A stretch of DNA of 64,000 nt from Desulfoferula mesophila (GTDB lineage: Bacteria > Desulfobacterota > Desulfarculia > Desulfarculales > Desulfarculaceae), in the NCBI RefSeq assembly GCF_037076455.1, contig NZ_AP028679.1, positions 1,627,501 to 1,691,500 of the forward strand. Direction: 5' to 3'. Under the pieces are notes generated by a model. The model worked only from the letters and a program-made list of their open reading frames with translations, was not told the origin of the DNA and did no database searches. Positions within the stretch are counted from its first letter, which is position 1. Each line of letters opens with the position of its first letter. Made by a program: the position numbers and the translations under genes. Positions 1-64,000 of the stretch are shown here, in pieces.

Positions 1-663
1 CCGGCCGGTGGCCCCCCACACCCCGGTGGCGTGGGCGTCGTCGATGACCAACAGAGCGTTTTGCCGCCGGGCCGCGGCCAGCAGCTCCGGCACCGGGGCC
101 AATTCGCCGTCCATGGAAAACACCCCGTCGCTGACCAGCAGCTTTACCCGGTCCGCAGGCCCCTGGGCCAAAAGCTCCTCGGCCCGGGCCGCGTCGCCAT
201 GAGGGAAGACCGCCACCTGGGCGCGGGAAAGACGGCAGGCGTCGATTAGGCTGGCGTGGTTGAGCGCGTCGCTGACGATGAGGTCGCCCTCGCCGGCCAG
301 GGTGCTCACCACCCCCAAGTTGGTCATGTAGCCGGTGGGGAAGAACAGGGCCGCCGGGGCGTGCTTGAAGCGGGCGATGGCCCACTCCAGCTCGAGGTGC
401 GACTCCAGGGTGCCGGAGATGAGGCGGCTGGCCCCGGAGCCGGTGCCGCAGGCGGCGGCCGCCTCCTGGGCCGCGGCGGCCAGGCGGGGGTGCCCGGCCA
501 GGCCCAGGTAGTCGTTGCTGGCCATCAACAGGCAGCGCCGCCCGCGCACGGTGACATGGCGGCCGCAGGCGGGGCCCACCGAAACCAGGCGGCGGGTTAG
601 CCCCACGGCCTGTTTGGCGGCCACCCGGTCTTTAAGAATTTCAAGAACCGGTCGCTCGCCCAT
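1..663 (-). CDS. bioF: 8-amino-7-oxononanoate synthase (KAPA synthase), partial at the window edge
   Basis: PLP-dependent enzyme that condenses pimeloyl-ACP/CoA with L-alanine to give KAPA, the first step of the conserved biotin ring pathway, in the cytoplasm. The 221 visible codons start at the ATG complementary to 661-663, two bases after the bioA stop. Visible alpha-oxoamine synthase motifs, in order: NDYLGLAGHP, GTGSGASRLISGTLESH, FPTGYMTNLG, a HASLIDA block, SDGVFSMDGELAP and DDAHATGVWG (cofactor-binding Asp and His). The C-terminal half with the Schiff-base lysine lies outside the window. Last visible gene of the bioB-bioA-bioF string, so probably translationally coupled to bioA. Identification is seen directly; co-transcription is inferred. 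Confidence 0.95.
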   Translation of the reverse strand, partial: MGERPVLEILKDRVAAKQAVGLTRRLVSVGPACGRHVTVRGRRCLLMASNDYLGLAGHPRLAAAAQEAAAACGTGSGASRLISGTLESHLELEWAIARFKHAPAALFFPTGYMTNLGVVSTLAGEGDLIVSDALNHASLIDACRLSRAQVAVFPHGDAARAEELLAQGPADRVKLLVSDGVFSMDGELAPVPELLAAARRQNALLVIDDAHATGVWGATGR

Positions 664-665
664 GC

Positions 666-2018
666 TCAGGCCTCGGTGACCTCGGCGATGGCCCGGCCCA
701 GGGCGCCCAGCAACAGGTCGATGTCCTGGGTCGTGCTGCTGAGCGGCGGCATGAGCACCACGCTGTCGCCCAGGGGACGGATGATCACTCCGTGGTTGCG
801 GGCGGCCATGATCACCCGGTGGCCCATGCGCTCCCCCGGCTCGTAGGAGGTGTCCGTGGCCTTGTCGGCGCTGAGCTCCACCGCGGCCATGAGCCCGTGC
901 CGGCGCACCTGGACCACGTGATCCAGGGCCGCGATCTTGGCTAGACCTTGGGCGAAATGGGCGATGACCGGGGCGGTGCCCGCCACCACCTGGTTCTTTT
1001 CCATCAGCTCCAGGCTGGCCAGGGCGGCGGCGCAGGCCAGGGGGTTGCCGGTGTAGGTATGGCCGTGGAAAAAGGTCTTGAACTCGTCGAACTCGCCCAA
1101 AAAGGCCTCATACACCCGGTCGGTGGCCATGGTGGCGGCCAGGGGCAGCACCCCGCCGGTGATGCCCTTGCCCAGGCACATCAAATCCGGCTCCACCCCC
1201 TCCTGCTCGCAGGAGAACAGGCTGCCGGTGCGGCCAAAGCCGGTGGCCACCTCGTCGGCGATGAAAAGCACGTCGTGCTTGCGGCAGATCTCCCACAAAC
1301 GGCGCACGTAGCCTTCTGGCTGCACGATGATGCCCGCCGCGCCCTGCACCCGGGGCTCCACGATCAGGCCGCAGATCTCGTCGCCGTGCTCGGCCAGGAT
1401 GGGCTCCAGGGCCTCGGCGCAGGCCAGGCCGCAGGCCGGGTGGGTCAGGCCCAGGGGGCAACGGCGGCAAAAGGGCTGGGGCAGGCGGTGCACCGGGAAG
1501 AGCAGGGGGCCGTAGACCTGGTGGAACAGCTCGATGCCGCCCACGCTCACCGCGCCGATGGTGTCGCCGTGGTAGGCCTCGCCCAGGGCCACGAAGGTCT
1601 TCTTTTCCGGGCGGCCGCTCTGCTGCCAATACTGGTAGGCGATCTTGAGGGCGATCTCCACCGCAGTGGAGCCGCTCTCCGAGTAAAAGGCCTTGTTGAG
1701 TTGGCCGGGGCAGACGCGGGCCAGCTCGGCGGCCAGACGGGCGGCCAGGGGGTGGGTCAGGCCCAGCAGGGTGGAGTGGTCCAAGCGCTCCAGCTGCTCG
1801 CTGATGGCCCGTTTGATGGCCGGGTGGTTATGCCCGTGCACCGTCACCCACAGGGAGCTGACCCCGTCGAAGTAGCGCCGGCCCTCGCTGTCGATCAGGT
1901 AGTTGCCCTCAGCCCGCTCGATGACCAGGGGCGGCTCGCCGGGCCAGAGCCGCATCTGGGTGAAGGGGTGCCAGAGGTGGTCGAAGTCCTGCTGCAAGAT
2001 TTCCTGGGTGTCGCTCAT
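666..2018 (-). CDS. bioA: adenosylmethionine--8-amino-7-oxononanoate aminotransferase
   Basis: Class III PLP aminotransferase that converts KAPA to DAPA using S-adenosylmethionine as amino donor (biotin pathway, cytoplasm). The 450 residues match the usual family length. Visible: N-terminal LWHPFTQM, substrate-side DGVSSLWVTVHGH, YSESGSTAVEIALK (cofactor phosphate), the ADEVATGFGRTG block with the PLP-binding Asp, and the lysine in LGKGITGGVLP, followed by FFHGHTYTGNPLACAAA. It lies three bases downstream of bioB and two bases upstream of bioF, so all three are very probably one transcript under the BirA-type operator near 3050. Nothing looks damaged. Confidence 0.96.
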   Translation of the reverse strand: MSDTQEILQQDFDHLWHPFTQMRLWPGEPPLVIERAEGNYLIDSEGRRYFDGVSSLWVTVHGHNHPAIKRAISEQLERLDHSTLLGLTHPLAARLAAELARVCPGQLNKAFYSESGSTAVEIALKIAYQYWQQSGRPEKKTFVALGEAYHGDTIGAVSVGGIELFHQVYGPLLFPVHRLPQPFCRRCPLGLTHPACGLACAEALEPILAEHGDEICGLIVEPRVQGAAGIIVQPEGYVRRLWEICRKHDVLFIADEVATGFGRTGSLFSCEQEGVEPDLMCLGKGITGGVLPLAATMATDRVYEAFLGEFDEFKTFFHGHTYTGNPLACAAALASLELMEKNQVVAGTAPVIAHFAQGLAKIAALDHVVQVRRHGLMAAVELSADKATDTSYEPGERMGHRVIMAARNHGVIIRPLGDSVVLMPPLSSTTQDIDLLLGALGRAIAEVTEA

Positions 2019-2021
2019 GTC

Positions 2022-3047
2022 CTACTCGCTGAAAAGCCTGGCCGCGGGCCTGAGGCCCAGGGCGGCCAGGTCGTGAATGTCCTCTTGGGGCTGGCGGCCT
2101 TCGGTGGTTAGGTAGTTGCCGATCATGGTGCCCCCGGCCCCGGCCAGGTACATCAGGGGGGCCAGGCTGCCCAGCACTTGCTGGCGGCCGCCGCAGGTAC
2201 GCACCACCGCCTGGGGGTTGAGCAGCTTGAACACCGCCACCGTGGCCAGGGCCTCCAGCGGCCGGAGCGGCGCGCGCTCGGCCATGGGAGTGCCGGGGAT
2301 GGGGGTGAGGAAATTCAGGGGGATGCTCTGGGGGGCCAGCTCGGCCACCGCCGCGGCCAGTTCCACCCGCTCCTCCGGGGTCTCGCCCAGGCCCACGATG
2401 CCGCCCACGCACACCTCCAGTCCCGCGGCCTGGGCCGCTTTGACCGTGTCCACCCGGTCCTTGAAGGAATGGGTGGTGCAGATGCGCGGGAAAAAGCTGG
2501 GCCCGGCCTCCAGGTTGTGGTGGTAGCGCACCAGCCCGGCGTCGGCCAGGCGCCTGGCCCGAGCCTCGTCGATGAGCCCCAGGCTGGCGCAGGGGGCGAT
2601 GACCTGCTCGTTGGTAAGCACCTCCACGGCCCGGCAGATCTCGTCCAGGGCCGCCCCCTGGGGGCATTCCCGGCCGCTGGTGACGATGCCGAAGCGCTGG
2701 GCCCCGGCCTGGGCCGCGGCCCGTCCCCGGCGCACCATCTCCTCGGCGCTCATCAGCGGATACACCTCGGCCTGCCCCTGGTGATGGGCGCTCTGGGCGC
2801 AAAAGGCGCAGTTTTCCGAACAGTGGCCCGAGCGGGCGTTGACGATGGCGCAGAACTCCACCGTGTCGCCCTCGTGCGCGGCCCTCAGGCGGCCGGCGGC
2901 GGCCATGATCTGGCCCAGGGCGGCCAGGTCGTCGGTTTGCAGCCAGGCGGCGGCCAGGGAGGGCTCCAGGGGAGCGCCGTCCATAACCTCCCGTATTGCT
3001 TTGCTTGTTTGCTGGGAAATATCTTCAGGCACGATTGTCAACCTCAT
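2022..3047 (-). CDS. bioB: biotin synthase (radical SAM)
   Basis: Radical-SAM enzyme that inserts sulfur into dethiobiotin to make biotin. The CxxxCxxC cluster motif is in ARSGHCSENCAFCAQSAHH; other family blocks include SGRECPQ, HHNLEAGPSFFPRICTTHS and NFLTPIPGTPM. Start choice: an ATG at 3045-3047 gives 341 aa and keeps the family-like N-terminus (SKAIREVMDGAPLE). The alternative ATG at 2984 has GGGAGG only three bases upstream and would delete that segment. The chosen ATG lies inside the spacer of the operator palindrome, and the predicted promoter would leave only about ten leader bases, so the start is the least certain part. No dethiobiotin synthetase (bioD) is visible in this window. 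Confidence 0.93.
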   Translation of the reverse strand: MRLTIVPEDISQQTSKAIREVMDGAPLEPSLAAAWLQTDDLAALGQIMAAAGRLRAAHEGDTVEFCAIVNARSGHCSENCAFCAQSAHHQGQAEVYPLMSAEEMVRRGRAAAQAGAQRFGIVTSGRECPQGAALDEICRAVEVLTNEQVIAPCASLGLIDEARARRLADAGLVRYHHNLEAGPSFFPRICTTHSFKDRVDTVKAAQAAGLEVCVGGIVGLGETPEERVELAAAVAELAPQSIPLNFLTPIPGTPMAERAPLRPLEALATVAVFKLLNPQAVVRTCGGRQQVLGSLAPLMYLAGAGGTMIGNYLTTEGRQPQEDIHDLAALGLRPAARLFSE

Positions 3048-3067
3048 TTGATAAACGGTTGACAATC
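3033..3067. promoter_or_regulatory. BirA-type operator in front of bioB
   Basis: Perfect inverted repeat GATTGTCAACC (3033-3043), 13-base spacer, GGTTGACAATC (3057-3067). Its core TTGTCAACC-N13-GGTTGACAA closely resembles the widely conserved BirA box TTGTAAACC-N(13-16)-GGTTTACAA described for bacteria whose BirA has a helix-turn-helix. The neighbouring birA encodes such an N-terminal domain, so biotin-dependent repression of bioBAF is the natural reading. The palindrome is seen in the sequence; the binding protein is inferred. Confidence 0.8.
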
Positions 3068-3092
3068 TACCAGCCAAATAGGAGGTTGGCAA
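3064..3092 (-). promoter_or_regulatory. Candidate sigma-70 promoter of bioBAF
   Basis: Read on the minus strand: TTGCCA (complement of 3087-3092), a 17-base spacer, TAGATT (complement of 3064-3069). The -10 hexamer overlaps the first arm of the BirA-type palindrome, so a bound repressor would cover the transcription start. No better promoter is seen between birA and bioB. Confidence 0.5.
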
Positions 3093-3115
3093 GGGCGATC
3101 AAGCGGTTGCGCGGG

Positions 3116-4117
3116 CTAGGCCAGGACCTCCCAGTCCAGCAGGCTCACGTCGCCGTGGTGGATGGGGCTGACCTTGCCCCCTTCTTCTTCCAGGAGCAGG
3201 GCCCCTTCCGGGGCGAAGCCCACCGCCTTGCCCCGGCGCACGGCTTGGCCCTCGCGCACCGTGACCTCCAGGCCCAGGATCAGGGAACGCCGGGCGTATT
3301 CCCGGGCCAGTTCCTCGCCGCCTCCGGCCATGAACTCCTCATGCAGGGCGCTCATCTCTCCCAGGATCTGGGCCAGCAGGGTGGCCCGGTTCCAGGCATG
3401 GCCCGTGGCGGCGGCCAGGCTCATGGCCGGCTGGTCCAGCCCGGCCAGCCACTGGGCGTCCTGGTTCACGTTGAGCCCCACCCCCACCACGGCGTATTCC
3501 ACCGCCTCGGCCCGGCTGGTGAACTCGGTGAGCACCCCGGCCAGCTTCTTGCCCTCCAGGTACACGTCGTTGGGCCACTTGATGGCCGCGTCCACCCCGC
3601 CGTGTTTTTGCAGGGCCCGGCACACGGCCAGGGAGATGAGGTTGTTCAGGGCGAAGACCCGCCGGAGCCCCAGGCTGGGCCGCAGGATCAGGGAGAAGAG
3701 CAGGGCGCTGCCCTTGGGGGCCTGCCAGCGCCGGTCCAGGCGGCCCCGCCCCGCGCTCTGGTGCTCGGCCACCAGGCAGGCGCCGTGGGGAGCCCCGGCC
3801 TCGGCCTGGCGGCGGGCCTCCAGGTTGGTGGAGTCTATCTCGTCGAAGTGGATCAGGGGCAGGCCCAGGGAGCCGGGGGCCAGGCGCGCCTCCACCATGG
3901 CCGGCAAGAGCAGCGGCGGCTCGCTCACCAGGCGGTAACCCCGCCTCGGCGCGGCCTCGATCTCCAGGCCCTGGGCCCGAAGCGAGGTGACCACCTTGGC
4001 CACCGCCGCCCGGCTGATGCCCAGGCGCTGGGCCATGTCCTGGCCCGAGCGCTCGCCGTTGCCCCTTAGCAGCAGGCGCAGCACCTGTCCGGCGGTGGTG
4101 GCGGGCCCTTCGCTCAA
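3116..4117 (-). CDS. birA: Bifunctional biotin--[acetyl-CoA-carboxylase] ligase / biotin operon repressor
   Basis: Activates biotin to biotinyl-AMP, transfers it to carboxyl-carrier proteins, and probably represses the bio operon. The 333-residue protein has an N-terminal winged helix (residues about 10-60, with MAQRLGISRAAVAKVV as recognition region), then the ligase domain with the adenylate loop SAGRGRLDRRW, KWPNDVYLEGKKLAGVL and a C-terminal SH3-like part. Proposed start: TTG at 4115-4117, overlapping the upstream phosphatase stop as TTGA, which implies translational coupling. An alternative internal start would clip the DNA-binding domain. The HTH agrees with the palindrome found just downstream of the gene. 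Confidence 0.93.
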   Translation of the reverse strand: MSEGPATTAGQVLRLLLRGNGERSGQDMAQRLGISRAAVAKVVTSLRAQGLEIEAAPRRGYRLVSEPPLLLPAMVEARLAPGSLGLPLIHFDEIDSTNLEARRQAEAGAPHGACLVAEHQSAGRGRLDRRWQAPKGSALLFSLILRPSLGLRRVFALNNLISLAVCRALQKHGGVDAAIKWPNDVYLEGKKLAGVLTEFTSRAEAVEYAVVGVGLNVNQDAQWLAGLDQPAMSLAAATGHAWNRATLLAQILGEMSALHEEFMAGGGEELAREYARRSLILGLEVTVREGQAVRRGKAVGFAPEGALLLEEEGGKVSPIHHGDVSLLDWEVLA

Positions 4118-4920
4118 AGCGGCCGTTCCAGGGCGGCCAGCACCGCGTGGTTGAAACCGGCCGGACCGGCCAGAGGCTCCTTGGTCAGCCCTTCCAACTC
4201 CACCGGGGCGTGGCTGCCGTCGGGGCGGGCCACCAAGACCGGCCGCTCCACCGCCTGGAACATGCTCAGGTCGTTGGGCGCGTCGCCCAGGGCCATGGTC
4301 ACCAGGTCGGGATCGCGCTTGGCGTAGAGCACCGAGAGCAGGCGCACCGCCTTGCCCTTGTCGCCCCCGCCCAGCAGATGCCAGAAGCGGCCCCCCTGGG
4401 TAAGCTGCAGGCCCGCCTCCTCGGCCGCCCGCACCAGGGCCTCTCCCGCCGCTTGGTCGGCCGGGGGCAGGATGGGTTCGTTGAACTCGCGGCGGCGGGC
4501 CTGGGCCGCCTGCTCCTTGCTCAGGCCGGTGAGCTTGGCCACCTCGTGGTCGCTCATCTCGCTGAAGCCCTGGAGCCTCAGCTGGTCCTTGAATACGGCC
4601 ATGCGCTGGCGCACCTCGGCGATGGGCAGGCCGATCTCCAGAACCTTCCAGCCCCCGCCCGCCTCGATCCAGTGCTCGCCCTTGACCACCGGGTTGCCCT
4701 CGGGCGCGAAGACCCCGCCCCCGTTCTCGGCGATGATGGGCGCGTCCAGGCCCAACTCGGCGTGCAGGGGGATCATCTCGGCCCGGGTCTTGGAAGAGCA
4801 CAGCACCAGCGCGAGGCCCCGCTTTTTGATCTCGTCCAGGGCGGGCAGGGCCGGTTGATAGGAATAGGTGTGGTGATCCAGCAGGGTCCCGTCCAAGTCG
4901 CTGAAGATCACCAAACCCAT
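4114..4920 (-). CDS. HAD-superfamily phosphatase, mannosyl-3-phosphoglycerate phosphatase (MpgP/YedP) family
   Basis: 268 aa soluble HAD phosphatase. Motif I is FSDLDGTLLDHHTYSY (nucleophile and acid Asp), motif II is CSSKT, and motif IV is GDAPNDLSMF. The Cof-type cap between about residues 85 and 190 contains GGVFAPEGN and the GFSEMSDHEVAKLTGL block of the mannosyl/glucosyl-3-phosphoglycerate phosphatase family. That family dephosphorylates the precursor of the compatible solute mannosylglycerate or glucosylglycerate, but no matching synthase is visible here, so the substrate stays open. It lies between thiC (3-base gap) and birA (4-base overlap), an odd place for an osmolyte gene; it may serve another sugar phosphate. 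Confidence 0.82.
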   Translation of the reverse strand: MGLVIFSDLDGTLLDHHTYSYQPALPALDEIKKRGLALVLCSSKTRAEMIPLHAELGLDAPIIAENGGGVFAPEGNPVVKGEHWIEAGGGWKVLEIGLPIAEVRQRMAVFKDQLRLQGFSEMSDHEVAKLTGLSKEQAAQARRREFNEPILPPADQAAGEALVRAAEEAGLQLTQGGRFWHLLGGGDKGKAVRLLSVLYAKRDPDLVTMALGDAPNDLSMFQAVERPVLVARPDGSHAPVELEGLTKEPLAGPAGFNHAVLAALERPL

Positions 4921-4923
4921 GTC

Positions 4924-6225
4924 TTAGTCCTTTCCGTGCAGATGCTCGTTGACCAGCTTCATGGCGCAATACTTGCCGCACATGGTGCAGACCTCCTCTT
5001 CGCCGGGAGGGCTGCCCGCGCGCATGGCCTTGGCGGTCTTGGGATCCAGGCACAGCTCGAACATGGCGTCCCAGTCCATGGCCTTGCGGGCTTGGGCCAT
5101 GGCCCGGTCGCGGGCGATGGCCGCCTGGTTGCCCCGGGCAATGTCCGCCGCGTGGGCCGCGATGCGCGTGGTTATCACCCCTTCATATACATCATTGGGG
5201 CCGGGTAGGGCCAGATGTTCGCTGGGGGTCACGTAGCACAGGAAGTCGGCTCCGGCCCAGGCGGCCAGGGCCCCGCCGATGGCGCAGGCCACGTGGTCGT
5301 GCCCGGCGGCGATGTCGGTGACCAGGGGGCCCAGCACGTAGAAAGGCGCGCCGTGGCACAGGCGCTTTTGCAGCACCACGTTGGCCTGCACCTGGTCCAG
5401 GGGCACGTGGCCCGGGCCCTCGATCATCACCTGCACCCCGGCGTCCCAGGCCCGCTGGGTCAGGGCCCCCAGGGTGATCAGCTCGCTCACCTGGGCCCGG
5501 TCGGTGGCGTCGGCCAGGCAGCCGGGCCTCAGGCCGTCGCCCAACGACAGGGTTACGTCGTGCTTCTGGCAGATGTCCAAGAGGCGGTCGTATTGTTCGT
5601 ACAGGGGGTTTTCCTGCTCATTGGCCAGCATCCAGCAGGTAAGGAAGGAGCCGCCCCGGCTCACCACGTCGGTGATGCGCCCTTCGGAGCGCAGGTGCTC
5701 CACGGCCGCCCGGGTCACCCCGCAGTGCACGGTCATGAAGTCCACTCCCTCGGCGGCCTGCTGCTCGATCACCCGGAAGAGATCCTCGGCGGTGATGTCG
5801 ATGATGCCTCGGCCCTCGGCGGTGACCTCCACTGCGGCCTGGTAGATGGGCACCGTGCCCACCGGCACCGGGCTCAGATTGAGCACTTGGCGGCGCATGG
5901 CGGTCAGGTCGCCGCCGGTGGAAAGGTCCATCACCGCGTCGGCTCCCGCCTCCAGGGCGGCGGCCAGCTTTTCGGCCTCCTCGACCGGGTCGCAGCGGTC
6001 CGGGCTGGAGCCCAGGTTGGCGTTGACCTTCACGCTCAGCCCCTGGCCCACCCCGCGGGGCGCCAGGCTGGTGTGGCCGGGGTTGGCCGGAATGGCTATC
6101 TTGCCTTGGGCCACCAGCTCGCGGATGCTTCCCGCGTCCTGGCCCTCTTGGGCGGCGACTTGTTCCATGGCCGGGGTAATCTTACCGGCGCGGGCCGCCT
6201 GCAGTTGGGTTTCGCTCATGATCAT
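4924..6225 (-). CDS. thiC: Phosphomethylpyrimidine synthase (HMP-P synthase)
   Basis: Radical-SAM enzyme that rearranges aminoimidazole ribotide to hydroxymethylpyrimidine phosphate, the thiamine pyrimidine. 433 aa, which is the short ThiC form without the long N-terminal extension. Visible family blocks: IAIPANPGHTSLAPRGVG, MDLSTGGD, DFMTVHCGVTR, SRGGSFL, GDGLRPG, EGPGHVPLDQ. The C-terminal cluster site is CTMCGKYC (CxxCxxxC), near residue 413. The start overlaps the thiD-thiN stop by four bases, indicating coupling. Controlled by the TPP riboswitch upstream of thiD. Confidence 0.96.
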   Translation of the reverse strand: MIMSETQLQAARAGKITPAMEQVAAQEGQDAGSIRELVAQGKIAIPANPGHTSLAPRGVGQGLSVKVNANLGSSPDRCDPVEEAEKLAAALEAGADAVMDLSTGGDLTAMRRQVLNLSPVPVGTVPIYQAAVEVTAEGRGIIDITAEDLFRVIEQQAAEGVDFMTVHCGVTRAAVEHLRSEGRITDVVSRGGSFLTCWMLANEQENPLYEQYDRLLDICQKHDVTLSLGDGLRPGCLADATDRAQVSELITLGALTQRAWDAGVQVMIEGPGHVPLDQVQANVVLQKRLCHGAPFYVLGPLVTDIAAGHDHVACAIGGALAAWAGADFLCYVTPSEHLALPGPNDVYEGVITTRIAAHAADIARGNQAAIARDRAMAQARKAMDWDAMFELCLDPKTAKAMRAGSPPGEEEVCTMCGKYCAMKLVNEHLHGKD

Positions 6226-7565
6226 GCTCCCTGGCCGGCCAAAAGCAGCAGCCGATCCACTATAGCGCCCGGATTACGGGCCAAAAGCCTGAGTACCGGC
6301 TCCTTGCCGGACTCGCCGCGGTCGAATATCACCTCGGGCACCTTGCCCAGGCGCCGAATAACTTCCGTGGTCCCCCATTCCAGGGAGGAGCCTTCCCTCT
6401 GCTTGACTTCAGGGGGCTCCTCGGCCCGGGAAAACTCGCCCACGCTCCAGCCCAGGGAGCGGGCCCGCTCCACCAGGGCCTCGTCGAAGCGGCAGGCCAT
6501 GGCGGCGCGCATGTTGGGGTCCGCGGCCATGGCCGCCAAGACGATCTTGGCCACGTGACTGCTGGCCCCGGGGCGCACCGGACCGGCGGCCTTGAGGCGG
6601 GGCCCTATGTTGGTGATGCGCCCGGCCACGGCCAGCACATCTTGGGCCGAGACCGCACCGGGCAGGGCATAGCCCAGCTGGCCGCGTACCTCGGGGATCA
6701 TCTCCCCCAGGCCGGACACCCCTTCCATGCGCTCGATGGCCGCGTCCATCTCGGCCAGGCAGGGACCCAGCTCCAGGCGCGGCCCCAGGTCGGCCAGGGC
6801 GTTCACCGGGCCGTGGCCGTGGCCCAAGACCAACCCTCCGGCAATGGCCCGGCGCACCAGCAAACGGGCCCGCTCCACCGCCGGGGCCAGCTCCCAGCCC
6901 TGGGCCAGCAAAGAGGCGATGGCCGTGGCCAGGGTGCAGCCGGTGCCGTGGGTGTGGGGGGTTTCGATGCGCGGGGCGCTGAAAAACAGGCTCTCGCGGC
7001 CGTCATAGAGCAGGTCGCCGGGCTCGCCCTGCAAATGGCCTCCCTTGACCAGGGCCGCCCCCGCTCCCAGGGCCACCAGCGCGGCCGCCGCGTCTTCCAT
7101 GGCCGCGCGGCTGCGCACCTCGCGGCCTAAAAGGGCCTCGGCCTCGTCCAGGTTGGGGGTGACCAGGGTGGCCCGGGGCAAGAGCAGAAGCTTGAGCGCC
7201 TCCACCGCTTGGGGATCCAGCAAGACGCCGCCGCCCTTGGACACCATCACCGGGTCGACCACCACCGGAACCTTGGTAAGGCCCAGCAGCTTGGCCACCA
7301 GTTCCACCAGCTCGGCCGAGTGCAGCATGCCGGTCTTTACCGCGTCCATGCCGATGTCCTCGGCCACGGCGGCGAACTGCTGCTCCACAAAGTCCAGGGG
7401 CGTCGGGTGCACCGCGCGCACCTCTTTGGTGTTTTGGGCCGTCAGGGCGGTTATCACGGTCATGGCGTGGGCCCCCAGGGCCGCCGCCGCCTTCAGGTCG
7501 GCCTGAATCCCCGCGCCGCCGCCGCTGTCGGAACCGGCTATTATCAAGACCCTGGCTGGGGTCAT
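6222..7565 (-). CDS. thiD: Fused HMP/HMP-P kinase (ThiD) and thiamine-phosphate synthase (ThiN)
   Basis: 447 aa. Residues about 1-265 are the ribokinase-fold ThiD: AGSDSGGGAGIQADLKA, DPVMVSKGG, TPNLDEAEALLGR, and the anion-hole HTHGTGCTLATAIA. Residues about 280-445 match ThiN: MIPEVRGQLGYALPGA, GRITNIGPRLKAAGPVRPGASSH split around the catalytic region, then KVPEVIFDRGESGKEPVLRLLA. ThiN joins HMP-PP and the thiazole phosphate, replacing ThiE; the ThiD-ThiN fusion is known in archaea and several anaerobic bacteria. Start: ATG at 7563-7565 with GGAGG seven bases upstream; a TTG two codons earlier is less likely. First gene after the riboswitch. Confidence 0.95.
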   Translation of the reverse strand: MTPARVLIIAGSDSGGGAGIQADLKAAAALGAHAMTVITALTAQNTKEVRAVHPTPLDFVEQQFAAVAEDIGMDAVKTGMLHSAELVELVAKLLGLTKVPVVVDPVMVSKGGGVLLDPQAVEALKLLLLPRATLVTPNLDEAEALLGREVRSRAAMEDAAAALVALGAGAALVKGGHLQGEPGDLLYDGRESLFFSAPRIETPHTHGTGCTLATAIASLLAQGWELAPAVERARLLVRRAIAGGLVLGHGHGPVNALADLGPRLELGPCLAEMDAAIERMEGVSGLGEMIPEVRGQLGYALPGAVSAQDVLAVAGRITNIGPRLKAAGPVRPGASSHVAKIVLAAMAADPNMRAAMACRFDEALVERARSLGWSVGEFSRAEEPPEVKQREGSSLEWGTTEVIRRLGKVPEVIFDRGESGKEPVLRLLARNPGAIVDRLLLLAGQGA

Positions 7566-7585
7566 GGTCAAACCTCCGTTAGAGC

Positions 7586-7616
7586 AAAAAACAAGGGCCG
7601 CCGTAGTTGGCGGCCC
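7586..7616 (-). terminator. Intrinsic terminator in the thiamine leader (riboswitch expression platform)
   Basis: On the minus strand, GGGCCGCC pairs with GGCGGCCC around a six-base loop (7595-7616) and is followed by a run of U (A-run at 7586-7591 on the plus strand). It lies between the TPP aptamer and the thiD start, where a ligand-controlled terminator is expected. Confidence 0.85.
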
Positions 7617-7658
7617 CGCTCGATCAGGGTGCTAATAAAGCTCCTTAAACGGGCGGGC

Positions 7659-7750
7659 CGTTCCCTACGCCGGGATTAACCGGATCAGGTTCAAGGGGTC
7701 GCTCCGCCTGGGCGTCGCTCTCAGCCTCGCATGAGGCACCCCCCGGCCCA
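7659..7750 (-). ncRNA. TPP riboswitch (THI element)
   Basis: On the minus strand the THI-box signatures appear in order: GGGGGTGCC, GGCTGAGA (the pyrimidine-sensing CUGAGA), then CCCTTGAACCTGATCCGG, and the closing GGCGTAGGGA. This is the canonical thiamine pyrophosphate aptamer, 90 bases upstream of thiD. With the downstream terminator it should switch off thiD-thiN and thiC when TPP is plentiful, and perhaps affect genes further down. Confidence 0.96.
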
Positions 7751-7757
7751 CGTAGCA

Positions 7758-7786
7758 ACCCTATCAAGAGGCCGGTTGGTAGTCAA
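7758..7786 (-). promoter_or_regulatory. Promoter of the thiamine/biotin block
   Basis: Minus strand TTGACT (complement of 7781-7786), exactly 17 bases, TAGGGT (complement of 7758-7763). The predicted start falls about at the first base of the TPP aptamer, as usual for riboswitch leaders. Confidence 0.65.
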
Positions 7787-7815
7787 TAAGGGTTCAAGTG
7801 TTGTCTTATCGTTTC

Positions 7816-7844
7816 TTGACGGCCATCCTGGCGGGTCATATAGT
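7816..7844 (+). promoter_or_regulatory. Promoter of the mla operon
   Basis: TTGACG (7816-7821), 17-base spacer, TATAGT (7839-7844): a strong sigma-70 match. It lies downstream of the first possible GTG codon of the mlaE frame (7798), which argues for the later ATG at 7903. It is divergent from the thiamine promoter, with only about 30 bases between them. Confidence 0.7.
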
Positions 7845-7902
7845 GGGGAACGTTGAACCCTTATCGGCACGTTTACCGGTGCCGGGCGGAGAAGATGCTG
7901 CC

Positions 7903-8679
7903 ATGGGCTGGCTGCGCCCTGCGGAATATGTTGGCGGACAGTTTCTTCACTGGCTGGAAGAAGCCGGTGAACTGCTTCTTTTATTTCTGCAATCCGTCCT
8001 GTGGCTAATTCGTCCGCCCTTTCGCCTGCGCCTGATTTTCAAGCAAATGGAGTTCGTGGGCGTCGGTTCCCTGGGGGTCACCATCCTCACCGGAGCCTTT
8101 ACCGGCGGGGTTTTCGCGCTGCAGACCTATCACGGTTTTTCCATGTTCGGGGCCGAAAGCCTGGTGGGCTCCACCGTGGCCCTGGCCCTTACCCGCGAGT
8201 TGGGCCCGGTGCTTACCTCCCTGATGGTCACCGGCCGGGCGGGCAGCGCCATGGCCGCCGAGGTGGGCACCATGCGGGTCACCGAGCAAGTGGACGCCCT
8301 GTACGTCATGGCGGTCAACCCGGTGCAATACCTGGTGGTGCCACGCATCGTCGCCTCGGTGGCCATGTTGCCGTTGCTCACGGTCATCGCCGATTTCGTG
8401 GGCATCGTGGGGGCCTATATGGTGGGGGTGGGCATGCTGGGCATCAACCACGGCATCTTCATCTCCAAGATCATGGAATACGTGGAGTTCTCCGACATCT
8501 CCATGGGCCTGGCCAAGGCTGCCTTTTTCGGCTTGATTCTTTCCCTGGTGGGCTGCTTCAAGGGCTTTTACACCTCCGGCGGCGCCGAAGGGGTGGGCCG
8601 GGCCACCACCCGGGCGGTGGTTTTGGGCAGCGTGCTGATCCTGGCCTCGGACTACGTGCTAACCGCGATTATGTTTTAG
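7903..8679 (+). CDS. mlaE: MlaE-family ABC transporter permease (phospholipid transport)
   Basis: Inner-membrane permease of the Mla/MCE retrograde phospholipid system, partner of MlaF and MlaD. The proposed start ATG 7903 (SD GGAGAAG) gives 258 aa, the usual length. Five to six hydrophobic segments are visible, with the MlaE signature region GAFTGGVFALQTYHGFSMFG, then ELGPVLTSLMVTGRAGSAMA and EVGTMRVTEQVDAL typical of the coupling region, and PRIVASVAMLPLLTVIADFVG. Stop is six bases before mlaF. A longer GTG start at 7798 is unlikely because a promoter lies inside it. Confidence 0.93.
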   Translation: MGWLRPAEYVGGQFLHWLEEAGELLLLFLQSVLWLIRPPFRLRLIFKQMEFVGVGSLGVTILTGAFTGGVFALQTYHGFSMFGAESLVGSTVALALTRELGPVLTSLMVTGRAGSAMAAEVGTMRVTEQVDALYVMAVNPVQYLVVPRIVASVAMLPLLTVIADFVGIVGAYMVGVGMLGINHGIFISKIMEYVEFSDISMGLAKAAFFGLILSLVGCFKGFYTSGGAEGVGRATTRAVVLGSVLILASDYVLTAIMF

Positions 8680-8685
8680 GAAGCT

Positions 8686-9450
8686 ATGTCAAACACCGGC
8701 GACATAATCGAGCTGCAGGACATCCACAAGTCCTTCGGGTCTCAACGGGTGCTCAAGGGACTCAATCTGAAAATCCCCAAGGGCTTGACCACTGTGATCA
8801 TCGGCCGGTCCGGCGGCGGCAAGAGCGTGATGCTCAAGCACATGATCGGGCTGATAAAGCCGGACCAGGGCCAGGTGCTGGTGGGCGGCCACGACATCGT
8901 GGGGCTAAACGACCACCAGCTCAACCAGGTGCGGCGCCGCTTTGGCATGCTTTTCCAGGAGGCGGCGCTGTTCGACTCCATGACCGTGTTGGACAACGTG
9001 GCCTTCCCCCTGAGGGAGCACACCCACCTTACGGACCAGCAAGTGCGCGAGAAGGTATCGGAAAAGTTGGCCATGGTGGGCCTGCCCGGCGTGGAAAAAA
9101 AGATGCCCAGCGAGTTGTCCGGGGGCATGCGCAAGCGGGTGGGCCTGGCCCGGGCCATCGCCCTGGAGCCGGAGATCATCCTCTACGACGAGCCCACCAC
9201 CGGCCTGGACCCGCCTCTGTCGGCGGCCATCAACCGGCTCATAGCCGACACCCAGGCCAAGCTGGGGGTGACCTCGGTGGTCATCAGCCACGACATCGAG
9301 GGCGCCTATGAGGTGGGTCACAATATCGCCATGCTTTATAATGGCGAGATCATCGTGCAGGGCACCCCGGAGGAGATTCGCCACAGCGACAACGAGGTGG
9401 TGCAACAGTTCATCCACGGGCGGCCCGAGGGTCCCATAGACGTGATATAA
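8686..9450 (+). CDS. mlaF: MlaF-family ABC transporter ATP-binding protein
   Basis: Cytoplasmic ATPase of the Mla lipid transporter. 254 aa with Walker A GRSGGGKSVMLKH (residue about 42), Q-loop in MLFQEAALFDSM, signature LSGGMRKRVGLARA, Walker B IILYDEPTTGLDP and the H-loop VVISHDIEG. The QEAALFDS and SGGMRKRV forms are typical of the MlaF/Mkl branch. It lies six bases after mlaE and 57 bases before the mlaD-like gene, clearly one operon. Confidence 0.95.
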   Translation: MSNTGDIIELQDIHKSFGSQRVLKGLNLKIPKGLTTVIIGRSGGGKSVMLKHMIGLIKPDQGQVLVGGHDIVGLNDHQLNQVRRRFGMLFQEAALFDSMTVLDNVAFPLREHTHLTDQQVREKVSEKLAMVGLPGVEKKMPSELSGGMRKRVGLARAIALEPEIILYDEPTTGLDPPLSAAINRLIADTQAKLGVTSVVISHDIEGAYEVGHNIAMLYNGEIIVQGTPEEIRHSDNEVVQQFIHGRPEGPIDVI

Positions 9451-9507
9451 ATCGGCCGCCAAAGCCGTATAGTTATATACTTAGGAGCCGTATTCACCGG
9501 AGGCAGC

Positions 9508-11013
9508 ATGTCCGGAGTTTCCACAGAGGCCAAAGTCGGCATCTTCGTGCTGGTGGGGTTGGCCGTTTTGGCCTACATGACCATCCGCCTGGGCTCGTTC
9601 AAGATCGGCGGTCCCGAAGGCTACGAAGTGTACGCGGTGTTCGACCAGGCCACCGGTTTAAAGAAGATGGCCCCGGTGGAAATGGCCGGAATCCAGATCG
9701 GGCAAGTGGAAAAGATCACCCTGGACCACGGCAAGGCCAGGGTCACCATGATGATTTCCAATGACGTGCCCCTGGCCCAGGACGTAAGCGCCCTCATCCG
9801 CACCCGCGGAGTCTTGGGCGACAAGTACGTGGCCATGGAGCCGGGCACCCCCTCCGCCCCCAGGTTGAAGAACGGCCAGCAGATCTCCCGGGCCAGCGTG
9901 CCCACCGACCTGGACCAGGTGATGTCTAGGGTGGGCGAGGTGGCCGACAACATCCGTCAGATCACCGAATCCCTCAAGGTCTCCATCGCCTCGCCGGAGT
10001 CGGCCCGCAACATCAGCGAGGCCCTGGCCAACCTGCGCGAGCTGACCGGCAGCCTCAAGACGGTGGTGTCGAGCAACGAAGACCGATTGAACCGCATCGT
10101 GGCCAACCTGGACCGCTTCACCGGAGATCTGAGCGACCTCAGCAGCGACAACAAGAAGGCCCTGAGCGAGACCATCAAGAACTTCCAGGTGGCCAGCGCC
10201 CAGATGCAGACCACCATCGCCTCCCTGAACTCGGTGATGGCCAAGGTGGACAAGGGCGAGGGCACCATCGGCCAGCTGGTCAACAACAAGCAGACCATCG
10301 AGGATCTCAACGCCACCCTGTCCTCGCTCAAGGACGTGAGCCAGAAGATCGCCAAGGGCGAGGGCTCCATCGGCAAGCTGGTCAACGATGACACCACGGT
10401 CACCAAGATCGACGAGGCCCTTACCTCCATCAACGACTACCTGTCCAGGGCCGACGCCTGGCGGGTTTTCGTCGAGTACCGCGGCGAGTACATGTTCAAG
10501 GAGGATTCGGTTCGCAGCGAGCTGAACCTGCGCCTGCAGCCCAAGGCGGACAAATTCTTCCTCATCGGCGTGGTGGACGACCCCATGGGCAAGCGCACGG
10601 AAACCACCAAGTACAAGACCGTCAACGAGGACGGCCATGTATCCAACACCGAAACCAATACGGTAAGCTACGATCTCAGCGACCTCACCTACAACGTCCA
10701 GTTCGGCAAGCGCTTCTGGGATCTCACGGTCAGGGCGGGTATCTTCTCCAGCACCGGCGGCTTGGGCGTCGATTACTATCTGTTCAACGACAAGCTCCGG
10801 CTGACCCTGGAGGCCTACGACTGGTCCACCGACGCCAATCCCCAGGTGCGCTTCGTGGCCAGCTACGACTTCTGGAACTCTTTCTTCCTCTCCGCCGGCG
10901 TGCAAAACATCATCAGCGACGACGGCGAAACCTCCTTTTTCATGGGCGGCGGCATCTACTTCTCCGACGACGACATAAAATTCTTGCTGACCAGCGCCCC
11001 AACCACACCCTAG
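9508..11013 (+). CDS. mlaD: MlaD-like MCE-domain protein with a long beta-rich C-terminal domain
   Basis: 501 aa, much longer than E. coli MlaD (about 183). Residues about 10-27 form a signal anchor (VGIFVLVGLAVLAYMTIRLG), about 38-115 the MCE domain (VYAVFDQATGLKKMAPVEMAG; RGVLGDKYVAMEPG), and about 120-310 a helical, polar, repeat-like segment with two KGEGxIGxLVN repeats near residues 247 and 288. From about 330 the sequence alternates polar and apolar residues and is rich in Tyr and Phe, ending in a phenylalanine-containing FMGGGIYFSDDDIKFLL, like an outer-membrane beta-barrel. Binding lipids in the periplasm is family knowledge; a direct link to the outer membrane is inference. SD GGAGG precedes the ATG. 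Confidence 0.88.
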   Translation: MSGVSTEAKVGIFVLVGLAVLAYMTIRLGSFKIGGPEGYEVYAVFDQATGLKKMAPVEMAGIQIGQVEKITLDHGKARVTMMISNDVPLAQDVSALIRTRGVLGDKYVAMEPGTPSAPRLKNGQQISRASVPTDLDQVMSRVGEVADNIRQITESLKVSIASPESARNISEALANLRELTGSLKTVVSSNEDRLNRIVANLDRFTGDLSDLSSDNKKALSETIKNFQVASAQMQTTIASLNSVMAKVDKGEGTIGQLVNNKQTIEDLNATLSSLKDVSQKIAKGEGSIGKLVNDDTTVTKIDEALTSINDYLSRADAWRVFVEYRGEYMFKEDSVRSELNLRLQPKADKFFLIGVVDDPMGKRTETTKYKTVNEDGHVSNTETNTVSYDLSDLTYNVQFGKRFWDLTVRAGIFSSTGGLGVDYYLFNDKLRLTLEAYDWSTDANPQVRFVASYDFWNSFFLSAGVQNIISDDGETSFFMGGGIYFSDDDIKFLLTSAPTTP

Positions 11014-11026
11014 GAAGGGGAGTGCC

Positions 11027-11491
11027 ATGCGCTTTAAAAGCATCATAGCCGCCACCGATTTCTCAGAGATGGCCGAGGAAGCCCTGCGCCAGGCCCTTTC
11101 CCTGGCCCAACAGCATCAGGCCCGGCTGCTATTGGTGCACGTGCTTCCGCCTCTGGTCACCCCCAACCCCCTGTTGGACGAGTTCGTGGTAAACCAGACC
11201 ACCCTGACCCTGCGCCAAAGCCTCAAGGATTCCTGCCAAGCGGCCCTGGAGGAGCGCCGGCAAAAGGCCGCTTCCCAGCTGAACTTGGAGACGCGCCTGT
11301 TGGAAGGCGACCCCACCCGGGAGTTGGTTCGCCTGGCCAAGGAGGAGCGGGCCGATCTTTTGGTTATGGGCAGCACCGGGGTGACCGGCCTGGCCGAGAC
11401 GGTGTTCGGCTCCACCGCCCAGAAGATGGTGCGCAAGGCGCCTTGTTCGGTGTTGGTGGCCCGGCCGCCCCTGGATGTCTCCGAATCTTAA
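11027..11491 (+). CDS. Universal stress protein (UspA family), ATP-binding type
   Basis: 154 aa single-domain Usp with N-terminal FKSIIAATDFSEMAEEAL, central GDPTRELVRLAKEERADLLVMG and the nucleotide-binding pattern GSTGVTGLAETVFGST (Gx2Gx9G[S/T]), so probably the ATP-binding subtype. It lies 13 bases after mlaD with SD GGGGAG, and may be co-transcribed with the transporter. No specific stress or partner can be read from the sequence. Confidence 0.92.
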   Translation: MRFKSIIAATDFSEMAEEALRQALSLAQQHQARLLLVHVLPPLVTPNPLLDEFVVNQTTLTLRQSLKDSCQAALEERRQKAASQLNLETRLLEGDPTRELVRLAKEERADLLVMGSTGVTGLAETVFGSTAQKMVRKAPCSVLVARPPLDVSES

Positions 11492-11539
11492 CAAGCCGAT
11501 CCGCGGCCCTGGCCGGGTAAAATTCTGCCGAATGGTATA

Positions 11540-11554
11540 TAGTTAAATTAACTA
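11540..11554. promoter_or_regulatory. AT-rich near-palindrome upstream of xdhC
   Basis: TAGTTAAATTAACTA is symmetrical except for its centre and directly follows a TATATAG stretch that could be a -10 element, 40 bases before xdhC. It stands out in GC-rich surroundings and may be an operator; no regulator can be named. Confidence 0.3.
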
Positions 11555-11594
11555 CTTCCGGGTCGCCTATGGGGATCCGAGGCGAATAGCAGCT

Positions 11595-12692
11595 ATGCGC
11601 GAATTTCTTGCAGCCGTGAATAACGAACTGGCTCAGGGCAACAGCCTGTGCCTGGCCACCATTATCGCCCAAAAAGGCTCCGCCCCCCGCTCGGCGGGCA
11701 GCCGCTTTTTTGTGCGCGGAGACGGCAGTTTTTGGGGGACCATCGGCGGAGGCAATTTCGAGGCCCAGGTTATCGAAAAGGCGGCCCTGGCCCTCAGGCA
11801 GGGACGCACCGAGTTGATGCACTACCGCCTCATGGGGGCGGATGTGGCCGACAGCGAGATGATCTGCGGCGGAGATTTGGACGTCTACCTGGACCCGGTG
11901 TCGGCCGACGACCCAGACAACCTGGCCCTGTACCAGGCGGCGGCCCAGTCCACCAACGGCGGCCGGGGCCGAGCCATGTTGGCCACCTTGATGATCGACG
12001 GGGGCAGCCCCCGGGCCGCGGGCCGCAAGCTTCTGCTGCGCCATGGACAACCGGCGCTGGGCTCTTTGCCGGTGGACGAGGACGGGCTGGCCTCCTTGGC
12101 CGCCAAGCTTGGGGCAAATGGCTCTTTTCCGCAGCAGTTATGGGACGCTCCGGGCGCCGCCAGCCTGCCCGCCCCCCTTTTGCTGGAGAGCATAGCCACC
12201 CAGCCGGTGGTTTATATTTTCGGGGGGGGCCATGTCAGCCAAAAGCTGGCGCCCCTGGCGGCCATGGCCGGCTTCGGGCTGGTGGTGGCCGACGACCGGC
12301 CCGAGTGGGGCAACCGCCAGCGTTTCCCCCAGGCCCAGGAAATATGGAATCGCCCTCTGGAAAAGGTCCTGGAGGGCGAGAGCCTGGGGCCGGACGCCTA
12401 TATCGTCATCGTGACTCGGGGCCACCTCTACGACAAGGAGGTGTTGGCCCAGTCTCTGAGGCAAAACGCGGCCTATGTGGGCATGATCGGCTCCAAGCGC
12501 AAGCGGGCCATGATCTATAAGGCCCTGAGCGAGGAGGGCGTAACCTCCGCGCAGTTGGAGCAAGTGCATTCTCCCATCGGGCTGGCAATCGGGGCGGAGA
12601 CCCCCGAAGAGATAGCCATCAGCATCGTCGCCGAGTTGGTGATGGTGCGTGCCGCCCGCATGGGTAGCAAACGCCTATTAATGGGGATATGA
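11595..12692 (+). CDS. xdhC: XdhC/CoxI-family molybdenum cofactor maturation protein
   Basis: 365 aa. N-terminal XdhC_CoxI domain (CLATIIAQKGSAPRSAGSRF, GTIGGGNFEAQVIEKA) and a C-terminal Rossmann domain (VYIFGGGHVSQKLAPLAAMA, VVADDRPEWGNRQRFP, VTRGHLYDKEVL, VGMIGSKRKRAMI). Family members bind and sulfurate molybdenum cofactor and load it into xanthine-dehydrogenase or CO-dehydrogenase-type enzymes. No such hydroxylase is encoded nearby, so the client is unknown. It is followed after three bases by a lipoprotein gene. Confidence 0.9.
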   Translation: MREFLAAVNNELAQGNSLCLATIIAQKGSAPRSAGSRFFVRGDGSFWGTIGGGNFEAQVIEKAALALRQGRTELMHYRLMGADVADSEMICGGDLDVYLDPVSADDPDNLALYQAAAQSTNGGRGRAMLATLMIDGGSPRAAGRKLLLRHGQPALGSLPVDEDGLASLAAKLGANGSFPQQLWDAPGAASLPAPLLLESIATQPVVYIFGGGHVSQKLAPLAAMAGFGLVVADDRPEWGNRQRFPQAQEIWNRPLEKVLEGESLGPDAYIVIVTRGHLYDKEVLAQSLRQNAAYVGMIGSKRKRAMIYKALSEEGVTSAQLEQVHSPIGLAIGAETPEEIAISIVAELVMVRAARMGSKRLLMGI

Positions 12693-12695
12693 GCC

Positions 12696-13160
12696 ATGCG
12701 TTTGATCAATTGGCTGATAATCGCCGTCCTGGCCTTGGGCGCCGGATGCGCTCATTACGCCAGCGATGAGGAAAGCAAAATTCAACCGGGCATGACCCCC
12801 GACCAGGTCATCGCCAAGCTGGGCGAGCCGGAGCACGTCAAGCGGGTACGCTTTCCGGGACACCAGCGGGACTATCTCGTCCTGGAGTACAACCTGGTGC
12901 CCGAGATTCCCGCCTGCCCCTCCTCGGCGGCGGCCCGGGCCATCACCGGCATGCTCACCCTGGGGGTCAGCGAGGTGGGCTGGACCAACGCCCAAGCCAC
13001 CCCCCACTGGATTTACTTCCTCGACAACAAGATGGTTTTCTTCTCAGAGGCGGTGGACTGCAAAAAGGAGGGCTGCCGTACCTGGATAGACATCCGGGAC
13101 AAGAACTACGCCGGTGCCAAAACCGCCGCAACCAAACAAAGGATTACCCCTAAAGAATGA
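12696..13160 (+). CDS. Small lipoprotein with SmpA/OmlA-like fold
   Basis: 154 aa. Signal peptide of about 18 residues ends at a lipobox LGAGC, so it is probably anchored in the outer membrane. Residues about 32-50 ([20 protein letters not shown]) match the start of the SmpA/OmlA (BamE-like) fold. Two further Cys pairs (PACPSS; DCKKEGC) could form disulfides. Close to xdhC upstream and overlapping the helicase start by four bases downstream, so it is part of one transcript. Function not recognised. Confidence 0.75.
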
Positions 13161-14566
13161 TTAAAGAAGACAATCCCGACTTTCCGGCCCAGTCGGAGCG
13201 CACCCCCGAGGCACCCGTGGGGGTGCCTTTCGCCGACTTCGATCTACCCCCGGAGCTTCTGCGGGGCCTCAATGATTCGGGATACGAGCGCTGCACCCTG
13301 ATCCAGGAGAAGGCCATTCCCCTGGGTCTGGCCGGCAAGGACGTGGCCGGAGAGGCCCAGACCGGCACGGGCAAGACCGCGGCCTTTCTGGTGCCCATCT
13401 TCGCCCACCTGGCCCGGGACACCGAGCGCAAACCGGGCCAGGGCCCCTCGGTGCTGATCATCAGCCCCACCCGCGAACTGGCCATGCAGATATTGGACGA
13501 CGCCCGGGACATCGGGCGGCATCTTGACCTCAAGATGCTGGCCGTGTTCGGCGGGGTGGACTATCGCAAGCAGGCCGAGGCCCTCAAGGATGGCGTGGAC
13601 CTGGTGGCGGCCACTCCGGGGCGGCTCATCGACTACATGAAGCAGCGCATCTTCGACCCCCGCGGGGTCAAGTACCTGGTCATCGACGAGGCCGACCGCC
13701 TGTTCGACATGGGCTTCGTGGACGACCTGCGCTGGGTGCTTAGGCGCCTGCCCAAATACCACGAGCGCCAGAGCATGCTGTTCTCGGCCACCTTGGGTTG
13801 GCGGGTTTCGGAGATCACCTACGAGTTCATGAACCTGCCCACCCGGGTTTCGGTGGTGCCCGACACCAAGACCGTGGCCCAGGTGACCCAGGAGATGTAT
13901 CACTGTTCGGCCACCGAGAAGCTCAACCTGCTTTTGGGCCTGCTGCAAAAGGAGGACTGGACCCGGGTGATGATCTTCACCAACACCAAGCGGGCGGTGG
14001 ACATGCTCACCTTCAAGCTGCAGGCCCACGGCTTCCCGGCCGAGGGCATCAGCGGTGATTTGACCCAGCCCAAGCGCATGAAGCTCATGGAGCAGTTCAA
14101 GAAGGGCGACCTCAAGATCCTGGTGGCCACCAACGTGGCCGCTCGGGGCCTGCACATCGACGACGTGAGCCACGTGATCAACTACGACGTGCCCGCCGAC
14201 CCCGAGGACTACGTGCACCGCATCGGGCGCACCGCCCGGGCCGGCGCGGTGGGCAAGGCCATCACCCTGTGCTGCGACGAGTACGCCACCCACTTGCCCT
14301 ACGTGGAAGACTACCTGGACGCCAAGATCCCGGTGGTGTTCGCCGAGGACGAGATGTTCCTGCCCGACGACACCCCCGCCTATCGGCGGCCCCCCCGGGC
14401 CCGGCGCGACGGGCCCGGCGGCGGACGCAGCGGCGGGGGGCGCGGCGGCCGGAGCGACAAGGGCGGCCGGGGAGGGCGGGGACGCCCCCGCGCGGCGGCC
14501 GGTGAAAAGTCCGGCGAGGGTAGCTTCGGCGGGCGCCGCCGCCCCCGCAAAAGGAGCGGTTCCTAG
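13157..14566 (+). CDS. DEAD-box ATP-dependent RNA helicase (RhlB/RhlE-like)
   Basis: 469 aa. Complete DEAD-box set: Q motif ([10 protein letters not shown]), Walker [24 protein letters not shown] ([13 protein letters not shown]), SAT (LFSATLG), motif [35 protein letters not shown]. The last 70 residues are Arg/Gly-rich ([20 protein letters not shown]), a typical disordered RNA-binding tail. Role in RNA remodelling or mRNA decay is family knowledge. The start overlaps the lipoprotein gene (ATGA). Confidence 0.95.
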
Positions 14567-14644
14567 GGCTCGGGGCAGGGCGCGCCCCCTTCGGTCGGCA
14601 ACACTTAACCTCAAGGGAAAGCGAGCGCGGGAGCAGTTTGGCCC

Positions 14645-15628
14645 ATGGAGCTGAGCCGGTCCCATCCCAGCCGGACCCAACGCCTGCTTAGCCTGGCGGT
14701 CCTGGGGCTATTGGCCCTGGTGGCCGCCGTGGTGTTTTGGCAGCAAGGCCGCTACGACCCCGCCTCCTGGGGCTGGGGCGGCGCTGCCGGGACCGGGGCG
14801 GGCCTGCTGGCCGAACTGGCCGTGCCCGGCCTCGCCCCCCTGGGGCCCGGCGAGGGCTTCACCCCGGCCACCCTGTCCGACAAGATCGACGGCAAGGCCG
14901 AGCTTTACCTGGCCGCCGGTTTCGAGAGCATGGCCGCCCGGCGCTACGCCCTGGCCGGGCAACCGGCCCAGTGGCTGGAGCTGATGCTTTATCGCATGAA
15001 AGACTCTCGCGCCGCCTACAGCGTGTTCAGCAACCAGCGCCGCTCCGGGGCCAAGGATTCCGGCCTGACCCCCAACGCCTACACCACCAGCAACGCTCTG
15101 TACCTGGCCCAGGGGCCCTATTACCTGGAGGCGGTGGCCTCCTCGCCCCAGCCCGCCCTGGTGCAGGGGTTGGCCCAGGCGGCCAAGGCCCTGTTGGCCA
15201 AGCTGCCCGCCGCGCCCAGCGCCGCCCCGGCCGAGGCCGAGCTGTTCCCCGCCCAGGGCATGAAAGCGGGCTCGGTGGTGCTGTTGGCCAAGGACGCCTT
15301 TGGCATGGCCGGGCTGGACCAGGTGTTCATCGCCGCCTATCCCCAGGGCGCCCAGGAGCTGATGGCCTTTTTGGCCCGCCGGGCCGACCCGGCCACGGCC
15401 CAGAAGCAGGCCGCGGCCTATGCCGCCTTCCTCAAGCAAAACGGGGGCAATCCCCAGCCCGCTCCGGCGGGGCTGCCGGGGGCCCACCTGGCCGAGGTGT
15501 TCGGGGCCTGGGAGCTGTTCTGGGCCCAGGGGCCCTATCTGGCCGGGGTGCGCGGCTCCGAGGACCAGGCCGCCACCCTGGCGCTGGCCATGCGCCTGCG
15601 CCAGGCCCTGGAGAAAGCCCAGCCATGA
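14645..15628 (+). CDS. DUF6599-like membrane-anchored protein
   Basis: 327 aa. One N-terminal membrane segment (residues about 15-33, LLSLAVLGLLALVAAVVFW), then an Ala/Gly-rich extracytoplasmic domain. The FTPATLSDKIDGKAELYLAAGF block resembles a family annotated as DUF6599 that often travels with DUF362 and NapH-like genes in sulfate reducers (from memory, not searched). No catalytic motif recognised. It overlaps the next gene by four bases (ATGA), so the three genes 14645-18521 form one operon. Confidence 0.65.
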   Translation: MELSRSHPSRTQRLLSLAVLGLLALVAAVVFWQQGRYDPASWGWGGAAGTGAGLLAELAVPGLAPLGPGEGFTPATLSDKIDGKAELYLAAGFESMAARRYALAGQPAQWLELMLYRMKDSRAAYSVFSNQRRSGAKDSGLTPNAYTTSNALYLAQGPYYLEAVASSPQPALVQGLAQAAKALLAKLPAAPSAAPAEAELFPAQGMKAGSVVLLAKDAFGMAGLDQVFIAAYPQGAQELMAFLARRADPATAQKQAAAYAAFLKQNGGNPQPAPAGLPGAHLAEVFGAWELFWAQGPYLAGVRGSEDQAATLALAMRLRQALEKAQP

Positions 15629-16611
15629 GCCGCGAGACGGACCAGGAACGCCGCCGCTTTCTGTTGCGGGCGGGCAAGGCGGGGCTGGGGGTGGCCGCCA
15701 TCGGCGCCCTGGGCTGGTGGGCCCACGACACCCAGGGCCCAAGCGCCAATATCGGCCAGGCCGCCAACGTGAAGCTGCCCTCCTTTGCGGTCAAGGGCAC
15801 CGACAAGCGCTTGGCCGTGGTCAAGAGCAGCCACCGGGTGCCCGCCCTCCGGGCCGGCCTGGAGGCCCTGGGGGGCATGGGGGCCTTTGTGGGAGCGGGG
15901 CACAAGGTGGTCATCAAGGTCAACGCCGCCTTTGCCAGCCCCCCCGCCCTGGGGGCCACATCCAACCCCGAACTGGTGGCCGAGCTGGTGCGCCTGTGCC
16001 GGGGGGCCGGGGCCAAGCAGGTGATCGTCACCGACAACCCCATCAACGACCCGGCTTCCTGCTTCGAGCTTTCGGGCATCGGCCCGGCGGCCCGGGAGGC
16101 GGGGGCCCAGGTGGTGCTGCCCCATCCGGGGGCCTTCGCGCCTTACAGCCTGCCCGGCGGGCGGCTCATCCGCGACTGGCCCCTAATGTACGGCCCCCTG
16201 GCCGGGGCGGACCGGCTCATCGGCCTGGCCCCGGTGAAGGATCACCACCGCAGCCAGGCCTCGGTGACCATGAAAAACTGGTACGGCCTGCTGGGCGGCC
16301 GCCGCAACGTGTTCCACCAGGACATCAACGGCATCATCAGCGAGCTGGGGCAAATGGTCACCCCCAGCCTGGTCATCGCCGACGGGGTGGCCACCCTGGC
16401 CCATAACGGCCCCACCGGCGGCTCTTTGGAAGACCTCAGGCCCACCGACACCCTGATCCTGGGCACCGACCACGTGGCCGTGGACTCGCTGGCCGTGGGG
16501 CTCTTGGGCCTCAAGCCGGCGAAGGTGCCCTGGTTGGGCCTGGCCGCCCGGGCCGGGGCGGGCACCACGGACTATGAATCGCTGAACCCCACCCGGGTGG
16601 AGCTGGGCTGA
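15625..16611 (+). CDS. Tat-exported DUF362 family protein
   Basis: 328 aa. Twin-arginine signal ERRRFLLRAGKAGLGVAAIG then GALGWWA, so it is exported folded, as redox proteins are. The body matches DUF362: GHKVVIKVNAAF, TSNPELVAELVRLC, VTDNPINDPASCF, GLAPVKDHH, TMKNWYGLLGGRRN, VIADGVATLAHNGPTGG, GTDHVAVDSLAVGLLG. DUF362 proteins are often [4Fe-4S]-linked, but here no CxxCxxC array is present, so the iron-sulfur part may be supplied by the next gene. The ATG overlaps the upstream stop, and its stop overlaps the next start (TGATG). Confidence 0.88.
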   Translation: MSRETDQERRRFLLRAGKAGLGVAAIGALGWWAHDTQGPSANIGQAANVKLPSFAVKGTDKRLAVVKSSHRVPALRAGLEALGGMGAFVGAGHKVVIKVNAAFASPPALGATSNPELVAELVRLCRGAGAKQVIVTDNPINDPASCFELSGIGPAAREAGAQVVLPHPGAFAPYSLPGGRLIRDWPLMYGPLAGADRLIGLAPVKDHHRSQASVTMKNWYGLLGGRRNVFHQDINGIISELGQMVTPSLVIADGVATLAHNGPTGGSLEDLRPTDTLILGTDHVAVDSLAVGLLGLKPAKVPWLGLAARAGAGTTDYESLNPTRVELG

Positions 16612-18521
16612 TGCGTATCGTCACCGCGCGCCGCATAAGCCAAGGCTTCTTTCTGGCCCTGTTCCTGTGGTTCTGCCTGGTGGCCACGGTGGGCGAACGC
16701 CTGTGGCAACTCCGGGGCTGGCCGGTCAATTGGTTCCTGGAGCTGGACCCCCTCACCGGGCTCACCAGCCTGCTGGCCTCGGGGACGCTCTACGCGGGCC
16801 TCCTCTGGGGCGCGGCGGTGCTGGCCCTTACCCTGGTGGTGGGGCGCTTCTTCTGCGGCTGGGTCTGTCCCTTTGGGGCCATGCACCAGTTCGTGGGCTG
16901 GCTGGGTTCGAGGGGCAAGCCGCTGAAGGAGCGGGTGCGACGCAACGCCCCCCATCCGGCCCAGCAGATCAAATACCTGGTGCTGGCTTTTTTCCTGGGC
17001 GCGGCCATGAGCGACCTGGCCGCTCGCCTGGCCCTGGGCCAAGTGGCCGCCTCCCTGGCCGGGGCCATCGTGCTGGGCCTGGTGCTCTGGGCCACGCGAC
17101 GGGGGCAGGGCGGGCGGGCCTATGCCCTGGCCGTGGGCCTGGTACTGGCCGCGTGGGTGGCCTGGAGCCTGGCCGCACCCCACGGCGGGGCCTGGCTGTT
17201 GGCCGGGCTGCTGGACCCCATCCCCCTGGTGAGCCGTTCGGTGAACCTGGTGCTCCTGCCCCTGGCCGACGCCCCGGCCCGCGTGGCCTGGCCCGAGCCC
17301 CGCTTCTACCAGGGCGCCGGGCTCATCGCCACGGTGTTCGGGGCCGCCTTGCTGCTCAACCTGTGGCGGCCTCGCTTTTTCTGCCGCTACGTGTGCCCCA
17401 CCGGCGCCCTGTTGGGCCTGGTGGGCCGCCACGCCCTGTGGCGGGTGGGCAAGAAGCAGGCCCGCTGCGGGGCCTGCCTGGGCTGCGACGGGGCCTGTTC
17501 AGGCGCGGCCCGCCCGGCGGGACGCCTGCGCCCGGCCGAGTGCGTGCTGTGCCTCAACTGCCTGGACGCCTGCCCGGAGGACGACATCACCTATGCCACC
17601 CGGCCCTCGGCCGGCGGCGAGGCCGCCCCGGACCTGGGCCGCCGCCGGGTGTTGGCCGGACTGGGCCTGGGCCTGGTCGCTCCGCCGGTGCTAAGCCTGA
17701 GCGGAGTGCTGGGGCCGGGCTGGAACCCGGCCCTGATCCGCCCGCCCGGCTCCCTGCCCGAGTGCGAGTTCCTGCGCCGCTGCCTGCGTTGCGGCCAGTG
17801 CATGCGGGTGTGCCCCACCGGGGTGCTGCAACCGGCCGGGCCCTCCTTTGGCCTGGAGGCCCTGTGGACCCCGGTCTTGAACATGACCATCGGCACCAGC
17901 GGCTGCCAACTGCGCTGCACCGCCTGCGCCAGCGTGTGCCCCAGCGCGGCCATCCGGCCCATCAGCCTGGCCGAAAAGCTGGGCCAGGGCGAGTTCGCGG
18001 CCCAAGGGCCCATCCGCCTGGGCTGCGCCTTTGTGGACCGCGGCCGCTGCCTGCCCTGGGCCATGGACCGGCCCTGCATAGTGTGCCAGGAGAACTGCCC
18101 GGTGAGCCCCAAGGCCATCTTCACCCGGGTGGCCTGGGAGACGGTGCTCACCGGTCTGGTGGCAGGGTCCGCCACGGGAGGCGAACTCACGGTGAGCGGC
18201 AAGGCCCTGAAGCCCGCCGCCCTGGCCAGCGGCGACTACTACCTGCAAATGGGCGCTGCGCGGGCGCGCATCGTGGCCAACGGCGCGCACAGCCTGATCT
18301 TGACCGGGGGGAGCGACTGGCGCACCCCCGCCCCCGGAGAGGCGCTCAGCGTGGCGGTGCGTTTGCAGCGGCCTTACGTGGACCCCGCCCGCTGCATCGG
18401 CTGCGGCATCTGCCAGCACGAATGCCCGGTGAGCGGCAAACGGGCCATCCGGGTGAGCGCCGAAAACGCCACCCGCGAGCGGGCCCATTCCCTGCTGCTC
18501 AAGGGAGCCGGTCCGGTCTAA
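16611..18521 (+). CDS. NapH/NapG-type fusion: polytopic iron-sulfur quinol-dehydrogenase-like protein
   Basis: 636 aa. Residues 1 to about 270 carry several membrane segments and the NapH-type FFCGWVCPFGA and FFCRYVCPTGA sites. A cytoplasmic CGACLGCDGAC site and CVLCLNCLDACPEDD ferredoxin motif follow. Near residue 344 a second signal-like stretch, RRRVLAGLGLGLVAPPVLSL, appears, then a NapG/MauM-like ferredoxin part: CLRCGQCMRVCP, CQLRCTACASVCP, CIVCQENCP and CIGCGICQHECP. In Nap systems these are separate proteins passing electrons from quinol to the periplasm. Fused here with DUF6599 and DUF362 neighbours, it probably feeds or drains an exported redox partner of unknown identity. Confidence 0.88.
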   Translation: MRIVTARRISQGFFLALFLWFCLVATVGERLWQLRGWPVNWFLELDPLTGLTSLLASGTLYAGLLWGAAVLALTLVVGRFFCGWVCPFGAMHQFVGWLGSRGKPLKERVRRNAPHPAQQIKYLVLAFFLGAAMSDLAARLALGQVAASLAGAIVLGLVLWATRRGQGGRAYALAVGLVLAAWVAWSLAAPHGGAWLLAGLLDPIPLVSRSVNLVLLPLADAPARVAWPEPRFYQGAGLIATVFGAALLLNLWRPRFFCRYVCPTGALLGLVGRHALWRVGKKQARCGACLGCDGACSGAARPAGRLRPAECVLCLNCLDACPEDDITYATRPSAGGEAAPDLGRRRVLAGLGLGLVAPPVLSLSGVLGPGWNPALIRPPGSLPECEFLRRCLRCGQCMRVCPTGVLQPAGPSFGLEALWTPVLNMTIGTSGCQLRCTACASVCPSAAIRPISLAEKLGQGEFAAQGPIRLGCAFVDRGRCLPWAMDRPCIVCQENCPVSPKAIFTRVAWETVLTGLVAGSATGGELTVSGKALKPAALASGDYYLQMGAARARIVANGAHSLILTGGSDWRTPAPGEALSVAVRLQRPYVDPARCIGCGICQHECPVSGKRAIRVSAENATRERAHSLLLKGAGPV

Positions 18522-18658
18522 GGGCGCAAATTTCGCACGAATGTGCGCTTGTACAATCCTCGAGGCCCACAAGGCGCCTGTTATAATTTTTAGATAGGGC
18601 TTTAAACCGCCGCCAAGAAGGCGGCGAGCTTGGGTGAAACCAAGGGAGGTTTAGCGAA

Positions 18659-19867
18659 ATGGCCGAGCAAAAGACCGGGCGCAGCCGCCGGGATTTCATC
18701 AAGACCGTGAGCGCGGCGGGGGCGGCGTCCCTGCTGGTGGGAGCCGGGGCGGGCGCGGCCTCGGCGGCCGAGGAAATCAAGGTGCCACGGCGGCCTTTCG
18801 GCAAGACCGGGGTGGAGGTCTCCACCCTGTCCCTGGGCGGCATCTTCGACATCGTGAGCAACCAGATGGTGCTGCACCAGGCCCTCAAGCTGGGGGTGGA
18901 CTACTGGGACACCGCCTACAGCTACACCGGCGGGCGCAGCGAAACGGGCATCGGCAAGTTCCTGGCCCGTTACCCCCAGGAGCGCGGCCGCATCTTCCTG
19001 GTGACCAAGGCCAACAAGCGCGCCCCCCAGGACCTGGAGAGCGAGCTGAACCAGTCCCTGGAACGTTTGCAAACCTCCTATGTGGATCTGTTTTTCGTGC
19101 ACGCCATCAGTGATATCTCCGACGTGGACAAGCCGGAGATAAAGGCATGGGCGGCCAAGATGAAGCAGGCGGGCAAGATAAAGCTCTTCGGCTTTTCCAC
19201 CCACCGCAACATGGAAAGCTGCCTGGCCGCGGCCCCCCGCCTGGGCTACATCGACGGCATCATGATGACCTACAACTACCGCATCATGCACAACCAGGAC
19301 ATGAACAAAGCGGTGCAGGCCTGCCACGACGCGGGCATCGGGCTAACGGCCATGAAGACCCAGGGCGGCGGCCCGGTGGCCGACGACACCGAAGGCGAGG
19401 TCCAACTGGCCGGGCGCTTCCTCAAGAAGGGCTTCACCACCCACCAAGCCAAGCTCTTGGCCATTTGGGAGGACAAACGCATCGCCGCCATCTGCTCCCA
19501 GATGGCCAACGTCACCATCCTCAGGGCCAACGCGGCCGCTTCCCTGGACCGCACCGCCCTGAGCGCCGCCGATCGGCGGGCCCTGGCCGCATATGCCCGG
19601 GCCACCGAGGGCTGCTACTGCGCCGGGTGCGCCTCGCTGTGCGAAGAGGCCTTGAGCAACGCCGCGCCGGTGGCCGACGTGATGCGCGGGCTGATGTACG
19701 CCCGCTGCCACGGCGACCGCGACCTGGCCCGCCAGACCCTGGCCCAGGCCATGCCCCAGGGGCCGGAGTCCCTGCTGGCCCTGGACTTCGCCCCGGCCCA
19801 GGCGGCGTGCCCCCGGGGGCTGCCCATCGCCCGGCTGATGCGCGAGGCGGCCGAGGAAATGGCCTAA
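18659..19867 (+). CDS. Tat-exported aldo/keto reductase with C-terminal cysteine motif
   Basis: 402 aa. Signal RSRRDFIKTVSAAGAASLLV with a consensus twin-arginine, cleaved near ASA. AKR domain: DYWDTAYSY (catalytic Asp and Tyr), VTKANKR (Lys), FFVHAI (His), and FGFSTHRNME. The C-terminal CYCAGCASLCEEAL resembles the ferredoxin-like tail of the iron-sulfur AKR group. Export and an iron-sulfur tail suggest an electron-linked periplasmic reductase rather than a NADPH enzyme, but that is inference. It stands alone, 137 bases after the NapH/NapG fusion; a TATAAT at about 18582 lacks a clear -35. SD GGGAGG is present. Confidence 0.88.
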   Translation: MAEQKTGRSRRDFIKTVSAAGAASLLVGAGAGAASAAEEIKVPRRPFGKTGVEVSTLSLGGIFDIVSNQMVLHQALKLGVDYWDTAYSYTGGRSETGIGKFLARYPQERGRIFLVTKANKRAPQDLESELNQSLERLQTSYVDLFFVHAISDISDVDKPEIKAWAAKMKQAGKIKLFGFSTHRNMESCLAAAPRLGYIDGIMMTYNYRIMHNQDMNKAVQACHDAGIGLTAMKTQGGGPVADDTEGEVQLAGRFLKKGFTTHQAKLLAIWEDKRIAAICSQMANVTILRANAAASLDRTALSAADRRALAAYARATEGCYCAGCASLCEEALSNAAPVADVMRGLMYARCHGDRDLARQTLAQAMPQGPESLLALDFAPAQAACPRGLPIARLMREAAEEMA

Positions 19868-19881
19868 AGGCCGATTACGGC

Positions 19882-19909
19882 TTGCGAAGCCGGTGGTTTT
19901 TGTTATAAT
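19882..19909 (+). promoter_or_regulatory. tRNA-Arg promoter, overlapping a terminator for the reductase
   Basis: TTGCGA (19882-19887), 16-base spacer, TATAAT (19904-19909). The hairpin CGGCTT-GCG-AAGCCG and the T-run after it lie in the same stretch and can end the upstream transcript. Confidence 0.6.
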
Positions 19910-19941
19910 CCGCTTCTGTCGCCCCAGGGCGGCTACATAAC

Positions 19942-20018
19942 GCGCCCGTAGCTCAGCTGGATAGAGCGCCGGACTACGAATCCGTAGGCCGCCTGTTCGA
20001 ATCAGGCCGGGCGCACCA
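19942..20018 (+). tRNA. tRNA-Arg (anticodon ACG)
   Basis: 77-nt cloverleaf: acceptor GCGCCCG/CGGGCGC, discriminator A, encoded CCA, D-arm AGCTCAGCTGGATAGAGC, anticodon loop CTACGAA with ACG, T-loop GTTCGAATC. Its 3' part from 19972 is the attachment core of the downstream element, which rebuilds a full tRNA on integration. Confidence 0.97.
19972..20018 (+). repeat. attL: 47-bp direct repeat inside tRNA-Arg
   Basis: The 47 bases from the anticodon stem through CCA recur exactly at 32906-32952 in the same orientation. The flanks differ on both sides. This is the classic signature of tyrosine-integrase insertion into a tRNA 3' end. Confidence 0.95.
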
Positions 20019-20026
20019 ACAAAATC

Positions 20027-20056
20027 AAGGGGTTACGTCACTAGGCGTAACCCCTT
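20027..20056. terminator. Bidirectional terminator between tRNA-Arg and the integrase
   Basis: Perfect 11-base stem AAGGGGTTACG / CGTAACCCCTT with an 8-base loop, pyrimidine-rich on the plus side. It can end both the tRNA and the leftward integrase transcript; the integrase stop lies within it. It resembles the terminator at 32961-32990. Confidence 0.75.
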
Positions 20057-20764
20057 CTCTTCTTCTGTGTGAGAATTTGTGTGAGACTTTTGGGACACTT
20101 TGCCAGTGACCTGCTCCAATACACGCATTGCCTCTCGCTCGGTGCAACCGATGCTATGCAGATAAATCTCAGTGGTCTTACGGTTCTCATGCCCTAGTAG
20201 CCGTTGTATGGCTCCCATGGGGACGTTGCTGTTATCGAGCACGGTTGCCCCTGCGTGGCGAAGGGGATGGAAGCGGAAGTAACGCACCTCGGCCCTCTGA
20301 CATAGGGTTTTCATGAACCGCTTACGGTCCTTGTACGGCCCTTCAACCCACCGGCTTTCATTCCTGCTCCAGTACCGATGCCAGAACACCCAGGGTAGGT
20401 CCTTCCTGCGGTGTTTAAAACGTCGCGACATCCTCTTGAAGAGACGGTCGGTCATCGGCATGGTGCGTGGAGTCAGATCGCCTCCCCGTTTTTTGCGGGT
20501 GTACAGTACCAAGGACCTAACCTTGAAGTCCACATCATCCCAAGTCAAGCGGTTGACTTCGCTAACTCTGGCCATGGTGTCTCTGATCACCCACAGGTAG
20601 TCTTGCGTATCTGGATCTGCCAGCTCAATCACCCGGTCGATATCGTCCATCGGCGGGATGTATTTGACCCGTTTCTCCACCGGAATGAAATCAAGACGCT
20701 CTGTCGGGTTGTGGGTGATCAATCGCTTCTTGTAAATGGCGGTCCAAAAGCGAGACGATTTTAG
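20033..20764 (-). pseudogene. Tyrosine integrase, 5' end removed at the IS21 junction
   Basis: 243 codons of a site-specific tyrosine recombinase catalytic domain. Visible: RDTMARVSEVNRLTWDDVDF (first Arg), the lysine strand region around YTRKKRGGDL, HPLRHAGATVL (HxxR), LLGHENRKTTEIYLHS (second His and nucleophile Tyr). The reading frame runs on into IS21 DNA from 20765, but those upstream residues are not integrase. The N-terminal arm-binding and core-binding domains (usually about 100-150 residues) are therefore missing. Position beside attL and leftward orientation fit the integrase of this element. Confidence 0.88.
20066..20087. repeat. Repeat near attL: candidate integrase arm-type site
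   Basis: TGTGTGAGAATTTGTGTGAGAC holds two copies of TGTGTGAGA. Nearly the same sequence (18 of 19 bases) occurs near attR at 32772-32791. Inside the integrase gene it encodes the tandem SHTNSHT tail. Confidence 0.45.
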
Positions 20765-20870
20765 TGGCGGTTGAAAACCGTGACACATTGATTCAGTTTT
20801 CTTCAGGTGTTTTGGTGCGATGGAGGCCATGGTGGCTTCCAGGCCAGGACTCTCTGGAGGAGCGGAAGGG

Positions 20871-22382
20871 GTGTACACGGACATGGATCAATGGGCCCGG
20901 ATCAGACTTGAGTTGCGCGATGGCCAGGCGAGCAAGCGCGAGTTAATGCGTAGAGAGGGCATCCATTGGGATACCCTGCAAAAGATTCAGAATTTTCCCG
21001 AGCCTCCCGGATACCGGCTCAGCACCCCCCGAGCCAAGCCCAAGCTTGGCCCCTACCTTGAGTTGATCGCCCGGATCATAAAAGAGGACAAAAAGGTTCC
21101 CAAGAAGCAAAGGCACACGGCCACGCGCATATATCACCGCATCAAGGAGGCGGGTTATCAGGGCAAGTACACCCAGGTAAAGGAGGCGGTGCGCGCAATC
21201 AAGCGCGTGAGCCAGGAGGTGTACATGCCCCTGGTCCATCGTCCCGGCGAGGCGCAGGTGGACTTTGGCTATGCCCTGGCCAAGGTTTCCGGGGAGCTTC
21301 GCAAGATAGCGCTTTTTATCATGGCCTTGCCGTACTCCGATGCCTTTTTCGTGGCGGCCTTCGACAAGGAGTGCAGCGAGAGCTACTGGGAAGGGCATGC
21401 CAGGGCGTTCGAGTTTTTCGGTGGGGTGCCCCACCGGATCAGTTACGACAATAGCAAGGTCCTGGTTTCCAAGATCATAGGGCCTCATGAGCGCAAGCTG
21501 ACCGATGGTTTTCTCAAGCTGCAGAGCCATTACCTTTTTCGGGAGCATTTTTGTCGGGTGCGGCGTCCAAACGAGAAGGGCGTGGTGGAAGGGGTGGTCA
21601 AGTACGCCCGGCAGAATTTTTTGGTGCCAGTGCCCCAGGTGAAGGACCTGGCCGAGCTCAATGCCATGCTTTTAAGGCAGTGCCGCGACGACATGAAGCG
21701 CCGTTTGCGTGGCAAGGGCGGTAGCAAGGCCGAGGTTTTGCAGGAAGACCAGACAGCCTTTGTCCCCCTGCCTCCCTCCCGCTTCGATGCCTGCCGCAAA
21801 CAGCCTACCCGGGCCAATTCATTGTCCCTGGTCCGCTTCGACGACAATGACTACTCGGTGCCGGTGGCTTGTGCCCACCATGAAATTGTGGCCAAGGGCT
21901 ATGTGGATCGGGTGGTGCTCTGCCACCATGACGTGGTGGTGGCCCGCCACTCCCGATCCTGGGGCAAGGAAGGGGTGTTTTTCGACTACCGGCATTATCT
22001 GCCCTTGCTGGAGCGCAAGCCTGGCTCCCTGGACCACGCCCGCCCCCTGGCTGACCTAGATCTGTCTGAGTGCTTTGAGGTCTTGAGGCGGCGGCTGGTG
22101 GCCGGGGAAGACATGCCTGGCCAGGGCACCCGTAAATACATAAAGGTCCTACGTTTGCTGGAGGACCACTCCATGGCCAGACTGAAGCGGGCGGTGGAGC
22201 AGGCATTGTACGCGGGAGCCTATGCCCCGGAGGCCATTGTCCACCTGCTGGAGCCGCCATCATCAGGGCCCGCGGCCACCTTCCTGCTGGACGGTCGTGA
22301 GCACCTGGGCCGAGTGAGCGTGGCCGGGCCCGATATCACAGTCTATGACTCCCTCCTCGCGCAGGGAGGGGCGCTGTCATGA
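20871..22382 (+). CDS. istA: IS21-family transposase IstA
   Basis: 503 aa DDE transposase. N-terminal helix-turn-helix (about residues 5-45, ELRDGQASKRELMRREG), rve core with VDFGYAL (first Asp), RISYDNSKVLV (second Asp) and RRPNEKGVVEGVVKYARQNF (Glu), then an IstA C-terminal beta-barrel region. GTG at 20871 is preferred because it yields the family-typical start VYTDMDQWARIR; ATG 20883 is the alternative. Intact, with the stop overlapping istB. Confidence 0.94.
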   Translation: MYTDMDQWARIRLELRDGQASKRELMRREGIHWDTLQKIQNFPEPPGYRLSTPRAKPKLGPYLELIARIIKEDKKVPKKQRHTATRIYHRIKEAGYQGKYTQVKEAVRAIKRVSQEVYMPLVHRPGEAQVDFGYALAKVSGELRKIALFIMALPYSDAFFVAAFDKECSESYWEGHARAFEFFGGVPHRISYDNSKVLVSKIIGPHERKLTDGFLKLQSHYLFREHFCRVRRPNEKGVVEGVVKYARQNFLVPVPQVKDLAELNAMLLRQCRDDMKRRLRGKGGSKAEVLQEDQTAFVPLPPSRFDACRKQPTRANSLSLVRFDDNDYSVPVACAHHEIVAKGYVDRVVLCHHDVVVARHSRSWGKEGVFFDYRHYLPLLERKPGSLDHARPLADLDLSECFEVLRRRLVAGEDMPGQGTRKYIKVLRLLEDHSMARLKRAVEQALYAGAYAPEAIVHLLEPPSSGPAATFLLDGREHLGRVSVAGPDITVYDSLLAQGGALS

Positions 22383-23155
22383 AGGACCAGGACAAACCCA
22401 CCGTGCTCTTGGAGTACCACCTCAAAAAGCTGAAGCTGCCCACCATTCTCCGGGAATACGCGGCCATGGCCAAGGTCTGCAGCCAAGACCGCTCCGATTA
22501 CATGACCTACCTGCTGCGCCTGACCGAGCGGGAGCTTCTGGACCGCGAGAAGCGGGCAGCCGAAAGGCGCATCAAGCAAGCCGCCTTTCCGGTGATCAAG
22601 ACCATGGACACCTTTGATTTCAAGGCACAGCCCTCCATCAATCAGCAGCTGGTCAGGGAGCTGATGAGGGGCGAGTACATCGCCAAAAAGGAAAACGTGC
22701 TCCTGATCGGAAACTCCGGCACCGGCAAGACCCAGCTGGCCAGCGCCATGGCCTTTGCGGCCTGCGCCCAGGGAAGCAAGGTGAAATTCTACAGCGCCAC
22801 CGCCCTGGTCACAGAGCTCATGGAATGCCGCGAGGAAAGACGTCTGCAACGCCTGCAGAAACAGCTCCAGCGCCTACACCTGCTGGTCATCGATGAACTG
22901 GGCTATGTGCCCTTCTCCAAGATAGGCGCTCAAATGCTATTCGAGGTGGTGGGTAGGGCATATGAACAACAAAGCCTCATGATCACCACCAATCTCCCTT
23001 TCCAGCAATGGACGGAGGTCTTCGGCTCCGAAAGACTCACCGGTGCACTGCTGGACAGACTGACCCATAGGTGCCACATCATCGAGGCCAATGGAGAAAG
23101 CTACCGGCTCCGCCAAGCCAAAAGACGATCCCAGGCAAAGCCCAAAACCAACTAA
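22379..23155 (+). CDS. istB: IS21-family ATP-binding transposition protein IstB
   Basis: 258 aa AAA+ ATPase that helps IstA choose targets. Walker A GNSGTGKTQLASA (about residue 107), Walker B LLVIDELGYVPFS, sensor ITTNLPFQQW, and the C-terminal HRCHIIEANGESYR typical of IstB. Start overlaps the istA stop (ATGA). Appears intact. Confidence 0.95.
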   Translation: MKDQDKPTVLLEYHLKKLKLPTILREYAAMAKVCSQDRSDYMTYLLRLTERELLDREKRAAERRIKQAAFPVIKTMDTFDFKAQPSINQQLVRELMRGEYIAKKENVLLIGNSGTGKTQLASAMAFAACAQGSKVKFYSATALVTELMECREERRLQRLQKQLQRLHLLVIDELGYVPFSKIGAQMLFEVVGRAYEQQSLMITTNLPFQQWTEVFGSERLTGALLDRLTHRCHIIEANGESYRLRQAKRRSQAKPKTN

Positions 23156-23228
23156 GGCAAGATCATGATTGACAGCATGAACAACAGGACTATATCTCTA
23201 AAACAAGTGTCACGGTTTTAGACCGCCA

Positions 23229-23956
23229 ACTGTCCCGCACTTACTCCGCCATTCACACTTCAAATCCCCGAACTCGCCAAACACTTTAAGGTAATTGCTT
23301 TCGACAACAGGGGCGCAGGTCGTAGCGACAAGCCTGCAATGGACTACTCCATTCCATTGTTCGCGGCCGATACGGCCAGGCTACTGGAGGGCCTGAAGGT
23401 CGAGAGATCTCATGTCTTGGGTGTTTCCATGGGTGGCTACATTGCTCAGGAACTGGCCCTGGCCCGGCCGGAGATGGTGGCTGGGTTGGTGTTAGGTTGC
23501 ACCAGTTGCGGCGGGGACCCGGCTGTGTATATGGACCCGGTGGAGCGGGCTGCTTTTACCACCAACCAGGGTCTGAGCCCTGAGCAAATCCTGTACAAGG
23601 ACATGCACATCTATTTCAGCGACGAGTTCGTGGCGGGCAACCCGGAGTTCATCGAGCGGTTCGTTGAGATCTCCCAGCTACACTACCAGCCAGCCGATGC
23701 CTTCCTGCGCCAGGTGGAGGCCTGCAACCGGCACGACACCGCCGCCCGGGTGGGAGGCATAAGCGCACCCACCCTAATCCTGAGCGGCGACGATGATCAT
23801 TTGGTGCCCACCGAGAACTCCCGCATACTGCACCGGCTGATTCCCGGCTCTCGCCTGCGCATGTTCCCAGGCGGCCGCCACGCCTTCTTCATTGAGTTTC
23901 ACCAGGAGTTCAACAGCGAAGTGGTGGAATTCCTGGCCGCCTGTGGAAAATCCTAG
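23229..23956 (+). pseudogene. Alpha/beta hydrolase, 5' end lost at the IS21 junction
   Basis: An open frame begins at the IS21 end with TPPFTLQIPELAKHFKVIAF and continues DNRGAGRSDKP, nucleophile elbow GVSMGGYIAQELALARP, acid region LILSGDDDHLVP and GGRHAFFIEFH (catalytic His). Ser, Asp and His are all present. The usual first 25-30 residues with the oxyanion HG motif and any start codon are missing; an internal ATG at 23339 would cut further. The family includes 3-oxoadipate enol-lactonase-like and C-C hydrolases. GC content is higher than the neighbouring element genes, so it may be an import dragged in by rearrangement. Confidence 0.8.
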
Positions 23957-24155
23957 TTTTGCCGCTGGAAGGGAACTATCCCGCCGGAAACTAGCCCCGC
24001 TGTCTGTTCAGCTTTGAATACGTGTTACTGCTGATTATTACCTTGCTGGTCTTCTGCAGTGCGACCGTTTTCTACAATACTCATAGTTACCTTATCGCCT
24101 AAAGGCCAACCTCTCACAAAGGCAAAAATAAAACCAATTTATAATATGTTAGGCT

Positions 24156-24509
24156 CTACCCGACAGGTACCAGTCTCCAGGCCCTGGACTTACCTCTCGG
24201 CTTCTCCAAAGTGAAATTAGCTCCAGGTTTGGCACCAGACTTTTCGGCAAAATCGCTCACGGTCAACCGACCCTTAGCGGTAACCTCATAAGTGGTAGGC
24301 TTGGCCTTCGCCTTGCCACCGGTTGCCTCTTGCTTGATCTTGCCCGATTCCACCATGCCCATTTTTAACTGCTGTGCGAACTCAACTGAAGTCATGGCTT
24401 TTTTCTTGTAGGCGAGCTTCTCTCTAATCTCCTGCTCTGATACACCATCGCTGACCATCTTGATAAGTTTCTTGCGGTCTACCTCATTCCATTTCGAGGC
24501 CCTAGCCAT
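24156..24509 (-). CDS. Small basic protein with helix-turn-helix-like N-terminus
   Basis: 117 aa, not recognised. Start chosen at ATG 24507-24509 because AAAGGAG lies nine bases upstream. Residues 1-35 (WNEVDRKKLIKMVSDGVSEQ) look like a short helix-turn-helix. A Lys/Gly/Ala-rich linker (TGGKAKAKP) leads to a beta-rich C-terminus (YEVTAKGRLTVSDFAEKSGA) ending in basic KPRGKSRAWRLVPVG. Very basic, so nucleic-acid binding is plausible. About 200 bases on its downstream side show nothing else. Confidence 0.6.
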   Translation of the reverse strand: MARASKWNEVDRKKLIKMVSDGVSEQEIREKLAYKKKAMTSVEFAQQLKMGMVESGKIKQEATGGKAKAKPTTYEVTAKGRLTVSDFAEKSGAKPGANFTLEKPRGKSRAWRLVPVG

Positions 24510-24663
24510 TTTCAGGACTCCTTTTGCCATAAGGGTACTTCAATTTTGTTGATGGTTCGTATTACCAAATATTATTGAGTCAGCGCAAGCACAATAAGCA
24601 AGCTATATTCAATGACTGTGTACTGCCGGATGAGATGTTGAGAAAGCAACTGTAACGGGAAAA

Positions 24664-24715
24664 GCCGCTGCCGTTGCTACCCCCTTACGGGCAGGGTGGA
24701 TCCAGCGGCAGCGGC
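24664..24715. repeat. GC-rich inverted repeat between two AT-rich genes
   Basis: GCCGCTGCCGTTG (24664-24676) pairs with CAGCGGCAGCGGC (24703-24715), 12 of 13 positions, around a 26-base loop that itself contains CCCCCTTACGGGCAGGG. No T-run follows on either side, so it is a weak terminator candidate or another structured element. Confidence 0.5.
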
Positions 24716-24732
24716 CTCTCGGGATAGTTACA

Positions 24733-25359
24733 TTAATACCTGGCGATCATTATCCGATACTTCTTGAATGCCTCATCTATTGTCATGCCTACTGCTTCTT
24801 CAAAAACTGGCAACGCCCATTCTTCTCTACAGCTTCCGTCCTCCTCAAAAATCCAATGAATTATCACTGGAACTTTATCTATAGCCACAGCACTCTCTAT
24901 AGCTAGGCGCAATAACTCACCTGCCCAGGGAATATCATAAATGAAGTCGGCTGCGGCAATACTATCAGCAATTTCCAAATAATCTTCCATGCACTCTGCC
25001 TTTTCGATTGCCATCTGGTATACTTCTCTAGCCCATTTTTTATCGTAAAGTACCTGAAAAAGAGCAATGTAGTTAGCTGTAAGTTTTAATTCAGAAGCAT
25101 TATTGGCTCTGTCAGCTGCCTTTGAGAAAGCATCATAAGCATGGTCATCGAGATCCACCCAGCGATTTCTAGCAAGTTTAATCCCAATGCCGATTAGTGA
25201 ATTTGTATCTTCAGTTTTATCTAAAGCTATTTTAAAGAGTTTCTCGCCCCAATCCACATATTCGTCAACACCACTAGATAACGCCGCTTCGGCCAAGTCC
25301 ATCAAGCAGTTCGCGTCATCTGTTGTTTCAATGATTTGTTTCATTTCTTCTGGTAGCAT
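24733..25359 (-). CDS. TPR/Sel1-like helical repeat protein
   Basis: 208 aa acidic, all-helical protein with repeats of about 35-38 residues. Each has the form of an alanine-containing helix pair, for example NCLMDLAEAALSSGVDEYVD, WGEKLFKIALDKTEDTNSLI, AYDAFSKAADRANNASELKL and WAREVYQMAIEKAECMEDYL. No signal or membrane segment, so cytoplasmic protein binding is likely. Start at ATG 25357-25359 with AAAAGGA upstream, rather than the GTG six codons earlier. Markedly AT-rich, like the rest of element 1. Function unknown. Confidence 0.6.
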   Translation of the reverse strand: MLPEEMKQIIETTDDANCLMDLAEAALSSGVDEYVDWGEKLFKIALDKTEDTNSLIGIGIKLARNRWVDLDDHAYDAFSKAADRANNASELKLTANYIALFQVLYDKKWAREVYQMAIEKAECMEDYLEIADSIAAADFIYDIPWAGELLRLAIESAVAIDKVPVIIHWIFEEDGSCREEWALPVFEEAVGMTIDEAFKKYRIMIARY

Positions 25360-25762
25360 TTGTGTTTTCCTTTTCACCTAAGTGTTTTAATTGCGGTCCA
25401 ATGAAATGATGCCAATCAATGCATCTCCAAGTATCAATATTGGCAAAATGCTCTTGCTCTGCCGTTTACCTCCTTTCTAGACAGGCATGTAATTCCACTT
25501 AAATATCTACAAGTAACCAAAGACCAGCTACGCCCCTTTTCGCCAGTTAGGGAGGGGGAGAGTATTGTTTGTCAATGTTGGTTATCTGTAACTTCATGAG
25601 GAATGTCCTCAAGAATACTTTCAGTTTCCACCAGTTAATGTAGGGTATGTATGGTTTGGTATATTCTTTTTCTTCTTATTATTTATCTTATGGATTTTTT
25701 GGAAAACAATAGTATAACCCTACATACCCTACATGCTACTACCTGGCGAAAAGAGTCGGGAG
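25360..25762. other. AT-rich intergenic stretch with CCCTACAT iteron-like repeats
   Basis: No gene seen. ATGTAGGG (25638-25645) is followed 70 bases later by two direct copies of its complement, CCCTACAT (25718-25725 and 25728-25735). They lie in a very AT-rich tract just downstream of the primase-helicase gene. Iterons plus an AT-rich tract beside a replication gene suggest an origin, but a simple transcript end is also possible. Confidence 0.4.
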
Positions 25763-26712
25763 CTACTTCAAGCCAATATCATGATAAAAAATTCCATCAG
25801 TTTCCCTTTTTTTCTTGAACAGCTTAGAGAACTTCTCCCCAAATACTCTTGAGGACTCTTCTTGTAAACCTTCCTCTTCGCACCATTGCTGATAAGCATT
25901 GTATGCGTCACTTGCTTTAAGCTTAGACCCAGGTGAATCAAAACAACATTCCTCAGCAAACTTACCTATCACATCCTTACTGGCGAAATACTCCTGGGTG
26001 TCTTTTATTACTGCAGGACATTCAGGTAACTTTTTGTTCTTGCCATATATCAATGCTCCTTGCACCAACCAAACGAGGATCCGGGCGGATTTTTCCTTGA
26101 GTTTGTCCGGTAGATCGGTGTCTACCTGGTGCTCATTGGGTCCCTTTGGATCATCTACATACCGCTGGTCAAAGGGCACCACTTTTATTCGCTCCTTTAG
26201 TGCCGCATCATTGGTATCCAGGTCAGGAAGCGGGTTGGTGAGCATGAAAATGGTGTGGGTGGGTCTGAATGTGGTTTGGCCCTCGTAGACAGCACGAGCG
26301 GTTAAAATGTCACCACCAGTGAGGCGCTTGACCTCGCTGGAGCTCAATGTGCACTCCTTATCCAATTCAGGACTCCATACCATTCGTTTCCCTTTCAAAG
26401 CCATCAGAGCGGGGCTGGCTGCTTCTGGGGACCTTCTAAATTTTTGCTGCAGCAGCATTTCTACGCTGATCGTATGGGTCAAATCTCCCAGAACATGGGA
26501 CAGAACATTTGCAAGGGTGGTCTTACCGTTAAAGCCTTCTGGTCCATGAAGAATAAAGAGGGCGTGTTCAGTGGCCTTGCCGGTCAGGGCATAGCCAAGA
26601 ATGGCCTGTAGGTAGACGGCCTTGGCCTGGTCACCACCGCAGATATCAAGAAGGAATTTTTGGAAGTATGTACCGCCAGCAAGAGCATTGAGATCAGTTA
26701 TGCTGTAGGTGT
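25763..26712 (-). pseudogene. Primase-helicase, C-terminal (D5/P4-type helicase) fragment
   Basis: Superfamily-3-type helicase part: LHGPEGFNGKTTLANVLSHV (Walker A form GPEGFNGKTT), Walker B-like KRMVWSPELDKE, GGDILTARAVYEGQTTFRPT and HTIFMLTNPLPDLD (sensor), then a C-terminal winged-helix region with YNAYQQWCEEEGL. The family unwinds and replicates phage, satellite and plasmid DNA. The frame is cut by IS3 copy 1. Joining base 26708 to 27917 with one GTGT copy removed restores the in-frame protein ...WPGPHDT-YSITDLNAL.... Confidence 0.9.
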
Positions 26713-26791
26713 TGTAACCCTCCCTTAAAATAGGGCCAGTTTGAGGTAGAGACTTCTGGCAGACTGAGGTCTGCAAGGAGGACTCTTCACG

Positions 26792-27058
26792 ATGCGCAGG
26801 ACCAGATTCAGCGAAACTCAGATCGTCAAAATTCTGAAAGAGGTGGAAGGGGGCAGGACCGCCAAGGAGGTCTGCCGGGAATACGGTGTCAGCAGCGCCA
26901 CCTACTACAAATGGAAGTCCAAGTACGGGGGCATGGAGGCCTCGGACATCGTCCGGCTCAAGGAGCTTGAAGAAGAAAACAGGCGTCTAAAGCAGATGTA
27001 CGCCGACTTGAGCCTTGAGAATCGGGCTCTGAAGGACGTCATCGAAAGAAAAATATAA
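26792..27058 (+). CDS. IS3-family transposase OrfA
   Basis: 88 aa. Helix-turn-helix (TRFSETQIVKILKEVEGGRT, EVCREYGVSSATYYKWKSKY) followed by a leucine-zipper-like coil (RLKELEEENRRLKQMYADL). It binds the terminal repeats and is the N-terminal half of the frameshifted OrfAB transposase. The A-rich AGAAAAATA just before the stop is a plausible slippage site, though not a consensus one. Confidence 0.92.
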   Translation: MRRTRFSETQIVKILKEVEGGRTAKEVCREYGVSSATYYKWKSKYGGMEASDIVRLKELEEENRRLKQMYADLSLENRALKDVIERKI

Positions 27059-27090
27059 GGCCAGCGGGTCGGCGCGATCTGGCTAAGTTC

Positions 27091-27900
27091 ATGTGCAAAG
27101 AGCACGGTCTGAGCATTCGCCGGGCCTGCCGCGCCCTGAGGCTGAGCCGGTCGGTTTATGCCTACCGACCCAAGCCCCGCGACGATGGTCCGATCATCGA
27201 GGCGCTGACTTCGCTGGCAGACAAATATCCCAGATACGGCTTTGCCAAACTGTTTCAAGTAATTCGGCGGGATGGACATGGCTGGAATCACAAGCGGGTG
27301 TACCGAGTGTACTGCGCCCTGAAGCTAAACCTTCGCAGGAAGGGTAAGAAGCGCCTGCCTACTCGTGATCCCCAGCCGCTTGCAGTGCCGGATCTGGCCA
27401 ATATCTGCTGGTCGGTGGACTTCATGAGCGATGCCCTGTATGGCGGCCAGCGATTCAGGACCTTTAATGTGGTGGATGATTTCAATCGAGAGGCCCTGGC
27501 CATAGAGGTGGACGTCAATCTCCCCGCCCAAAGGATAATCCGAGTGCTGGAGCGTATCGCTGCCTGGCGGGGCTACCCGTCCAGGCTGAGGCTGGACAAC
27601 GGCCCGGAGCTGGTCAGTGTAGCTATGGCCCAATGGGCCGAGGAGCATAGTATCGATTTGGGTTTCACTCAGCCCGGCAAGCCCACCCAGAATTCATACA
27701 TTGAACGCTTCAACCGGACCTATCGGGAAGAGGTGCTGGACCTTTACATATTTTCCCGTCTAAGCGAGGTGCGGGAAATCACGGATCGCTGGCTCAAGGA
27801 GTACAACGAGGAACGCCCTCATGAGTCCCTCGGCAACCTGACACCAGCCGAATACCTCGCTATAAATTCACCTGAAGTTTCTACTGTTGACTGGCACTAA
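27091..27900 (+). CDS. IS3-family transposase OrfB (DDE integrase core)
   Basis: 269 aa from the first ATG; in vivo probably made as OrfAB by -1 frameshifting. HTH_21 domain near ADKYPRYGFAKLFQVIRRDG, then rve core with ICWSVDFMSD (D), RLRLDNGPEL (D), and QNSYIERFNRTYREEVLD (E), ending in ERPHESLGNLTPAEYL. All three catalytic residues are present, so probably active. Confidence 0.94.
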   Translation: MCKEHGLSIRRACRALRLSRSVYAYRPKPRDDGPIIEALTSLADKYPRYGFAKLFQVIRRDGHGWNHKRVYRVYCALKLNLRRKGKKRLPTRDPQPLAVPDLANICWSVDFMSDALYGGQRFRTFNVVDDFNREALAIEVDVNLPAQRIIRVLERIAAWRGYPSRLRLDNGPELVSVAMAQWAEEHSIDLGFTQPGKPTQNSYIERFNRTYREEVLDLYIFSRLSEVREITDRWLKEYNEERPHESLGNLTPAEYLAINSPEVSTVDWH

Positions 27901-27916
27901 TCGGGGGAGGTTTACA

Positions 27917-29346
27917 GTGTCATGTGGCCCAGGCCAGGATGTCGGGATGATAGTCCTGATAAAGTCATCGGGTTGCATAGGCCTAAAGGTAACGGTTGCA
28001 GCTTGCCAATTGAATTCCAAGACTCCGTTTGCCACGCCTAGCAGATTAGGGTTGGTATCCCACTCATCTCCGGTGATAGCTAGGGAGTTGTCGCCAGTTG
28101 CGGCCTGCTCCACGACGTTCTTTTGCCAACCCGATTTTCCGAGATTGCTGATGCGTTCTCTGAGCCTGCCGATCAAACTTTCAATGTCTTGGGCAGCACT
28201 CTTTTCACCAGCAGATCTCTTGGCATTCTCTTGAATTTGCTTGAGTATCAGCGCCTCCTGATAGATTTTATCCACATTATCAAGACGCCTTTGATGTTCA
28301 CCCTTCTTGTCCTCCACCCACTGGGTCCCAGTCCATATGAACCACTTACGATCTGTTCGATCGAAGCAGAGTTGACCTCGCTGCTCTTTTATAAAAAGTT
28401 CGGCGTCTCCTTTCTGACTGTGAGCCAGGTAGTGATTGATGCGCTCGTTGCTTAGGGGTGTGCGAGCATTACGTTTGCCAGCTTCCAGGGCGCTGTTCAG
28501 GGTGTCTGCGATTTCCTCGGAACCAAGACCAATCGTCTTGGCGGTTGCAGAGAATTGCCTCCGTACCATATCTTCGTCAAGGTCACCGGCATCAAGAATA
28601 CGACCGATGTAATAAGCGCTCTTGTTGAGTTGATCGTTTCTTCCGCCTTTGGAGGCTTTCGCGAGCGTTTTCAACTCATAATCCAAGAGGGCATCTGCAC
28701 CCTCGAACTTTTCGACGTTCTTGGGAAGTTTCCCTTGGCCGGCACTTGATTTCTGAACAGGGCGTGGTTGTTTTTGGGATTTGATCTTGTCGAGTAGCCA
28801 TTGCGGAGCTTCTGCGGGTTTCATGTCATCTGGATGATGATCCTCGTCCCAAGCGTAGACCCCACCTGATATATGATCCGAGGGGGGCGCTACGACGTAG
28901 CCGTTGTCTCCGCGGACATCAAGGCCAGGGCCAATTCGACCGGCTGAATTGCCGATCTCACCGCGTTGAGGGTATTTGAAAAAGAAGTGTCGTCCCCCGC
29001 TACCGGTGTGAGCCATTACCGTCGGGGGGAGTGACCCTTGTTTCTTTTCAAGAGCAGCAAGAGAGGCCTCACCATCCTTGTCAGGCTTCATATCCACATC
29101 CAATACAAAGATTCCGCTCGCCGCTCCCGTTAGAATTCCGACATTTGCATCCGGCCATTGGCCCCACCATTCCTCTATCTGCTGAGGGTCACTTGAAGCA
29201 TCATCCTGCCATTTTTTAATGTGGGCCTGTTTGCCAGGTTTGATACATTTGGGGTCATTAGATGAATAGACCGGCAACACCTTCCAGCCCAAGCGAGCAT
29301 AGGCCAGTGCTGCTTCCAAGTTGTTTTCGGTATTTTTAATGGACAT
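27917..29346 (-). pseudogene. Primase-helicase, N-terminal prim-pol fragment
   Basis: About 475 native residues. N-terminal bifunctional primase-polymerase (AEP) domain: ALAYARLGWKVLPVY, WPDANVGILTGAASGIFVLD then VDMK (metal-binding Asp pair), AHTGSGGRHFFFKYP (SGGxH), GPGLDVRGDNGYVVAPPSDH. A primase C-terminal helical part follows (GRNDQLNKSAYYIGRILDAG). IS3 copy 1 cuts it after ...PHDT. With 25763-26708 it would form one 791-residue replication protein of the element. SD AAAGGAG precedes ATG 29344-29346. Confidence 0.9.
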
Positions 29347-29415
29347 TAATTTTCTCCTTTTTTTAATTAGGTGTGGGCCATACCTAGGGCAGGCCCACGC
29401 ATTAAATGTTAAAAT

Positions 29416-29847
29416 TTACTTGTTCATGTCTTTACCGGTCTCTACATCGATTTTAAAATTATTTTCTTCGGCAAGTTGAACCAGAACTTCTATACACTGC
29501 AGCGCAGATTTAAGGCGTACCTCCATGTCTTTTAAGCGATAAGATCTGTGCATACGGCCATGCTTAATAAATGCTTCCACAAATTCGACATGGGCAGCCA
29601 TAGCTTTAAAATTGGCCAGATAAACCTCTATATTTTTTTGCTTGGTAATGTCCTCATCAATGTTATCCTCATCCAATTCTCTTAATGTTAACATTGCATC
29701 AATTACTGGTTCAGGATCCTCGATTTGGTTTGGGAATGAATAACCACAACAAATACATAGACCATCAACCCCTGGATACGGCACGGGATATATAGGAAAA
29801 TGACCACCACAATTACGACATTTGGTTACAGTTATTTGCCTTATCAT
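29416..29847 (-). CDS. Small zinc-ribbon protein
   Basis: 143 aa. Start at ATG 29845-29847 with AAGGAG nine bases upstream; a longer frame adds twelve Lys-rich residues but lacks a ribosome site. Residues about 9-40 hold two pairs, CRNCGGHF and CICCGYSF, likely binding one zinc. The rest is acidic and helical (DEDNIDEDITKQKNIEVYL). It follows the 56-residue gene by one base, so both are co-translated. Function unknown; many phage and plasmid accessory proteins look like this. Confidence 0.6.
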   Translation of the reverse strand: MIRQITVTKCRNCGGHFPIYPVPYPGVDGLCICCGYSFPNQIEDPEPVIDAMLTLRELDEDNIDEDITKQKNIEVYLANFKAMAAHVEFVEAFIKHGRMHRSYRLKDMEVRLKSALQCIEVLVQLAEENNFKIDVETGKDMNK

Positions 29848-29848
29848 T

Positions 29849-30019
29849 TTAATTTTCTCCTTCTTTTTGGGTAAATGTTTCAATGCTCAATTCGTAAATC
29901 TTTGGTTGGGTATTACTGCATCTCCGGCATATGAACCAAGCCTCTCCGCCAAGAGCTTCTAAGAAATCTTTATAGCTCCCGTATCGTTCACAAATGTTGA
30001 TCAATTCGGATTTTTCCAT
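29849..30019 (-). CDS. Very small protein with a single CxxC
   Basis: 56 aa frame starting at the ATG complementary to 30017-30019, with GGGAGAG eight bases upstream, ending in TAA just before the next ATG. It begins MEKSELINICERYGSYKDFL and contains WFICRRCSNTQPK, half a zinc site. It overlaps the ribbon-helix-helix gene by 19 bases and abuts the zinc-ribbon gene, forming a tight three-gene run. Good ribosome site and spacing support it; no family recognised. Confidence 0.5.
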   Translation of the reverse strand: MEKSELINICERYGSYKDFLEALGGEAWFICRRCSNTQPKIYELSIETFTQKEGEN

Positions 30020-30183
30020 TCTTCGCTCTCCCTTGTTTTAATTTTGTTAATGTAATCGCCTATTGCTTCCCTAATCCATTCCCCTAAAGATATGTTTTTG
30101 TTATTTGTAAGCTCTTCTATCTCCTGATATTGTTCTTCGCTGATCAATAAGCTTATGCCTTTTGTGAATCTTTTTGGCCTCAT
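30001..30183 (-). CDS. Ribbon-helix-helix (CopG/Arc-like) protein
   Basis: 60 aa. KGISLLISEEQYQEIEELTN (beta strand then helix) followed by ISLGEWIREAIGDYINKIK is the ribbon-helix-helix plan of small dimeric DNA-binding proteins. Such proteins control copy number or neighbouring genes on plasmids and phages, and could control the zinc-ribbon pair behind it. AGGAGCGAATC precedes the ATG. Confidence in the fold is fair; target unknown. Confidence 0.65.
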   Translation of the reverse strand: MRPKRFTKGISLLISEEQYQEIEELTNNKNISLGEWIREAIGDYINKIKTRESEEWKNPN

Positions 30184-30260
30184 GATTCGCTCCTGTTAAA
30201 GTTGTTATCTAATAGTTTGTCCTTGATCATTTTCGTCAAATATTAGGGAGAGGGGGGATA

Positions 30261-30303
30261 GGGGTATGGCACCAATATTATTAATATATTGATGCCATAC
30301 CCC
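30261..30303. repeat. 18-bp-arm palindrome downstream of the TGT/DpdA-like gene
   Basis: GGGGTATGGCACCAATAT (30261-30278) and ATATTGATGCCATACCCC (30286-30303) match at 17 of 18 positions around a 7-base AT loop. There is no T-run on the minus strand after it, so it is not a standard terminator. It may be an operator for the RHH gene, an RNA-stabilising hairpin, or part of an origin. Confidence 0.6.
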
Positions 30304-30319
30304 ACTAGGATTGCAGATA

Positions 30320-31198
30320 CTAGTAAGGGAAACCTCTGCGCAGATGCTCTTCGGTGATCAGTTTTTCGAGCTTGACAAAGTGATGAATGTTGGCGGTCAT
30401 CAAATTTTCTACCCGGTATGGACCCACCAATTGATACAGCTCAAAATTCAGTTCTTCCTTGAGGTACGCCTGTAGCTCTCCCAAATAGCGGTATTCGTTG
30501 AAATAGGGGGTAGGGTCGTTTCTTTCCCTGTCAAAGGATCCAAAATAAATCTTTTCGGTCTTGTCTACAGCGGGACTGGCAGGGTTCCACCAGCGGAGAT
30601 GGCATGGTATCCCGGCCCTACGCCACGTAGACGAGTCGCAGGAGAAGGCTGGCACCTCTATGAGCCTGCTGTAATCTGTGGCCCCGAAAATATGAAATTT
30701 GGTTTGCAGATTCAGAAAAGCTGCGAATACCCGCCTCATCACCCGCATATCCCTTGCTTGGGCAGACCCCAAAGCAACAATGGGTGATGCCTGATTCACG
30801 TAGTACTGCACCTCCCCGCCGTACACGCTGTGGATCACCGGAACCGGATCAAGCCCCGCCTGCCTCATCTGGATGAGGTTCTCCAGGTTTTGGGCGGAAA
30901 AACCCATCTCACTAAAATCGGAGTCCAGGTTGAAGTAATGGTCGTATTGCTGGCCGCAGCCCTGCAGGTAGGCGATGTAGGCAGCCAGGTTGGTGGGTCT
31001 TTGGGCGTTCTGATCTGTGTAGGCACCGGAATCCAAGATAACGCTGCTTAGTTCGCCGCGATTCCACATGGCTAGGATCTCACTGGTGTCACCGTTTAGA
31101 TATGGGTAGGAAAGCAGGACGTTGAGCTTGGCATCGGGCCTACGTTCCCTGTACCGCTTTATGTCGTTAATTCTCATGGCCGATAGATACAAACGCAT
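30320..31198 (-). CDS. Phage-type tRNA-guanine transglycosylase/DpdA-like protein
   Basis: 292 aa. Start ATG 31196-31198, with CAGGAG seven bases upstream. The layout suggests a TIM barrel of the TGT superfamily: VLLSYPYLN, VILDSGAYTDQNA (N-terminal Asp near residue 57), YFNLDSDFSEMGF, GLDPVPVIHSVYGGE, ASPIVALGSAQARDM, KFHIFGATDYSRLIEVPAFS, then CDSSTWRRAG, where the Asp occupies the usual nucleophile position. Phage and island DpdA proteins of this type exchange guanine in DNA for 7-deazaguanines such as preQ0. No zinc Cys triad of tRNA TGTs is seen. The assignment is from remembered motifs; it could also be an inactive relative. It stands alone between two terminators. Confidence 0.6.
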   Translation of the reverse strand: MRLYLSAMRINDIKRYRERRPDAKLNVLLSYPYLNGDTSEILAMWNRGELSSVILDSGAYTDQNAQRPTNLAAYIAYLQGCGQQYDHYFNLDSDFSEMGFSAQNLENLIQMRQAGLDPVPVIHSVYGGEVQYYVNQASPIVALGSAQARDMRVMRRVFAAFLNLQTKFHIFGATDYSRLIEVPAFSCDSSTWRRAGIPCHLRWWNPASPAVDKTEKIYFGSFDRERNDPTPYFNEYRYLGELQAYLKEELNFELYQLVGPYRVENLMTANIHHFVKLEKLITEEHLRRGFPY

Positions 31199-31226
31199 GA
31201 TTGTTCTCCTGATTGGATAAACCTCG

Positions 31227-31256
31227 CCAAAAAGCCCAGGATCCTGGGCTTTTTGG
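31227..31256. terminator. Perfect 30-bp palindromic bidirectional terminator
   Basis: CCAAAAAGCCCAGGA followed directly by its complement TCCTGGGCTTTTTGG. GC stem with A-run before and T-run after on both strands. It isolates the TGT/DpdA-like gene from its upstream neighbour, so that gene's promoter must lie in the 28 bases before its ATG or transcription must read through. Confidence 0.85.
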
Positions 31257-31277
31257 GAGCGTTGATTCTGGTTGGGA

Positions 31278-31329
31278 TAAAAAGGCCCCGCCTCAAGGGC
31301 CACTGATGGTCAACCCAGGAGGCGGGGCC
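31278..31329 (-). terminator. Intrinsic terminator of the DUF3102-like gene
   Basis: On the minus strand, GGCCCCGCCTC pairs with GAGGCGGGGCC (31284-31294 and 31319-31329) and is followed by TTTTTAT. It lies 20 bases after the stop of the gene at 31349. Confidence 0.85.
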
Positions 31330-31348
31330 GTTAAGGGCTTAATCGAAG

Positions 31349-32365
31349 CTAGGCTTCAAGGGCAGCCTTCAGCCTCTCAATCTTCTCGATCAGCTTGTTC
31401 AGGGTGTCTTCGTTCACCCTGGCCTTCAGGTCCTCTTCCTCAGAAGCCACCAGTTGCTCAATGGCCTCTATTAGAGAAGCACCCAACTGGTTGAAGTCGA
31501 GCACCGTTTCCTCATCATCCACAGGAGCAGTCTTGATTTTGCCCTTGTTCTGCACGAGCGTCTTCAATGCGTCTTCGAATGTACCGCCAGCTTGCTTGGC
31601 GAATCCGAGATGGTCGATGATGTTCTTATTCAACTTGATGTTGTTCTCAGTCAAGATCTCTACCTGATCACGGGGGGCTTCAAAACGGTACTTTGCCAGC
31701 CGCTCCATGTTCAGGGCGGTGTCCACCTTCAACTTGAATTCTTGAAGGCCTCCAGCTTTCTCCTCATCGAAGACGATGCCGTGTTTATCTATGAATTTAC
31801 CGATGGGGTCCTCATCCGAACTCTTTGTGGCCCGGATGAGTTCCATCAGCCTGTCCTTCCCGAGATACAGGTACTTATGGGCATCTTCCCGCCGGGCGAG
31901 AAGCATGTAGTCTTCCCGCGTGCTGGAACTCATGTAGGGAAGGTTTGTGGCAGCCCACTCCTGCCATATTGGCCCGGTAGCCTTGACAAGGGGTTTCATG
32001 GAGTTCAAGAGTTTGCCTATGCGCAGAGCGTGGTGGGCAAAGATGGCCTCAGTGTGATTCCGAGCCTTGTTCACCTCCCCGTAATACAGTAACAACAACT
32101 CCTTGCACCGTTGCAGCCGGGTTTCTCGCTGATCATCCCCAGGCTCCGGCTGTGCGAGCAACTCCTCGACCTGTTCCAGCACCTCATCGCCGTCATCTCT
32201 GAGCAAGGTCTGCTGGGTGGAAACCACGGATATGTCGTGTACGCTGGTGGAGTCGAATATGTTGACTCCTTCAGGTTGTACAGTGGCCACCGCTTCCGTC
32301 AGGATGTCGTGGGTCTCTTGGTCCTCATTGTTTTTAGTCTCTGGGGTCTCAACTAAATCGGTCAT
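31349..32365 (-). CDS. DUF3102-like element protein
   Basis: 338 aa, acidic. Residues about 100-170 (EAIFAHHALRIGKLLNSMKP, PIWQEWAATNLPYMSSSTRE, DYMLLARRED) match the plan of DUF3102: a growth-type helix pair followed by a 'site-specific stop' motif found in plasmid and phage proteins, sometimes with ParB-like parts. The C-terminal third is rich in Glu/Lys helices (DLKARVNEDTLNKLIEKIER). Start ATG 32363-32365 with AAGGAG. Its upstream region has three tandem terminators. Role unknown; partition, replication control or regulation are possible. Confidence 0.6.
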   Translation of the reverse strand: MTDLVETPETKNNEDQETHDILTEAVATVQPEGVNIFDSTSVHDISVVSTQQTLLRDDGDEVLEQVEELLAQPEPGDDQRETRLQRCKELLLLYYGEVNKARNHTEAIFAHHALRIGKLLNSMKPLVKATGPIWQEWAATNLPYMSSSTREDYMLLARREDAHKYLYLGKDRLMELIRATKSSDEDPIGKFIDKHGIVFDEEKAGGLQEFKLKVDTALNMERLAKYRFEAPRDQVEILTENNIKLNKNIIDHLGFAKQAGGTFEDALKTLVQNKGKIKTAPVDDEETVLDFNQLGASLIEAIEQLVASEEEDLKARVNEDTLNKLIEKIERLKAALEA

Positions 32366-32400
32366 TGTAATATCTCCTTATTGGGGCATTTCGCCCCGGC

Positions 32401-32434
32401 AAAAAAAATAGCCAAACTCCCGGGGGAGCTTGGC
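32401..32434 (-). terminator. Terminator-like hairpin, unit 1 of 3
   Basis: Minus strand: GCCAAGCTCCC / GGGAGTTTGGC stem (one A-C mismatch) then a run of eight U (32401-32408). Only 35 bases before the DUF3102-like ATG. Confidence 0.75.
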
Positions 32435-32497
32435 TTCAGGTAAGTTGAGGAACAGCCCTATTGCCGGCTCCTCATTTTCAAGGGGACTTCTTTCTCC

Positions 32498-32532
32498 AAA
32501 AAAAATGACCAAACTCCATACGGAGCTTGGCC
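32498..32532 (-). terminator. Terminator-like hairpin, unit 2 of 3
   Basis: Minus strand: CCAAGCTCC / GGAGTTTGG stem with a 4-base loop, then a run of eight U. Same stem as unit 1 but a different loop. Confidence 0.75.
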
Positions 32533-32653
32533 TGTTGGGTTGTGGGGTCAGCATCATGCCGATCCCGCCTATGAGAAGGACTCAGGTCAGGTGAATGGCA
32601 TTTGAAGGCCTCCTTTCTGGGCCAGGGCCCAAACAAAAAATTATGTTCAGGAC

Positions 32654-32686
32654 AAAAAAATAGCCAAACTCCCAGGGGAGCTTGGC
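32654..32686 (-). terminator. Terminator-like hairpin, unit 3 of 3
   Basis: Minus strand: GCCAAGCTCCC stem with GGGAGTTTGGC, loop CT, then U-run at 32654-32660. Nearly identical to unit 1, 250 bases away. Confidence 0.75.
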
Positions 32687-32771
32687 CTCGGTTTAAGGTA
32701 GCTGGCGAAGGTGCTCAGTCTACCTGTACTGTCAGATTAAGTTGTAGATTCTCCAAGGGTCCGGCCCGTCC

Positions 32772-32791
32772 ATGTGAGAATCTGTGTGAGA
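32772..32791. repeat. Repeat near attR: candidate integrase arm-type site
   Basis: ATGTGAGAATCTGTGTGAGA repeats the motif found beside attL at 20066-20087 (18 of 19 bases). It is not in a recognisable gene here, which argues for a DNA-level role. Confidence 0.45.
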
Positions 32792-32905
32792 AAAGTAATC
32801 CAAAATCAGCAAAAATATAGGAAATCAGCTAAAATTTGGAATTTAAATACTATGTTAAATCAGCATGTTATTAAAAATGAGGGTGTTAGGAAACTCGAAG
32901 GTCCT

Positions 32906-32952
32906 GACTACGAATCCGTAGGCCGCCTGTTCGAATCAGGCCGGGCGCACCA
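32906..32952 (+). repeat. attR: second copy of the 47-bp tRNA-Arg repeat
   Basis: Identical to 19972-20018, but preceded by unrelated AT-rich sequence instead of the tRNA 5' half. It marks the right end of element 1 and, if the older element is real, was also the left end of element 2. Confidence 0.95.
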
Positions 32953-32960
32953 TAAATAAC

Positions 32961-32990
32961 AAGGGGTTAGCCTGTAAGGGCTAGCCCCTT
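32961..32990 (+). terminator. Intrinsic terminator, probably the original tRNA-Arg terminator
   Basis: AAGGGGTTAGCC / GGCTAGCCCCTT stem (one G-T pair) with a 6-base loop, followed by TTCTTGT. It lies nine bases after attR, where the terminator of the undisturbed tRNA would have been. Confidence 0.75.
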
Positions 32991-33002
32991 TTCTTGTCTA
33001 CT

Positions 33003-33060
33003 ATTACTTTTGTGCCACCGCTGTGCCACTAAAAATCGTGAAGCACTGTGAAAAATAATG
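33003..33060 (-). pseudogene. Possible C-terminal tail of a lost integrase
   Basis: Read on the minus strand this gives DHYFSQCFTIFSGTAVAQK then stop. Tandem TGTGCCAC repeats here mirror the repeat-encoded SHTNSHT tail of the element 1 integrase and occupy the same position relative to the att core. No catalytic motif is seen upstream. Weak evidence on its own; given weight only by its position. Confidence 0.3.
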
Positions 33061-33562
33061 ATCACAGTGCGGGTGCCGCAGGTCAGACAGATGAGATAAA
33101 CCTTCGCTGTCGTCCAGTGGCCAAGAAGCACAAAATGGCTTTTAAGGTTCTAAATGGCCTCGCTTGGATTAACCCCTATGTGAGACCCCACCTTGGCCCT
33201 TGCGACGATCCTAGAAGCTAAAACGGCCTCTGAGACCGTCGTGTGGGGCAAAAATGAAAGGGGGTGCTTTGGTGATAGTGGTTGGGGACTAACGATCTTT
33301 GGGCTTCCGCTCGCGCCCCATCCACTTGGCTCCGGCTACCTGTCAAGGTGACAATTTTTTGCTCAACCGGCAACGATGCTTTTTTGACTCCTTGCCGCCA
33401 TTTTTTGGCCGCCAGTTCAAACCACATATAAGCCAAGAAGTAGTACCAAGCCCTGCCGAACTCGTTTGGGTTGCAAGCCCACCCAAGCAGGCTTCAACAT
33501 GCAAATCCTACCTTCATCTATGGCGAGATGGACTCGGTTACAGGTATAGATGAGATGAGCGT
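33061..33562. other. Noncoding stretch, probable IS110 left end within it
   Basis: No gene supported. Short frames here lack ribosome sites and family motifs. Part of it should be the left end of the IS110-family element, but I could not define the boundary because these elements lack conventional terminal repeats. Confidence 0.4.
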
Positions 33563-33627
33563 GGTCTTCCCCCCGATGGCCGATAATGGTCACAGGGAAA
33601 CACGGACCAAAACCCGGAGGGAAGACC
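33563..33627 (+). promoter_or_regulatory. Hairpin that hides the ribosome site of the IS110 transposase
   Basis: GGTCTTCCCCCCG (33563-33575) pairs with CGGAGGGAAGACC (33615-33627), 12 of 13 positions, ending directly at the ATG. The Shine-Dalgarno GGAGG is inside the stem. This would limit translation, and it may coincide with structured noncoding RNA of the element. Confidence 0.6.
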
Positions 33628-34674
33628 ATGATTTATGTTGGCATGGACGTCCACAAGAAAACCACCACCTATTGCGCCATCAATAAAGACGGGAAGATTG
33701 CCAAGCGAGGCAAGGTGGCCAGCGGTGATGCAGGCTGGCTGGACATTATTAGCCAATGGCCTCTGAACGAAGTCCTGGTGGCTCTGGAAACCGGCGGCAT
33801 GACTTGGTGGGTGGTAGACGTGTTGCGAGCATCTGGAATAGAGCCTGTGGTGGTTGACGCCCGTCAGTTCAAGATGATCGCCGACAGCAAGAAGAAGAGC
33901 GACAGGCGTGACGCCCGTACCCTGGCTGAGGCGTTAAGGGGTGGCCTGGCTGAAAACTGCTCGGTGGCCATCCCCAGCCAACGGGCTAGGCAGGCCAGAT
34001 CATTGATGCGCACCCGGCACTTGGTGGTGAAGCAATCGACCTCGACCATGAATGCCGCCCGCAGTCTTCTACGCTCCGTGGGAGTGTCGGTCACCAAGCA
34101 TAGCTGGGCCAACGAAGATCATTGGGAAAAGCTGCTGGACAATCCATCGGTGCCCATCTGGATGAAGCCTCTGCTAGTGGTTTACCGCAATATCTGGGAG
34201 GCGCTTAAGAAGGAACGGCAGGACCTGGACGCCATGGTGGTCGGGGAACAGGCTCACTGGCCCGAAGCTGCATTACTGCGTCAAATACCCGGCTACGGTC
34301 CCATCGTGACCATGGCCGTGCTGAGCAGCTTGGATGATCCCCATCGTTTCAAACACTCCGGCCAGGTGGCCAGCTACGCCGGGCTGGTCCCATCATCACG
34401 CGATAGCGGAGACAGCCAAAAACGAGGCGGGATCACCCATCAGGGAAGATCCATGCTTCGATACCTTCTGGTGCAGGCGGCCTGGGCGGCCATGCGAAGC
34501 AAAAAGCTTACCCCTAATATGCAGAAATGGACTCGGAGATTGATCGTCAAACGCGGTGCTATGGTGGCGACCGTGGCTCTGGCGCGCAGGCTACTGATCC
34601 TGGGCCACCGGCTCTGGAAAAATGGTGAGGCATACAATCCAACATATCCGGAATTAAGTAAGCCAACGGCTTAA
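33628..34674 (+). CDS. IS110-family transposase (DEDD recombinase)
   Basis: 348 aa. N-terminal RuvC-like domain: YVGMDVHKKTTTYCAINKDG (Asp), VLVALETGG (Glu), KKSDRRDARTLAEALRGGLA (Asp pair). C-terminal transposase_20 domain: IPGYGPIVTMAVLSSLDDPH, FKHSGQVASYAGLVPSSRDS (catalytic Ser region), KRGGITHQGRSMLRYLLVQA. All catalytic residues present. IS110/IS1111 elements use a noncoding bridge RNA from the element's own flank; both flanks here are long enough to hold one. SD GGAGG, seven bases before ATG. Confidence 0.93.
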   Translation: MIYVGMDVHKKTTTYCAINKDGKIAKRGKVASGDAGWLDIISQWPLNEVLVALETGGMTWWVVDVLRASGIEPVVVDARQFKMIADSKKKSDRRDARTLAEALRGGLAENCSVAIPSQRARQARSLMRTRHLVVKQSTSTMNAARSLLRSVGVSVTKHSWANEDHWEKLLDNPSVPIWMKPLLVVYRNIWEALKKERQDLDAMVVGEQAHWPEAALLRQIPGYGPIVTMAVLSSLDDPHRFKHSGQVASYAGLVPSSRDSGDSQKRGGITHQGRSMLRYLLVQAAWAAMRSKKLTPNMQKWTRRLIVKRGAMVATVALARRLLILGHRLWKNGEAYNPTYPELSKPTA

Positions 34675-35072
34675 ACGTGAGAAAAAAATGCGGACAAGCT
34701 TTCCGAGATCGGCGCCGAACCTGTGTGTCGGCTTGTAGCTTCTAGCCTACGGAATTATTTAGATTAGGGGCGCTGATCCTCGGTCTCCACCCATGTGCCA
34801 GCTTAACGGCCAGAGCACGAAGACAAGCATGAAGGCATGACCGCTGTTTGAATGGGGACCTAACCGGCAAAGAGGAAGGAGAACTATAGCTGTATTTTTT
34901 CCTTTACAACAAGGCCACGCTCAGACAAGCCGATACCTTCAACTGACCAGGCAGCTTAAAAATGATGGGAATGGGGCGGGAGATTTTAATGTTAGTCATA
35001 TCTTGTACCGTGGTTCTCCTTGGATCATTCTCCAACCCGGCCCAAATATTGGCAGCATCCACTAGCTAATAA
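34675..35072. other. Noncoding stretch after the IS110 transposase; possible right end and bridge-RNA locus
   Basis: No gene seen in 398 bases. It contains several short complementary segments (for example GCCGAACCTGTGTGTCGGC near 34711) and should include the right end of the IS110 element. In the IS1111 branch the guide RNA lies on this side. The rest is spacer before the ligase stop. Confidence 0.35.
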
Positions 35073-36659
35073 TCAATGAATATTGCGTTGAGAGTCATCC
35101 CAGTACTGTTTCCTCACCTTGCGTCGCAACAGCTTACCCACCGCGCTCAAGGGGAGCTCTTCCACGAAATCAATGCGTTTGGGAACTTTATAGCGAGTGA
35201 GGTTTTCCTTGCAGAAGGCGATCAGCTCATCCGACGTGGCCGAGGCCCCCTCCTTCAGCAGGACCACGCCGCACACCATTTCTCCCCAATATTCATCCGG
35301 CACCCCCACCACGGCTGAGTTTTGCACCGCCGGATGGGCGTTAAGGGCGTTCTCCACCTCCTGGGCATATACATTGAAGCCGCCAGTGATGATCATGTCC
35401 TTTTTGCGGTCCACCAGATATATCCGGCCCGCCTCGTCTCGATAACCAATGTCGCCGGACTTCCAAAAACCATTTTCCGTAAAATTGGCCTGGGTCTGCT
35501 CCGGGTCGTTGTAATAGCCGGCTATGGTGTTGCCGCCTCGGATCCATATCTCCCCTTCCTGGTGGGGAGGCGTTTCATTGCCCTCGTCGTCGCAGATCAT
35601 GACCTCTACTCCCGGTACCGGAGAGCCGACCGACTTAAGGATTTGGCGTTGCTCCTCGTTGTCCAGACCGTGTTCGCCGCGCCCAAGGATCGTTGCCGGC
35701 GGCCAGCATTCGGTGGAGGCGTAACCCTGCACGAACACTGGTCCGAATTGGGCCAGGAGCTCTTCTAGCTTGGCTGGCGAGATGGGCGAGGCTCCGTAGC
35801 GTATGGTGCGCAGGCTGCTGAGGTCGTATTTTTCCGGCAGCCCCATGTCCAGCATGCGGTAGAGGACGGTGGGTACCACGTAAATCAAATCCGTCCGGTC
35901 TTGCGCGACAGTCTGGCACATCAGGTCGATATCTACCCGGTTCAGAGTAATGACCTTGCCGCCCTTGAAATAGGCGGGCAGCATCACCGCGCCAGAGGCA
36001 TGGGTGATGGGTGTGCAAAGCAGGGCCTTGGGCTGCTCAAAGGGATAGAGCTCTATGAAATGGATGGGATTGAGCCCGGCGCTGAACACGTTGGAGATGC
36101 TGTACATGGTGCATTTGGGCTGGCCGGTGGTGCCGCCGGTGAAGCGCATGATGGCCATGTGCTTGCGCACGTCCTCATAGATGAACTCATCGCCGGGGTC
36201 CTGGCTCGAGGCCTGGGGAACTAGGTCCCAAAAATCGTATACCCCTTCCATGCTTTGCCAGGGCTTGTCCATGGCCACCATCACCACGCCCCGGCTGCGC
36301 AGCTGGTCGTAATACTGCTCGAGGAGCCTCTCCTCGATGAACACCACCCGCGCGCCCACCCAATCGATCTGGTGCAGGTGCTCCTGCAGGGAGTCGCGCA
36401 TGCCCAGCCACAGGGCGGTTGCCTTGCCCTTGGTCATCCAAAAATGCAGCAGGGCCATGTTGTCGTTTTCCAGCAGGGTGGCGTAACGGTCTCCTTCCTT
36501 GAGACCGAACTTTCCCTCTAGAATGTGACAGACCCGGTTGGTCAGCTCGTGTAATTGGCCAAAGGTCAGCCGGCGGTCTCTCTCCACGTTGTACAGGGCA
36601 AGCGAATCCTTATAGCGCCGAACGGTTTGTTTCATCAGCCTGGCTACGTTAATCAACAT
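35073..36659 (-). CDS. AMP-forming acyl-CoA ligase
   Basis: 528 aa ANL-superfamily adenylating enzyme that would convert a carboxylic acid to its CoA thioester using ATP. Visible core motifs: MRFTGGTTGQPKCT (P-loop), TPITHASG, VQGYASTECWPP (A5), GEIWIRGGNTIAGYYNDPEQ, KSGDIGYRDEAGRIYLVDRK (A7/A8), IITGGFNVYAQEVE, and LPLSAVGKLLRRKVR with the C-terminal catalytic Lys. Start at ATG 36657-36659 with AAGGG eight bases upstream, instead of the GTG three codons earlier. Last gene of the catabolic cluster, so it probably activates the imported substrate or an intermediate acid. The chain class cannot be told. Confidence 0.93.
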   Translation of the reverse strand: MLINVARLMKQTVRRYKDSLALYNVERDRRLTFGQLHELTNRVCHILEGKFGLKEGDRYATLLENDNMALLHFWMTKGKATALWLGMRDSLQEHLHQIDWVGARVVFIEERLLEQYYDQLRSRGVVMVAMDKPWQSMEGVYDFWDLVPQASSQDPGDEFIYEDVRKHMAIMRFTGGTTGQPKCTMYSISNVFSAGLNPIHFIELYPFEQPKALLCTPITHASGAVMLPAYFKGGKVITLNRVDIDLMCQTVAQDRTDLIYVVPTVLYRMLDMGLPEKYDLSSLRTIRYGASPISPAKLEELLAQFGPVFVQGYASTECWPPATILGRGEHGLDNEEQRQILKSVGSPVPGVEVMICDDEGNETPPHQEGEIWIRGGNTIAGYYNDPEQTQANFTENGFWKSGDIGYRDEAGRIYLVDRKKDMIITGGFNVYAQEVENALNAHPAVQNSAVVGVPDEYWGEMVCGVVLLKEGASATSDELIAFCKENLTRYKVPKRIDFVEELPLSAVGKLLRRKVRKQYWDDSQRNIH

Positions 36660-36743
36660 ACTTTGCACCCTTATTCAACATTGGGACCAACTCCTGCCTT
36701 CGACCAATCGGCTCGACGGCCACCCATATGATCTGACTCCTGA

Positions 36744-37643
36744 TCAGACCGCCGAGGCCGCCACCATCTCCTCGATTATCCTGGCCACGGGTTTGACCTC
36801 GTGCACCAGTCCGACATCTTGCCCTGCGGCTAAGGTGTAAACTTCTAAATTGCCTTGAATCCAGGCCCGCCCGATATCCTGCCTGCGGATGGCCTCTCCA
36901 CGGTTGGGATCGCGGCGCACTTCCATGGCCAGGGGAGTGGGCAGCACCCGCACTAAAATTTTTTCAGTGCGTCGAACCAGGAAGGTGTCTGTCTCGGAGG
37001 AGTCGCAGATCATGGCTTTGTAGCTCTGGTGGGCGATGCATTCGGTGGAGGCGATGAAGCGTGTTCCCACCTGGACCCCCTGGGCGCCCAAGGCTAGGGC
37101 GGCACGAAAGCCTCGTGAGTCGGCAACGCCGCCCGCGGCCACCACCGGCACCTCCACCGCGTCGCACACCGCCGGGACCAGCACCAAGGTGCCCACTGCT
37201 TCCACCCCCTGGATGCCTCCGGACTCGGCGCCCTCGGCTATAACCGCGTCCACGCCCACGGCCTGGGCCTTGACCGCCTTGTCCACGCTGGGGCAGACGT
37301 GCAGCACCTTGACCCCTTGGGGCTTGAGCAGCTCGATCAGGGGGCCGGGGTTGCCCGCGCTGGTGGTCACGGCCTTGAGGCCCATGTCCATCATGACCTC
37401 GGCCATCTCGGTGCAATGGGGATTGAGGACCGTGAGGTTGGCCCCGAACGGCTTGTCGGTCAGGGCCCGCACTGCCTTAATTTGGCGGCGCAGTTCCTCT
37501 GCGTCTTCCTGGAAGGCGGAGCCCAGCACCCCGAAGCCGCCGGCCTCCGATACCGCCGCCACCATCTCGGGGTTGCAGATGACCCCCATGGCCCCTTGGA
37601 TGACGGGATAACGGCATCCTAGCAATTCAGCAATTCTCGACAT
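36744..37643 (-). CDS. FMN-dependent nitronate monooxygenase/enoyl reductase-like protein (2-nitropropane dioxygenase family)
   Basis: 299 aa NPD/FabK-like TIM barrel. Visible: RYPVIQGAMGVICNPEMVAA, GGFGVLGSAF, FGANLTVLNPH, KAVTTSAGNPG, VIAEGAESGGIQG (the AExxGG flavin site), VPVVAAGGVADSRGFRAALA, GVQVGTRFIASTEC. In anaerobes this family often acts as flavin reductases or dehydrogenases of acyl-CoA intermediates rather than oxygenases; which reaction applies here is open. Start ATG 37641-37643 (SD GGGAG); the ATG one codon earlier overlaps the upstream stop. Paralogous to the gene at 48768. Confidence 0.85.
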   Translation of the reverse strand: MSRIAELLGCRYPVIQGAMGVICNPEMVAAVSEAGGFGVLGSAFQEDAEELRRQIKAVRALTDKPFGANLTVLNPHCTEMAEVMMDMGLKAVTTSAGNPGPLIELLKPQGVKVLHVCPSVDKAVKAQAVGVDAVIAEGAESGGIQGVEAVGTLVLVPAVCDAVEVPVVAAGGVADSRGFRAALALGAQGVQVGTRFIASTECIAHQSYKAMICDSSETDTFLVRRTEKILVRVLPTPLAMEVRRDPNRGEAIRRQDIGRAWIQGNLEVYTLAAGQDVGLVHEVKPVARIIEEMVAASAV

Positions 37644-37645
37644 CA

Positions 37646-38860
37646 TTAGCTCCCGGTTTTTGGGTCTGGCCAATCGGGCAGGCTGATCTGGAAAGGGACT
37701 CTGCGCCGGGGGCGCCAAGAGAATTCGCACCCGAAATCCGGCGTCGGCCACCCGTAGCGCTTCCTCTGGTGCAGATGGTGGATCGCCCCGTGCTTTTTGG
37801 CTTCAAAACCGATGTTGCCGTAAAGGGCCGCCTCCTCCAGCGGCTCCAGGCTGATGGCCCCGGCCTTTTGGGCGCCCGCCACCAGCTCCCGCCCCTTGTC
37901 ATTGCGCACGATGAAGCCGTTCCAATGCGGAACCTTTTGCAAGGGGCCCTTGGCGCCTCCCACGAAGATGTCCCCCAGAGAGACATCGGCCAGCTCGGCG
38001 GTCCAGTCGGGGCACATGCGGCAGCGGTCCCGGATGAGCCAGAGATAGTTGCTGATGCGGTCGGCGTTGGCGATGGTGTGCACCGAGCCGTCAGCGCATT
38101 TGATGGTGATGTCGTGGGAGCTAGGGCCTCCCCGGTAAGTGAACCCCCGAATCTCATGCAAGGGCACGTCGCTGAACTCGGCGATCACGTGCTCGGTGAT
38201 GCGATAGGAGGTGTTGGCCCCGCAGAACAACCCCAGGATGAAAACCACCCGCTCGCGCAAGTCCCGCCCCTGGGGCGAGGCGGCGAGCTTGCGCAGCCCG
38301 TGCACCTGGCAGGGAAGGGCGACCACCGCGACCCTTTCCCAGGTTGCGGCCTGGCCCAAGGCGGCCAGGGACGGGCAGAGCTGATACCTGGAGCCCACCG
38401 CCGCCCTAACCTCTTCTGGGCTGCGGGCCAAAATGGGGATGGTTCGCCAGGGCCGTTCCGGGTCGCTTCCGGCCAGCACAGCCGCATCGATCAGGCCCTG
38501 CTCCATGGCATAAATAAGCAAGGCGCTGGTGACCCCGCCACTGGCCGAGGCCCGGCGCAGAGACTCGTCGCGGGCATGACCGCAGAGCAGCTCCTGGTGC
38601 ACCCCCAGGTATTCTTCCTCGGGTGTGCGGCTTCGGCCCAGAAATTTTTCTTCCAGGACCGGCAAGGGAGCCCCGCCTCCGGGGCAGGCTGATGCGCACA
38701 GGCCGCAGCCAAGGCATTCACCGTCGAGGCGGGGCTCTTCGAGCTCATCGTCCCATTGCAGGCATTCATGGGGGCAGGCGCCTACGCACAACCCGCAGGC
38801 TGTGCAGAGCCCCCTGGCGATGACCTGGGCGTGCAGGTCTTTGAAGTCATCCATGGGCAT
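37646..38860 (-). CDS. FrhB/FdhB-family iron-sulfur flavoprotein (coenzyme F420 hydrogenase beta-subunit-like)
   Basis: 404 aa. Two N-terminal [4Fe-4S] motifs: CTACGLCVGACP and CLGCGLCASACP. The FrhB_N and FrhB_C parts follow: RASASGGVTSALLIYAMEQG, VGSRYQLCP, ALPCQVHGLRKL, LGLFCGANTSY, RDRCRMCPDWTAELADVSLG, DIFVGGAKG. Such proteins carry FAD and pass electrons between F420 or ferredoxin and a partner. Placed between the TRAP receptor and the NPD-like enzyme, it probably supplies electrons to, or takes them from, one of the flavoenzymes of the cluster. Partner unknown. Confidence 0.9.
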   Translation of the reverse strand: MPMDDFKDLHAQVIARGLCTACGLCVGACPHECLQWDDELEEPRLDGECLGCGLCASACPGGGAPLPVLEEKFLGRSRTPEEEYLGVHQELLCGHARDESLRRASASGGVTSALLIYAMEQGLIDAAVLAGSDPERPWRTIPILARSPEEVRAAVGSRYQLCPSLAALGQAATWERVAVVALPCQVHGLRKLAASPQGRDLRERVVFILGLFCGANTSYRITEHVIAEFSDVPLHEIRGFTYRGGPSSHDITIKCADGSVHTIANADRISNYLWLIRDRCRMCPDWTAELADVSLGDIFVGGAKGPLQKVPHWNGFIVRNDKGRELVAGAQKAGAISLEPLEEAALYGNIGFEAKKHGAIHHLHQRKRYGWPTPDFGCEFSWRPRRRVPFQISLPDWPDPKTGS

Positions 38861-38894
38861 TTGGCTTTTCCCGCTGGTTAAAGGCTGGGTGATT

Positions 38895-38930
38895 CGCCGG
38901 CCGTGGGGGATTCAGGTCCCACGGCCGGCG
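38895..38930. terminator. Perfect 13-bp hairpin between receptor and FrhB-like genes
   Basis: CGCCGGCCGTGGG and CCCACGGCCGGCG around a 10-base loop. No T-run follows on the minus strand, so it may damp read-through or protect the 3' end of the receptor mRNA rather than fully terminate. Confidence 0.55.
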
Positions 38931-38951
38931 ATGTCCACCGGCCAGGCTTCC

Positions 38952-40004
38952 TTACTTGCCCACCTTCCAATCAGGCTGCCAGAGCTTGACCTCCTTGAGG
39001 TACTTGGCCACGCCGGGATGCACCGGCACCCCCAGCACCGCGCCGATGCCCTTCAACTGCATTTCGCGCGCGAACTTGGGATCGGTGATTCCCTTGAAGA
39101 ATTTGTGGCCTTTCTTGAAGTCGGCCTGCGCCTGGGGCGAGAAGAGGGTCTTCAGGTAAGTGTAGGCGTCATCAGCCTTCACGTCGGAGGCAAAATGCCA
39201 TCCCCACCATTCCACGCCCATCCAGGTGGTCTTACCCTTGATTCCGGTGTTTTGCTTAAAGGGCGTGGCAAGCTGCTCAAAGCCGATGCCGTACTTGCCC
39301 AACTCCGTCTTCAGCTTGGCCACCTCAGCCGCGCTGGGCTCGATGATCTTGATCTTCACCTGGGTATCTATGTTTTGGGTCCAACTGGGCATGGCCTTAG
39401 CGCGGGCCACCAGGTAGACCCCCACCACGTCCACCAGGCCTGACTTGAGGGCGTTGGCCGCGTCCATGTATCCCATCTGGACGTTCTTGCCCATCTTAAT
39501 GTCTAGGGCCTTGAGCATGTATTTGAAGCCTTCAGAGATGCCACTACCCATCTTTCCCGGGAACACCTTCTTGCCGTTGATGTCGCTCAGGCTCTTGATG
39601 TCGTCACGGTCTGCCCGGGTGATCCAAAAGAGGTTGGCGTCGAAGTAGTAGAAGCCCTGGTAGATCTTGCTCTTGAGGGGGATCTTGGCGTAGGGGCCCT
39701 CGGAGTTGTAGGCCTGCCACAGGTCCAGGCCGCTGCCATAGGGTATGGCGCACTTACCGTCGGCCGCGTCCCGGAACCCCGCCACTGGCGAGGAATAGGG
39801 GATGCCCGAGATTTTGAGGTCGGAATACTTGCTCAAAGTCTTGGCGATGGTGGTGCCCACCGCGTAACCCGCCGTGCCCTCGCGGTTGATGTTCATCACC
39901 AGGGTGTCGCCCGCCAAGGACGGCGAGGCGGCGGCCCAGGTCCCGGTGATCATGGCCAGGCCGGCCACAGCCGTGATCATTCGCACCTTGAATCCTTTGG
40001 ACAT
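38952..40004 (-). CDS. TAXI-family TRAP transporter solute-binding receptor
   Basis: 350 aa periplasmic protein. Signal peptide of about 31 residues ending at SPSLA. TAXI features: LVMNINREGTAGYAVGTTIA, YGSGLDLWQAYNSEGPYAKI, TRADRDDIKSLSDINGKKVF, DAANALKSGLVDVVGVYLVA, then C-terminal HPGVAKYLKE. Unusual aromatic richness (GVEWWGWHF) in the likely ligand-closing part hints at a hydrophobic or ring-bearing ligand, but this is speculation. SD GGGAGG. 94 bases downstream of its permease gene. Confidence 0.93.
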   Translation of the reverse strand: MSKGFKVRMITAVAGLAMITGTWAAASPSLAGDTLVMNINREGTAGYAVGTTIAKTLSKYSDLKISGIPYSSPVAGFRDAADGKCAIPYGSGLDLWQAYNSEGPYAKIPLKSKIYQGFYYFDANLFWITRADRDDIKSLSDINGKKVFPGKMGSGISEGFKYMLKALDIKMGKNVQMGYMDAANALKSGLVDVVGVYLVARAKAMPSWTQNIDTQVKIKIIEPSAAEVAKLKTELGKYGIGFEQLATPFKQNTGIKGKTTWMGVEWWGWHFASDVKADDAYTYLKTLFSPQAQADFKKGHKFFKGITDPKFAREMQLKGIGAVLGVPVHPGVAKYLKEVKLWQPDWKVGK

Positions 40005-40097
40005 ATACTTCCCTCCCTGTTTAAGGATTCGCCTGTCACCCTCGAGCCTCCCGAGGGATATTTCCGCTTCCCTCCCCCCTCGTGAATTAATTTCATT

Positions 40098-42029
40098 TCA
40101 GGCCGGATTGGTCCTCAGCTTGCTTTTCCAGAAAACCGCCAGGAGGCCGATAATCATGGCGCTTAACACCACAGACACCCAGGCCAGGCTCATATAAGGA
40201 CTAAAGAGGGCGAAGAAGCCGAAGGCCAGCAGCAGGGCCCGCAGGCCGCCGGCCAATGCGCCAGGATATCTGAACTGCAGGCCGGTGGTGATGGCGATGA
40301 TGCCCATCCCCACCCGCACGAAAGCCACCAGGCCGTCGCCGTCAAGCTTGAGTAGGTTGGGCTGAAAGATGAAGGCGAAGGGCAGCAGGTATTTGGCTAC
40401 CCCTAGCTTCATGGACTCCCAGGCTGTTTCCATGTATCCCGAGTTGCTCAAGCTGCAGGCTATGGGAATTATGCCTGCCACCGGCGGAGTGATGGCCGAA
40501 AGCATGGCGAAGTAGAAGATCGCGAAATGGGTGGCCAGGTCCGGGATGCCAAAGGATTGCAGGGCCGGCGCGGCCACGATGACCGTGAGAATATAAGCGG
40601 CCACGGTGGTCACCGCCATACCGAAAAGAATGCACACCAGCATCACCAGCATGATGACCGGAACCATATGGTTGCCGCCCAGTTCCACCAGACCGTAGGA
40701 CAGGCGGGTGGATAGGCCCGACCCCACCAGGATCTTGACCACAATGCCCAGGCAGGCCAGCAATAAGATGATAGGCGCGGTGCCCGAGGCGGCCTTCACC
40801 GCTCCATCGATCAAGGTCTCAAGCAGTTCCTTGGGAGATTTACGATGGGATGCCAGGGCCAGGCACAGGAGTATTTGGGCAGCCACATAGGCCACCACCC
40901 CGTAGAAGCCACAGGTCATGGCGTCCAGTTTGGGCACTACCAGCAGGTAGAAAATGGTACCCATGCCCAGGGCCAGGCTTAACCCATCGGCCAGGGAGCC
41001 ATGCTTTTCTAGGTCTTCGTCCTTGGCATCGTCCTTGTGCACGTTATTGCTGGGCTTCATGTAGATGAGGCTGATGATGTAGACTGCCACCACGATGGAG
41101 AAGTAGAAGAGCACTGCCGGAAACACGCCGGCCATGACTACGTCCAGGTATTGAATGCCCAGGTACTCGGCGATGACGAAGGCGGTGGTGCCCATGATGG
41201 GCGGCATGATCTGGCCTCCGGCCGAGGCCGCGGCCTCTATGCCTCCAGCCACCTTGGGCGGTATGCCGTGCTTTTTCATCAGGGGAATGGTGAAGGCGCC
41301 GGTCCCCGCCAGGTTGGCCGCCGCGCTGCCGGTGAAAGAGCCGAAGACCATGCTAGCCAACACCCCGATCTGGGGGATCATGCGCTCGTTGCGGCGGGAG
41401 AGGCGGCGCACCAGTTCGATAGTGTAATCCATTCCTCCGAACACCCGCACGAAGCCGGCGAAGACGATGAAAATGGCCACGTACTTGAGCCCCACCTGTG
41501 GGAGCATGCCGAAGATGCCGCTGAAGCTAAGCGAAGTCTCCTGAAGCAGGCGCTCCACCCGCATGCCGGGGTGGTAAAGGAAACCGGGTAGATACTGGCC
41601 CAACAGACCGTAGAGGAGAAAGGCCGTGACCACCAAAGGGATGGCAAGGCCGTAGCAGATGTAGGTGAAGATGATGGTCATCACGATGAGGCTACCGGCC
41701 AGAACGAAGTCCAGGGTGTTGTTGGCTCCGTCCCGTTCGTAGAGCAGCGTGGGGTATTCGATATAAAAGTAAAGCCCGATGAACAGCCAGAGCATCACCA
41801 ACAGGACCACAAGGCCGCCGGAGACTGTGGCCCCCAACCTGGCTGTGTAGTTCTTTATCTGCACCAGCGAAACCAGGATGGCCGACATGGTGATGAGCCC
41901 AACCACCACCTGCTGGGGAGAGGCGAAGTAGGAGATGATGAAATACCCGATGTAGATGACGTAGAAAACGGACAAGACCTTTATCAGCACATCCTTAAAA
42001 CTGCCAGTCCCTGACTTTTCTTGCGCCAT
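40098..42029 (-). CDS. TRAP transporter fused permease (DctQM)
   Basis: 643 aa, with about 16 hydrophobic segments. The small DctQ-like part (residues 1 to about 150) is fused to the DctM part. DctM signatures: VFGSFTGSAAANLAGTGAFT, IPLMKKHGIPPKVAGGIEAA, ASAGGQIMPPIMGTTAFVIA, GMAVTTVAAYILTVIVAAPA, FYFAMLSAITPPVAGIIPIA. Works with the TAXI receptor using a Na+ or H+ gradient, importing the substrate of the cluster. SD GGAGG. Located between thiolase and receptor genes. Confidence 0.95.
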   Translation of the reverse strand: MAQEKSGTGSFKDVLIKVLSVFYVIYIGYFIISYFASPQQVVVGLITMSAILVSLVQIKNYTARLGATVSGGLVVLLVMLWLFIGLYFYIEYPTLLYERDGANNTLDFVLAGSLIVMTIIFTYICYGLAIPLVVTAFLLYGLLGQYLPGFLYHPGMRVERLLQETSLSFSGIFGMLPQVGLKYVAIFIVFAGFVRVFGGMDYTIELVRRLSRRNERMIPQIGVLASMVFGSFTGSAAANLAGTGAFTIPLMKKHGIPPKVAGGIEAAASAGGQIMPPIMGTTAFVIAEYLGIQYLDVVMAGVFPAVLFYFSIVVAVYIISLIYMKPSNNVHKDDAKDEDLEKHGSLADGLSLALGMGTIFYLLVVPKLDAMTCGFYGVVAYVAAQILLCLALASHRKSPKELLETLIDGAVKAASGTAPIILLLACLGIVVKILVGSGLSTRLSYGLVELGGNHMVPVIMLVMLVCILFGMAVTTVAAYILTVIVAAPALQSFGIPDLATHFAIFYFAMLSAITPPVAGIIPIACSLSNSGYMETAWESMKLGVAKYLLPFAFIFQPNLLKLDGDGLVAFVRVGMGIIAITTGLQFRYPGALAGGLRALLLAFGFFALFSPYMSLAWVSVVLSAMIIGLLAVFWKSKLRTNPA

Positions 42030-42098
42030 CTAACTAACCTCCGAAGGGCCCAATTCCCTTTAGATTTTATCCCTACGTCGCCAGCACCTAATTCCCAT

Positions 42099-43259
42099 TC
42101 AACGAGTTAAGATAGTTATGGAGCTGTTGGGACCGGCACCCATGGCGTGAGCTAGGGCCACTCTTGCCTTTTTCACCTGGCGGGAGCCGGCCTCCCCGCG
42201 CAGTTGGGTCACCAACTCACAAACTTGGCCCAGGCCCGTGGCACCCAGGGGATGCCCCCGCGACATCAAGCCACCGTCGGTATTCACCGGCAGGTCCCCG
42301 TACAGATCGAACTTGCCGTCCCTGAGCAGGCCAGCGGCCTCACCTTTATGGCAAAATCCCAGCTTTTCCATGCCCCACAGTTCAGAGGGCACGGTGGTAT
42401 CGTAGCCCTGCACCAGGTCCATATCCTCTGGCCCGTATCCCGAGGATTCATAGGCCTGTCGGGCCGAAAGCTCCACGATCCCCTCCTGGGGCGGGAACTT
42501 CAGGCTTTTGAGGATTCCGGCGGCCGGCATACCATCGCCGTAGACCCCGGAGGCGAGCACCGAGGTGGCCACCCTCACCGCCCGGGAAGAAGTGACCAGC
42601 TTGTCTTTGCTACAAAGCACCGCAGCGGCGGCCCCGTCGGCCAGGGGACAACAGTGCAGCAGCCTGAGCGGCTCGGCCACCATACGCGAGGCAAGCACCT
42701 CTTCCAGCGTCACCGGCTTTTGGAAACGCGCGTTGGGGTTCAGGGCCCCGTTCTTGCGGTTCTTCACCGTCACCCTGGCCAGGTCCTCCTCGGTGACCCC
42801 AGTCTCCTTCATGTACTCCACCGTCTCCAGTGCGTAATTGCCTACTTGGATATTGAAGCCCGACTCCAACTCCCAGGGCCGGAAGGCGGTGCTGGGTATG
42901 GGCCCCCGGGGCATCTTCTCCAAGCCCACCGCGATCACCACGTCGTAGACCTCGGCGGCCACCATCTGGAAGGCCAAGCGCAGGGCCGAGCCTCCGCTGG
43001 AGCAGGCGTTCTCTACGTTGACCACCGGAATACCGCTCAGGCCCACCTCGCTCACCGCTTTGTGTCCCGAAGCGGTGCCTTGGTAGACGCTGCCGCAAAA
43101 GACGGCCTGCATGTCGCCCCAGGTCATCTCGGCGTCGGCCAGGGCCTTGAATATGGCCTCGCTGCCAAAGTCATAGGACTCCTGATCTTCATAGAAACCC
43201 CATTTGGTCAGCCCTATGCCAGCGATGAACACTTCCCGCATTTGCTTAATCTCTTTCAT
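42099..43259 (-). CDS. Thiolase family protein (SCP2/BbsB-like)
   Basis: 386 aa thiolase of the branch that pairs with DUF35 proteins. Visible: NACSSGGSALRLAF (Cys nucleophile near residue 91), GLEKMPRGP, LHCCPLADGAAAAVLCS, LVQGYDTTVPSELWG, VNTDGGLMSRGHPLGATGLG (catalytic His), VALAHAMGAG. The usual second active-site Cys motif near the C-terminus (CxG) is replaced by HAMGAGPNSS, as in other members of this branch. Role: CoA-dependent cleavage of a 3-oxoacyl-CoA, or a retro-aldol step as in Ltp2. The DUF35 partner is encoded 14 bases upstream, as with bbsA-bbsB. Confidence 0.9.
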   Translation of the reverse strand: MKEIKQMREVFIAGIGLTKWGFYEDQESYDFGSEAIFKALADAEMTWGDMQAVFCGSVYQGTASGHKAVSEVGLSGIPVVNVENACSSGGSALRLAFQMVAAEVYDVVIAVGLEKMPRGPIPSTAFRPWELESGFNIQVGNYALETVEYMKETGVTEEDLARVTVKNRKNGALNPNARFQKPVTLEEVLASRMVAEPLRLLHCCPLADGAAAAVLCSKDKLVTSSRAVRVATSVLASGVYGDGMPAAGILKSLKFPPQEGIVELSARQAYESSGYGPEDMDLVQGYDTTVPSELWGMEKLGFCHKGEAAGLLRDGKFDLYGDLPVNTDGGLMSRGHPLGATGLGQVCELVTQLRGEAGSRQVKKARVALAHAMGAGPNSSITILTR

Positions 43260-43272
43260 GCTTGGCTCCCAC

Positions 43273-43707
43273 TCAGGCCACGGGCGTGAACATGAAGGTG
43301 ATTACTTGACGACCCTGCTCGTCCTCGCACAAAGGTCTAATCACCAATTCCGCCTCCTGCCCGGCCTGCAGCGTCTCCAGATCCTCGGCATAAAGCTGGC
43401 TGACCAGGCGCACCCCGTCCGAGAGGTCCACCATGCCGTAGGCATAGGGAACCGGCCCGTGATAAAAGCCACCGGCCGGGGGCTGGCGCACCAGAGTCAC
43501 CGCGGCCAATCTGCCCCGGGGGCTCAAAAGCATGTTTTCCAGGGTTGGTTGTTGGCAGTGCACGCACCAGCCCTTGGGCTTGGTGGGGAAATATATCTCC
43601 CCACAGTTGGTGCAGCGGCTGCCGATGAGACGGGGGCCGCTCTCCGGGGTCGCGGAGGCCCAAAAGCCCTCCCGCAAGGGAATTTTTTCAGGTCCAATCT
43701 CACTCAT
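43273..43707 (-). CDS. DUF35 OB-fold/zinc-ribbon protein, thiolase partner (BbsA-like)
   Basis: 144 aa. N-terminal rubredoxin-like zinc ribbon SRCTNCGEIYFPTKPKGWCV with a second pair CVHC, then the DUF35 OB-fold (GRLAAVTLVRQPPAGGFYHG, PYAYGMVDLSDGVRLVSQLY). Binds acyl-CoA and completes the active site of the thiolase or aldolase encoded next. Start ATG 43705-43707 (SD GGGAG), rather than the longer frame eight codons upstream. Confidence 0.9.
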   Translation of the reverse strand: MSEIGPEKIPLREGFWASATPESGPRLIGSRCTNCGEIYFPTKPKGWCVHCQQPTLENMLLSPRGRLAAVTLVRQPPAGGFYHGPVPYAYGMVDLSDGVRLVSQLYAEDLETLQAGQEAELVIRPLCEDEQGRQVITFMFTPVA

Positions 43708-43758
43708 TATTATTTTTCTCCCCGCACACAATTTGTCGTTGAGGGGTGTCCCGACCCC

Positions 43759-44538
43759 TTATTTGCCTTGGAAACAAGGCTTGCGCTTTTCCTTGAATGC
43801 GTTGATGGCTTCCTGGTAATCCTCGGTCAGGCTGATCAGGGCGGCGCACTTGGCCTCGAAATCAAAGCCCTGGGCAAAAGGCATTTCCATGCCCTCGCCT
43901 ATGGCCGCCTTGAACAGCTTGAGCACCAATGGGGGCCTTTGTTTGTAGAGCTCGGCCAGTTCCCGTGCGGTGTCCATTAGCTCGGCCACCGGCACCGCCT
44001 GGTTAACCAAGTTGATGCGCTCGGCCTGCTCGGCGTCTATGGGCAGGCCGCTGAAGATGAGCTCCTTGGCCCGGGGAATGCCTATGAGCCGCGGCAGCCT
44101 CTGGGAGCTGCCCCCCCCGCCCATAATCCCCAGCTTGGTGTGCGCGTCGCCCAGCTTGGCGTTGTCCGCCGCGATGCGGATGTCGCAGGCGCAGGCCAGT
44201 TCCAGGCCACCGCCCAGGCAATAGCCGGCAATGGCCGCGATCACCGGCTTGCCCAGGTCTTCCAGAAGGTGATAGTAGCTGTAGGTCCGCTTGGGGCTTA
44301 GCTTGTCCCACAGAGTGGAAGGACCCGGCTGGTCGGTCACGTCGGCCCCGGCGCAGAACACTTCCGTGCCACCTGTGATGATCAGCACCCTCACCTGATC
44401 GTCGCGCTCGCAATCGCGGATCGCCTCAATGAGCTCGTCGCGCATCACCGAGTTGACCGTATTTAGCTTGTCCGCGCGGTTCAGGGTGATAACGGCCACC
44501 CCGTTGTCTTTGGCATAAAGGATGGTCTGAAAGTTCAT
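43759..44538 (-). CDS. Enoyl-CoA hydratase/isomerase (crotonase) family protein
   Basis: 259 aa. Crotonase features: LNRADKLNTVNSVMRDELIE, FCAGADVTDQ (oxyanion-hole Ala), IAGYCLGGGLELACACDIRI (second oxyanion Gly and first catalytic Glu), then LGDAHTKLGIMGGGGSSQRL. In classical hydratases the second Glu (E164 of rat crotonase) sits where His is found here (GDAH). It may therefore be an isomerase, a hydrolase or a hydratase with altered chemistry. Start ATG 44536-44538 with GGAAGG. Between SDR and DUF35 genes, as expected for a beta-oxidation hydratase. Confidence 0.88.
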   Translation of the reverse strand: MNFQTILYAKDNGVAVITLNRADKLNTVNSVMRDELIEAIRDCERDDQVRVLIITGGTEVFCAGADVTDQPGPSTLWDKLSPKRTYSYYHLLEDLGKPVIAAIAGYCLGGGLELACACDIRIAADNAKLGDAHTKLGIMGGGGSSQRLPRLIGIPRAKELIFSGLPIDAEQAERINLVNQAVPVAELMDTARELAELYKQRPPLVLKLFKAAIGEGMEMPFAQGFDFEAKCAALISLTEDYQEAINAFKEKRKPCFQGK

Positions 44539-44558
44539 TGCTCGCCTTCCCCCCAGAC

Positions 44559-45341
44559 CTAGAACAGGGCGTATCCGCCGTTTACGCTCAGAGTCTGCCC
44601 TGTGACCCAGCCGGCCCGGCCTGAGCACAGGAAACAGATTGCGTCGGCTGCGTCCTGGGGCCGCCCGAATCGCCGGATCAGATAGTTGGACAAGAAGCTT
44701 TTTTGTAGGGCCTCAATAGTGATGCCCTTGCGCTCTGCAATCTGCTCCTGATATTTGCGTCCGCCGGGGGTGTCCATGGCCGATAGGGCCACGCAGTTAA
44801 CTCGGATCAGGTGGCGGCCCAACTCCCGGGCCAGGGACTTGGAAAAGGCGATGACCCCGCCCTTGGCTGCCGAGTACACAGGGTTGTTCACCTCACCCAC
44901 CCGACCGGCATCCGAGACCACGTAGACTATGGAACCGCCCTGGTTGGCGATCATGTTGTCTAGAACGGCCTTGGTGGAGTACAGGGGGCCCATGAGGTTC
45001 AGGTCCAGGGCGAATTGCCAATCCTCCGGCCCCGACTTCTGGAAGGGCTTGCGTTCTCCACGGCCTGGGATGTGCACCAGAATGTCGATTTTGCCGAATT
45101 TTTCGATGGTCTGGTTGACCGCCCCGGTCACCTGGGCCTGATCAGTCACGTCCAATTCGAACCAAAGGGCCTTTTGGCCCATGGCTTCCACCTTGGCCGC
45201 GGTCTCCTTTACCTTGTCGGCGTTCATGTCAGCCGCCGCGATATTGGCTCCGTCAGCGGCCAGCATCTCGGCCACTAGAACACCGATGCCGTCGCCGCCC
45301 CCGGTGAGGAAGACGTTTTTACCTTTAACCAGCAAATCCAT
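44559..45341 (-). CDS. Short-chain dehydrogenase/reductase
   Basis: 260 aa Rossmann protein. TGGGDGIG (cofactor Gly motif), DMNADK (acidic residue after beta-2, so NAD rather than NADP), HIPGRG replacing the usual NNAG, catalytic Ser in VVSDAGRVG and YSAAK (Tyr-Lys), GGYALF C-terminus. Likely oxidises the 3-hydroxyacyl-CoA of the pathway, like BbsC/BbsD. Only one such subunit is encoded, unlike the BbsCD heterodimer. SD GGAG. Twenty bases before the crotonase start. Confidence 0.9.
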   Translation of the reverse strand: MDLLVKGKNVFLTGGGDGIGVLVAEMLAADGANIAAADMNADKVKETAAKVEAMGQKALWFELDVTDQAQVTGAVNQTIEKFGKIDILVHIPGRGERKPFQKSGPEDWQFALDLNLMGPLYSTKAVLDNMIANQGGSIVYVVSDAGRVGEVNNPVYSAAKGGVIAFSKSLARELGRHLIRVNCVALSAMDTPGGRKYQEQIAERKGITIEALQKSFLSNYLIRRFGRPQDAADAICFLCSGRAGWVTGQTLSVNGGYALF

Positions 45342-45412
45342 CTTGATTCTCCTTTTGATTGAAAAGCGGGCGCGCGGGCGCTAATCATCCACGCTGTGGC
45401 CAGGCGTTGTGT

Positions 45413-46564
45413 CTACCTGAAGGCCGACACACCTAAAATCTCGCGCCCCAGCAATAGCTTTTGTATCTGGGTGGTGCCCTCGGCCATGGTCAGGTGCCGC
45501 ACGTCGCGGAAATACCGTTCCACTGGGAACTCCGAGGTGTAGCCGTAGCCTCCGTGCACTTGGATGGCCGTATTGCACACCTCGACCATGGCCTCGGTGG
45601 AATAGAGCTTTGCAAAGGATGCCTCCCGTCGGCAATCAACCCCACTGTCCAGCATCAAGGCGGCCCGCATGCCCAATAAGCGGGCGGTGTCCACCTTGAG
45701 GGCCATCTCCACGATCATTTCCTGCACTAGCTGGAAGCCGGCTATTGCCTTGCCGAACTGGACCCGCTCTTGGGCGTAGCGTATGGAGGCTTCCAGGGCC
45801 GCCTGCCCCAGTCCCACCACCGCGAATGTGACGTTGACCCTGCCCTCGTTGAGCCCGCTCAGGGCTATGCGCTGGCCCTCGCCTTCCTGGCCCAGACGGT
45901 TGGCCGCCGGCACTCGGCAGTCCACAAAGGCCAGCTCGGAAAGAGACGAGCAGTGCATGCCCATTTTGCGGATGTTGCGGGCCTCGAAAGGCGACTCGTT
46001 CTTGTGCACCAAAAAACCGGTGATCGCCTTGCGGCCGTCGGGCTGCTTCACCTGGGCGTAAACCAGCACCAGGTCGGCCAGGCCGCCTCCGGTGATCAGG
46101 GTTTTGGTACCGTTGATGACGTAATAATCGCCGTCGCGTTCGGCCTTGGTCTCCAAAGAACCGGTGTCAGAGCCCACGTTGGGTTCTGTGAGTGCGAAGC
46201 AGGCCAGTTCGTCCATGGCCAAGAGGGGAGGTAGAAACTTTTCGCGCTGCTCCGGGCTGCCCATGCGGCCTAGCAGCTTGGTCACAAGGGCAGAGGATGT
46301 GACCATGGTGCGTAGTGAGGCCCAGGTGCGGCTCAGTTCCTCCACCATGAGGCAGTAGCTGAGAAAGTCCAGGCCAAGTCCGCCATGCTCCTCCGCCACA
46401 AGACCGCTGGCGTAGCCGTAGGGCTCCAGCATTTTGATGATGTCTTTGGTTATCAGCTTGCTCTGGCTCTCATACTCCTCCACAAGGGGTGAGATCTCCT
46501 TGGCCAGAAACTTGCGCACACTGTCTACGATGATTCGCTGCTCTTCGTTCAGTTCTATTTCCAT
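45413..46564 (-). CDS. Acyl-CoA dehydrogenase
   Basis: 383 aa FAD enzyme. Visible: AEEHGGLGLDFLSYCLMVEE, CFALTEPNVGSDTGSLETKA (signature 1), YVINGTKTLITGGGLADLVL, and near the C-terminus HGGYGYTSEFPVERYFRDVR with LTMAEGTTQIQKLLLGREIL, where the Glu of AEGTTQ is the catalytic base position. Introduces a 2,3-double bond into an acyl-CoA. ATG 46562-46564 is chosen; a GTG six codons earlier would add MRGCRD. It lies between the CoA-transferase and SDR genes, as BbsG does in bbs clusters. Confidence 0.92.
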   Translation of the reverse strand: MEIELNEEQRIIVDSVRKFLAKEISPLVEEYESQSKLITKDIIKMLEPYGYASGLVAEEHGGLGLDFLSYCLMVEELSRTWASLRTMVTSSALVTKLLGRMGSPEQREKFLPPLLAMDELACFALTEPNVGSDTGSLETKAERDGDYYVINGTKTLITGGGLADLVLVYAQVKQPDGRKAITGFLVHKNESPFEARNIRKMGMHCSSLSELAFVDCRVPAANRLGQEGEGQRIALSGLNEGRVNVTFAVVGLGQAALEASIRYAQERVQFGKAIAGFQLVQEMIVEMALKVDTARLLGMRAALMLDSGVDCRREASFAKLYSTEAMVEVCNTAIQVHGGYGYTSEFPVERYFRDVRHLTMAEGTTQIQKLLLGREILGVSAFR

Positions 46565-46607
46565 GTCGCGACAACCTCGCACTATGGTGAAGTCCTCACC
46601 AATGGGA

Positions 46608-47777
46608 CTAAATAATCATTTGCTCCCGTAATGAATCTATTTCCTTGCTGGTAAGGCCCCGCTCCTGGAGCCACTTCCCGGTATCGCGTCCCACTGCCAA
46701 GCCCTGGATTTCTCCAGACCCCCGCCGGCCCATGCCTGGCACCGGGAAGCGGGGAAAAACTTCCGTGCCGCTTTCTTCCTGCTTTGGCCCGAAAAAACCG
46801 CGCTCAATCAGTTGGGGGTCGCTGGTCCACTGGTCCAGGTCGTGCACTGGGGCCACTGGCACGTCGGCGTCGCTGAGCAGCCTTAGCCACTCCTCGCGGT
46901 CCTTTCCTTGGAAGACCTGCTCAAGAAGAGGTATGAGCCGCGCCGCCTGTTGGTTGCGGGCCAACCATCCTTGCAGTTCTGGGTCTTCCGCTAGTTCATC
47001 CAGGCCAGCCGCCCGGCAGAAGTTTTGCCAAAAATGGTCTTCCACGATGCCCAGGGTCAGGTACTTGCCATCGCGGGCCTGGAATACCCCATATGGTCCC
47101 CTGGCCATGAACACTTCCTTGGGGGGGTTCCCACGGTGCAGGAACTCCATGTAGCGAGGCATGACCAGCATGCCTGTGCTCTCGCTCATGGACACATCCA
47201 GGAACCTGGCTCCGGGGTCGCTCGCGCGGCCCAACAAGGCTGCCAGAATGGCGTTGGCCGCGAACAGCGAGCCCGCCAGGTCGGAATACTGGGGACCCGA
47301 GGGGAATTCGGGACGGCCGGAGTTCGGGTTGCCGGATATACTCAGCACCCCGGCGATTCCCATGTAGTTGAGGTCGTGGCCAGGCCAAGAGGCATAGGGA
47401 CCGTCCTGGCCGTAGCCGGACAGGGAGCAGTAGATGATGGAAGGATTGGCCTGACTCACCGGGTCGAAGTCCACTCCGAGCCTGGCGGCCACCCCCGGGC
47501 GGAAGCCTTCTAAGAGCACGTCGCAGGTCGCGGCCAAATCCAAAAACAGCTCCCTGCCACGGGGATTTTTCAGATCCAGGCTGATTAGGTCTTTTTGGGC
47601 GTTCAGGTACTCGAAGGTTTTTGGGGACATTCGGCGCATGGAATCCCCCCCTTGGGGGGACTCCACCTTGAGTACTTGGGCCCCCAGGGAGGCCAGGAGC
47701 ATGGTGCAGTAGGGACCGGGCAGCAGGGCGCTGAGATCTAGAATCTTGATGCCTCTCAGGGGTCTGTAATCCTGCAT
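46608..47777 (-). CDS. Family III CoA-transferase (CaiB/BaiF)
   Basis: 389 aa. Family features: GIKILDLSALLPGPYCTMLL, LGAQVLKVESPQGGDSMRRM, ISLDLKNPRGRELFLDLAAT, LLEGFRPGVAARLGVDF, GYGQDGPYASWPGHDLNYMG, and PQYSDLAGSLFAANAI, whose Asp aligns with the catalytic aspartate. It moves CoA from a pathway thioester (for example succinyl-CoA) to an acid. Only one gene is present, whereas BbsE/BbsF are two paralogues, so it may act as a homodimer. With the AMP-forming ligase there are two ways to activate the substrate. Confidence 0.92.
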   Translation of the reverse strand: MQDYRPLRGIKILDLSALLPGPYCTMLLASLGAQVLKVESPQGGDSMRRMSPKTFEYLNAQKDLISLDLKNPRGRELFLDLAATCDVLLEGFRPGVAARLGVDFDPVSQANPSIIYCSLSGYGQDGPYASWPGHDLNYMGIAGVLSISGNPNSGRPEFPSGPQYSDLAGSLFAANAILAALLGRASDPGARFLDVSMSESTGMLVMPRYMEFLHRGNPPKEVFMARGPYGVFQARDGKYLTLGIVEDHFWQNFCRAAGLDELAEDPELQGWLARNQQAARLIPLLEQVFQGKDREEWLRLLSDADVPVAPVHDLDQWTSDPQLIERGFFGPKQEESGTEVFPRFPVPGMGRRGSGEIQGLAVGRDTGKWLQERGLTSKEIDSLREQMII

Positions 47778-47802
47778 GAAGCTGTTCCCCCGGCCGCGTG
47801 GC

Positions 47803-48516
47803 CTAAGAACCGGCCTCGGCCCTCAGGGAGGCCGTGAACTGGTAGATGCCCTCCTGGTCGAACTGAGACTGGCTCAGGAACCGGGCCAGCACAGCCTCGA
47901 TGTGCTCGCGCACCTCTTTCTCTGCTTCCTCGGGTGCCCTGTCGCGCAAGGCCCGCAATATGCGCCGGTGTTCATCTATGGAAGATGGAATGATGCTGCT
48001 GTTGGCGTAGTACTGGGTGGTTAACCACAGCCAGAGGATGGACTTGACGATGGAGCTGATGGCGCGCTTGAGGGCCCGGTTGTCGGCCACCTGCAAGAAA
48101 GAGCGGTGAAAGGCGAAGTTGAGCTCGGCGCACTTGTGATAGTTGCCCGCCTGGAACTCCCGCTCAATCTCTTGGTTGATCTGCTCCATCCCCGCGATCT
48201 TTTCCGGGGTGATGTTGGCCACGGCCAGGCGGGCGGCCAAGCTCTCCAGGGCGGCCAGCACCGGGATGTTGTCAGTGAGATCCTCCCGGGTCAGGTTGCG
48301 CACGTACTTTTTCTTATAGGCGTCCACCACCACCAGTCCGTCGGCCTCCAAAAGGCGGATAGCTTCGCGGATGGGAGCCCGGCTGACCCCGAAGTCAGCT
48401 TGCAGCTCCTGCTCGACCAGACGCGTGCCGGGGCTCAACTCGCCCTTGGCGATGGCACGCGAGATGCTAGCGCATATCTGATCAACCATGGATTTTGGCT
48501 TGGCAAACTCAGGCAC
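47803..48516 (-). CDS. GntR-family transcriptional regulator (FCD/FadR type)
   Basis: 237 aa. N-terminal winged helix (residues about 10-72: ISRAIAKGELSPGTRLVEQE, FGVSRAPIREAIRLLEADGL), C-terminal all-helical FCD domain with metal-binding His residues (ELNFAFHRSFLQ, DEHRRILRALRDRAPEEAEK, VREHIEAV). Likely binds an acid or CoA ligand and controls the catabolic operon it heads. GTG start with AAGGAGG five bases upstream. The TTGTCGACAA palindrome lies 63 bases before it. Confidence 0.92.
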   Translation of the reverse strand: MPEFAKPKSMVDQICASISRAIAKGELSPGTRLVEQELQADFGVSRAPIREAIRLLEADGLVVVDAYKKKYVRNLTREDLTDNIPVLAALESLAARLAVANITPEKIAGMEQINQEIEREFQAGNYHKCAELNFAFHRSFLQVADNRALKRAISSIVKSILWLWLTTQYYANSSIIPSSIDEHRRILRALRDRAPEEAEKEVREHIEAVLARFLSQSQFDQEGIYQFTASLRAEAGS

Positions 48517-48767
48517 TTGGCCTCCTTTTCTTAATTGCTCCGGTGCTAGATCTAGAGTGTGGACTCAATCTATTATAGTTGTCGACAATAAGTCAAGAAT
48601 AATTTACTCTATTATTGATGGTAGGCCGCCTCTTGATTTCTGAACGGGCCTGAATGTCTCAAACGCCATAAATATTTAACAAAATACCTGTGTGCTACCC
48701 CAAAATATGGCAAGAGAGACCCTGGCGGGCAAAGCGAGAAACAGTACAAATAACCGGAGCTGAGCAA
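48517..48767. promoter_or_regulatory. Divergent promoter region with GntR-type operator TTGTCGACAA
   Basis: The 250 AT-rich bases between gntR (minus) and the second NPD-like gene (plus). The perfect palindrome TTGTCGACAA at 48579-48588 fits the FCD-subfamily consensus (TNGTNNNACNA), and a TATAAT on the minus strand (complement of 48572-48577) lies directly beside it, so the regulator would control itself and probably both directions. Confidence 0.6.
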
Positions 48768-49715
48768 ATGCGAGCCAACCGTCTGACTGAGATTCTGGGA
48801 ACCCGCTACCCCCTACTGCTCGGGCCCATGCGGCGCATCACCCTCGGCGAGATGACCGCCCAGGTCTCTAACTGTGGCGCTTTTGGCCAGATAGCTACCG
48901 GATTGCTGCCCCTGGCCAGGGTGCGTGAAGAAATAGGCCTGGCCCAGTCCCTAACCCGGAAGCCCTTTGGGGTCAACTTGCCTCTGGTGCGCAAACAAGC
49001 CATGGATTATTTGGGAGCGGCCATGGACCTGGGGGTCCAGGTGGTGACCACCAGCGCGGGCAAGCCCGATGCGGTGGTGGCCCGGGCTAAGACCGCAGGA
49101 ATGAAGATCCTGCACAAGGTCTCCTCGGTCAGCCAGGGATTAAGGGCCCAGGAGGCAGGCGTGGACGCGGTTATTGCCATGGGCTATGAAGCGGGCGGGC
49201 ACGTGGGCAGGGAGATGACCACCACTCTCTGCCTGGTGCCGCAGTTGGTAGACGCCTTGGAGATTCCGGTGGTGGCGGCCGGCGGGGTGGGCGACCACCG
49301 CGGCTTTTTGGCGGCCCTGGCCTTGGGGGCGGAGGGGGTGGAGATGGGAACCAGGTTCCTGGCCACCCGGCAGTGCCCCATCCCTTCATTTTACAAAGAC
49401 GCCCTCTTGGAGGCCGGGGACGAAAGCACCTTGTTGCTGGGCAAGAAGGCCATGCCGGTCAGGGTGCTTCGAAACCAGAAAGCATTGGGCATTCAAAACA
49501 CCGACAGGGAACAAGAGGACGCGGGAGTGCGGCGGGAGAACGACACCCTGTCTTATGTCGACTCCAACAGTGATGCCCAGGAGGCATTGATGATGTCGGG
49601 CCAAGTCGCCGGGCTTCTCCGAGAGGTGGAGGACATACAAACGGTGGTGGAACAAATAGTGAATCAAGCGTGCCATCTCGCCCATGTGCTAAGCGGCGTT
49701 TGGGCGCCCGAATGA
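48768..49715 (+). CDS. Second FMN-dependent NPD/nitronate monooxygenase-like protein
   Basis: 315 aa TIM-barrel flavoprotein, paralogous to 36744-37643. Visible: ILGTRYPLLLGPMRRITLGE, KPFGVNLPLVRKQAMDYLGA, VVTTSAGKPDAVVARAKTAG, VIAMGYEAGGHVGREMTTTL, IPVVAAGGVGDHRGFLAALA, GVEMGTRFLATRQCPIPSFY. The ExGGH motif differs from ESGGI in its sister gene, so the two probably act on different substrates. Start ATG 48768 with GGAG; longer frames lack a ribosome site. Divergent from, and probably controlled by, the GntR regulator. Confidence 0.87.
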   Translation: MRANRLTEILGTRYPLLLGPMRRITLGEMTAQVSNCGAFGQIATGLLPLARVREEIGLAQSLTRKPFGVNLPLVRKQAMDYLGAAMDLGVQVVTTSAGKPDAVVARAKTAGMKILHKVSSVSQGLRAQEAGVDAVIAMGYEAGGHVGREMTTTLCLVPQLVDALEIPVVAAGGVGDHRGFLAALALGAEGVEMGTRFLATRQCPIPSFYKDALLEAGDESTLLLGKKAMPVRVLRNQKALGIQNTDREQEDAGVRRENDTLSYVDSNSDAQEALMMSGQVAGLLREVEDIQTVVEQIVNQACHLAHVLSGVWAPE

Positions 49716-50247
49716 GCTAACCCAGGTTTTATTGGAGGAAGGGTCAGGATTTAAGAGTGACCCATTGAAGGGGGTATTGACCTTAAGGGGAGTTAAGACA
49801 ATGGAAAGGATGCTAAGAAGGTGAACTGCAGGCCCGCCCGGGGTGAGTTCAACTTACAAATGCTTCCTTATACTAACCCGATCCAGCCGATGTAATGGGC
49901 GAGGACTATCCCTCGGAGACCTTCAGGGTGCTCAAAAATAATAAGATGAGGGAATTTGGCGAATACCGCACCCATCACCTAGTTCTGGAGGCCTGGGGCC
50001 GACTGTTATAGGGTCAGCACCCAGACCAAATTTGGCCGACACCATCGGTCTCACGGCGCCGTTTGCCTTCAAGAATTGCATCAAATTAGATGGACAGGGT
50101 GATGTGGGGGTAGCAATCACTGCGGCAATTCTAGACGGGAAAACTGCCGGTGAGTAGGAAGCGCCATCCTTTGGCTTTGAGCCCCACGTCGTCCTGGAGG
50201 TATGAAACGGGGTGAACCAATATCTATCCAGTTCATCACCGGCATAA
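49716..50247. other. 532-base stretch without a supported gene
   Basis: Overlapping frames on both strands exist between about 49930 and 50280, but none has a ribosome site or recognisable family. One plus-strand frame ends NCIKLDGQGDVGVAITAAIL near 50135 and could be a decayed gene end. Otherwise nothing is seen. Confidence 0.4.
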
Positions 50248-50877
50248 TTAATAAGGCGACAAGCCGTATTTTGACTCGGCAAAGGACCAGGTTACCCCCT
50301 CGTAACGCCGGGCCTTCTTTCGCAGTGACCTATAGGTCCGTCGGTGCATCCCCTTGGGTCGGGGTGGAAAAGGAGCCGTGGTGTCCGTACTGCCGCCCAG
50401 GCTCGAGCGAATCTTCTGCGCCTGGCTCAGGGCTCGGAACATGGGGCTCTCTCGTTGGCTTTCGTAGCTCAGCCCCCAGCAACGCCGGCAGAGGAAGAGA
50501 TCTCCCCCGGGGGGAAGATGAAGTTTGGCCGCCCTGCGTCCGCACCTTGGGCAAGTGAACCACCAACGTACTCCGCCAAAATGGGGGTGGCTGGTATCGA
50601 ACCAAACTGATTCGTCGGTGCGCCCATCTTTAACCCTGCCGCGGTGTGTGTAGGTGAGACGTAGGCGCACATCGTTAGGGCCATTATTTAAGATTTCATA
50701 GCTCACGGCGCCTACTTTCTCACCTGTCCCGCGCTGTGTCCAGACTAGTGTCCCGGCGCGGTGGCCGACCCCCACTAGCCCATCGCGCACCAGCTTGTTC
50801 ACGTCCAGGGTCAGGCAGTCCTCCACGGTAATTCCGCCGCCTCCCAAAATACGACCTGAGCCTAGGCCACCCAACAT
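50248..50877 (-). CDS. Conserved hypothetical zinc-ribbon protein
   Basis: 209 aa. Begins MLGGLGSGRILGGGGITVED, CLTLDVNKLVRDGL, a pattern seen in a hypothetical family common on proteobacterial plasmids and islands (from memory). The middle is beta-rich (VSYEILNNGPNDVRLRLTYT). FTCPRCGRRAAKLHLPPGGD then FLCRRCWGLSYESQ gives a CxxC...CxxC zinc ribbon. The basic C-terminus (RPKGMHRRTYRSLRKKARRY) suggests nucleic-acid binding. Function unknown. Confidence 0.65.
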   Translation of the reverse strand: MLGGLGSGRILGGGGITVEDCLTLDVNKLVRDGLVGVGHRAGTLVWTQRGTGEKVGAVSYEILNNGPNDVRLRLTYTHRGRVKDGRTDESVWFDTSHPHFGGVRWWFTCPRCGRRAAKLHLPPGGDLFLCRRCWGLSYESQRESPMFRALSQAQKIRSSLGGSTDTTAPFPPRPKGMHRRTYRSLRKKARRYEGVTWSFAESKYGLSPY

Positions 50878-51252
50878 CCACCACCTTTTTTATTATCGAA
50901 ATAAATTGGCAAATAGCCCCCAGATATCATGAGTGCGGCTCCCATGGCTGTGCTGGCTGAATCGCCCTAGGCCACATGGTCCTTGGCCTCAATATTGGTC
51001 CTCGTTTGGATTCACCCCACCGATGCCGTTTGCCAATAGAGTGGTAATTTAGATTCTCTATCATTCATGATAACCCTCATGCCAGATTTTATCTTTTCTC
51101 TATGATTGCCGTTTTAATTACGTTGAACCAATTCGTTACAGCCGGTGTATATCCTAATATCAACTATCATTAATGAGAACCCACTTTCCTGCCTGAGTTT
51201 GCTAAAACTATCATTGTTGATAGTTATGGGTTATCAAGAATGATAGCATTTT
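50878..51252. other. AT-rich gap with AACTATCA palindrome and repeats
   Basis: No gene. AACTATCA-TTGT-TGATAGTT forms a perfect 8-bp-arm palindrome at 51206-51225, and a further AACTATCATT stands at 51162-51171. GC content drops sharply. Candidate operator or transcript end for the gene at 51253. Confidence 0.5.
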
Positions 51253-51636
51253 TTATTTTGCCATCCGACTCTGCACGTCATGTCCAGGGCGCAAAACACG
51301 CTCCAACGTTTTAAACTCAAAATCCGGCTGGCCATAGTTGCGCCACCGATCAGAGAGGGCGTAACGAGAATAATCTCTCCCGTAGGCTCCACCTCGGTGT
51401 TCGGGGTCTAGGAAGCCGAGCTCGACCAGCAGCTTAAGGATACGATGGAATTGTGCCGTGCTGATGCCAAATTCTTTGGCTTCGGCATATGAAAAACTTA
51501 AGCCTTCTTTTTGATAAATCGTCCGTGTCTTTCCTCCTCTAATTTTTATTTTTTCCCAAGTACACTTTTGTATGAATCGGAGCAGAGCCCACATAGCTTT
51601 GGAACTTAGCGACCGAAAGGCTGCCGATTCGAACAT
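51253..51636 (-). CDS. Winged-helix-like hypothetical protein, start probably lost to IS3 copy 2
   Basis: 127 aa from the first ATG. AFRSLSSKAMWALLRFIQKC, KEGLSFSYAEAKEFGISTAQ, FHRILKLLVELGFLDPEHRG, and GRDYSRYALSDRWRNYGQPD match a conserved hypothetical family of mobile elements that looks like a replication-initiator winged helix. In those relatives the conserved part begins further upstream; here the open frame continues as LKRKIWIEADMFES up to the IS3 end at 51671. The native start was therefore probably separated by the insertion. No ribosome site precedes the remaining ATG. Confidence 0.6.
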   Translation of the reverse strand: MFESAAFRSLSSKAMWALLRFIQKCTWEKIKIRGGKTRTIYQKEGLSFSYAEAKEFGISTAQFHRILKLLVELGFLDPEHRGGAYGRDYSRYALSDRWRNYGQPDFEFKTLERVLRPGHDVQSRMAK

Positions 51637-51686
51637 ATCAGCTTCAATCCAAATCTTACGCTTAAGCTTGTGTAAACCTCCCCCGA

Positions 51687-52496
51687 TTAGTGCCAGTCAA
51701 CAGTAGAAACTTCAGGTGAATTTATAGCGAGGTATTCGGCTGGTGTCAGGTTGCCGAGGGACTCATGAGGGCGTTCCTCGTTGTACTCCTTGAGCCAGCG
51801 ATCCGTGATTTCCCGCACCTCGCTTAGACGGGAAAATATGTAAAGGTCCAGCACCTCTTCCCGATAGGTCCGGTTGAAGCGTTCAATGTATGAATTCTGG
51901 GTGGGCTTGCCGGGCTGAGTGAAACCCAAATCGATACTATGCTCCTCGGCCCATTGGGCCATAGCTACACTGACCAGCTCCGGGCCGTTGTCCAGCCTCA
52001 GCCTGGACGGGTAGCCCCGCCAGGCAGCGATACGCTCCAGCACTCGGATTATCCTTTGGGCGGGGAGATTGACGTCCACCTCTATGGCCAGGGCCTCTCG
52101 ATTGAAATCATCCACCACATTAAAGGTCCTGAATCGCTGGCCGCCATACAGGGCATCGCTCATGAAGTCCACCGACCAGCAGATATTGGCCAGATCCGGC
52201 ACTGCAAGCGGCTGGGGATCACGAGTAGGCAGGCGCTTCTTACCCTTCCTGCGAAGGTTTAGCTTCAGGGCGCAGTACACTCGGTACACCCGCTTGTGAT
52301 TCCAGCCATGTCCATCCCGCCGAATTACTTGAAACAGTTTGGCAAAGCCGTATCTGGGATATTTGTCTGCCAGCGAAGTCAGCGCCTCGATGATCGGACC
52401 ATCGTCGCGGGGCTTGGGTCGGTAGGCATAAACCGACCGGCTCAGCCTCAGGGCGCGGCAGGCCCGGCGAATGCTCAGACCGTGCTCTTTGCACAT
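51687..52496 (-). CDS. IS3-family transposase OrfB, copy 2
   Basis: 269 aa, identical in sequence to the copy 1 OrfB. Catalytic triad D-D-E intact (SVDFMSD, RLDNGPEL, SYIERFNR). Expected to be expressed as a frameshift fusion with OrfA. Confidence 0.94.
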   Translation of the reverse strand: MCKEHGLSIRRACRALRLSRSVYAYRPKPRDDGPIIEALTSLADKYPRYGFAKLFQVIRRDGHGWNHKRVYRVYCALKLNLRRKGKKRLPTRDPQPLAVPDLANICWSVDFMSDALYGGQRFRTFNVVDDFNREALAIEVDVNLPAQRIIRVLERIAAWRGYPSRLRLDNGPELVSVAMAQWAEEHSIDLGFTQPGKPTQNSYIERFNRTYREEVLDLYIFSRLSEVREITDRWLKEYNEERPHESLGNLTPAEYLAINSPEVSTVDWH

Positions 52497-52528
52497 GAAC
52501 TTAGCCAGATCGCGCCGACCCGCTGGCC

Positions 52529-52795
52529 TTATATTTTTCTTTCGATGACGTCCTTCAGAGCCCGATTCTCAAGGCTCAAGTCGGCGTACATCTGCTTTAG
52601 ACGCCTGTTTTCTTCTTCAAGCTCCTTGAGCCGGACGATGTCCGAGGCCTCCATGCCCCCGTACTTGGACTTCCATTTGTAGTAGGTGGCGCTGCTGACA
52701 CCGTATTCCCGGCAGACCTCCTTGGCGGTCCTGCCCCCTTCCACCTCTTTCAGAATTTTGACGATCTGAGTTTCGCTGAATCTGGTCCTGCGCAT
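52529..52795 (-). CDS. IS3-family transposase OrfA, copy 2
   Basis: 88 aa, identical in sequence to the copy 1 OrfA: helix-turn-helix followed by a coiled coil. Upstream it keeps its ribosome site AAGGAGG. Confidence 0.92.
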   Translation of the reverse strand: MRRTRFSETQIVKILKEVEGGRTAKEVCREYGVSSATYYKWKSKYGGMEASDIVRLKELEEENRRLKQMYADLSLENRALKDVIERKI

Positions 52796-52887
52796 CGTGA
52801 AGAGTCCTCCTTGCAGACCTCAGTCTGCCAGAAGTCTCTACCTCAAACTGGCCCTATTTTAAGGGAGGGTTACATTTGGACCGCCAT

Positions 52888-53691
52888 TTACACCAGGCAC
52901 ATCTGCTGGTGCTTGCTCATGGCGTTCCAGGTGTCCTTGTTGATCAGAAGCTCGAACAACGAGGCCTGCTGGTGCCAGCCGGGGTAGTAGTTGTATTTGA
53001 CCACCTTGTAGAAGCCCAGGCGCTTGTCGATGGCGGGCATGGAGAACTCGGTGGCGTCCAGGGCCTTTTTCTCCAGGGCGGGGAATATCTCGCCGCCGGG
53101 CAGCAGGCTGGTGGAGACGCCCATCTTTTGCATGACCTTGCCGCCGAAGCCGAAGAAGCGCATCCTCAGGCCCTTGAGGTCCTCGGGGCTGTTGATCTCC
53201 TTGTTGAACCAGCCGGAGGTCTCGGGGGCGATGACCCCGCAGAGCAGGACATGGACGTTGTAGCCGTTCATATCGTACATCTCCTGCCAGAACTTGAGGC
53301 CGTTGCCGTAGTACATCCAGGCCAGGTACTCGCTGGCGTCGGGGCCGAAGGGGATGGCCGAGAAGATGGGGGCCGCGTTGATCTTGCCGGCCCAGTAGGC
53401 GGACATGGAATAGCCGGCGTTGACCTTGCCCTTGGACACCGCTTCCAGAATCTCGAAAGGCGCCACCAGCTTCTTGGGCTCGTAGACCTTCATCTTGATG
53501 GCCCCGTCGCTCAGGGTGCCGATGCGCTCGGAAACCCACTTGATGGTGGAGCCCAGACCGGGCAGTTCGGTGGAAAAGGTGACCGGCACCTTGAGTAGGA
53601 CCGGTTTTTCTTTGGCCGATACCAGGCCCGGAGCGGCCGCCACCAGGCAAAGGGCCATCGCCAGGATCAAAAGTTTGGCTGCTTTACGCAT
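52888..53691 (-). pseudogene. DctP-family TRAP receptor, C-terminus lost at IS3 copy 2
   Basis: 267 codons. Signal peptide of about 26 residues (LLILALALC-like core, ending VSAKE). DctP features: VPVTFSTELPGLGSTIKWVS, PFEILEAVSKGKVNAGYSMS, PEDLKGLRMRFFGFGGKVMQ, KMGVSTSLLPGGEIFPALEK. The protein stops at ...SKHQQMCLV, about 13 bases from the IS3 end, where relatives continue for 60-90 residues. No permease gene is next to it, so the transporter is also incomplete. GC content is chromosome-like. Leftward, divergent from the GntR gene at 54207. Confidence 0.82.
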
Positions 53692-54206
53692 GCCTACCTC
53701 CCTTCATAACGTTGCCTTTCAGGTCACTTGCCGCCCGGTCGCGCCCCCCGGGGGGACCACCAACCACGGCGCGGGCGGGTTTATATGAACGAGACGCCCC
53801 TTGATGGGCGCATCGGTTTCGGCCTGGGCAGGCGGCCTCTTGGTTACCCTGATAATTGGTAAGACCAATTTAGAAGTACGCAATTTGCAGCTACAATGTC
53901 AACCCAAAATTTAAAATCAATTTTATAATATGTTGTTAAACCGCGAAATATTAGTATGATCGGATAATAAGGTAATATGGTATTTAGGATAAGATATAAT
54001 ACCAATGAGGGTAACCGCGGTTAGGAAGGCCTCGTCCGGCGGCAAAGCAGGGCATGGGGCGAGGCGAGACAACGTAAAATCCCGTACATCCGGGCCGCTC
54101 ATCAGGCTCTGCCGGGCCGAGGCGCTGGAAATCGAGGATATTTACGAGAGAGGCGGGTTAGTGTAAGGTATTACCAATTTTGGCGTAGCCCCTATCGCCG
54201 GGAGCC
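53692..54206. promoter_or_regulatory. Divergent control region of dctP and gntR with PdhR-like operators
   Basis: No gene in 515 bases. AATTGGT-AAG-ACCAATT at 53854-53870 is a perfect palindrome equal to the E. coli PdhR consensus. A second, half-degenerate copy, AAGGT-ATT-ACCAATT, lies at 54166-54180, 27 bases before the gntR start. The stretch 53870-54010 is very AT-rich and probably holds the promoters. Confidence 0.7.
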
Positions 54207-54923
54207 ATGATGAGCCGCTTCAAGCCGGTGCAGCCCAAAAAAATCTCCGACCAGGTCTTCGAGCAATTGCGCGACATGATTTTTCGCGGTCAGCTCAAGC
54301 CGTTGGACCAACTGCCTCCCGAGCGGGAGTTGGCTCAGCAGATGGGGGTGAGCCGGCCCACGGTGCGCAACGCAGTTAGCCGCCTGGTCAGCCTGGGCCT
54401 GGTCGATCAGCGGCAAGGCCAGGGCACCTTTGTGGCCAACCACCACGAGGGCGGGGCGCGCAACCCCCTGGGCCTGATGATCGAAGGCCAGTCCCTGAGC
54501 CTCACGGAGCTACTGGAAGTGCGCCTGGGCCTGGAGTGCAACTCCGCCGTGCTGGCCGCCCGCCGGGCCAACGAGGAAGACATCGTCCTGTTGGAGCGCA
54601 GCCTGGCCCAGATGTCGGAGCACATCAAGAAGGGGGGGCTGGGCAGTTCGGAAGACGTCTACTTCCACATGCGCATCGCCTACGCCACCAAGAACCAGCT
54701 GCAAGTGCAGTTGATGAAGAACTTCTACGACTACATGGCCGTGGGCATCCGCGAGAACCTGCAGATTCTCTATCAGGACGTGGTCAACATAGACCTGGTG
54801 CATTTGCAGCACGAAAAGGTGCTGGCGGCCATCAAGGCCCACGACACCCACGCCGCCTTCGATTACATGCGCTCGCACATCAACTTTGTGATCGATTACT
54901 TCGAGAACCTGAAAGAAGACTGA
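54207..54923 (+). CDS. GntR-family regulator (FCD type, PdhR/LldR-like)
   Basis: 238 aa. Winged helix at residues about 12-78 (ISDQVFEQLRDMIFRGQLKP, QLPPERELAQQMGVSRPTVR, NAVSRLVSLGLVDQRQGQGT), then an FCD ligand domain (ELLEVRLGLECNSAVLAARR, HMRIAYATKNQLQVQLMKNF, DLVHLQHEKVLAAIKAHDTH). Ligands of this branch are small carboxylates such as pyruvate or lactate. The PdhR-type palindromes upstream are its likely sites, giving autoregulation and control of the divergent TRAP receptor. ATG 54207 or 54210, SD GGGAGC. Confidence 0.92.
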   Translation: MMSRFKPVQPKKISDQVFEQLRDMIFRGQLKPLDQLPPERELAQQMGVSRPTVRNAVSRLVSLGLVDQRQGQGTFVANHHEGGARNPLGLMIEGQSLSLTELLEVRLGLECNSAVLAARRANEEDIVLLERSLAQMSEHIKKGGLGSSEDVYFHMRIAYATKNQLQVQLMKNFYDYMAVGIRENLQILYQDVVNIDLVHLQHEKVLAAIKAHDTHAAFDYMRSHINFVIDYFENLKED

Positions 54924-55015
54924 GCCGCCCGGGCCGTGGCCAACCAAAGGCAGCCTGGGAACACGGGTTGCGCCTTATTAGAATTAAACCAATTAACACC
55001 CCATATATAAATGCT

Positions 55016-55055
55016 AATCCGTCGGCCGCATGATCGAATTAGGCCAGGCGCAGCA
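55016..55055 (+). repeat. Decayed copy of the tRNA-Arg 3' end (old att site)
   Basis: 40 bases with 34 identical to the tRNA segment from the anticodon stem to CCA, in the same orientation: AATCCGTCGGCCGCATGATC followed by GAATTAGGCCAGGCGCAGCA. Scattered mismatches indicate age. No tRNA 5' half precedes it. Confidence 0.7.
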
Positions 55056-55084
55056 AATTGCACGCCGTTAGATTAGGCTGTTAC

Positions 55085-55122
55085 GAGGCTCTCGGCCGAT
55101 CACGAGATTGGCCGGGAGCCTC
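55085..55122 (+). terminator. Intrinsic terminator after the old att site
   Basis: GAGGCTCTCGGCC pairs with GGCCGGGAGCCTC (one mismatch) around a 12-base loop, followed by TGTTATTT. It lies 30 bases after the decayed tRNA end. Confidence 0.7.
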
Positions 55123-55256
55123 TGTTATTTAGGCGAGCACGGACATCGCGCGAAAGGGGGGCGCGCATCGCGGGAGCCAACCCGGCTCCCCCCAGGCTTG
55201 ATCAACATATCAGCCCGCAAAAGCCAATCCTGAAAATTGGCAGGTACCGGCTAGAA

Positions 55257-58200
55257 TCAAAAATTGATCTCAAAAGGTTGGCCGTCATGGCCATCCGCGG
55301 CGATGAAATCTACGCCTGGCCAGACCCGAACCGGAGACAGGCGCACTCCGTGGGTGGCGGAGAGCCCCTTGGAGTAATTGTACTTTAGGACCAGGCGGCC
55401 CTTTCCGGCAGGTGTTACTTTAAGGCGATTGAATTCCTCTACCACCCCGCCTTGTCCCGTCGCAAAAAAGCCGGGCTTGAGTGCCGTTTCATATATGGCG
55501 AACTTTTCGTCGATAACCTGCCTCAGCCTTAGATAAGGCAGGCCGGAAAGAAAGCGGTCCCAACTTTTTTGGCCCAAGTAGTTGACCACTTGCCCGACGT
55601 TGTAAAGCTCGATCAGTTCGCGGAAATCATCTTTTGACGGCGGGCTCAAGCAAAGATTAGCCGGCAGGTTGACTTCCAGCTTCCTTTGCAGGGTGCAAAT
55701 ATAGAAGTCGGCGATCATGGGCCTGTTGGACAGCATCTGCAGGTAGGCGGCCGAGCCGTGATACTGCTTTTGGGTGTTGCCGACCAAAAGCACGCGTCCT
55801 GCCGGCGCCTCTTGACGGCCGATCCAGCCGGCCAGGGCCAGAGAACTCCACGGTGCCACGCTGGGCATGCGGCTGCCTACCCTGATGTCAAAAAACAAGC
55901 CGGTGGCCACAATTTGCAGGGCCAGCACCGGTATTAATCCCGATACAAGGGCGCGCCTGGCCCATGCCTTGGGCTGGGCTGTCCACAAACGCTCCCAGAA
56001 GAGGGCGGCGGGCAGGATCAACAGCGTGGCGACGTATTGATGCAACCTGATGAGTTGATAATTGGGAAGCATGTTGTCCAATAAAATTATGACCAGCAAT
56101 ACCAACGCCAAAAACACTAGGAGGTCACGCCTCCGGCCGGGCTGCAACAGGGGCAAGCCAATTGCGCCCAAGACCAAAATCAACGGATTGACCTCGCTTA
56201 GCAGAACCTCGAAAGGATGCAGAAATTGTGCCCAAAGAGACTGCGTCCAGGGCTGCATGGTATGGCCGGTAAAGTCCCCCACCGGGAAATTTTGCAAAAA
56301 ACTGATAAGCCATACGGCATTGACCCCGGCGATCAAGGCTATGGTCGCGCCCACCTTGACTAGGCGCCGAGGTTGCATATCCCGCCAGTGCAGCAAAATG
56401 ATGACCGCCGCGGGGACACCGGCGGCAAAAACAAAAGGCAGCCACATCAGCGCCAGGGAGAAAAAAACCACCAGAAGCGAGATGTGCCGCCATTGGGGCG
56501 CGGGGTCTTGCAAAAGCCGCCAAAACAGGATCAGGGCCGGCAGGGTCAGGCCGGCCGACAAAAGACCGCCGGTTGCCCCCTCCGCCATCCAAAAGGCCCA
56601 ATTGGTCGAAGGCATCAAGGAAAGCAGAGCCCCGAATAGTGCGCCGCCTCGCCCGATACCCGCCCACCTCAACCCGAAAAACACGGCCCACGGCAGGATC
56701 AGGGCAAAGATTATGGGCGTGGAAAAGGTGTAGGCCTGGAGTAGGGGGAGAAACCAGACCAAGGGACGCCCCAGCATATAAAGGGCGGTTATGCCGCTGC
56801 GTATGGGCTCCCATTCTACGGCGCCGGCATTCCAGAACGGGTTGTAGTTGACGGCCAGCAGACGCGCGTCGTCACACAAGTAATAGCCGTAGATGAAACT
56901 GCCGTTGTCCTCTGAAACCAGGGGCGATTGAAGCCCCAGCTTTTGCACCCACAAGATAATCATGGCTGCCTGAAGCAGGAAAAAAGCCGCCATGAAAAAA
57001 TTGAATGTTCCCGCGGCCCAATTTATTTTGCTGCGCGCCGATAACCACGCTATCAGGTAACTGAGGCAGGCCCCCGCCAGCATTCCGGCTAGCCATGGCC
57101 ACGGTTGGTTGCCTAAATCCTGCCACCTGACGTTAAAGATAAACCTTGAAAAATAATGGGACGCTCCGCTGATCCCCACTAGATCGTCGATTACGATCCA
57201 CCAAAGCAGCGGCAACGCAAGCAATGACCACTTCCAAGCGCCCGATTGTGGCTCAGGCCGGGACGGGCGAGATCGTTGGCCCAGCAAAAAAAGCCAGCCG
57301 GAAAGCAAGCCTGCCCAAAGCCAGGGAAGACAGGATTGATATTGGAGCAGCGCCCCGACCGCCCGGGTGGCGAATGCGCTATCAGGGGAGACGACCAAGG
57401 CGGCAGCGGGCACGGGAGACCAGGGGGCCGGGCCGATTTTCCAGAACAAAACCAGCGGGCCATAAGCAGGCTTTATTCTGCCGGGGTTCTTGCCGTCGCC
57501 CGCCAATGGGGGAACGTAAGTAAGTTGGAATTTTTCGCTCTGACCAGGATCAAGAACAAGGCTGTGGTGGTCGAGCCATGCCTCGTCTATGGCGTAGATT
57601 CCAAGGGCAGGCCAACAAAAGGCCGGTTGACCCGCCTCCTGGTGCAATTTGATTCCCTTGGCCGCTCGGGCCGGGAAGAACGCGTCCGCCACCGTGGGCC
57701 TGTTGCTGGGTATCCGCCACTCTCCCAACTCTTGGCTTCGGTCGCCATCCAACAGGAGGGCGGCCCGCAAGCTGCCGCTGCCCTCCCTGCAACCGGAGGG
57801 TATGGAATCAAACACCAGACCCGCAACATTCAGGGGACGGCCAAAGCTGAGGGTTGTCTCTCCCCGGCCGGGTTCGTTGCGGGCGCTTACCTGCCAATCG
57901 GCGGGCCAGGGGGTTTCCCCGAGTCCGATGTAATCCAGGGTGCGGCCCTGGATGCGCAGTCGGCCCTGGCCCAGGCTGGCCACAGCCAGGCGAATCTGCC
58001 TGTTCGGCGGGAAATGTAAGGTCCCCTGCAAACGCAGGGACAAATTGCCGCCAGTGATCTGAAATGGAAAGGGGCGGGTCGAATCAAAATTAATGGCGAG
58101 CGCCTTGGTTCTCATCACAGGGGGGCCAGCAGCGGAGCGCCCCAAAAAGGCATCGACCGCCACGCCAAAATGACGCGGCAAGAAATAAGACGTTCCAGTC

Positions 58201-58271
58201 AGACCCAGCAAAACGAGGGAAATAAAAAATAGTACTGAACTATGTTTCAGGCGGATAGCTTTGCTGGCCAA
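55257..58271 (-). CDS. Large polytopic membrane protein, GT-C glycosyltransferase-like
   Basis: 1004 aa. One N-terminal membrane segment, then a periplasmic beta-rich domain (residues about 50-290), then about 13 hydrophobic segments (about 300-800), and a soluble C-terminal part (from about 810). The loop SEDNGSFIYGYYLCDDARLL, VNYNPFWNAGAVEWEPIRSG and YQLIRLHQYVATLLILPAAL recall GT-C type lipid-linked-sugar transferases with an acidic first loop. Start is a TTG at 58269-58271 with a weak ribosome site, so the exact N-terminus is uncertain. Stands alone; substrate unknown. Confidence 0.65.
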   Translation of the reverse strand: MASKAIRLKHSSVLFFISLVLLGLTGTSYFLPRHFGVAVDAFLGRSAAGPPVMRTKALAINFDSTRPFPFQITGGNLSLRLQGTLHFPPNRQIRLAVASLGQGRLRIQGRTLDYIGLGETPWPADWQVSARNEPGRGETTLSFGRPLNVAGLVFDSIPSGCREGSGSLRAALLLDGDRSQELGEWRIPSNRPTVADAFFPARAAKGIKLHQEAGQPAFCWPALGIYAIDEAWLDHHSLVLDPGQSEKFQLTYVPPLAGDGKNPGRIKPAYGPLVLFWKIGPAPWSPVPAAALVVSPDSAFATRAVGALLQYQSCLPWLWAGLLSGWLFLLGQRSRPSRPEPQSGAWKWSLLALPLLWWIVIDDLVGISGASHYFSRFIFNVRWQDLGNQPWPWLAGMLAGACLSYLIAWLSARSKINWAAGTFNFFMAAFFLLQAAMIILWVQKLGLQSPLVSEDNGSFIYGYYLCDDARLLAVNYNPFWNAGAVEWEPIRSGITALYMLGRPLVWFLPLLQAYTFSTPIIFALILPWAVFFGLRWAGIGRGGALFGALLSLMPSTNWAFWMAEGATGGLLSAGLTLPALILFWRLLQDPAPQWRHISLLVVFFSLALMWLPFVFAAGVPAAVIILLHWRDMQPRRLVKVGATIALIAGVNAVWLISFLQNFPVGDFTGHTMQPWTQSLWAQFLHPFEVLLSEVNPLILVLGAIGLPLLQPGRRRDLLVFLALVLLVIILLDNMLPNYQLIRLHQYVATLLILPAALFWERLWTAQPKAWARRALVSGLIPVLALQIVATGLFFDIRVGSRMPSVAPWSSLALAGWIGRQEAPAGRVLLVGNTQKQYHGSAAYLQMLSNRPMIADFYICTLQRKLEVNLPANLCLSPPSKDDFRELIELYNVGQVVNYLGQKSWDRFLSGLPYLRLRQVIDEKFAIYETALKPGFFATGQGGVVEEFNRLKVTPAGKGRLVLKYNYSKGLSATHGVRLSPVRVWPGVDFIAADGHDGQPFEINF

Positions 58272-58684
58272 TGCCTATGCCTAAAAAATTGAAAGGTAGT
58301 TTTTCAGCTTTGCGCGGTTCGACAAGCCGCTATGCGGACAATCCACTCTAACTCTTTGCAATGTACATATCAAATCATAAGGTTACAGTTGTTCTTCCAG
58401 GCGTCCCTTCTATGGATTGGTCGACGTTCCTGCTGTGCCAGCTGCCTATGCCGAGAGGGGAGGGCCCAATACGTCGACGATTGTCGGCCCGAGGTGTCCA
58501 ACCAGGAAGGGGACAGGCTTGCGGCTCAGGCGTCCATAAGGCGCCGGGAGGCACCCGGCGGAACTCCGGCCGCCGTGGGCGCGTGGAGGGCGATCGCATG
58601 TGGATTGAGAGACCGGGAAAAACGGTCTGGGAAATTCTGTCCGCCGTGGATGTCTCGAGCAGCCCCTGCCCAGGCGGCCTAGAA
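58272..58684. other. 413-base gap; no supported gene
   Basis: Plus-strand frames here run antisense into the next gene and have no family features or ribosome site. The first 110 bases are AT-richer and probably contain the promoter of the membrane-protein gene. Confidence 0.5.
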
Positions 58685-59497
58685 TCACTCGTGCGGCGCG
58701 GACAACTTCACGTTTTCAACCAGCACGGTTCTGGTTGTTCCGCCGCGCCAAATCCTAAAAGTGAAAGTTCGCTTTTTGCAGGACCCCAGGGCTTCGGCCA
58801 GGTCCCGATTGTTGGCGATCTTTTGCCCGTTCACTTCGAGCAATACGTCGCCCGCCGAGATGCCGGCCTGCTCGGCCGGGGAGCCCTTGATGACCACAAA
58901 AACCAGCCTGCCGTAGTTCTTGCCTAGTCGAGCCTTGGTATCGGAGGGGACCGCGTCGACCAGCATGCCGATCTTGCTGGTTTTCAGCTTGGCTAAAAAC
59001 ACCGCCACGCAGTCCGCGCCGCCTGGCGCGCCGGGGCTCAGCTTGCCTCCGATCTTGGCGAACGATTGCCCGTCCAAGGCTTGGGCGAACACCTCGAATT
59101 GCTTGGCCTCCGTCCGGGCCAGAGGGGGCGACGGGTAGGCATCCAGCACACCCCTGAGCTTGGCGTCCCTGGTTTGAATCAGAACGATCGCCGCCCCGAT
59201 TTCTTGCGCGGTCTGCTTGGCCTGGTCGAGATTGCCGCATTCAGCGGGGGCCAACGAATAGCCGACCAGCAAATATCCCTGTTGGGCCAGGCGGAAAAGA
59301 TTAATTTTCAGGTCAGTGGTGGCGTAGACCTTGGGCGGGCCCTGATGCCTAAGGAAGGCGGGGTTTTGCGCCACATGCCGCGCGTTTTCCATGTAAGGCA
59401 TTGATTGGTAGCGGGGGGAGAGCTGATTGGCGCAGGCGGGCAAGCAAACCAGTATCGCCAGAAGCGGGAGAAGCTGTTTGAAACGAATGTGACTCAT
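58685..59497 (-). CDS. Lipoprotein with C-terminal PDZ domain
   Basis: 270 aa. Start ATG 59495-59497 with AAAGG upstream. Signal peptide with lipobox LVCLPAC, so a membrane-anchored periplasmic protein. Middle domain (residues about 30-175) is not recognised: VYATTDLKINLFRLAQQGYL, GYSLAPAECGNLDQAKQTAQ, IGAAIVLIQTRDAKL. The last 95 residues form a PDZ domain (GRLVFVVIKGSPAEQAGISA, GDVLLEVNGQKIANNRDLAE) without any protease domain. PDZ binding of peptide ends is family knowledge; its partner is unknown. Confidence 0.82.
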   Translation of the reverse strand: MSHIRFKQLLPLLAILVCLPACANQLSPRYQSMPYMENARHVAQNPAFLRHQGPPKVYATTDLKINLFRLAQQGYLLVGYSLAPAECGNLDQAKQTAQEIGAAIVLIQTRDAKLRGVLDAYPSPPLARTEAKQFEVFAQALDGQSFAKIGGKLSPGAPGGADCVAVFLAKLKTSKIGMLVDAVPSDTKARLGKNYGRLVFVVIKGSPAEQAGISAGDVLLEVNGQKIANNRDLAEALGSCKKRTFTFRIWRGGTTRTVLVENVKLSAPHE

Positions 59498-59621
59498 CGC
59501 GCCTTTATCGGTAGTGACTGATTGCCCGGTGCGTAAGGCCGCACTGCAAGCCGCCATGGTCAATTTAGCATTTATGGCCGGCTGCCGGTTCGCAATTCAG
59601 CGAATAGGGGGGTAGCGGCCG

Positions 59622-59648
59622 GGCGGCGGAGTTATCTTCTCCGCCGCC
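59622..59648. terminator. GC-rich hairpin between the lipoprotein and the small gene
   Basis: GGCGGCGGAG / CTCCGCCGCC, a perfect 10-bp stem with a 7-base loop, no T-run. It probably ends or stabilises the leftward transcript of the gene at 59786. Confidence 0.5.
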
Positions 59649-59785
59649 GGAACGCGTTACTTGGTGGGAAGGGGGCTCGAGCGTGGGGCTTCGTTTGCAG
59701 CTTGGTGGGGCGTGTATACCGGCCCGGCCAAGTTCCATGCCCCATAGTTAGCGCCCCATGTTGGTGGGCGTTCGCCTCGCGGTTA

Positions 59786-60160
59786 TTAGTTGGTCCGCTG
59801 CTCCTGGGCCGCGCCGGCGCTGAGTTGAACGTCGTTGTTCTTTTTGTTCAGCCAGCCGTGGTAGAGCACCAGCTCCGGGTGGGCGTCCAGGCTCTCGAAG
59901 TTGCGCACTGCCACGCCCCGGCCCGCGGCCACGCTGGCGTCGTACACCCGGAAGTCCCTGATGTCCTTGCCCTGTTCCGAAGGCCTTTGCACCTGCTTGA
60001 GCTTCCAGACCCAATCGGGGTCTTCCTTGTAGGTGACCACCAGCTCCCGGCCCACCGCGGCGTGGATTTCCCGGGGCTTTTCACTTTTTACTTCGGCTCC
60101 CGCGGACTGGGCGGCTTGCTGCTTGCCCGGGTCCTCGCGTTTGAATAGCTTGCCAAACAT
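59786..60160 (-). CDS. Small cytoplasmic protein of unknown function
   Basis: 124 aa. Strong SD GGAGG. N-terminal MFGKLFKRED looks like a membrane-touching or linker helix, followed by a disordered Gln/Ala/Lys stretch. A compact domain covers residues about 30-105 (IHAAVGRELVVTYKEDPDWV, WKLKQVQRPSEQGKDIRDFR, VYDASVAAGRGVAVRNFESL). No family recognised; the aspartate/tryptophan-rich strand pattern suggests a beta domain. Isolated gene. Confidence 0.6.
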   Translation of the reverse strand: MFGKLFKREDPGKQQAAQSAGAEVKSEKPREIHAAVGRELVVTYKEDPDWVWKLKQVQRPSEQGKDIRDFRVYDASVAAGRGVAVRNFESLDAHPELVLYHGWLNKKNNDVQLSAGAAQEQRTN

Positions 60161-60347
60161 GGGGCACCTCCAAAAAAGGTTAGGAGCATCCGATCATAGG
60201 CAGCTGACAGCAATAAACGTGCTAACCGCTAACTTGCCGAAAACACATACCTGGTTGCCTGCAAAAACGGCTTGGCGGAAATTCAGTTTCCCCTTTGGGG
60301 CGCGTTTTGAGCCGCCAGCTGGGTAATTTGGGGGCTATACCTCGTAA

Positions 60348-61799
60348 TTACAATTGGTTATCCCGATGAAATTCGGTTTCCCCTTTGGCGGCCACCGGCA
60401 CGGCCAGGCTAGGAAGCGCCGCGGTCCGGGGAGGCTCGGGCAGCCCCCGGGTGAGCCAACCGTTTTTATGCGGGGTCAGCAGGGCCCACAGGCTGATCCA
60501 GGAAAGGGCCAACATGTAAAACAAGGTGTAGGGGAAGGCCCAGAGGAAGTTGCTGTCTCGGTGGCGCAGCACATAGACCAGCGCGGGTATGATGCCCCCC
60601 AGCAGGGAACCCAGAAGCAGGTTTACGCCCATAACCAGGGGGCTGAGCAAAACCACCCCCAAGGCGCCCAGCTTCAGCCACTCCCCGGCGGTCAGGTAGA
60701 ACAGGCTGATGAGCAACTCCACCCGCGCGCCCAGGGCAGGGGTCTTGCGGAAACGCCGGAAGATGAAGCTGGTCATGGCCAGGGTTTCGCGCAGGTTGCT
60801 GCGGGCCCAGCGCAGAAGCATGCGGCACAGACCCTTGTAATGCAGGGGCACCTCGGTCAACACCACGGCTCTGCGTGCAAAGTTGACGTGATAGCCGTTT
60901 TTGAGAACCACGTTGGTCAGGGCCCGGTCTTCGCCGATGTTGGCCGGGCGGCCGCAAAAATGCTGGTTCAGCCAACTCTCCAGATCGGCCCGCACCGCTT
61001 TGTCGCGATAGGCGGCCAACGCCCCGGGAGTGGTGGTGACCGTGTTAATGCGGCTTTGGGCCGCGCGGATGAAGTCGAAGCTGAAAACGAAGCTCACCTG
61101 CAGCATGCGGGGGATGAGGCCCTGGTGGTGGTTGAGCACCCGTACGTTGCCGGCCACGGCCCCGCACAGGGGGTCGCGCGCCAGGGGGGTGGCCAGATGG
61201 CGCAGGGTGTCGGGCAACACCTCGGAATCGCTGTCCACCGTAACCAGCACCGAGCCCTTGGCCCGGGCGAATCCCTGGTAAAGGGCGTGGCGCTTGCCGC
61301 TGTTGGCGGCCATGCGCACCAGCTCCACCCGGTCGCCCAGTTCACGGCCGGCCTCGCACATCCAGTGCCAGGTGTCGTCCTTGCTGCCGTCGTCCACGGC
61401 CACCAGCTGCAACTTTTCCGCCGGGTAATCGCCGTTGGCCAGGGTGCGCAGTGTATGCAATACCTGCTCACCCTCGTTGTAGGCGGGCACCACCACGGTT
61501 ACATAAGGAAGCTCCTGATCGGAACAATACTCCATGTCGCGATAGGTCAGGGCCAGGTAAGCGCGCCAGACCAGGGCAAAAATAACTATAAAGAAAGAGA
61601 GGCGGGCCAGGCTGAGCCAGGCCGAGTCTTCCAGCTCGTAACTCAGCATCTCAAGCTCGTCCCAAAAATCCTCGCCGAAAAACCAGGCCGCCAAGCCGAG
61701 GGCCGCCAGGGCGGTCAGGGGCAACATGGTCCAAATCAATAGCATGGGGCCTTTGGGCTTCTGCACACGATTACGGTAAAACATAGTAGGAATGGCCAC
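60348..61799 (-). CDS. Processive family-2 glycosyltransferase (NodC/HasA/PgaC-like membrane protein)
   Basis: 483 aa from the GTG at 61797-61799 (AGGA seven bases upstream); ATG 61784 is the alternative. Two N-terminal membrane helices, then a GT-A domain: VVVPAYNEGEQVLHTLRTLA, LVAVDDGSKDDTWHWM, VTVDSDSEVLPDTL (DxD), NIGEDRALTNVVL (ED base motif), CRMLLRWARSNLRE (the QxxRW place, here with Leu before RW). Three to four C-terminal membrane helices follow, with TPHKNGW. Makes a beta-linked polysaccharide, probably hyaluronan-, chitin- or PNAG-like, and exports it; sugar not predictable. No accessory genes adjacent. Confidence 0.88.
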   Translation of the reverse strand: MAIPTMFYRNRVQKPKGPMLLIWTMLPLTALAALGLAAWFFGEDFWDELEMLSYELEDSAWLSLARLSFFIVIFALVWRAYLALTYRDMEYCSDQELPYVTVVVPAYNEGEQVLHTLRTLANGDYPAEKLQLVAVDDGSKDDTWHWMCEAGRELGDRVELVRMAANSGKRHALYQGFARAKGSVLVTVDSDSEVLPDTLRHLATPLARDPLCGAVAGNVRVLNHHQGLIPRMLQVSFVFSFDFIRAAQSRINTVTTTPGALAAYRDKAVRADLESWLNQHFCGRPANIGEDRALTNVVLKNGYHVNFARRAVVLTEVPLHYKGLCRMLLRWARSNLRETLAMTSFIFRRFRKTPALGARVELLISLFYLTAGEWLKLGALGVVLLSPLVMGVNLLLGSLLGGIIPALVYVLRHRDSNFLWAFPYTLFYMLALSWISLWALLTPHKNGWLTRGLPEPPRTAALPSLAVPVAAKGETEFHRDNQL

Positions 61800-62057
61800 T
61801 TGTCTGTCCTGTTTATGGTTGTATGCCCTCGCGTGCGAGGTTGGTGCCCTTCCGTGGGCTTCATCAGCAGCAAGCAATTCGGATGCCACTTGGTAACTAC
61901 CTATAATATTTGATATATTATTTACCAGGCTCGGCCTGGGGGGAACCGCAGCTTCCTACCGGGCGATCAATGCCGCGTCGGCTGTTTTGTTGTGGGAAAA
62001 TAGGTGGGGCGGAGTTAATATTCGGCCTGAAAACACCTTCTGCCAAAGAGGCGGGCC

Positions 62058-63464
62058 ATGAAATCGATGTTGGTGGCCACCACCGATCCCTCGGTGAAAG
62101 CCAGCCTGCGCAGCGCTCTAAAACGCGGACAACGCTTGGAAGAAGCCGCCTCGGCCCAGGACTGTCTGGCGCTGGTGGCCCGCCGCCGTTTTGATCTGGC
62201 CTTTGTGGACATATCCTTTATCAATGAGCAGCTCACACCAGGGGCGGAGCCGGACTACGGCGCCGCTTTACGGCCTTTTCGCGCCTCCGGGGGGGGCACC
62301 CAGCTCATCGTGCTCACGCCTCCCGAAAGCATCCGCCAGACCGTTTCCGCCGTAAAGGCGGGGGCGGACAACTACCTCACCTATCCGGTGAATCCCCACG
62401 AGGTGGAGCTGGTCATCGCCGGGCTCAACGCCAGGCGCCAGATCGAGTCGGAGCTGGAATATCTGCGGGAGAGCTCTTGGCGGGGAGATGCCTCTGGCCT
62501 TTTGCGCACCCGCTCGCCGCTCATGCGCGAGGTATACGAAAAGCTGGAGATGGTGGCGCCTACCCGGGCCACGGTGCTGCTGACCGGAGAGACCGGCACC
62601 GGCAAAAGCTTTTTGGCCCGCCTGATCCACATGCACTCGTCGCGCTCCAAGGGCCCCTTTGTGGCGGTGCATTGCGGCTCCATACCAGACACCCTGGTGG
62701 AAAGCGAACTTTTCGGCCACGAAAAGGGGGCCTTCACCGGGGCCGAGCGCCGCAAGCTGGGCAAGTTCCAGATCGCCGACCAGGGGACCATCCTCCTGGA
62801 CGAAGTGGGCACCATCTCCCCGGCGGCCCAGATAAAGCTGTTGCAGGTTTTGCAGGAAGGCAGCTTTTCCCGGGTGGGCGGCGAGCAGGACATCTCGGTG
62901 GACGTGCGGGTGGTGGCGGCCAGTAACGTGGATTTGGCCAAGAAAATCAGCGAGGGCGGCTTTCGCAACGACCTCTATTACCGCCTGAACGTATTCGCCA
63001 TCGAGCTGCCCCCCCTGCGCTCCCGCCGCGAAGACCTGCCCCTGTTGGTGGCCAATCTCATGGATCGCCTGGAGCGCAAGTACGGCAAGGGGATCAGCGG
63101 GGTGGACGAGCAGGCCATGCAGGTGCTCACCGCCTACGACTGGCCGGGCAATATCCGTGAGCTGGAGAACCTCCTGGAGCGGGCCTACATCCTGGAGAGG
63201 GGCCGCCGTCTGGGTCTGGCCGGTTTGCCGGCCGATCTGGTGGCCTTGGAGCACCCCGGAGAAGCTGACGAGCCCAGCGAAGGCCAGAGCCTGGCCGAGG
63301 TGCGCCGCCGGGCCGTGGAAGAGGTGGAGCGGCGCTATTTGGAGCGTTTGCTGACCGCCAAAAAGGGCCGGGTGGATCAGGCGGCCGCCCAGGCCGGAGT
63401 CACCACCCGCCAATTGCGCAACCTTTTGGCCAAATACGCCCTGAGCTCGCGTGGTTTCAAATAG
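62058..63464 (+). CDS. Sigma-54-dependent response regulator with atypical receiver domain
   Basis: 468 aa NtrC-like activator. Receiver domain 1-120: the phosphoacceptor Asp is in DLAFVDISFINE, but the conserved Lys-Pro is Tyr-Pro (NYLTYPVNPHE) and the N-terminal acidic pair is reduced to one Asp (ATTDPSV). AAA+ domain: Walker A GETGTGKS, GAFTGA loop (HEKGAFTGAERRK) for sigma-54 contact, Walker B ILLDEVGTISP, arginine finger region RNDLYYRLNVF. Fis-like helix-turn-helix at the end (DQAAAQAGVTTRQLRNLLAK). It may be regulated without phosphorylation. No histidine kinase gene is adjacent. Confidence 0.92.
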   Translation: MKSMLVATTDPSVKASLRSALKRGQRLEEAASAQDCLALVARRRFDLAFVDISFINEQLTPGAEPDYGAALRPFRASGGGTQLIVLTPPESIRQTVSAVKAGADNYLTYPVNPHEVELVIAGLNARRQIESELEYLRESSWRGDASGLLRTRSPLMREVYEKLEMVAPTRATVLLTGETGTGKSFLARLIHMHSSRSKGPFVAVHCGSIPDTLVESELFGHEKGAFTGAERRKLGKFQIADQGTILLDEVGTISPAAQIKLLQVLQEGSFSRVGGEQDISVDVRVVAASNVDLAKKISEGGFRNDLYYRLNVFAIELPPLRSRREDLPLLVANLMDRLERKYGKGISGVDEQAMQVLTAYDWPGNIRELENLLERAYILERGRRLGLAGLPADLVALEHPGEADEPSEGQSLAEVRRRAVEEVERRYLERLLTAKKGRVDQAAAQAGVTTRQLRNLLAKYALSSRGFK

Positions 63465-63598
63465 GCTCCTAGGCGGAAAACTCACTTCCCTGCCGCGGAT
63501 TACTCGAAAAAAATAACATAAATACAGCTACATACAATGTGGCACGGCGTTTGCTATTCCCGCGGGAGAACCGGCACCTGAACGGGAAAGGACAAAAG

Positions 63599-64000
63599 GT
63601 GGACGCCAAGGCCGAAACCCAACGGATCACGGGACTGGTTATCCCGGTGGAATGGGACCCGCAAGGCAAGGCGAGGGCCGTGGCCATCGCCGCCTATGAC
63701 GAGTCCACCTACCGGGTGGCGCAGGGCGGCGTGGGAGCGGAGCTTTTGGGCCGCCTAAAGCGCGAAGTGACGGTTTGGGGCCGGGTGGAGAGTCTGGCTG
63801 AGGGAAAAACCATTTTGATCGAGAGGTTTGAGATGAGCAAAAGCAGCAAAGGCAAGATTACGGGTATGGCCCTGGCGGCCGTAGTCGGCATGGCCCTGTG
63901 CGTGGCCCCGTTGGCCATGGCCGCCGATCAACCGGCCGCCGCCCAGCCGGCGGCCACCGCCCCGGCCGCCGCCGCTCCGGCGGAAGCCAAGGCGGCTCCG
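63599..64000 (+). CDS. Secreted Ala/Pro-rich protein in frame with an upstream small domain, partial
   Basis: A GTG at 63599 (AAAGG seven bases upstream) opens a frame with no stop to the window end. The first 78 residues look like a small beta domain (ITGLVIPVEWDPQGKARAVA, YRVAQGGVGAELLGRLKREV, TVWGRVESLAEGKTILIERF). An ATG at 63833, in the same frame and with GAGAGG six bases before it, starts a clear signal peptide (KITGMALAAVVGMALCVAPL, AMAADQ), then an Ala/Pro linker. Either the secreted protein starts at 63833, or the two parts form one polypeptide. The C-terminus lies outside the window. Confidence 0.6.
   Translation, partial: MDAKAETQRITGLVIPVEWDPQGKARAVAIAAYDESTYRVAQGGVGAELLGRLKREVTVWGRVESLAEGKTILIERFEMSKSSKGKITGMALAAVVGMALCVAPLAMAADQPAAAQPAATAPAAAAPAEAKAAP

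Follow-up and report, generated by a model that had tools for sequence, protein, structure and literature searches.

We infer that a 12-gene operon of Desulfoferula mesophila, contained in the 64,000-nucleotide stretch of DNA analysed here (the window), imports and degrades a carboxylic acid substituted at its alpha carbon, most likely by a methyl group, by way of racemisation, beta-oxidation and the release of propionyl-CoA, a reading to which we give a probability of about 55%. A TAXI-type TRAP transporter would import the acid and an AMP-forming ligase would convert it to its CoA ester, while the CaiB-fold protein would interconvert the (2R) and (2S) forms, letting a stereospecific acyl-CoA dehydrogenase act. 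The crotonase would then hydrate the 2-methyl-enoyl-CoA, the SDR would oxidise the 3-hydroxyl, and the DUF35/thiolase complex would split 2-methyl-3-oxoacyl-CoA into a shortened acyl-CoA and propionyl-CoA, the latter feeding the methylmalonyl-CoA pathway. For 2-methyl-branched acids the known sequence of steps begins with a racemase and runs through dehydrogenation, hydration and an oxidation of SDR type to an SCPx thiolase (PMC4729952). The sequence itself shows which genes are present, their order and conservation, the racemase triad, the thiolase clade, the repeated 10-mer and the island; substrate, stereochemistry, products and regulation are inferred from these. The genes for degrading such acids are poorly assigned in sulfate reducers, and if the reading is true it would put forward a set of genes to test, along with a marker (the CaiB triad together with the YDT thiolase) found in Desulfobacterota, Bacillota and others.

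Operon layout, conservation and genomic setting

The sequence-only reading had described this gene inventory as a TRAP-fed catabolic operon with a beta-oxidation ending in thiolase/DUF35 cleavage, and both descriptions hold, with every named gene an intact open reading frame supported by Pfam or NCBIfam (Table 1). The genes on the one strand encode, in order, GntR, CaiB, acyl-CoA dehydrogenase, SDR, crotonase, DUF35, thiolase, fused TRAP permease, TAXI-type receptor, FrhB-like protein, NPD1 and AMP-ligase, with NPD2 divergent. Because the gaps between the operon genes are only 8 to 93 bases, a single transcript is likely. The TAXI-type receptor (NMT1_3) exceeds its PF16868 cut-off and falls just under that of TIGR02122 (77.2 bits, cut-off 84.35), and a PDB search with it gave no useful ligand clue. 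The AMP-ligase belongs to the long-chain acyl-CoA ligase subfamily, under every listed cut-off, and the PDB matches of the acyl-CoA dehydrogenase include short/branched-chain dehydrogenases.

Table 1. Features of the operon and of the surrounding island segment
Feature	Position in window	Strand	Support
att-like repeat, left end of island segment	32917..32952	+	36/36 identical to tRNA-Arg 3′ end at 19983-20018
AMP-forming acyl-CoA ligase, 531 aa	35073..36668	-	PF00501 + PF13193
NPD1, nitronate monooxygenase (NMO)/FabK-like flavoprotein	36744..37637	-	PF03060 206 bits
FrhB-like iron-sulfur flavoprotein	37646..38860	-	PF04422 + PF04432 + Fer4
TAXI-type TRAP solute receptor	38952..40004	-	PF16868 72 bits
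TRAP fused permease	40098..42029	-	TIGR02123 387 bits, above cut-off 320.65
SCP2-type thiolase	42099..43259	-	Cys86, Tyr286 (YDTT), His336, His371
DUF35 zinc-ribbon/OB subunit, thiolase partner	43273..43731	-	PF01796 + PF12172 (OB_ChsH2/zf-ChsH2)
Crotonase-type enoyl-CoA hydratase	43759..44541	-	PF00378 211 bits
SDR, candidate 3-hydroxyacyl-CoA dehydrogenase	44559..45341	-	PF13561/PF00106
Acyl-CoA dehydrogenase	45413..46582	-	PF00441 + PF02770 + PF02771
CaiB-fold protein	46608..47777	-	PF02515 (CoA_transf_3) 309 bits
GntR-type regulator	47803..48516	-	TIGR03338 118 bits, below cut-off 271.5
Palindrome TTGTCGACAA, divergent promoter region	48579..48588		
NPD2, second NMO/FabK-like flavoprotein, divergent	48690..49715	+	PF03060 186 bits
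Diverged att-like repeat, right end of island segment	55020..55055	+	30/36 identical; next-best place in window 22/36

The search for this gene order in other genomes, proposed as a check on the sequence-only reading, was successful: another species of the genus (L037/L075) has the same 12 genes, identically ordered, at 65-86% identity, which excludes a chance arrangement. Identities in L037 are 80% for the AMP-ligase, 76% for NPD1, 84% for the TAXI-type receptor and 71% for GntR, while in a third species (L036) they are 85% for the acyl-CoA dehydrogenase, 91% for the SDR and 81% for the thiolase. The first seven genes of the operon are found again in another family, and the GntR regulator is 45% identical in L065. 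A wider scan of the phylum added no further loci, an absence that is weak since for most genomes the scoring covered only four candidates each, and it supplied no independent test set, as L085 and L086 appear from gene identity to be L054 and L052. Relatives of the thiolase were absent among viral contigs.

The palindrome TTGTCGACAA is likely the GntR operator, and GntR bound there would control both directions of transcription. In L075 and L065 the GntR gene is likewise preceded by this 10-mer, which occurs at five of 90 loci overall; a search of the organism's own genome for the operator with W flanks, a pattern that leaves out the window's site (G flank), returned one other site, at 396954. 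The operon sits on a mobile tRNA-Arg genomic island, and the att-like repeats mark the two ends of the island segment.

The CaiB-fold protein and the nature of the acid

The family-III 'CoA-transferase' of the operon looks, by its active-site residues, like a racemase, and we describe it as racemase-like. Its His134, Asp166 and Glu246 are the alpha-methylacyl-CoA racemase triad, the catalytic residues of the M. tuberculosis racemase MCR being His126, Asp156 and Glu241 (PMC12246613). They are invariant in alignments that include the canonical racemase found in the CaiB slot of L036, which scores 332 bits to MCR versus about 121 to CoA-transferases. The triad is common to the thiolase-adjacent CaiB proteins of L035, L037, L040, L043-L045, L047, L053-L057 and L065, and the corresponding residues are Tyr/Asp/Asn in SUGCT and YfdE, Tyr/Asp/Ser in genuine BbsF and Ser/Tyr/Asn in genuine BbsE. 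CaiB proteins near some other members of the thiolase clade (L046, L049, L058) lack it, and it may not be exclusive to racemases, since related CaiB proteins in other contexts (L088, L089) also carry it. MCR Asn152, which binds Asp156, is not conserved in the window's protein. Overall similarity, at 158 bits to MCR and 175 to SUGCT, does not separate racemase from transferase, and the folded monomer has a TM of about 0.5 to both alike. CoA transfer as the activation step is not supported, given a triad that genuine BbsE and BbsF do not have, and would be unnecessary because a separate AMP-ligase is present. Family-III "CoA-transferases" of catabolic operons may be racemases, and the annotation calls for caution.

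Were CaiB a true CoA-transferase, the operon could instead carry an aromatic or alicyclic acid, of the 3-phenylpropanoate or cyclohexane type, to acetyl-CoA by ordinary beta-oxidation, which we consider unlikely. CoA-transferases do head the NCBIfam and PDB lists for CaiB, the SDR has BadH as its second-best NCBIfam match, and Desulfococcus multivorans forms a set of TRAP, ligase, hydratase, dehydrogenase and thiolase on phenylacetate/phenylpyruvate and has a beta-oxidation set for 3-phenylpropanoate (PMC5109826). However, the BadH match reaches 191 bits against a cut-off of 431, a ligase is already there, and the racemase triad, the canonical racemase in the L036 slot and the methylmalonyl-type neighbours of some relatives all argue for an alpha-methyl-branched acid. 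As to these neighbours, the L040 thiolase is directly followed by a methylmalonyl-CoA epimerase gene, the L041 cluster contains a sodium-pumping decarboxylase beta subunit, and subunits of a B12 acyl-CoA mutase adjoin DUF35/thiolase in L046 and L048; genome G000 holds several genes of the methylmalonyl-CoA-mutase family. The proposal of a ring-bearing or branched acid is narrowed: the racemase-like CaiB and the methylmalonyl-type neighbours favour the branched half, and nothing was found that points to a ring or favours flavin steps reducing ring double bonds. Neighbours of the methylmalonyl type are limited to a few loci.

The thiolase/DUF35 pair and the flavoproteins

The thiolase falls in a 25-member clade (support 100/100), apart from the BbsB clade, itself supported at 100/100, so that the phylogeny suggested earlier as a check separates the two. 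The clade is widespread and apparently undescribed, and its active site is altered. The Cys nucleophile is conserved in all 25 members, as is the GH His, and in all 25 the HDxF His is replaced by Tyr (YD[T/S/A]), a replacement seen in none of the 37 other thiolases compared; the window's enzyme keeps Cys86, His336 and His371, and has YDTT instead of HDCF/HDAF. DUF35 is present at 24 of the 25 loci, the remaining one being cut at a contig end, and an SDR usually lies near the thiolase. The PDB matches of the DUF35 subunit are 6esq, 7pxp, PhlB and ChsH2.

The Tyr of the YDxx motif is essential in the steroid aldolases Ltp2 and Sal (PMC12329534), and its uniform presence in the clade, together with the DUF35 partner, would suit a retro-aldolase of their kind, in which Tyr286 takes the proton of the 3-hydroxyacyl-CoA and cleavage proceeds without prior oxidation. 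We regard this as distinctly improbable, since the Cys nucleophile and GH His persist in 25/25 members, the neighbourhood usually offers an SDR that could carry out the oxidation beforehand, and the residue after YD is Thr, not the His or Cys of the aldolases, although in Ltp2 the second catalytic residue may instead be Tyr344; the fold, too, scores somewhat higher against thiolases (BbsB, archaeal and SCP2 enzymes, with Z of about 49-55) than against Ltp2/Sal. On a further, quite unlikely reading, the 25 members are a new class of C-C cleaving enzyme, whose hybrid site of thiolase Cys/His and aldolase Tyr, possibly with a mixed mechanism, would serve CoA esters with an alpha branch, which are poor substrates for ordinary thiolases. 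The pathway would then be an anaerobic one for branched acids, with the electrons of one step carried by a FrhB/NPD complex that does not depend on F420. The clade offers a natural test of the interconversion of thiolase and aldolase active sites.

The enzyme classes are identical to those of bbs operons, and the sequence-only reading had likened the gene set to theirs. Descent from a bbs/bns-type module that lost its fumarate-adding enzyme and in which BbsEF and BbsCD were each reduced by a subunit has a negligible probability in our judgement, being contradicted by the thiolase tree and by the active-site comparison, in which BbsE and BbsF are without the triad. The proteins share 24-38% identity with a genuine bbs operon, and their scores lie far below the BbsB (255.9 versus 750 bits) and BbsA (47.2 versus 250 bits) cut-offs. 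As had been claimed, a glycyl-radical fumarate-adding enzyme is missing: PF02901 has no match across the whole genome, where positive controls worked, and fumarate addition was rejected. The earlier suggestion that the pathway may be undescribed is also supported, the gene set matching no known one.

The FrhB-like protein combines an N-terminal 4Fe-4S domain with FrhB_N and FrhB_C, has 8riu as its best PDB match and scores below the FrhB cut-off; the NPD1 gene, at 265 bits to the FabK model (cut-off 453), starts 8 bases past it. Because no CofE was found in the genome, F420 use by the FrhB-like protein is unlikely. The genome's only CofD-family gene is GAK CofD-like, so CofD was set aside as a sign of F420 synthesis, and F420-dependent reduction was rejected. 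The FrhB-like protein and NPD1 probably work together to transfer electrons in one redox step without F420. FrhB and NPD proteins are without a place in plain beta-oxidation.

Comparison with known systems

The FrhB-like protein shares its FrhB_N, FrhB_C and 4Fe-4S domains with the beta subunits of F420-reducing hydrogenases and dehydrogenases (FrhB, 8riu), and differs from those systems in its sub-cut-off score and in a genome where CofE was not found. M. tuberculosis MCR has the family III fold and His/Asp/Glu triad in common with the CaiB-fold protein, but overall identity is low and Asn152 is not shared. The bbs operon of anaerobic toluene degradation (BbsA-H) has the same CaiB, acyl-CoA dehydrogenase, crotonase, SDR, DUF35 and thiolase classes; it differs in having two triad-less CoA-transferase subunits and two SDRs where the window has one CaiB and one SDR, a thiolase of another clade, and a fumarate-adding enzyme. 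The steroid side-chain aldolases Ltp2-ChsH2 and Sal-Shy resemble the thiolase/DUF35 pair in joining an SCP2-thiolase fold to DUF35 and in the YDxx Tyr, whereas their motifs are YDHF/YDCY rather than YDTT, and the window's clade retains the thiolase Cys and GH His and has an SDR. The nearest analogue is the peroxisomal beta-oxidation of 2-methyl-branched acids (ligase, AMACR, ACOX2, D-bifunctional protein and SCPx; PMC4729952), with the same order of chemical steps, related families of racemase, SDR dehydrogenase and SCP2-type thiolase, and a propionyl-CoA product that the operon would share. In contrast to the peroxisomal pathway, the operon has an acyl-CoA dehydrogenase in place of an oxidase and a crotonase in place of a MaoC-type hydratase, and adds a DUF35 partner, a dedicated TRAP importer and the FrhB and NPD proteins.

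The operon and its relatives

The operon is real, conserved and island-borne, and domain searches back every gene call in its 12-gene inventory as drawn up in the sequence-only reading, with intergenic gaps of 8-93 bases. The TAXI-type receptor falls slightly under the TIGR02122 cut-off (77.2 vs 84.35 bits) and passes Pfam NMT1_3. Another species of the same genus (L037/L075, L074) carries the complete 12-gene order at 65-86% identity, with an MBL-fold hydrolase downstream of the ligase and a divergent MFS transporter. GntR-CaiB-ACAD-SDR-ECH-DUF35-THL is retained at 45-72% identity in L065, from another family of the same class, and a CaiB-fold gene, ACAD, SDR, DUF35 and THL in L036, from the same genus. 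The FrhB-like gene is rare, with just two weak relatives among 395 sampled genomes besides G000, the genome containing the window. G000 is a single contig of 4.48 Mb, and L036, its nearest named relative, puts it in or close to Desulfarculaceae.

Features of the operon and its surroundings
Feature	Position	Detail
tRNA-Arg(acg)	19942-20018	36-base 3′ end at 19983-20018
Phage-type integrase gene	20033-20884	adjoins tRNA-Arg
Primase/D5-type genes	25763-29346	first integrated element
IS3, two inverted copies	26713-27916; 51671-52874	1204 bases, 100% identical; IS3 transposase
att-like copy, left	32917-32952	36/36 identical to tRNA-Arg 3′ end
IS110 RNA-guided transposase	33586-34674	barely inside left end of island
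Operon, minus strand	48516 down to 35073	GntR, CaiB, acyl-CoA dehydrogenase (ACAD), SDR, crotonase (ECH), DUF35, thiolase (THL), fused TRAP permease, TAXI-type receptor, FrhB-like, NPD1, AMP-ligase
Palindrome	48579-48588	single occurrence in window
NPD2	48690-49715	divergent from operon
DctP-type TRAP receptor (267 aa), GntR/FCD regulator	52888-54923	near right end
att-like copy, right, diverged	55020-55055	30/36; next best place 22/36

The gene set had been likened to that of benzylsuccinate β-oxidation; descent from bbs is contradicted: window proteins share 24-38% identity with a genuine bbs operon (L079), scores to bbs models are low (BbsB, 256 vs a cut-off of 750 bits; BbsA, 47 vs 250), and in the thiolase tree the window enzyme falls in a clade of 25 rows (100/100), separate from the one that holds BbsB (100/100). 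As a control, L079 itself gave BbsB above cut-off and BbsF at 571 bits to 9fn0. The reported absence of a glycyl-radical fumarate-adding enzyme extends to the entire G000 genome, where a search for PFL-like glycyl-radical enzymes came back empty.

The palindrome TTGTCGACAA, upstream of GntR, is similarly placed in L075 and L065. It occurs in five records among 90 loci (L037, L075, L065, L053, L090), where L037 and L075 are the same place and L090 was retrieved by operator pattern search. The L053 copy lies within or beside the SDR gene. That of L090 (1502-1511) is a further copy in G000 outside the window (G000:C1:396954) and a possible second regulon member. NPD1 starts 8 bases past the FrhB-like gene, a spacing that suggests a joint module; elsewhere, NPD-type genes directly follow the thiolase (L056) or lie some kilobases off (L051). 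Use of F420 by the FrhB-like protein is unlikely, because CofE was not found in G000 and its CofD-family gene is GAK CofD-like.

Catalytic residues of the CaiB-fold protein and thiolase

The CaiB-fold protein, previously called a CoA-transferase, is probably a racemase, judging by its residues. Catalysis in the M. tuberculosis racemase MCR is assigned to His126/Glu241 and Asp156 (PMC12246613), and all three recur in the window protein (H134, E246 and D166). BbsE and BbsF are without this triad, and the CoA-transferases SUGCT and YfdE lack its His and Glu; neither overall similarity nor the fold model separates the two activities for the window protein. The triad is also present in the thiolase-adjoining CaiB of L035, L037, L040, L043-L045, L047, L053-L057 and L065, and the occupant of the L036 CaiB slot scores 332 bits to MCR vs ~121 to YfdE. 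On the other side, CaiB proteins near clade members L046, L049 and L058 are without the triad, so its link to the thiolase clade is not universal, and it turns up in CaiB proteins from two further contexts. A roseobacter plasmid cluster (L088, 2158-11283) lacks a thiolase; besides a triad-bearing CaiB it has genes for TRAP, an SDR, a pair of acyl-CoA dehydrogenases, a ligase and MaoC, plus a homologue of citryl-CoA lyase.

The thiolase (predicted fold, pLDDT 87.5) resembles BbsB, archaeal and SCP2 thiolases (Z ~49-55) and Ltp2/Sal (~45). In all 25 clade members the HDAF/HDCF His is replaced by Tyr, mostly as YDT, else YDS or YDA, a change seen in 0/37 other thiolases compared. The corresponding Tyr is catalytic in the aldolases Ltp2 and Sal (PMC12329534), which would favor retro-aldol cleavage by the DUF35/thiolase pair; however, the NACSS Cys, the GH His and the HA(M/S)GAG motif are kept in 25/25 and an SDR is usually close by, making thiolysis the likelier reaction. 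Related clusters include that of a mobilizable Sporosarcina plasmid (L035, 15001-23667; thiolase 61%), with a racemase-type CaiB, DctP TRAP and MaoC genes. This plasmid cluster also encodes a further SCP2-type thiolase, which groups with zebrafish SCP2-thiolase. Clusters in Bacillota (L043-L045, L047) have, alongside the clade thiolase, another thiolase/DUF35, an amidohydrolase and a protein with a CoA_trans domain.

The host island

The pattern used to search for the att-like copies was written from the tabulated sites themselves, so its zero expectation arises partly by construction; a repeat search and a separate 36-base comparison are independent of it. GC content is 0.584 across 32953-55055 vs 0.677 left of the tRNA and 0.603 in the right flank, the last making GC alone weak evidence for an island. 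Since the first element ends at the perfect att copy, two islands seem to be stacked in tandem. The inverted IS3 copies bracket the operon-bearing region, and the receptor and regulator near the right end are perhaps a remnant of another catabolic cluster.

Proposed pathway

Gene neighbors give moderate support for a propionyl-CoA link, as few loci have them. A methylmalonyl-CoA epimerase homologue directly follows the thiolase in L040 (100 bits vs cut-off 115), a sodium-pumping decarboxylase β subunit lies within the gene run of L041 (481 vs 191), and B12 acyl-CoA mutase subunits flank DUF35/THL in L048 (both subunits) or, with one CaiB in between, precede it in L046; G000 has several mutase-family genes. 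Beyond the established gene content, residues and conservation, we infer a substrate and products: an α-methyl-branched acid would be imported and activated by the ligase, its CoA ester racemized, dehydrogenated, hydrated and oxidized by the SDR, and thiolytic cleavage would finally yield propionyl-CoA. If the racemase reading holds, the operon is a new variation on branched-acid β-oxidation, with the same order of steps as the peroxisomal AMACR-SCPx route (PMC4729952).
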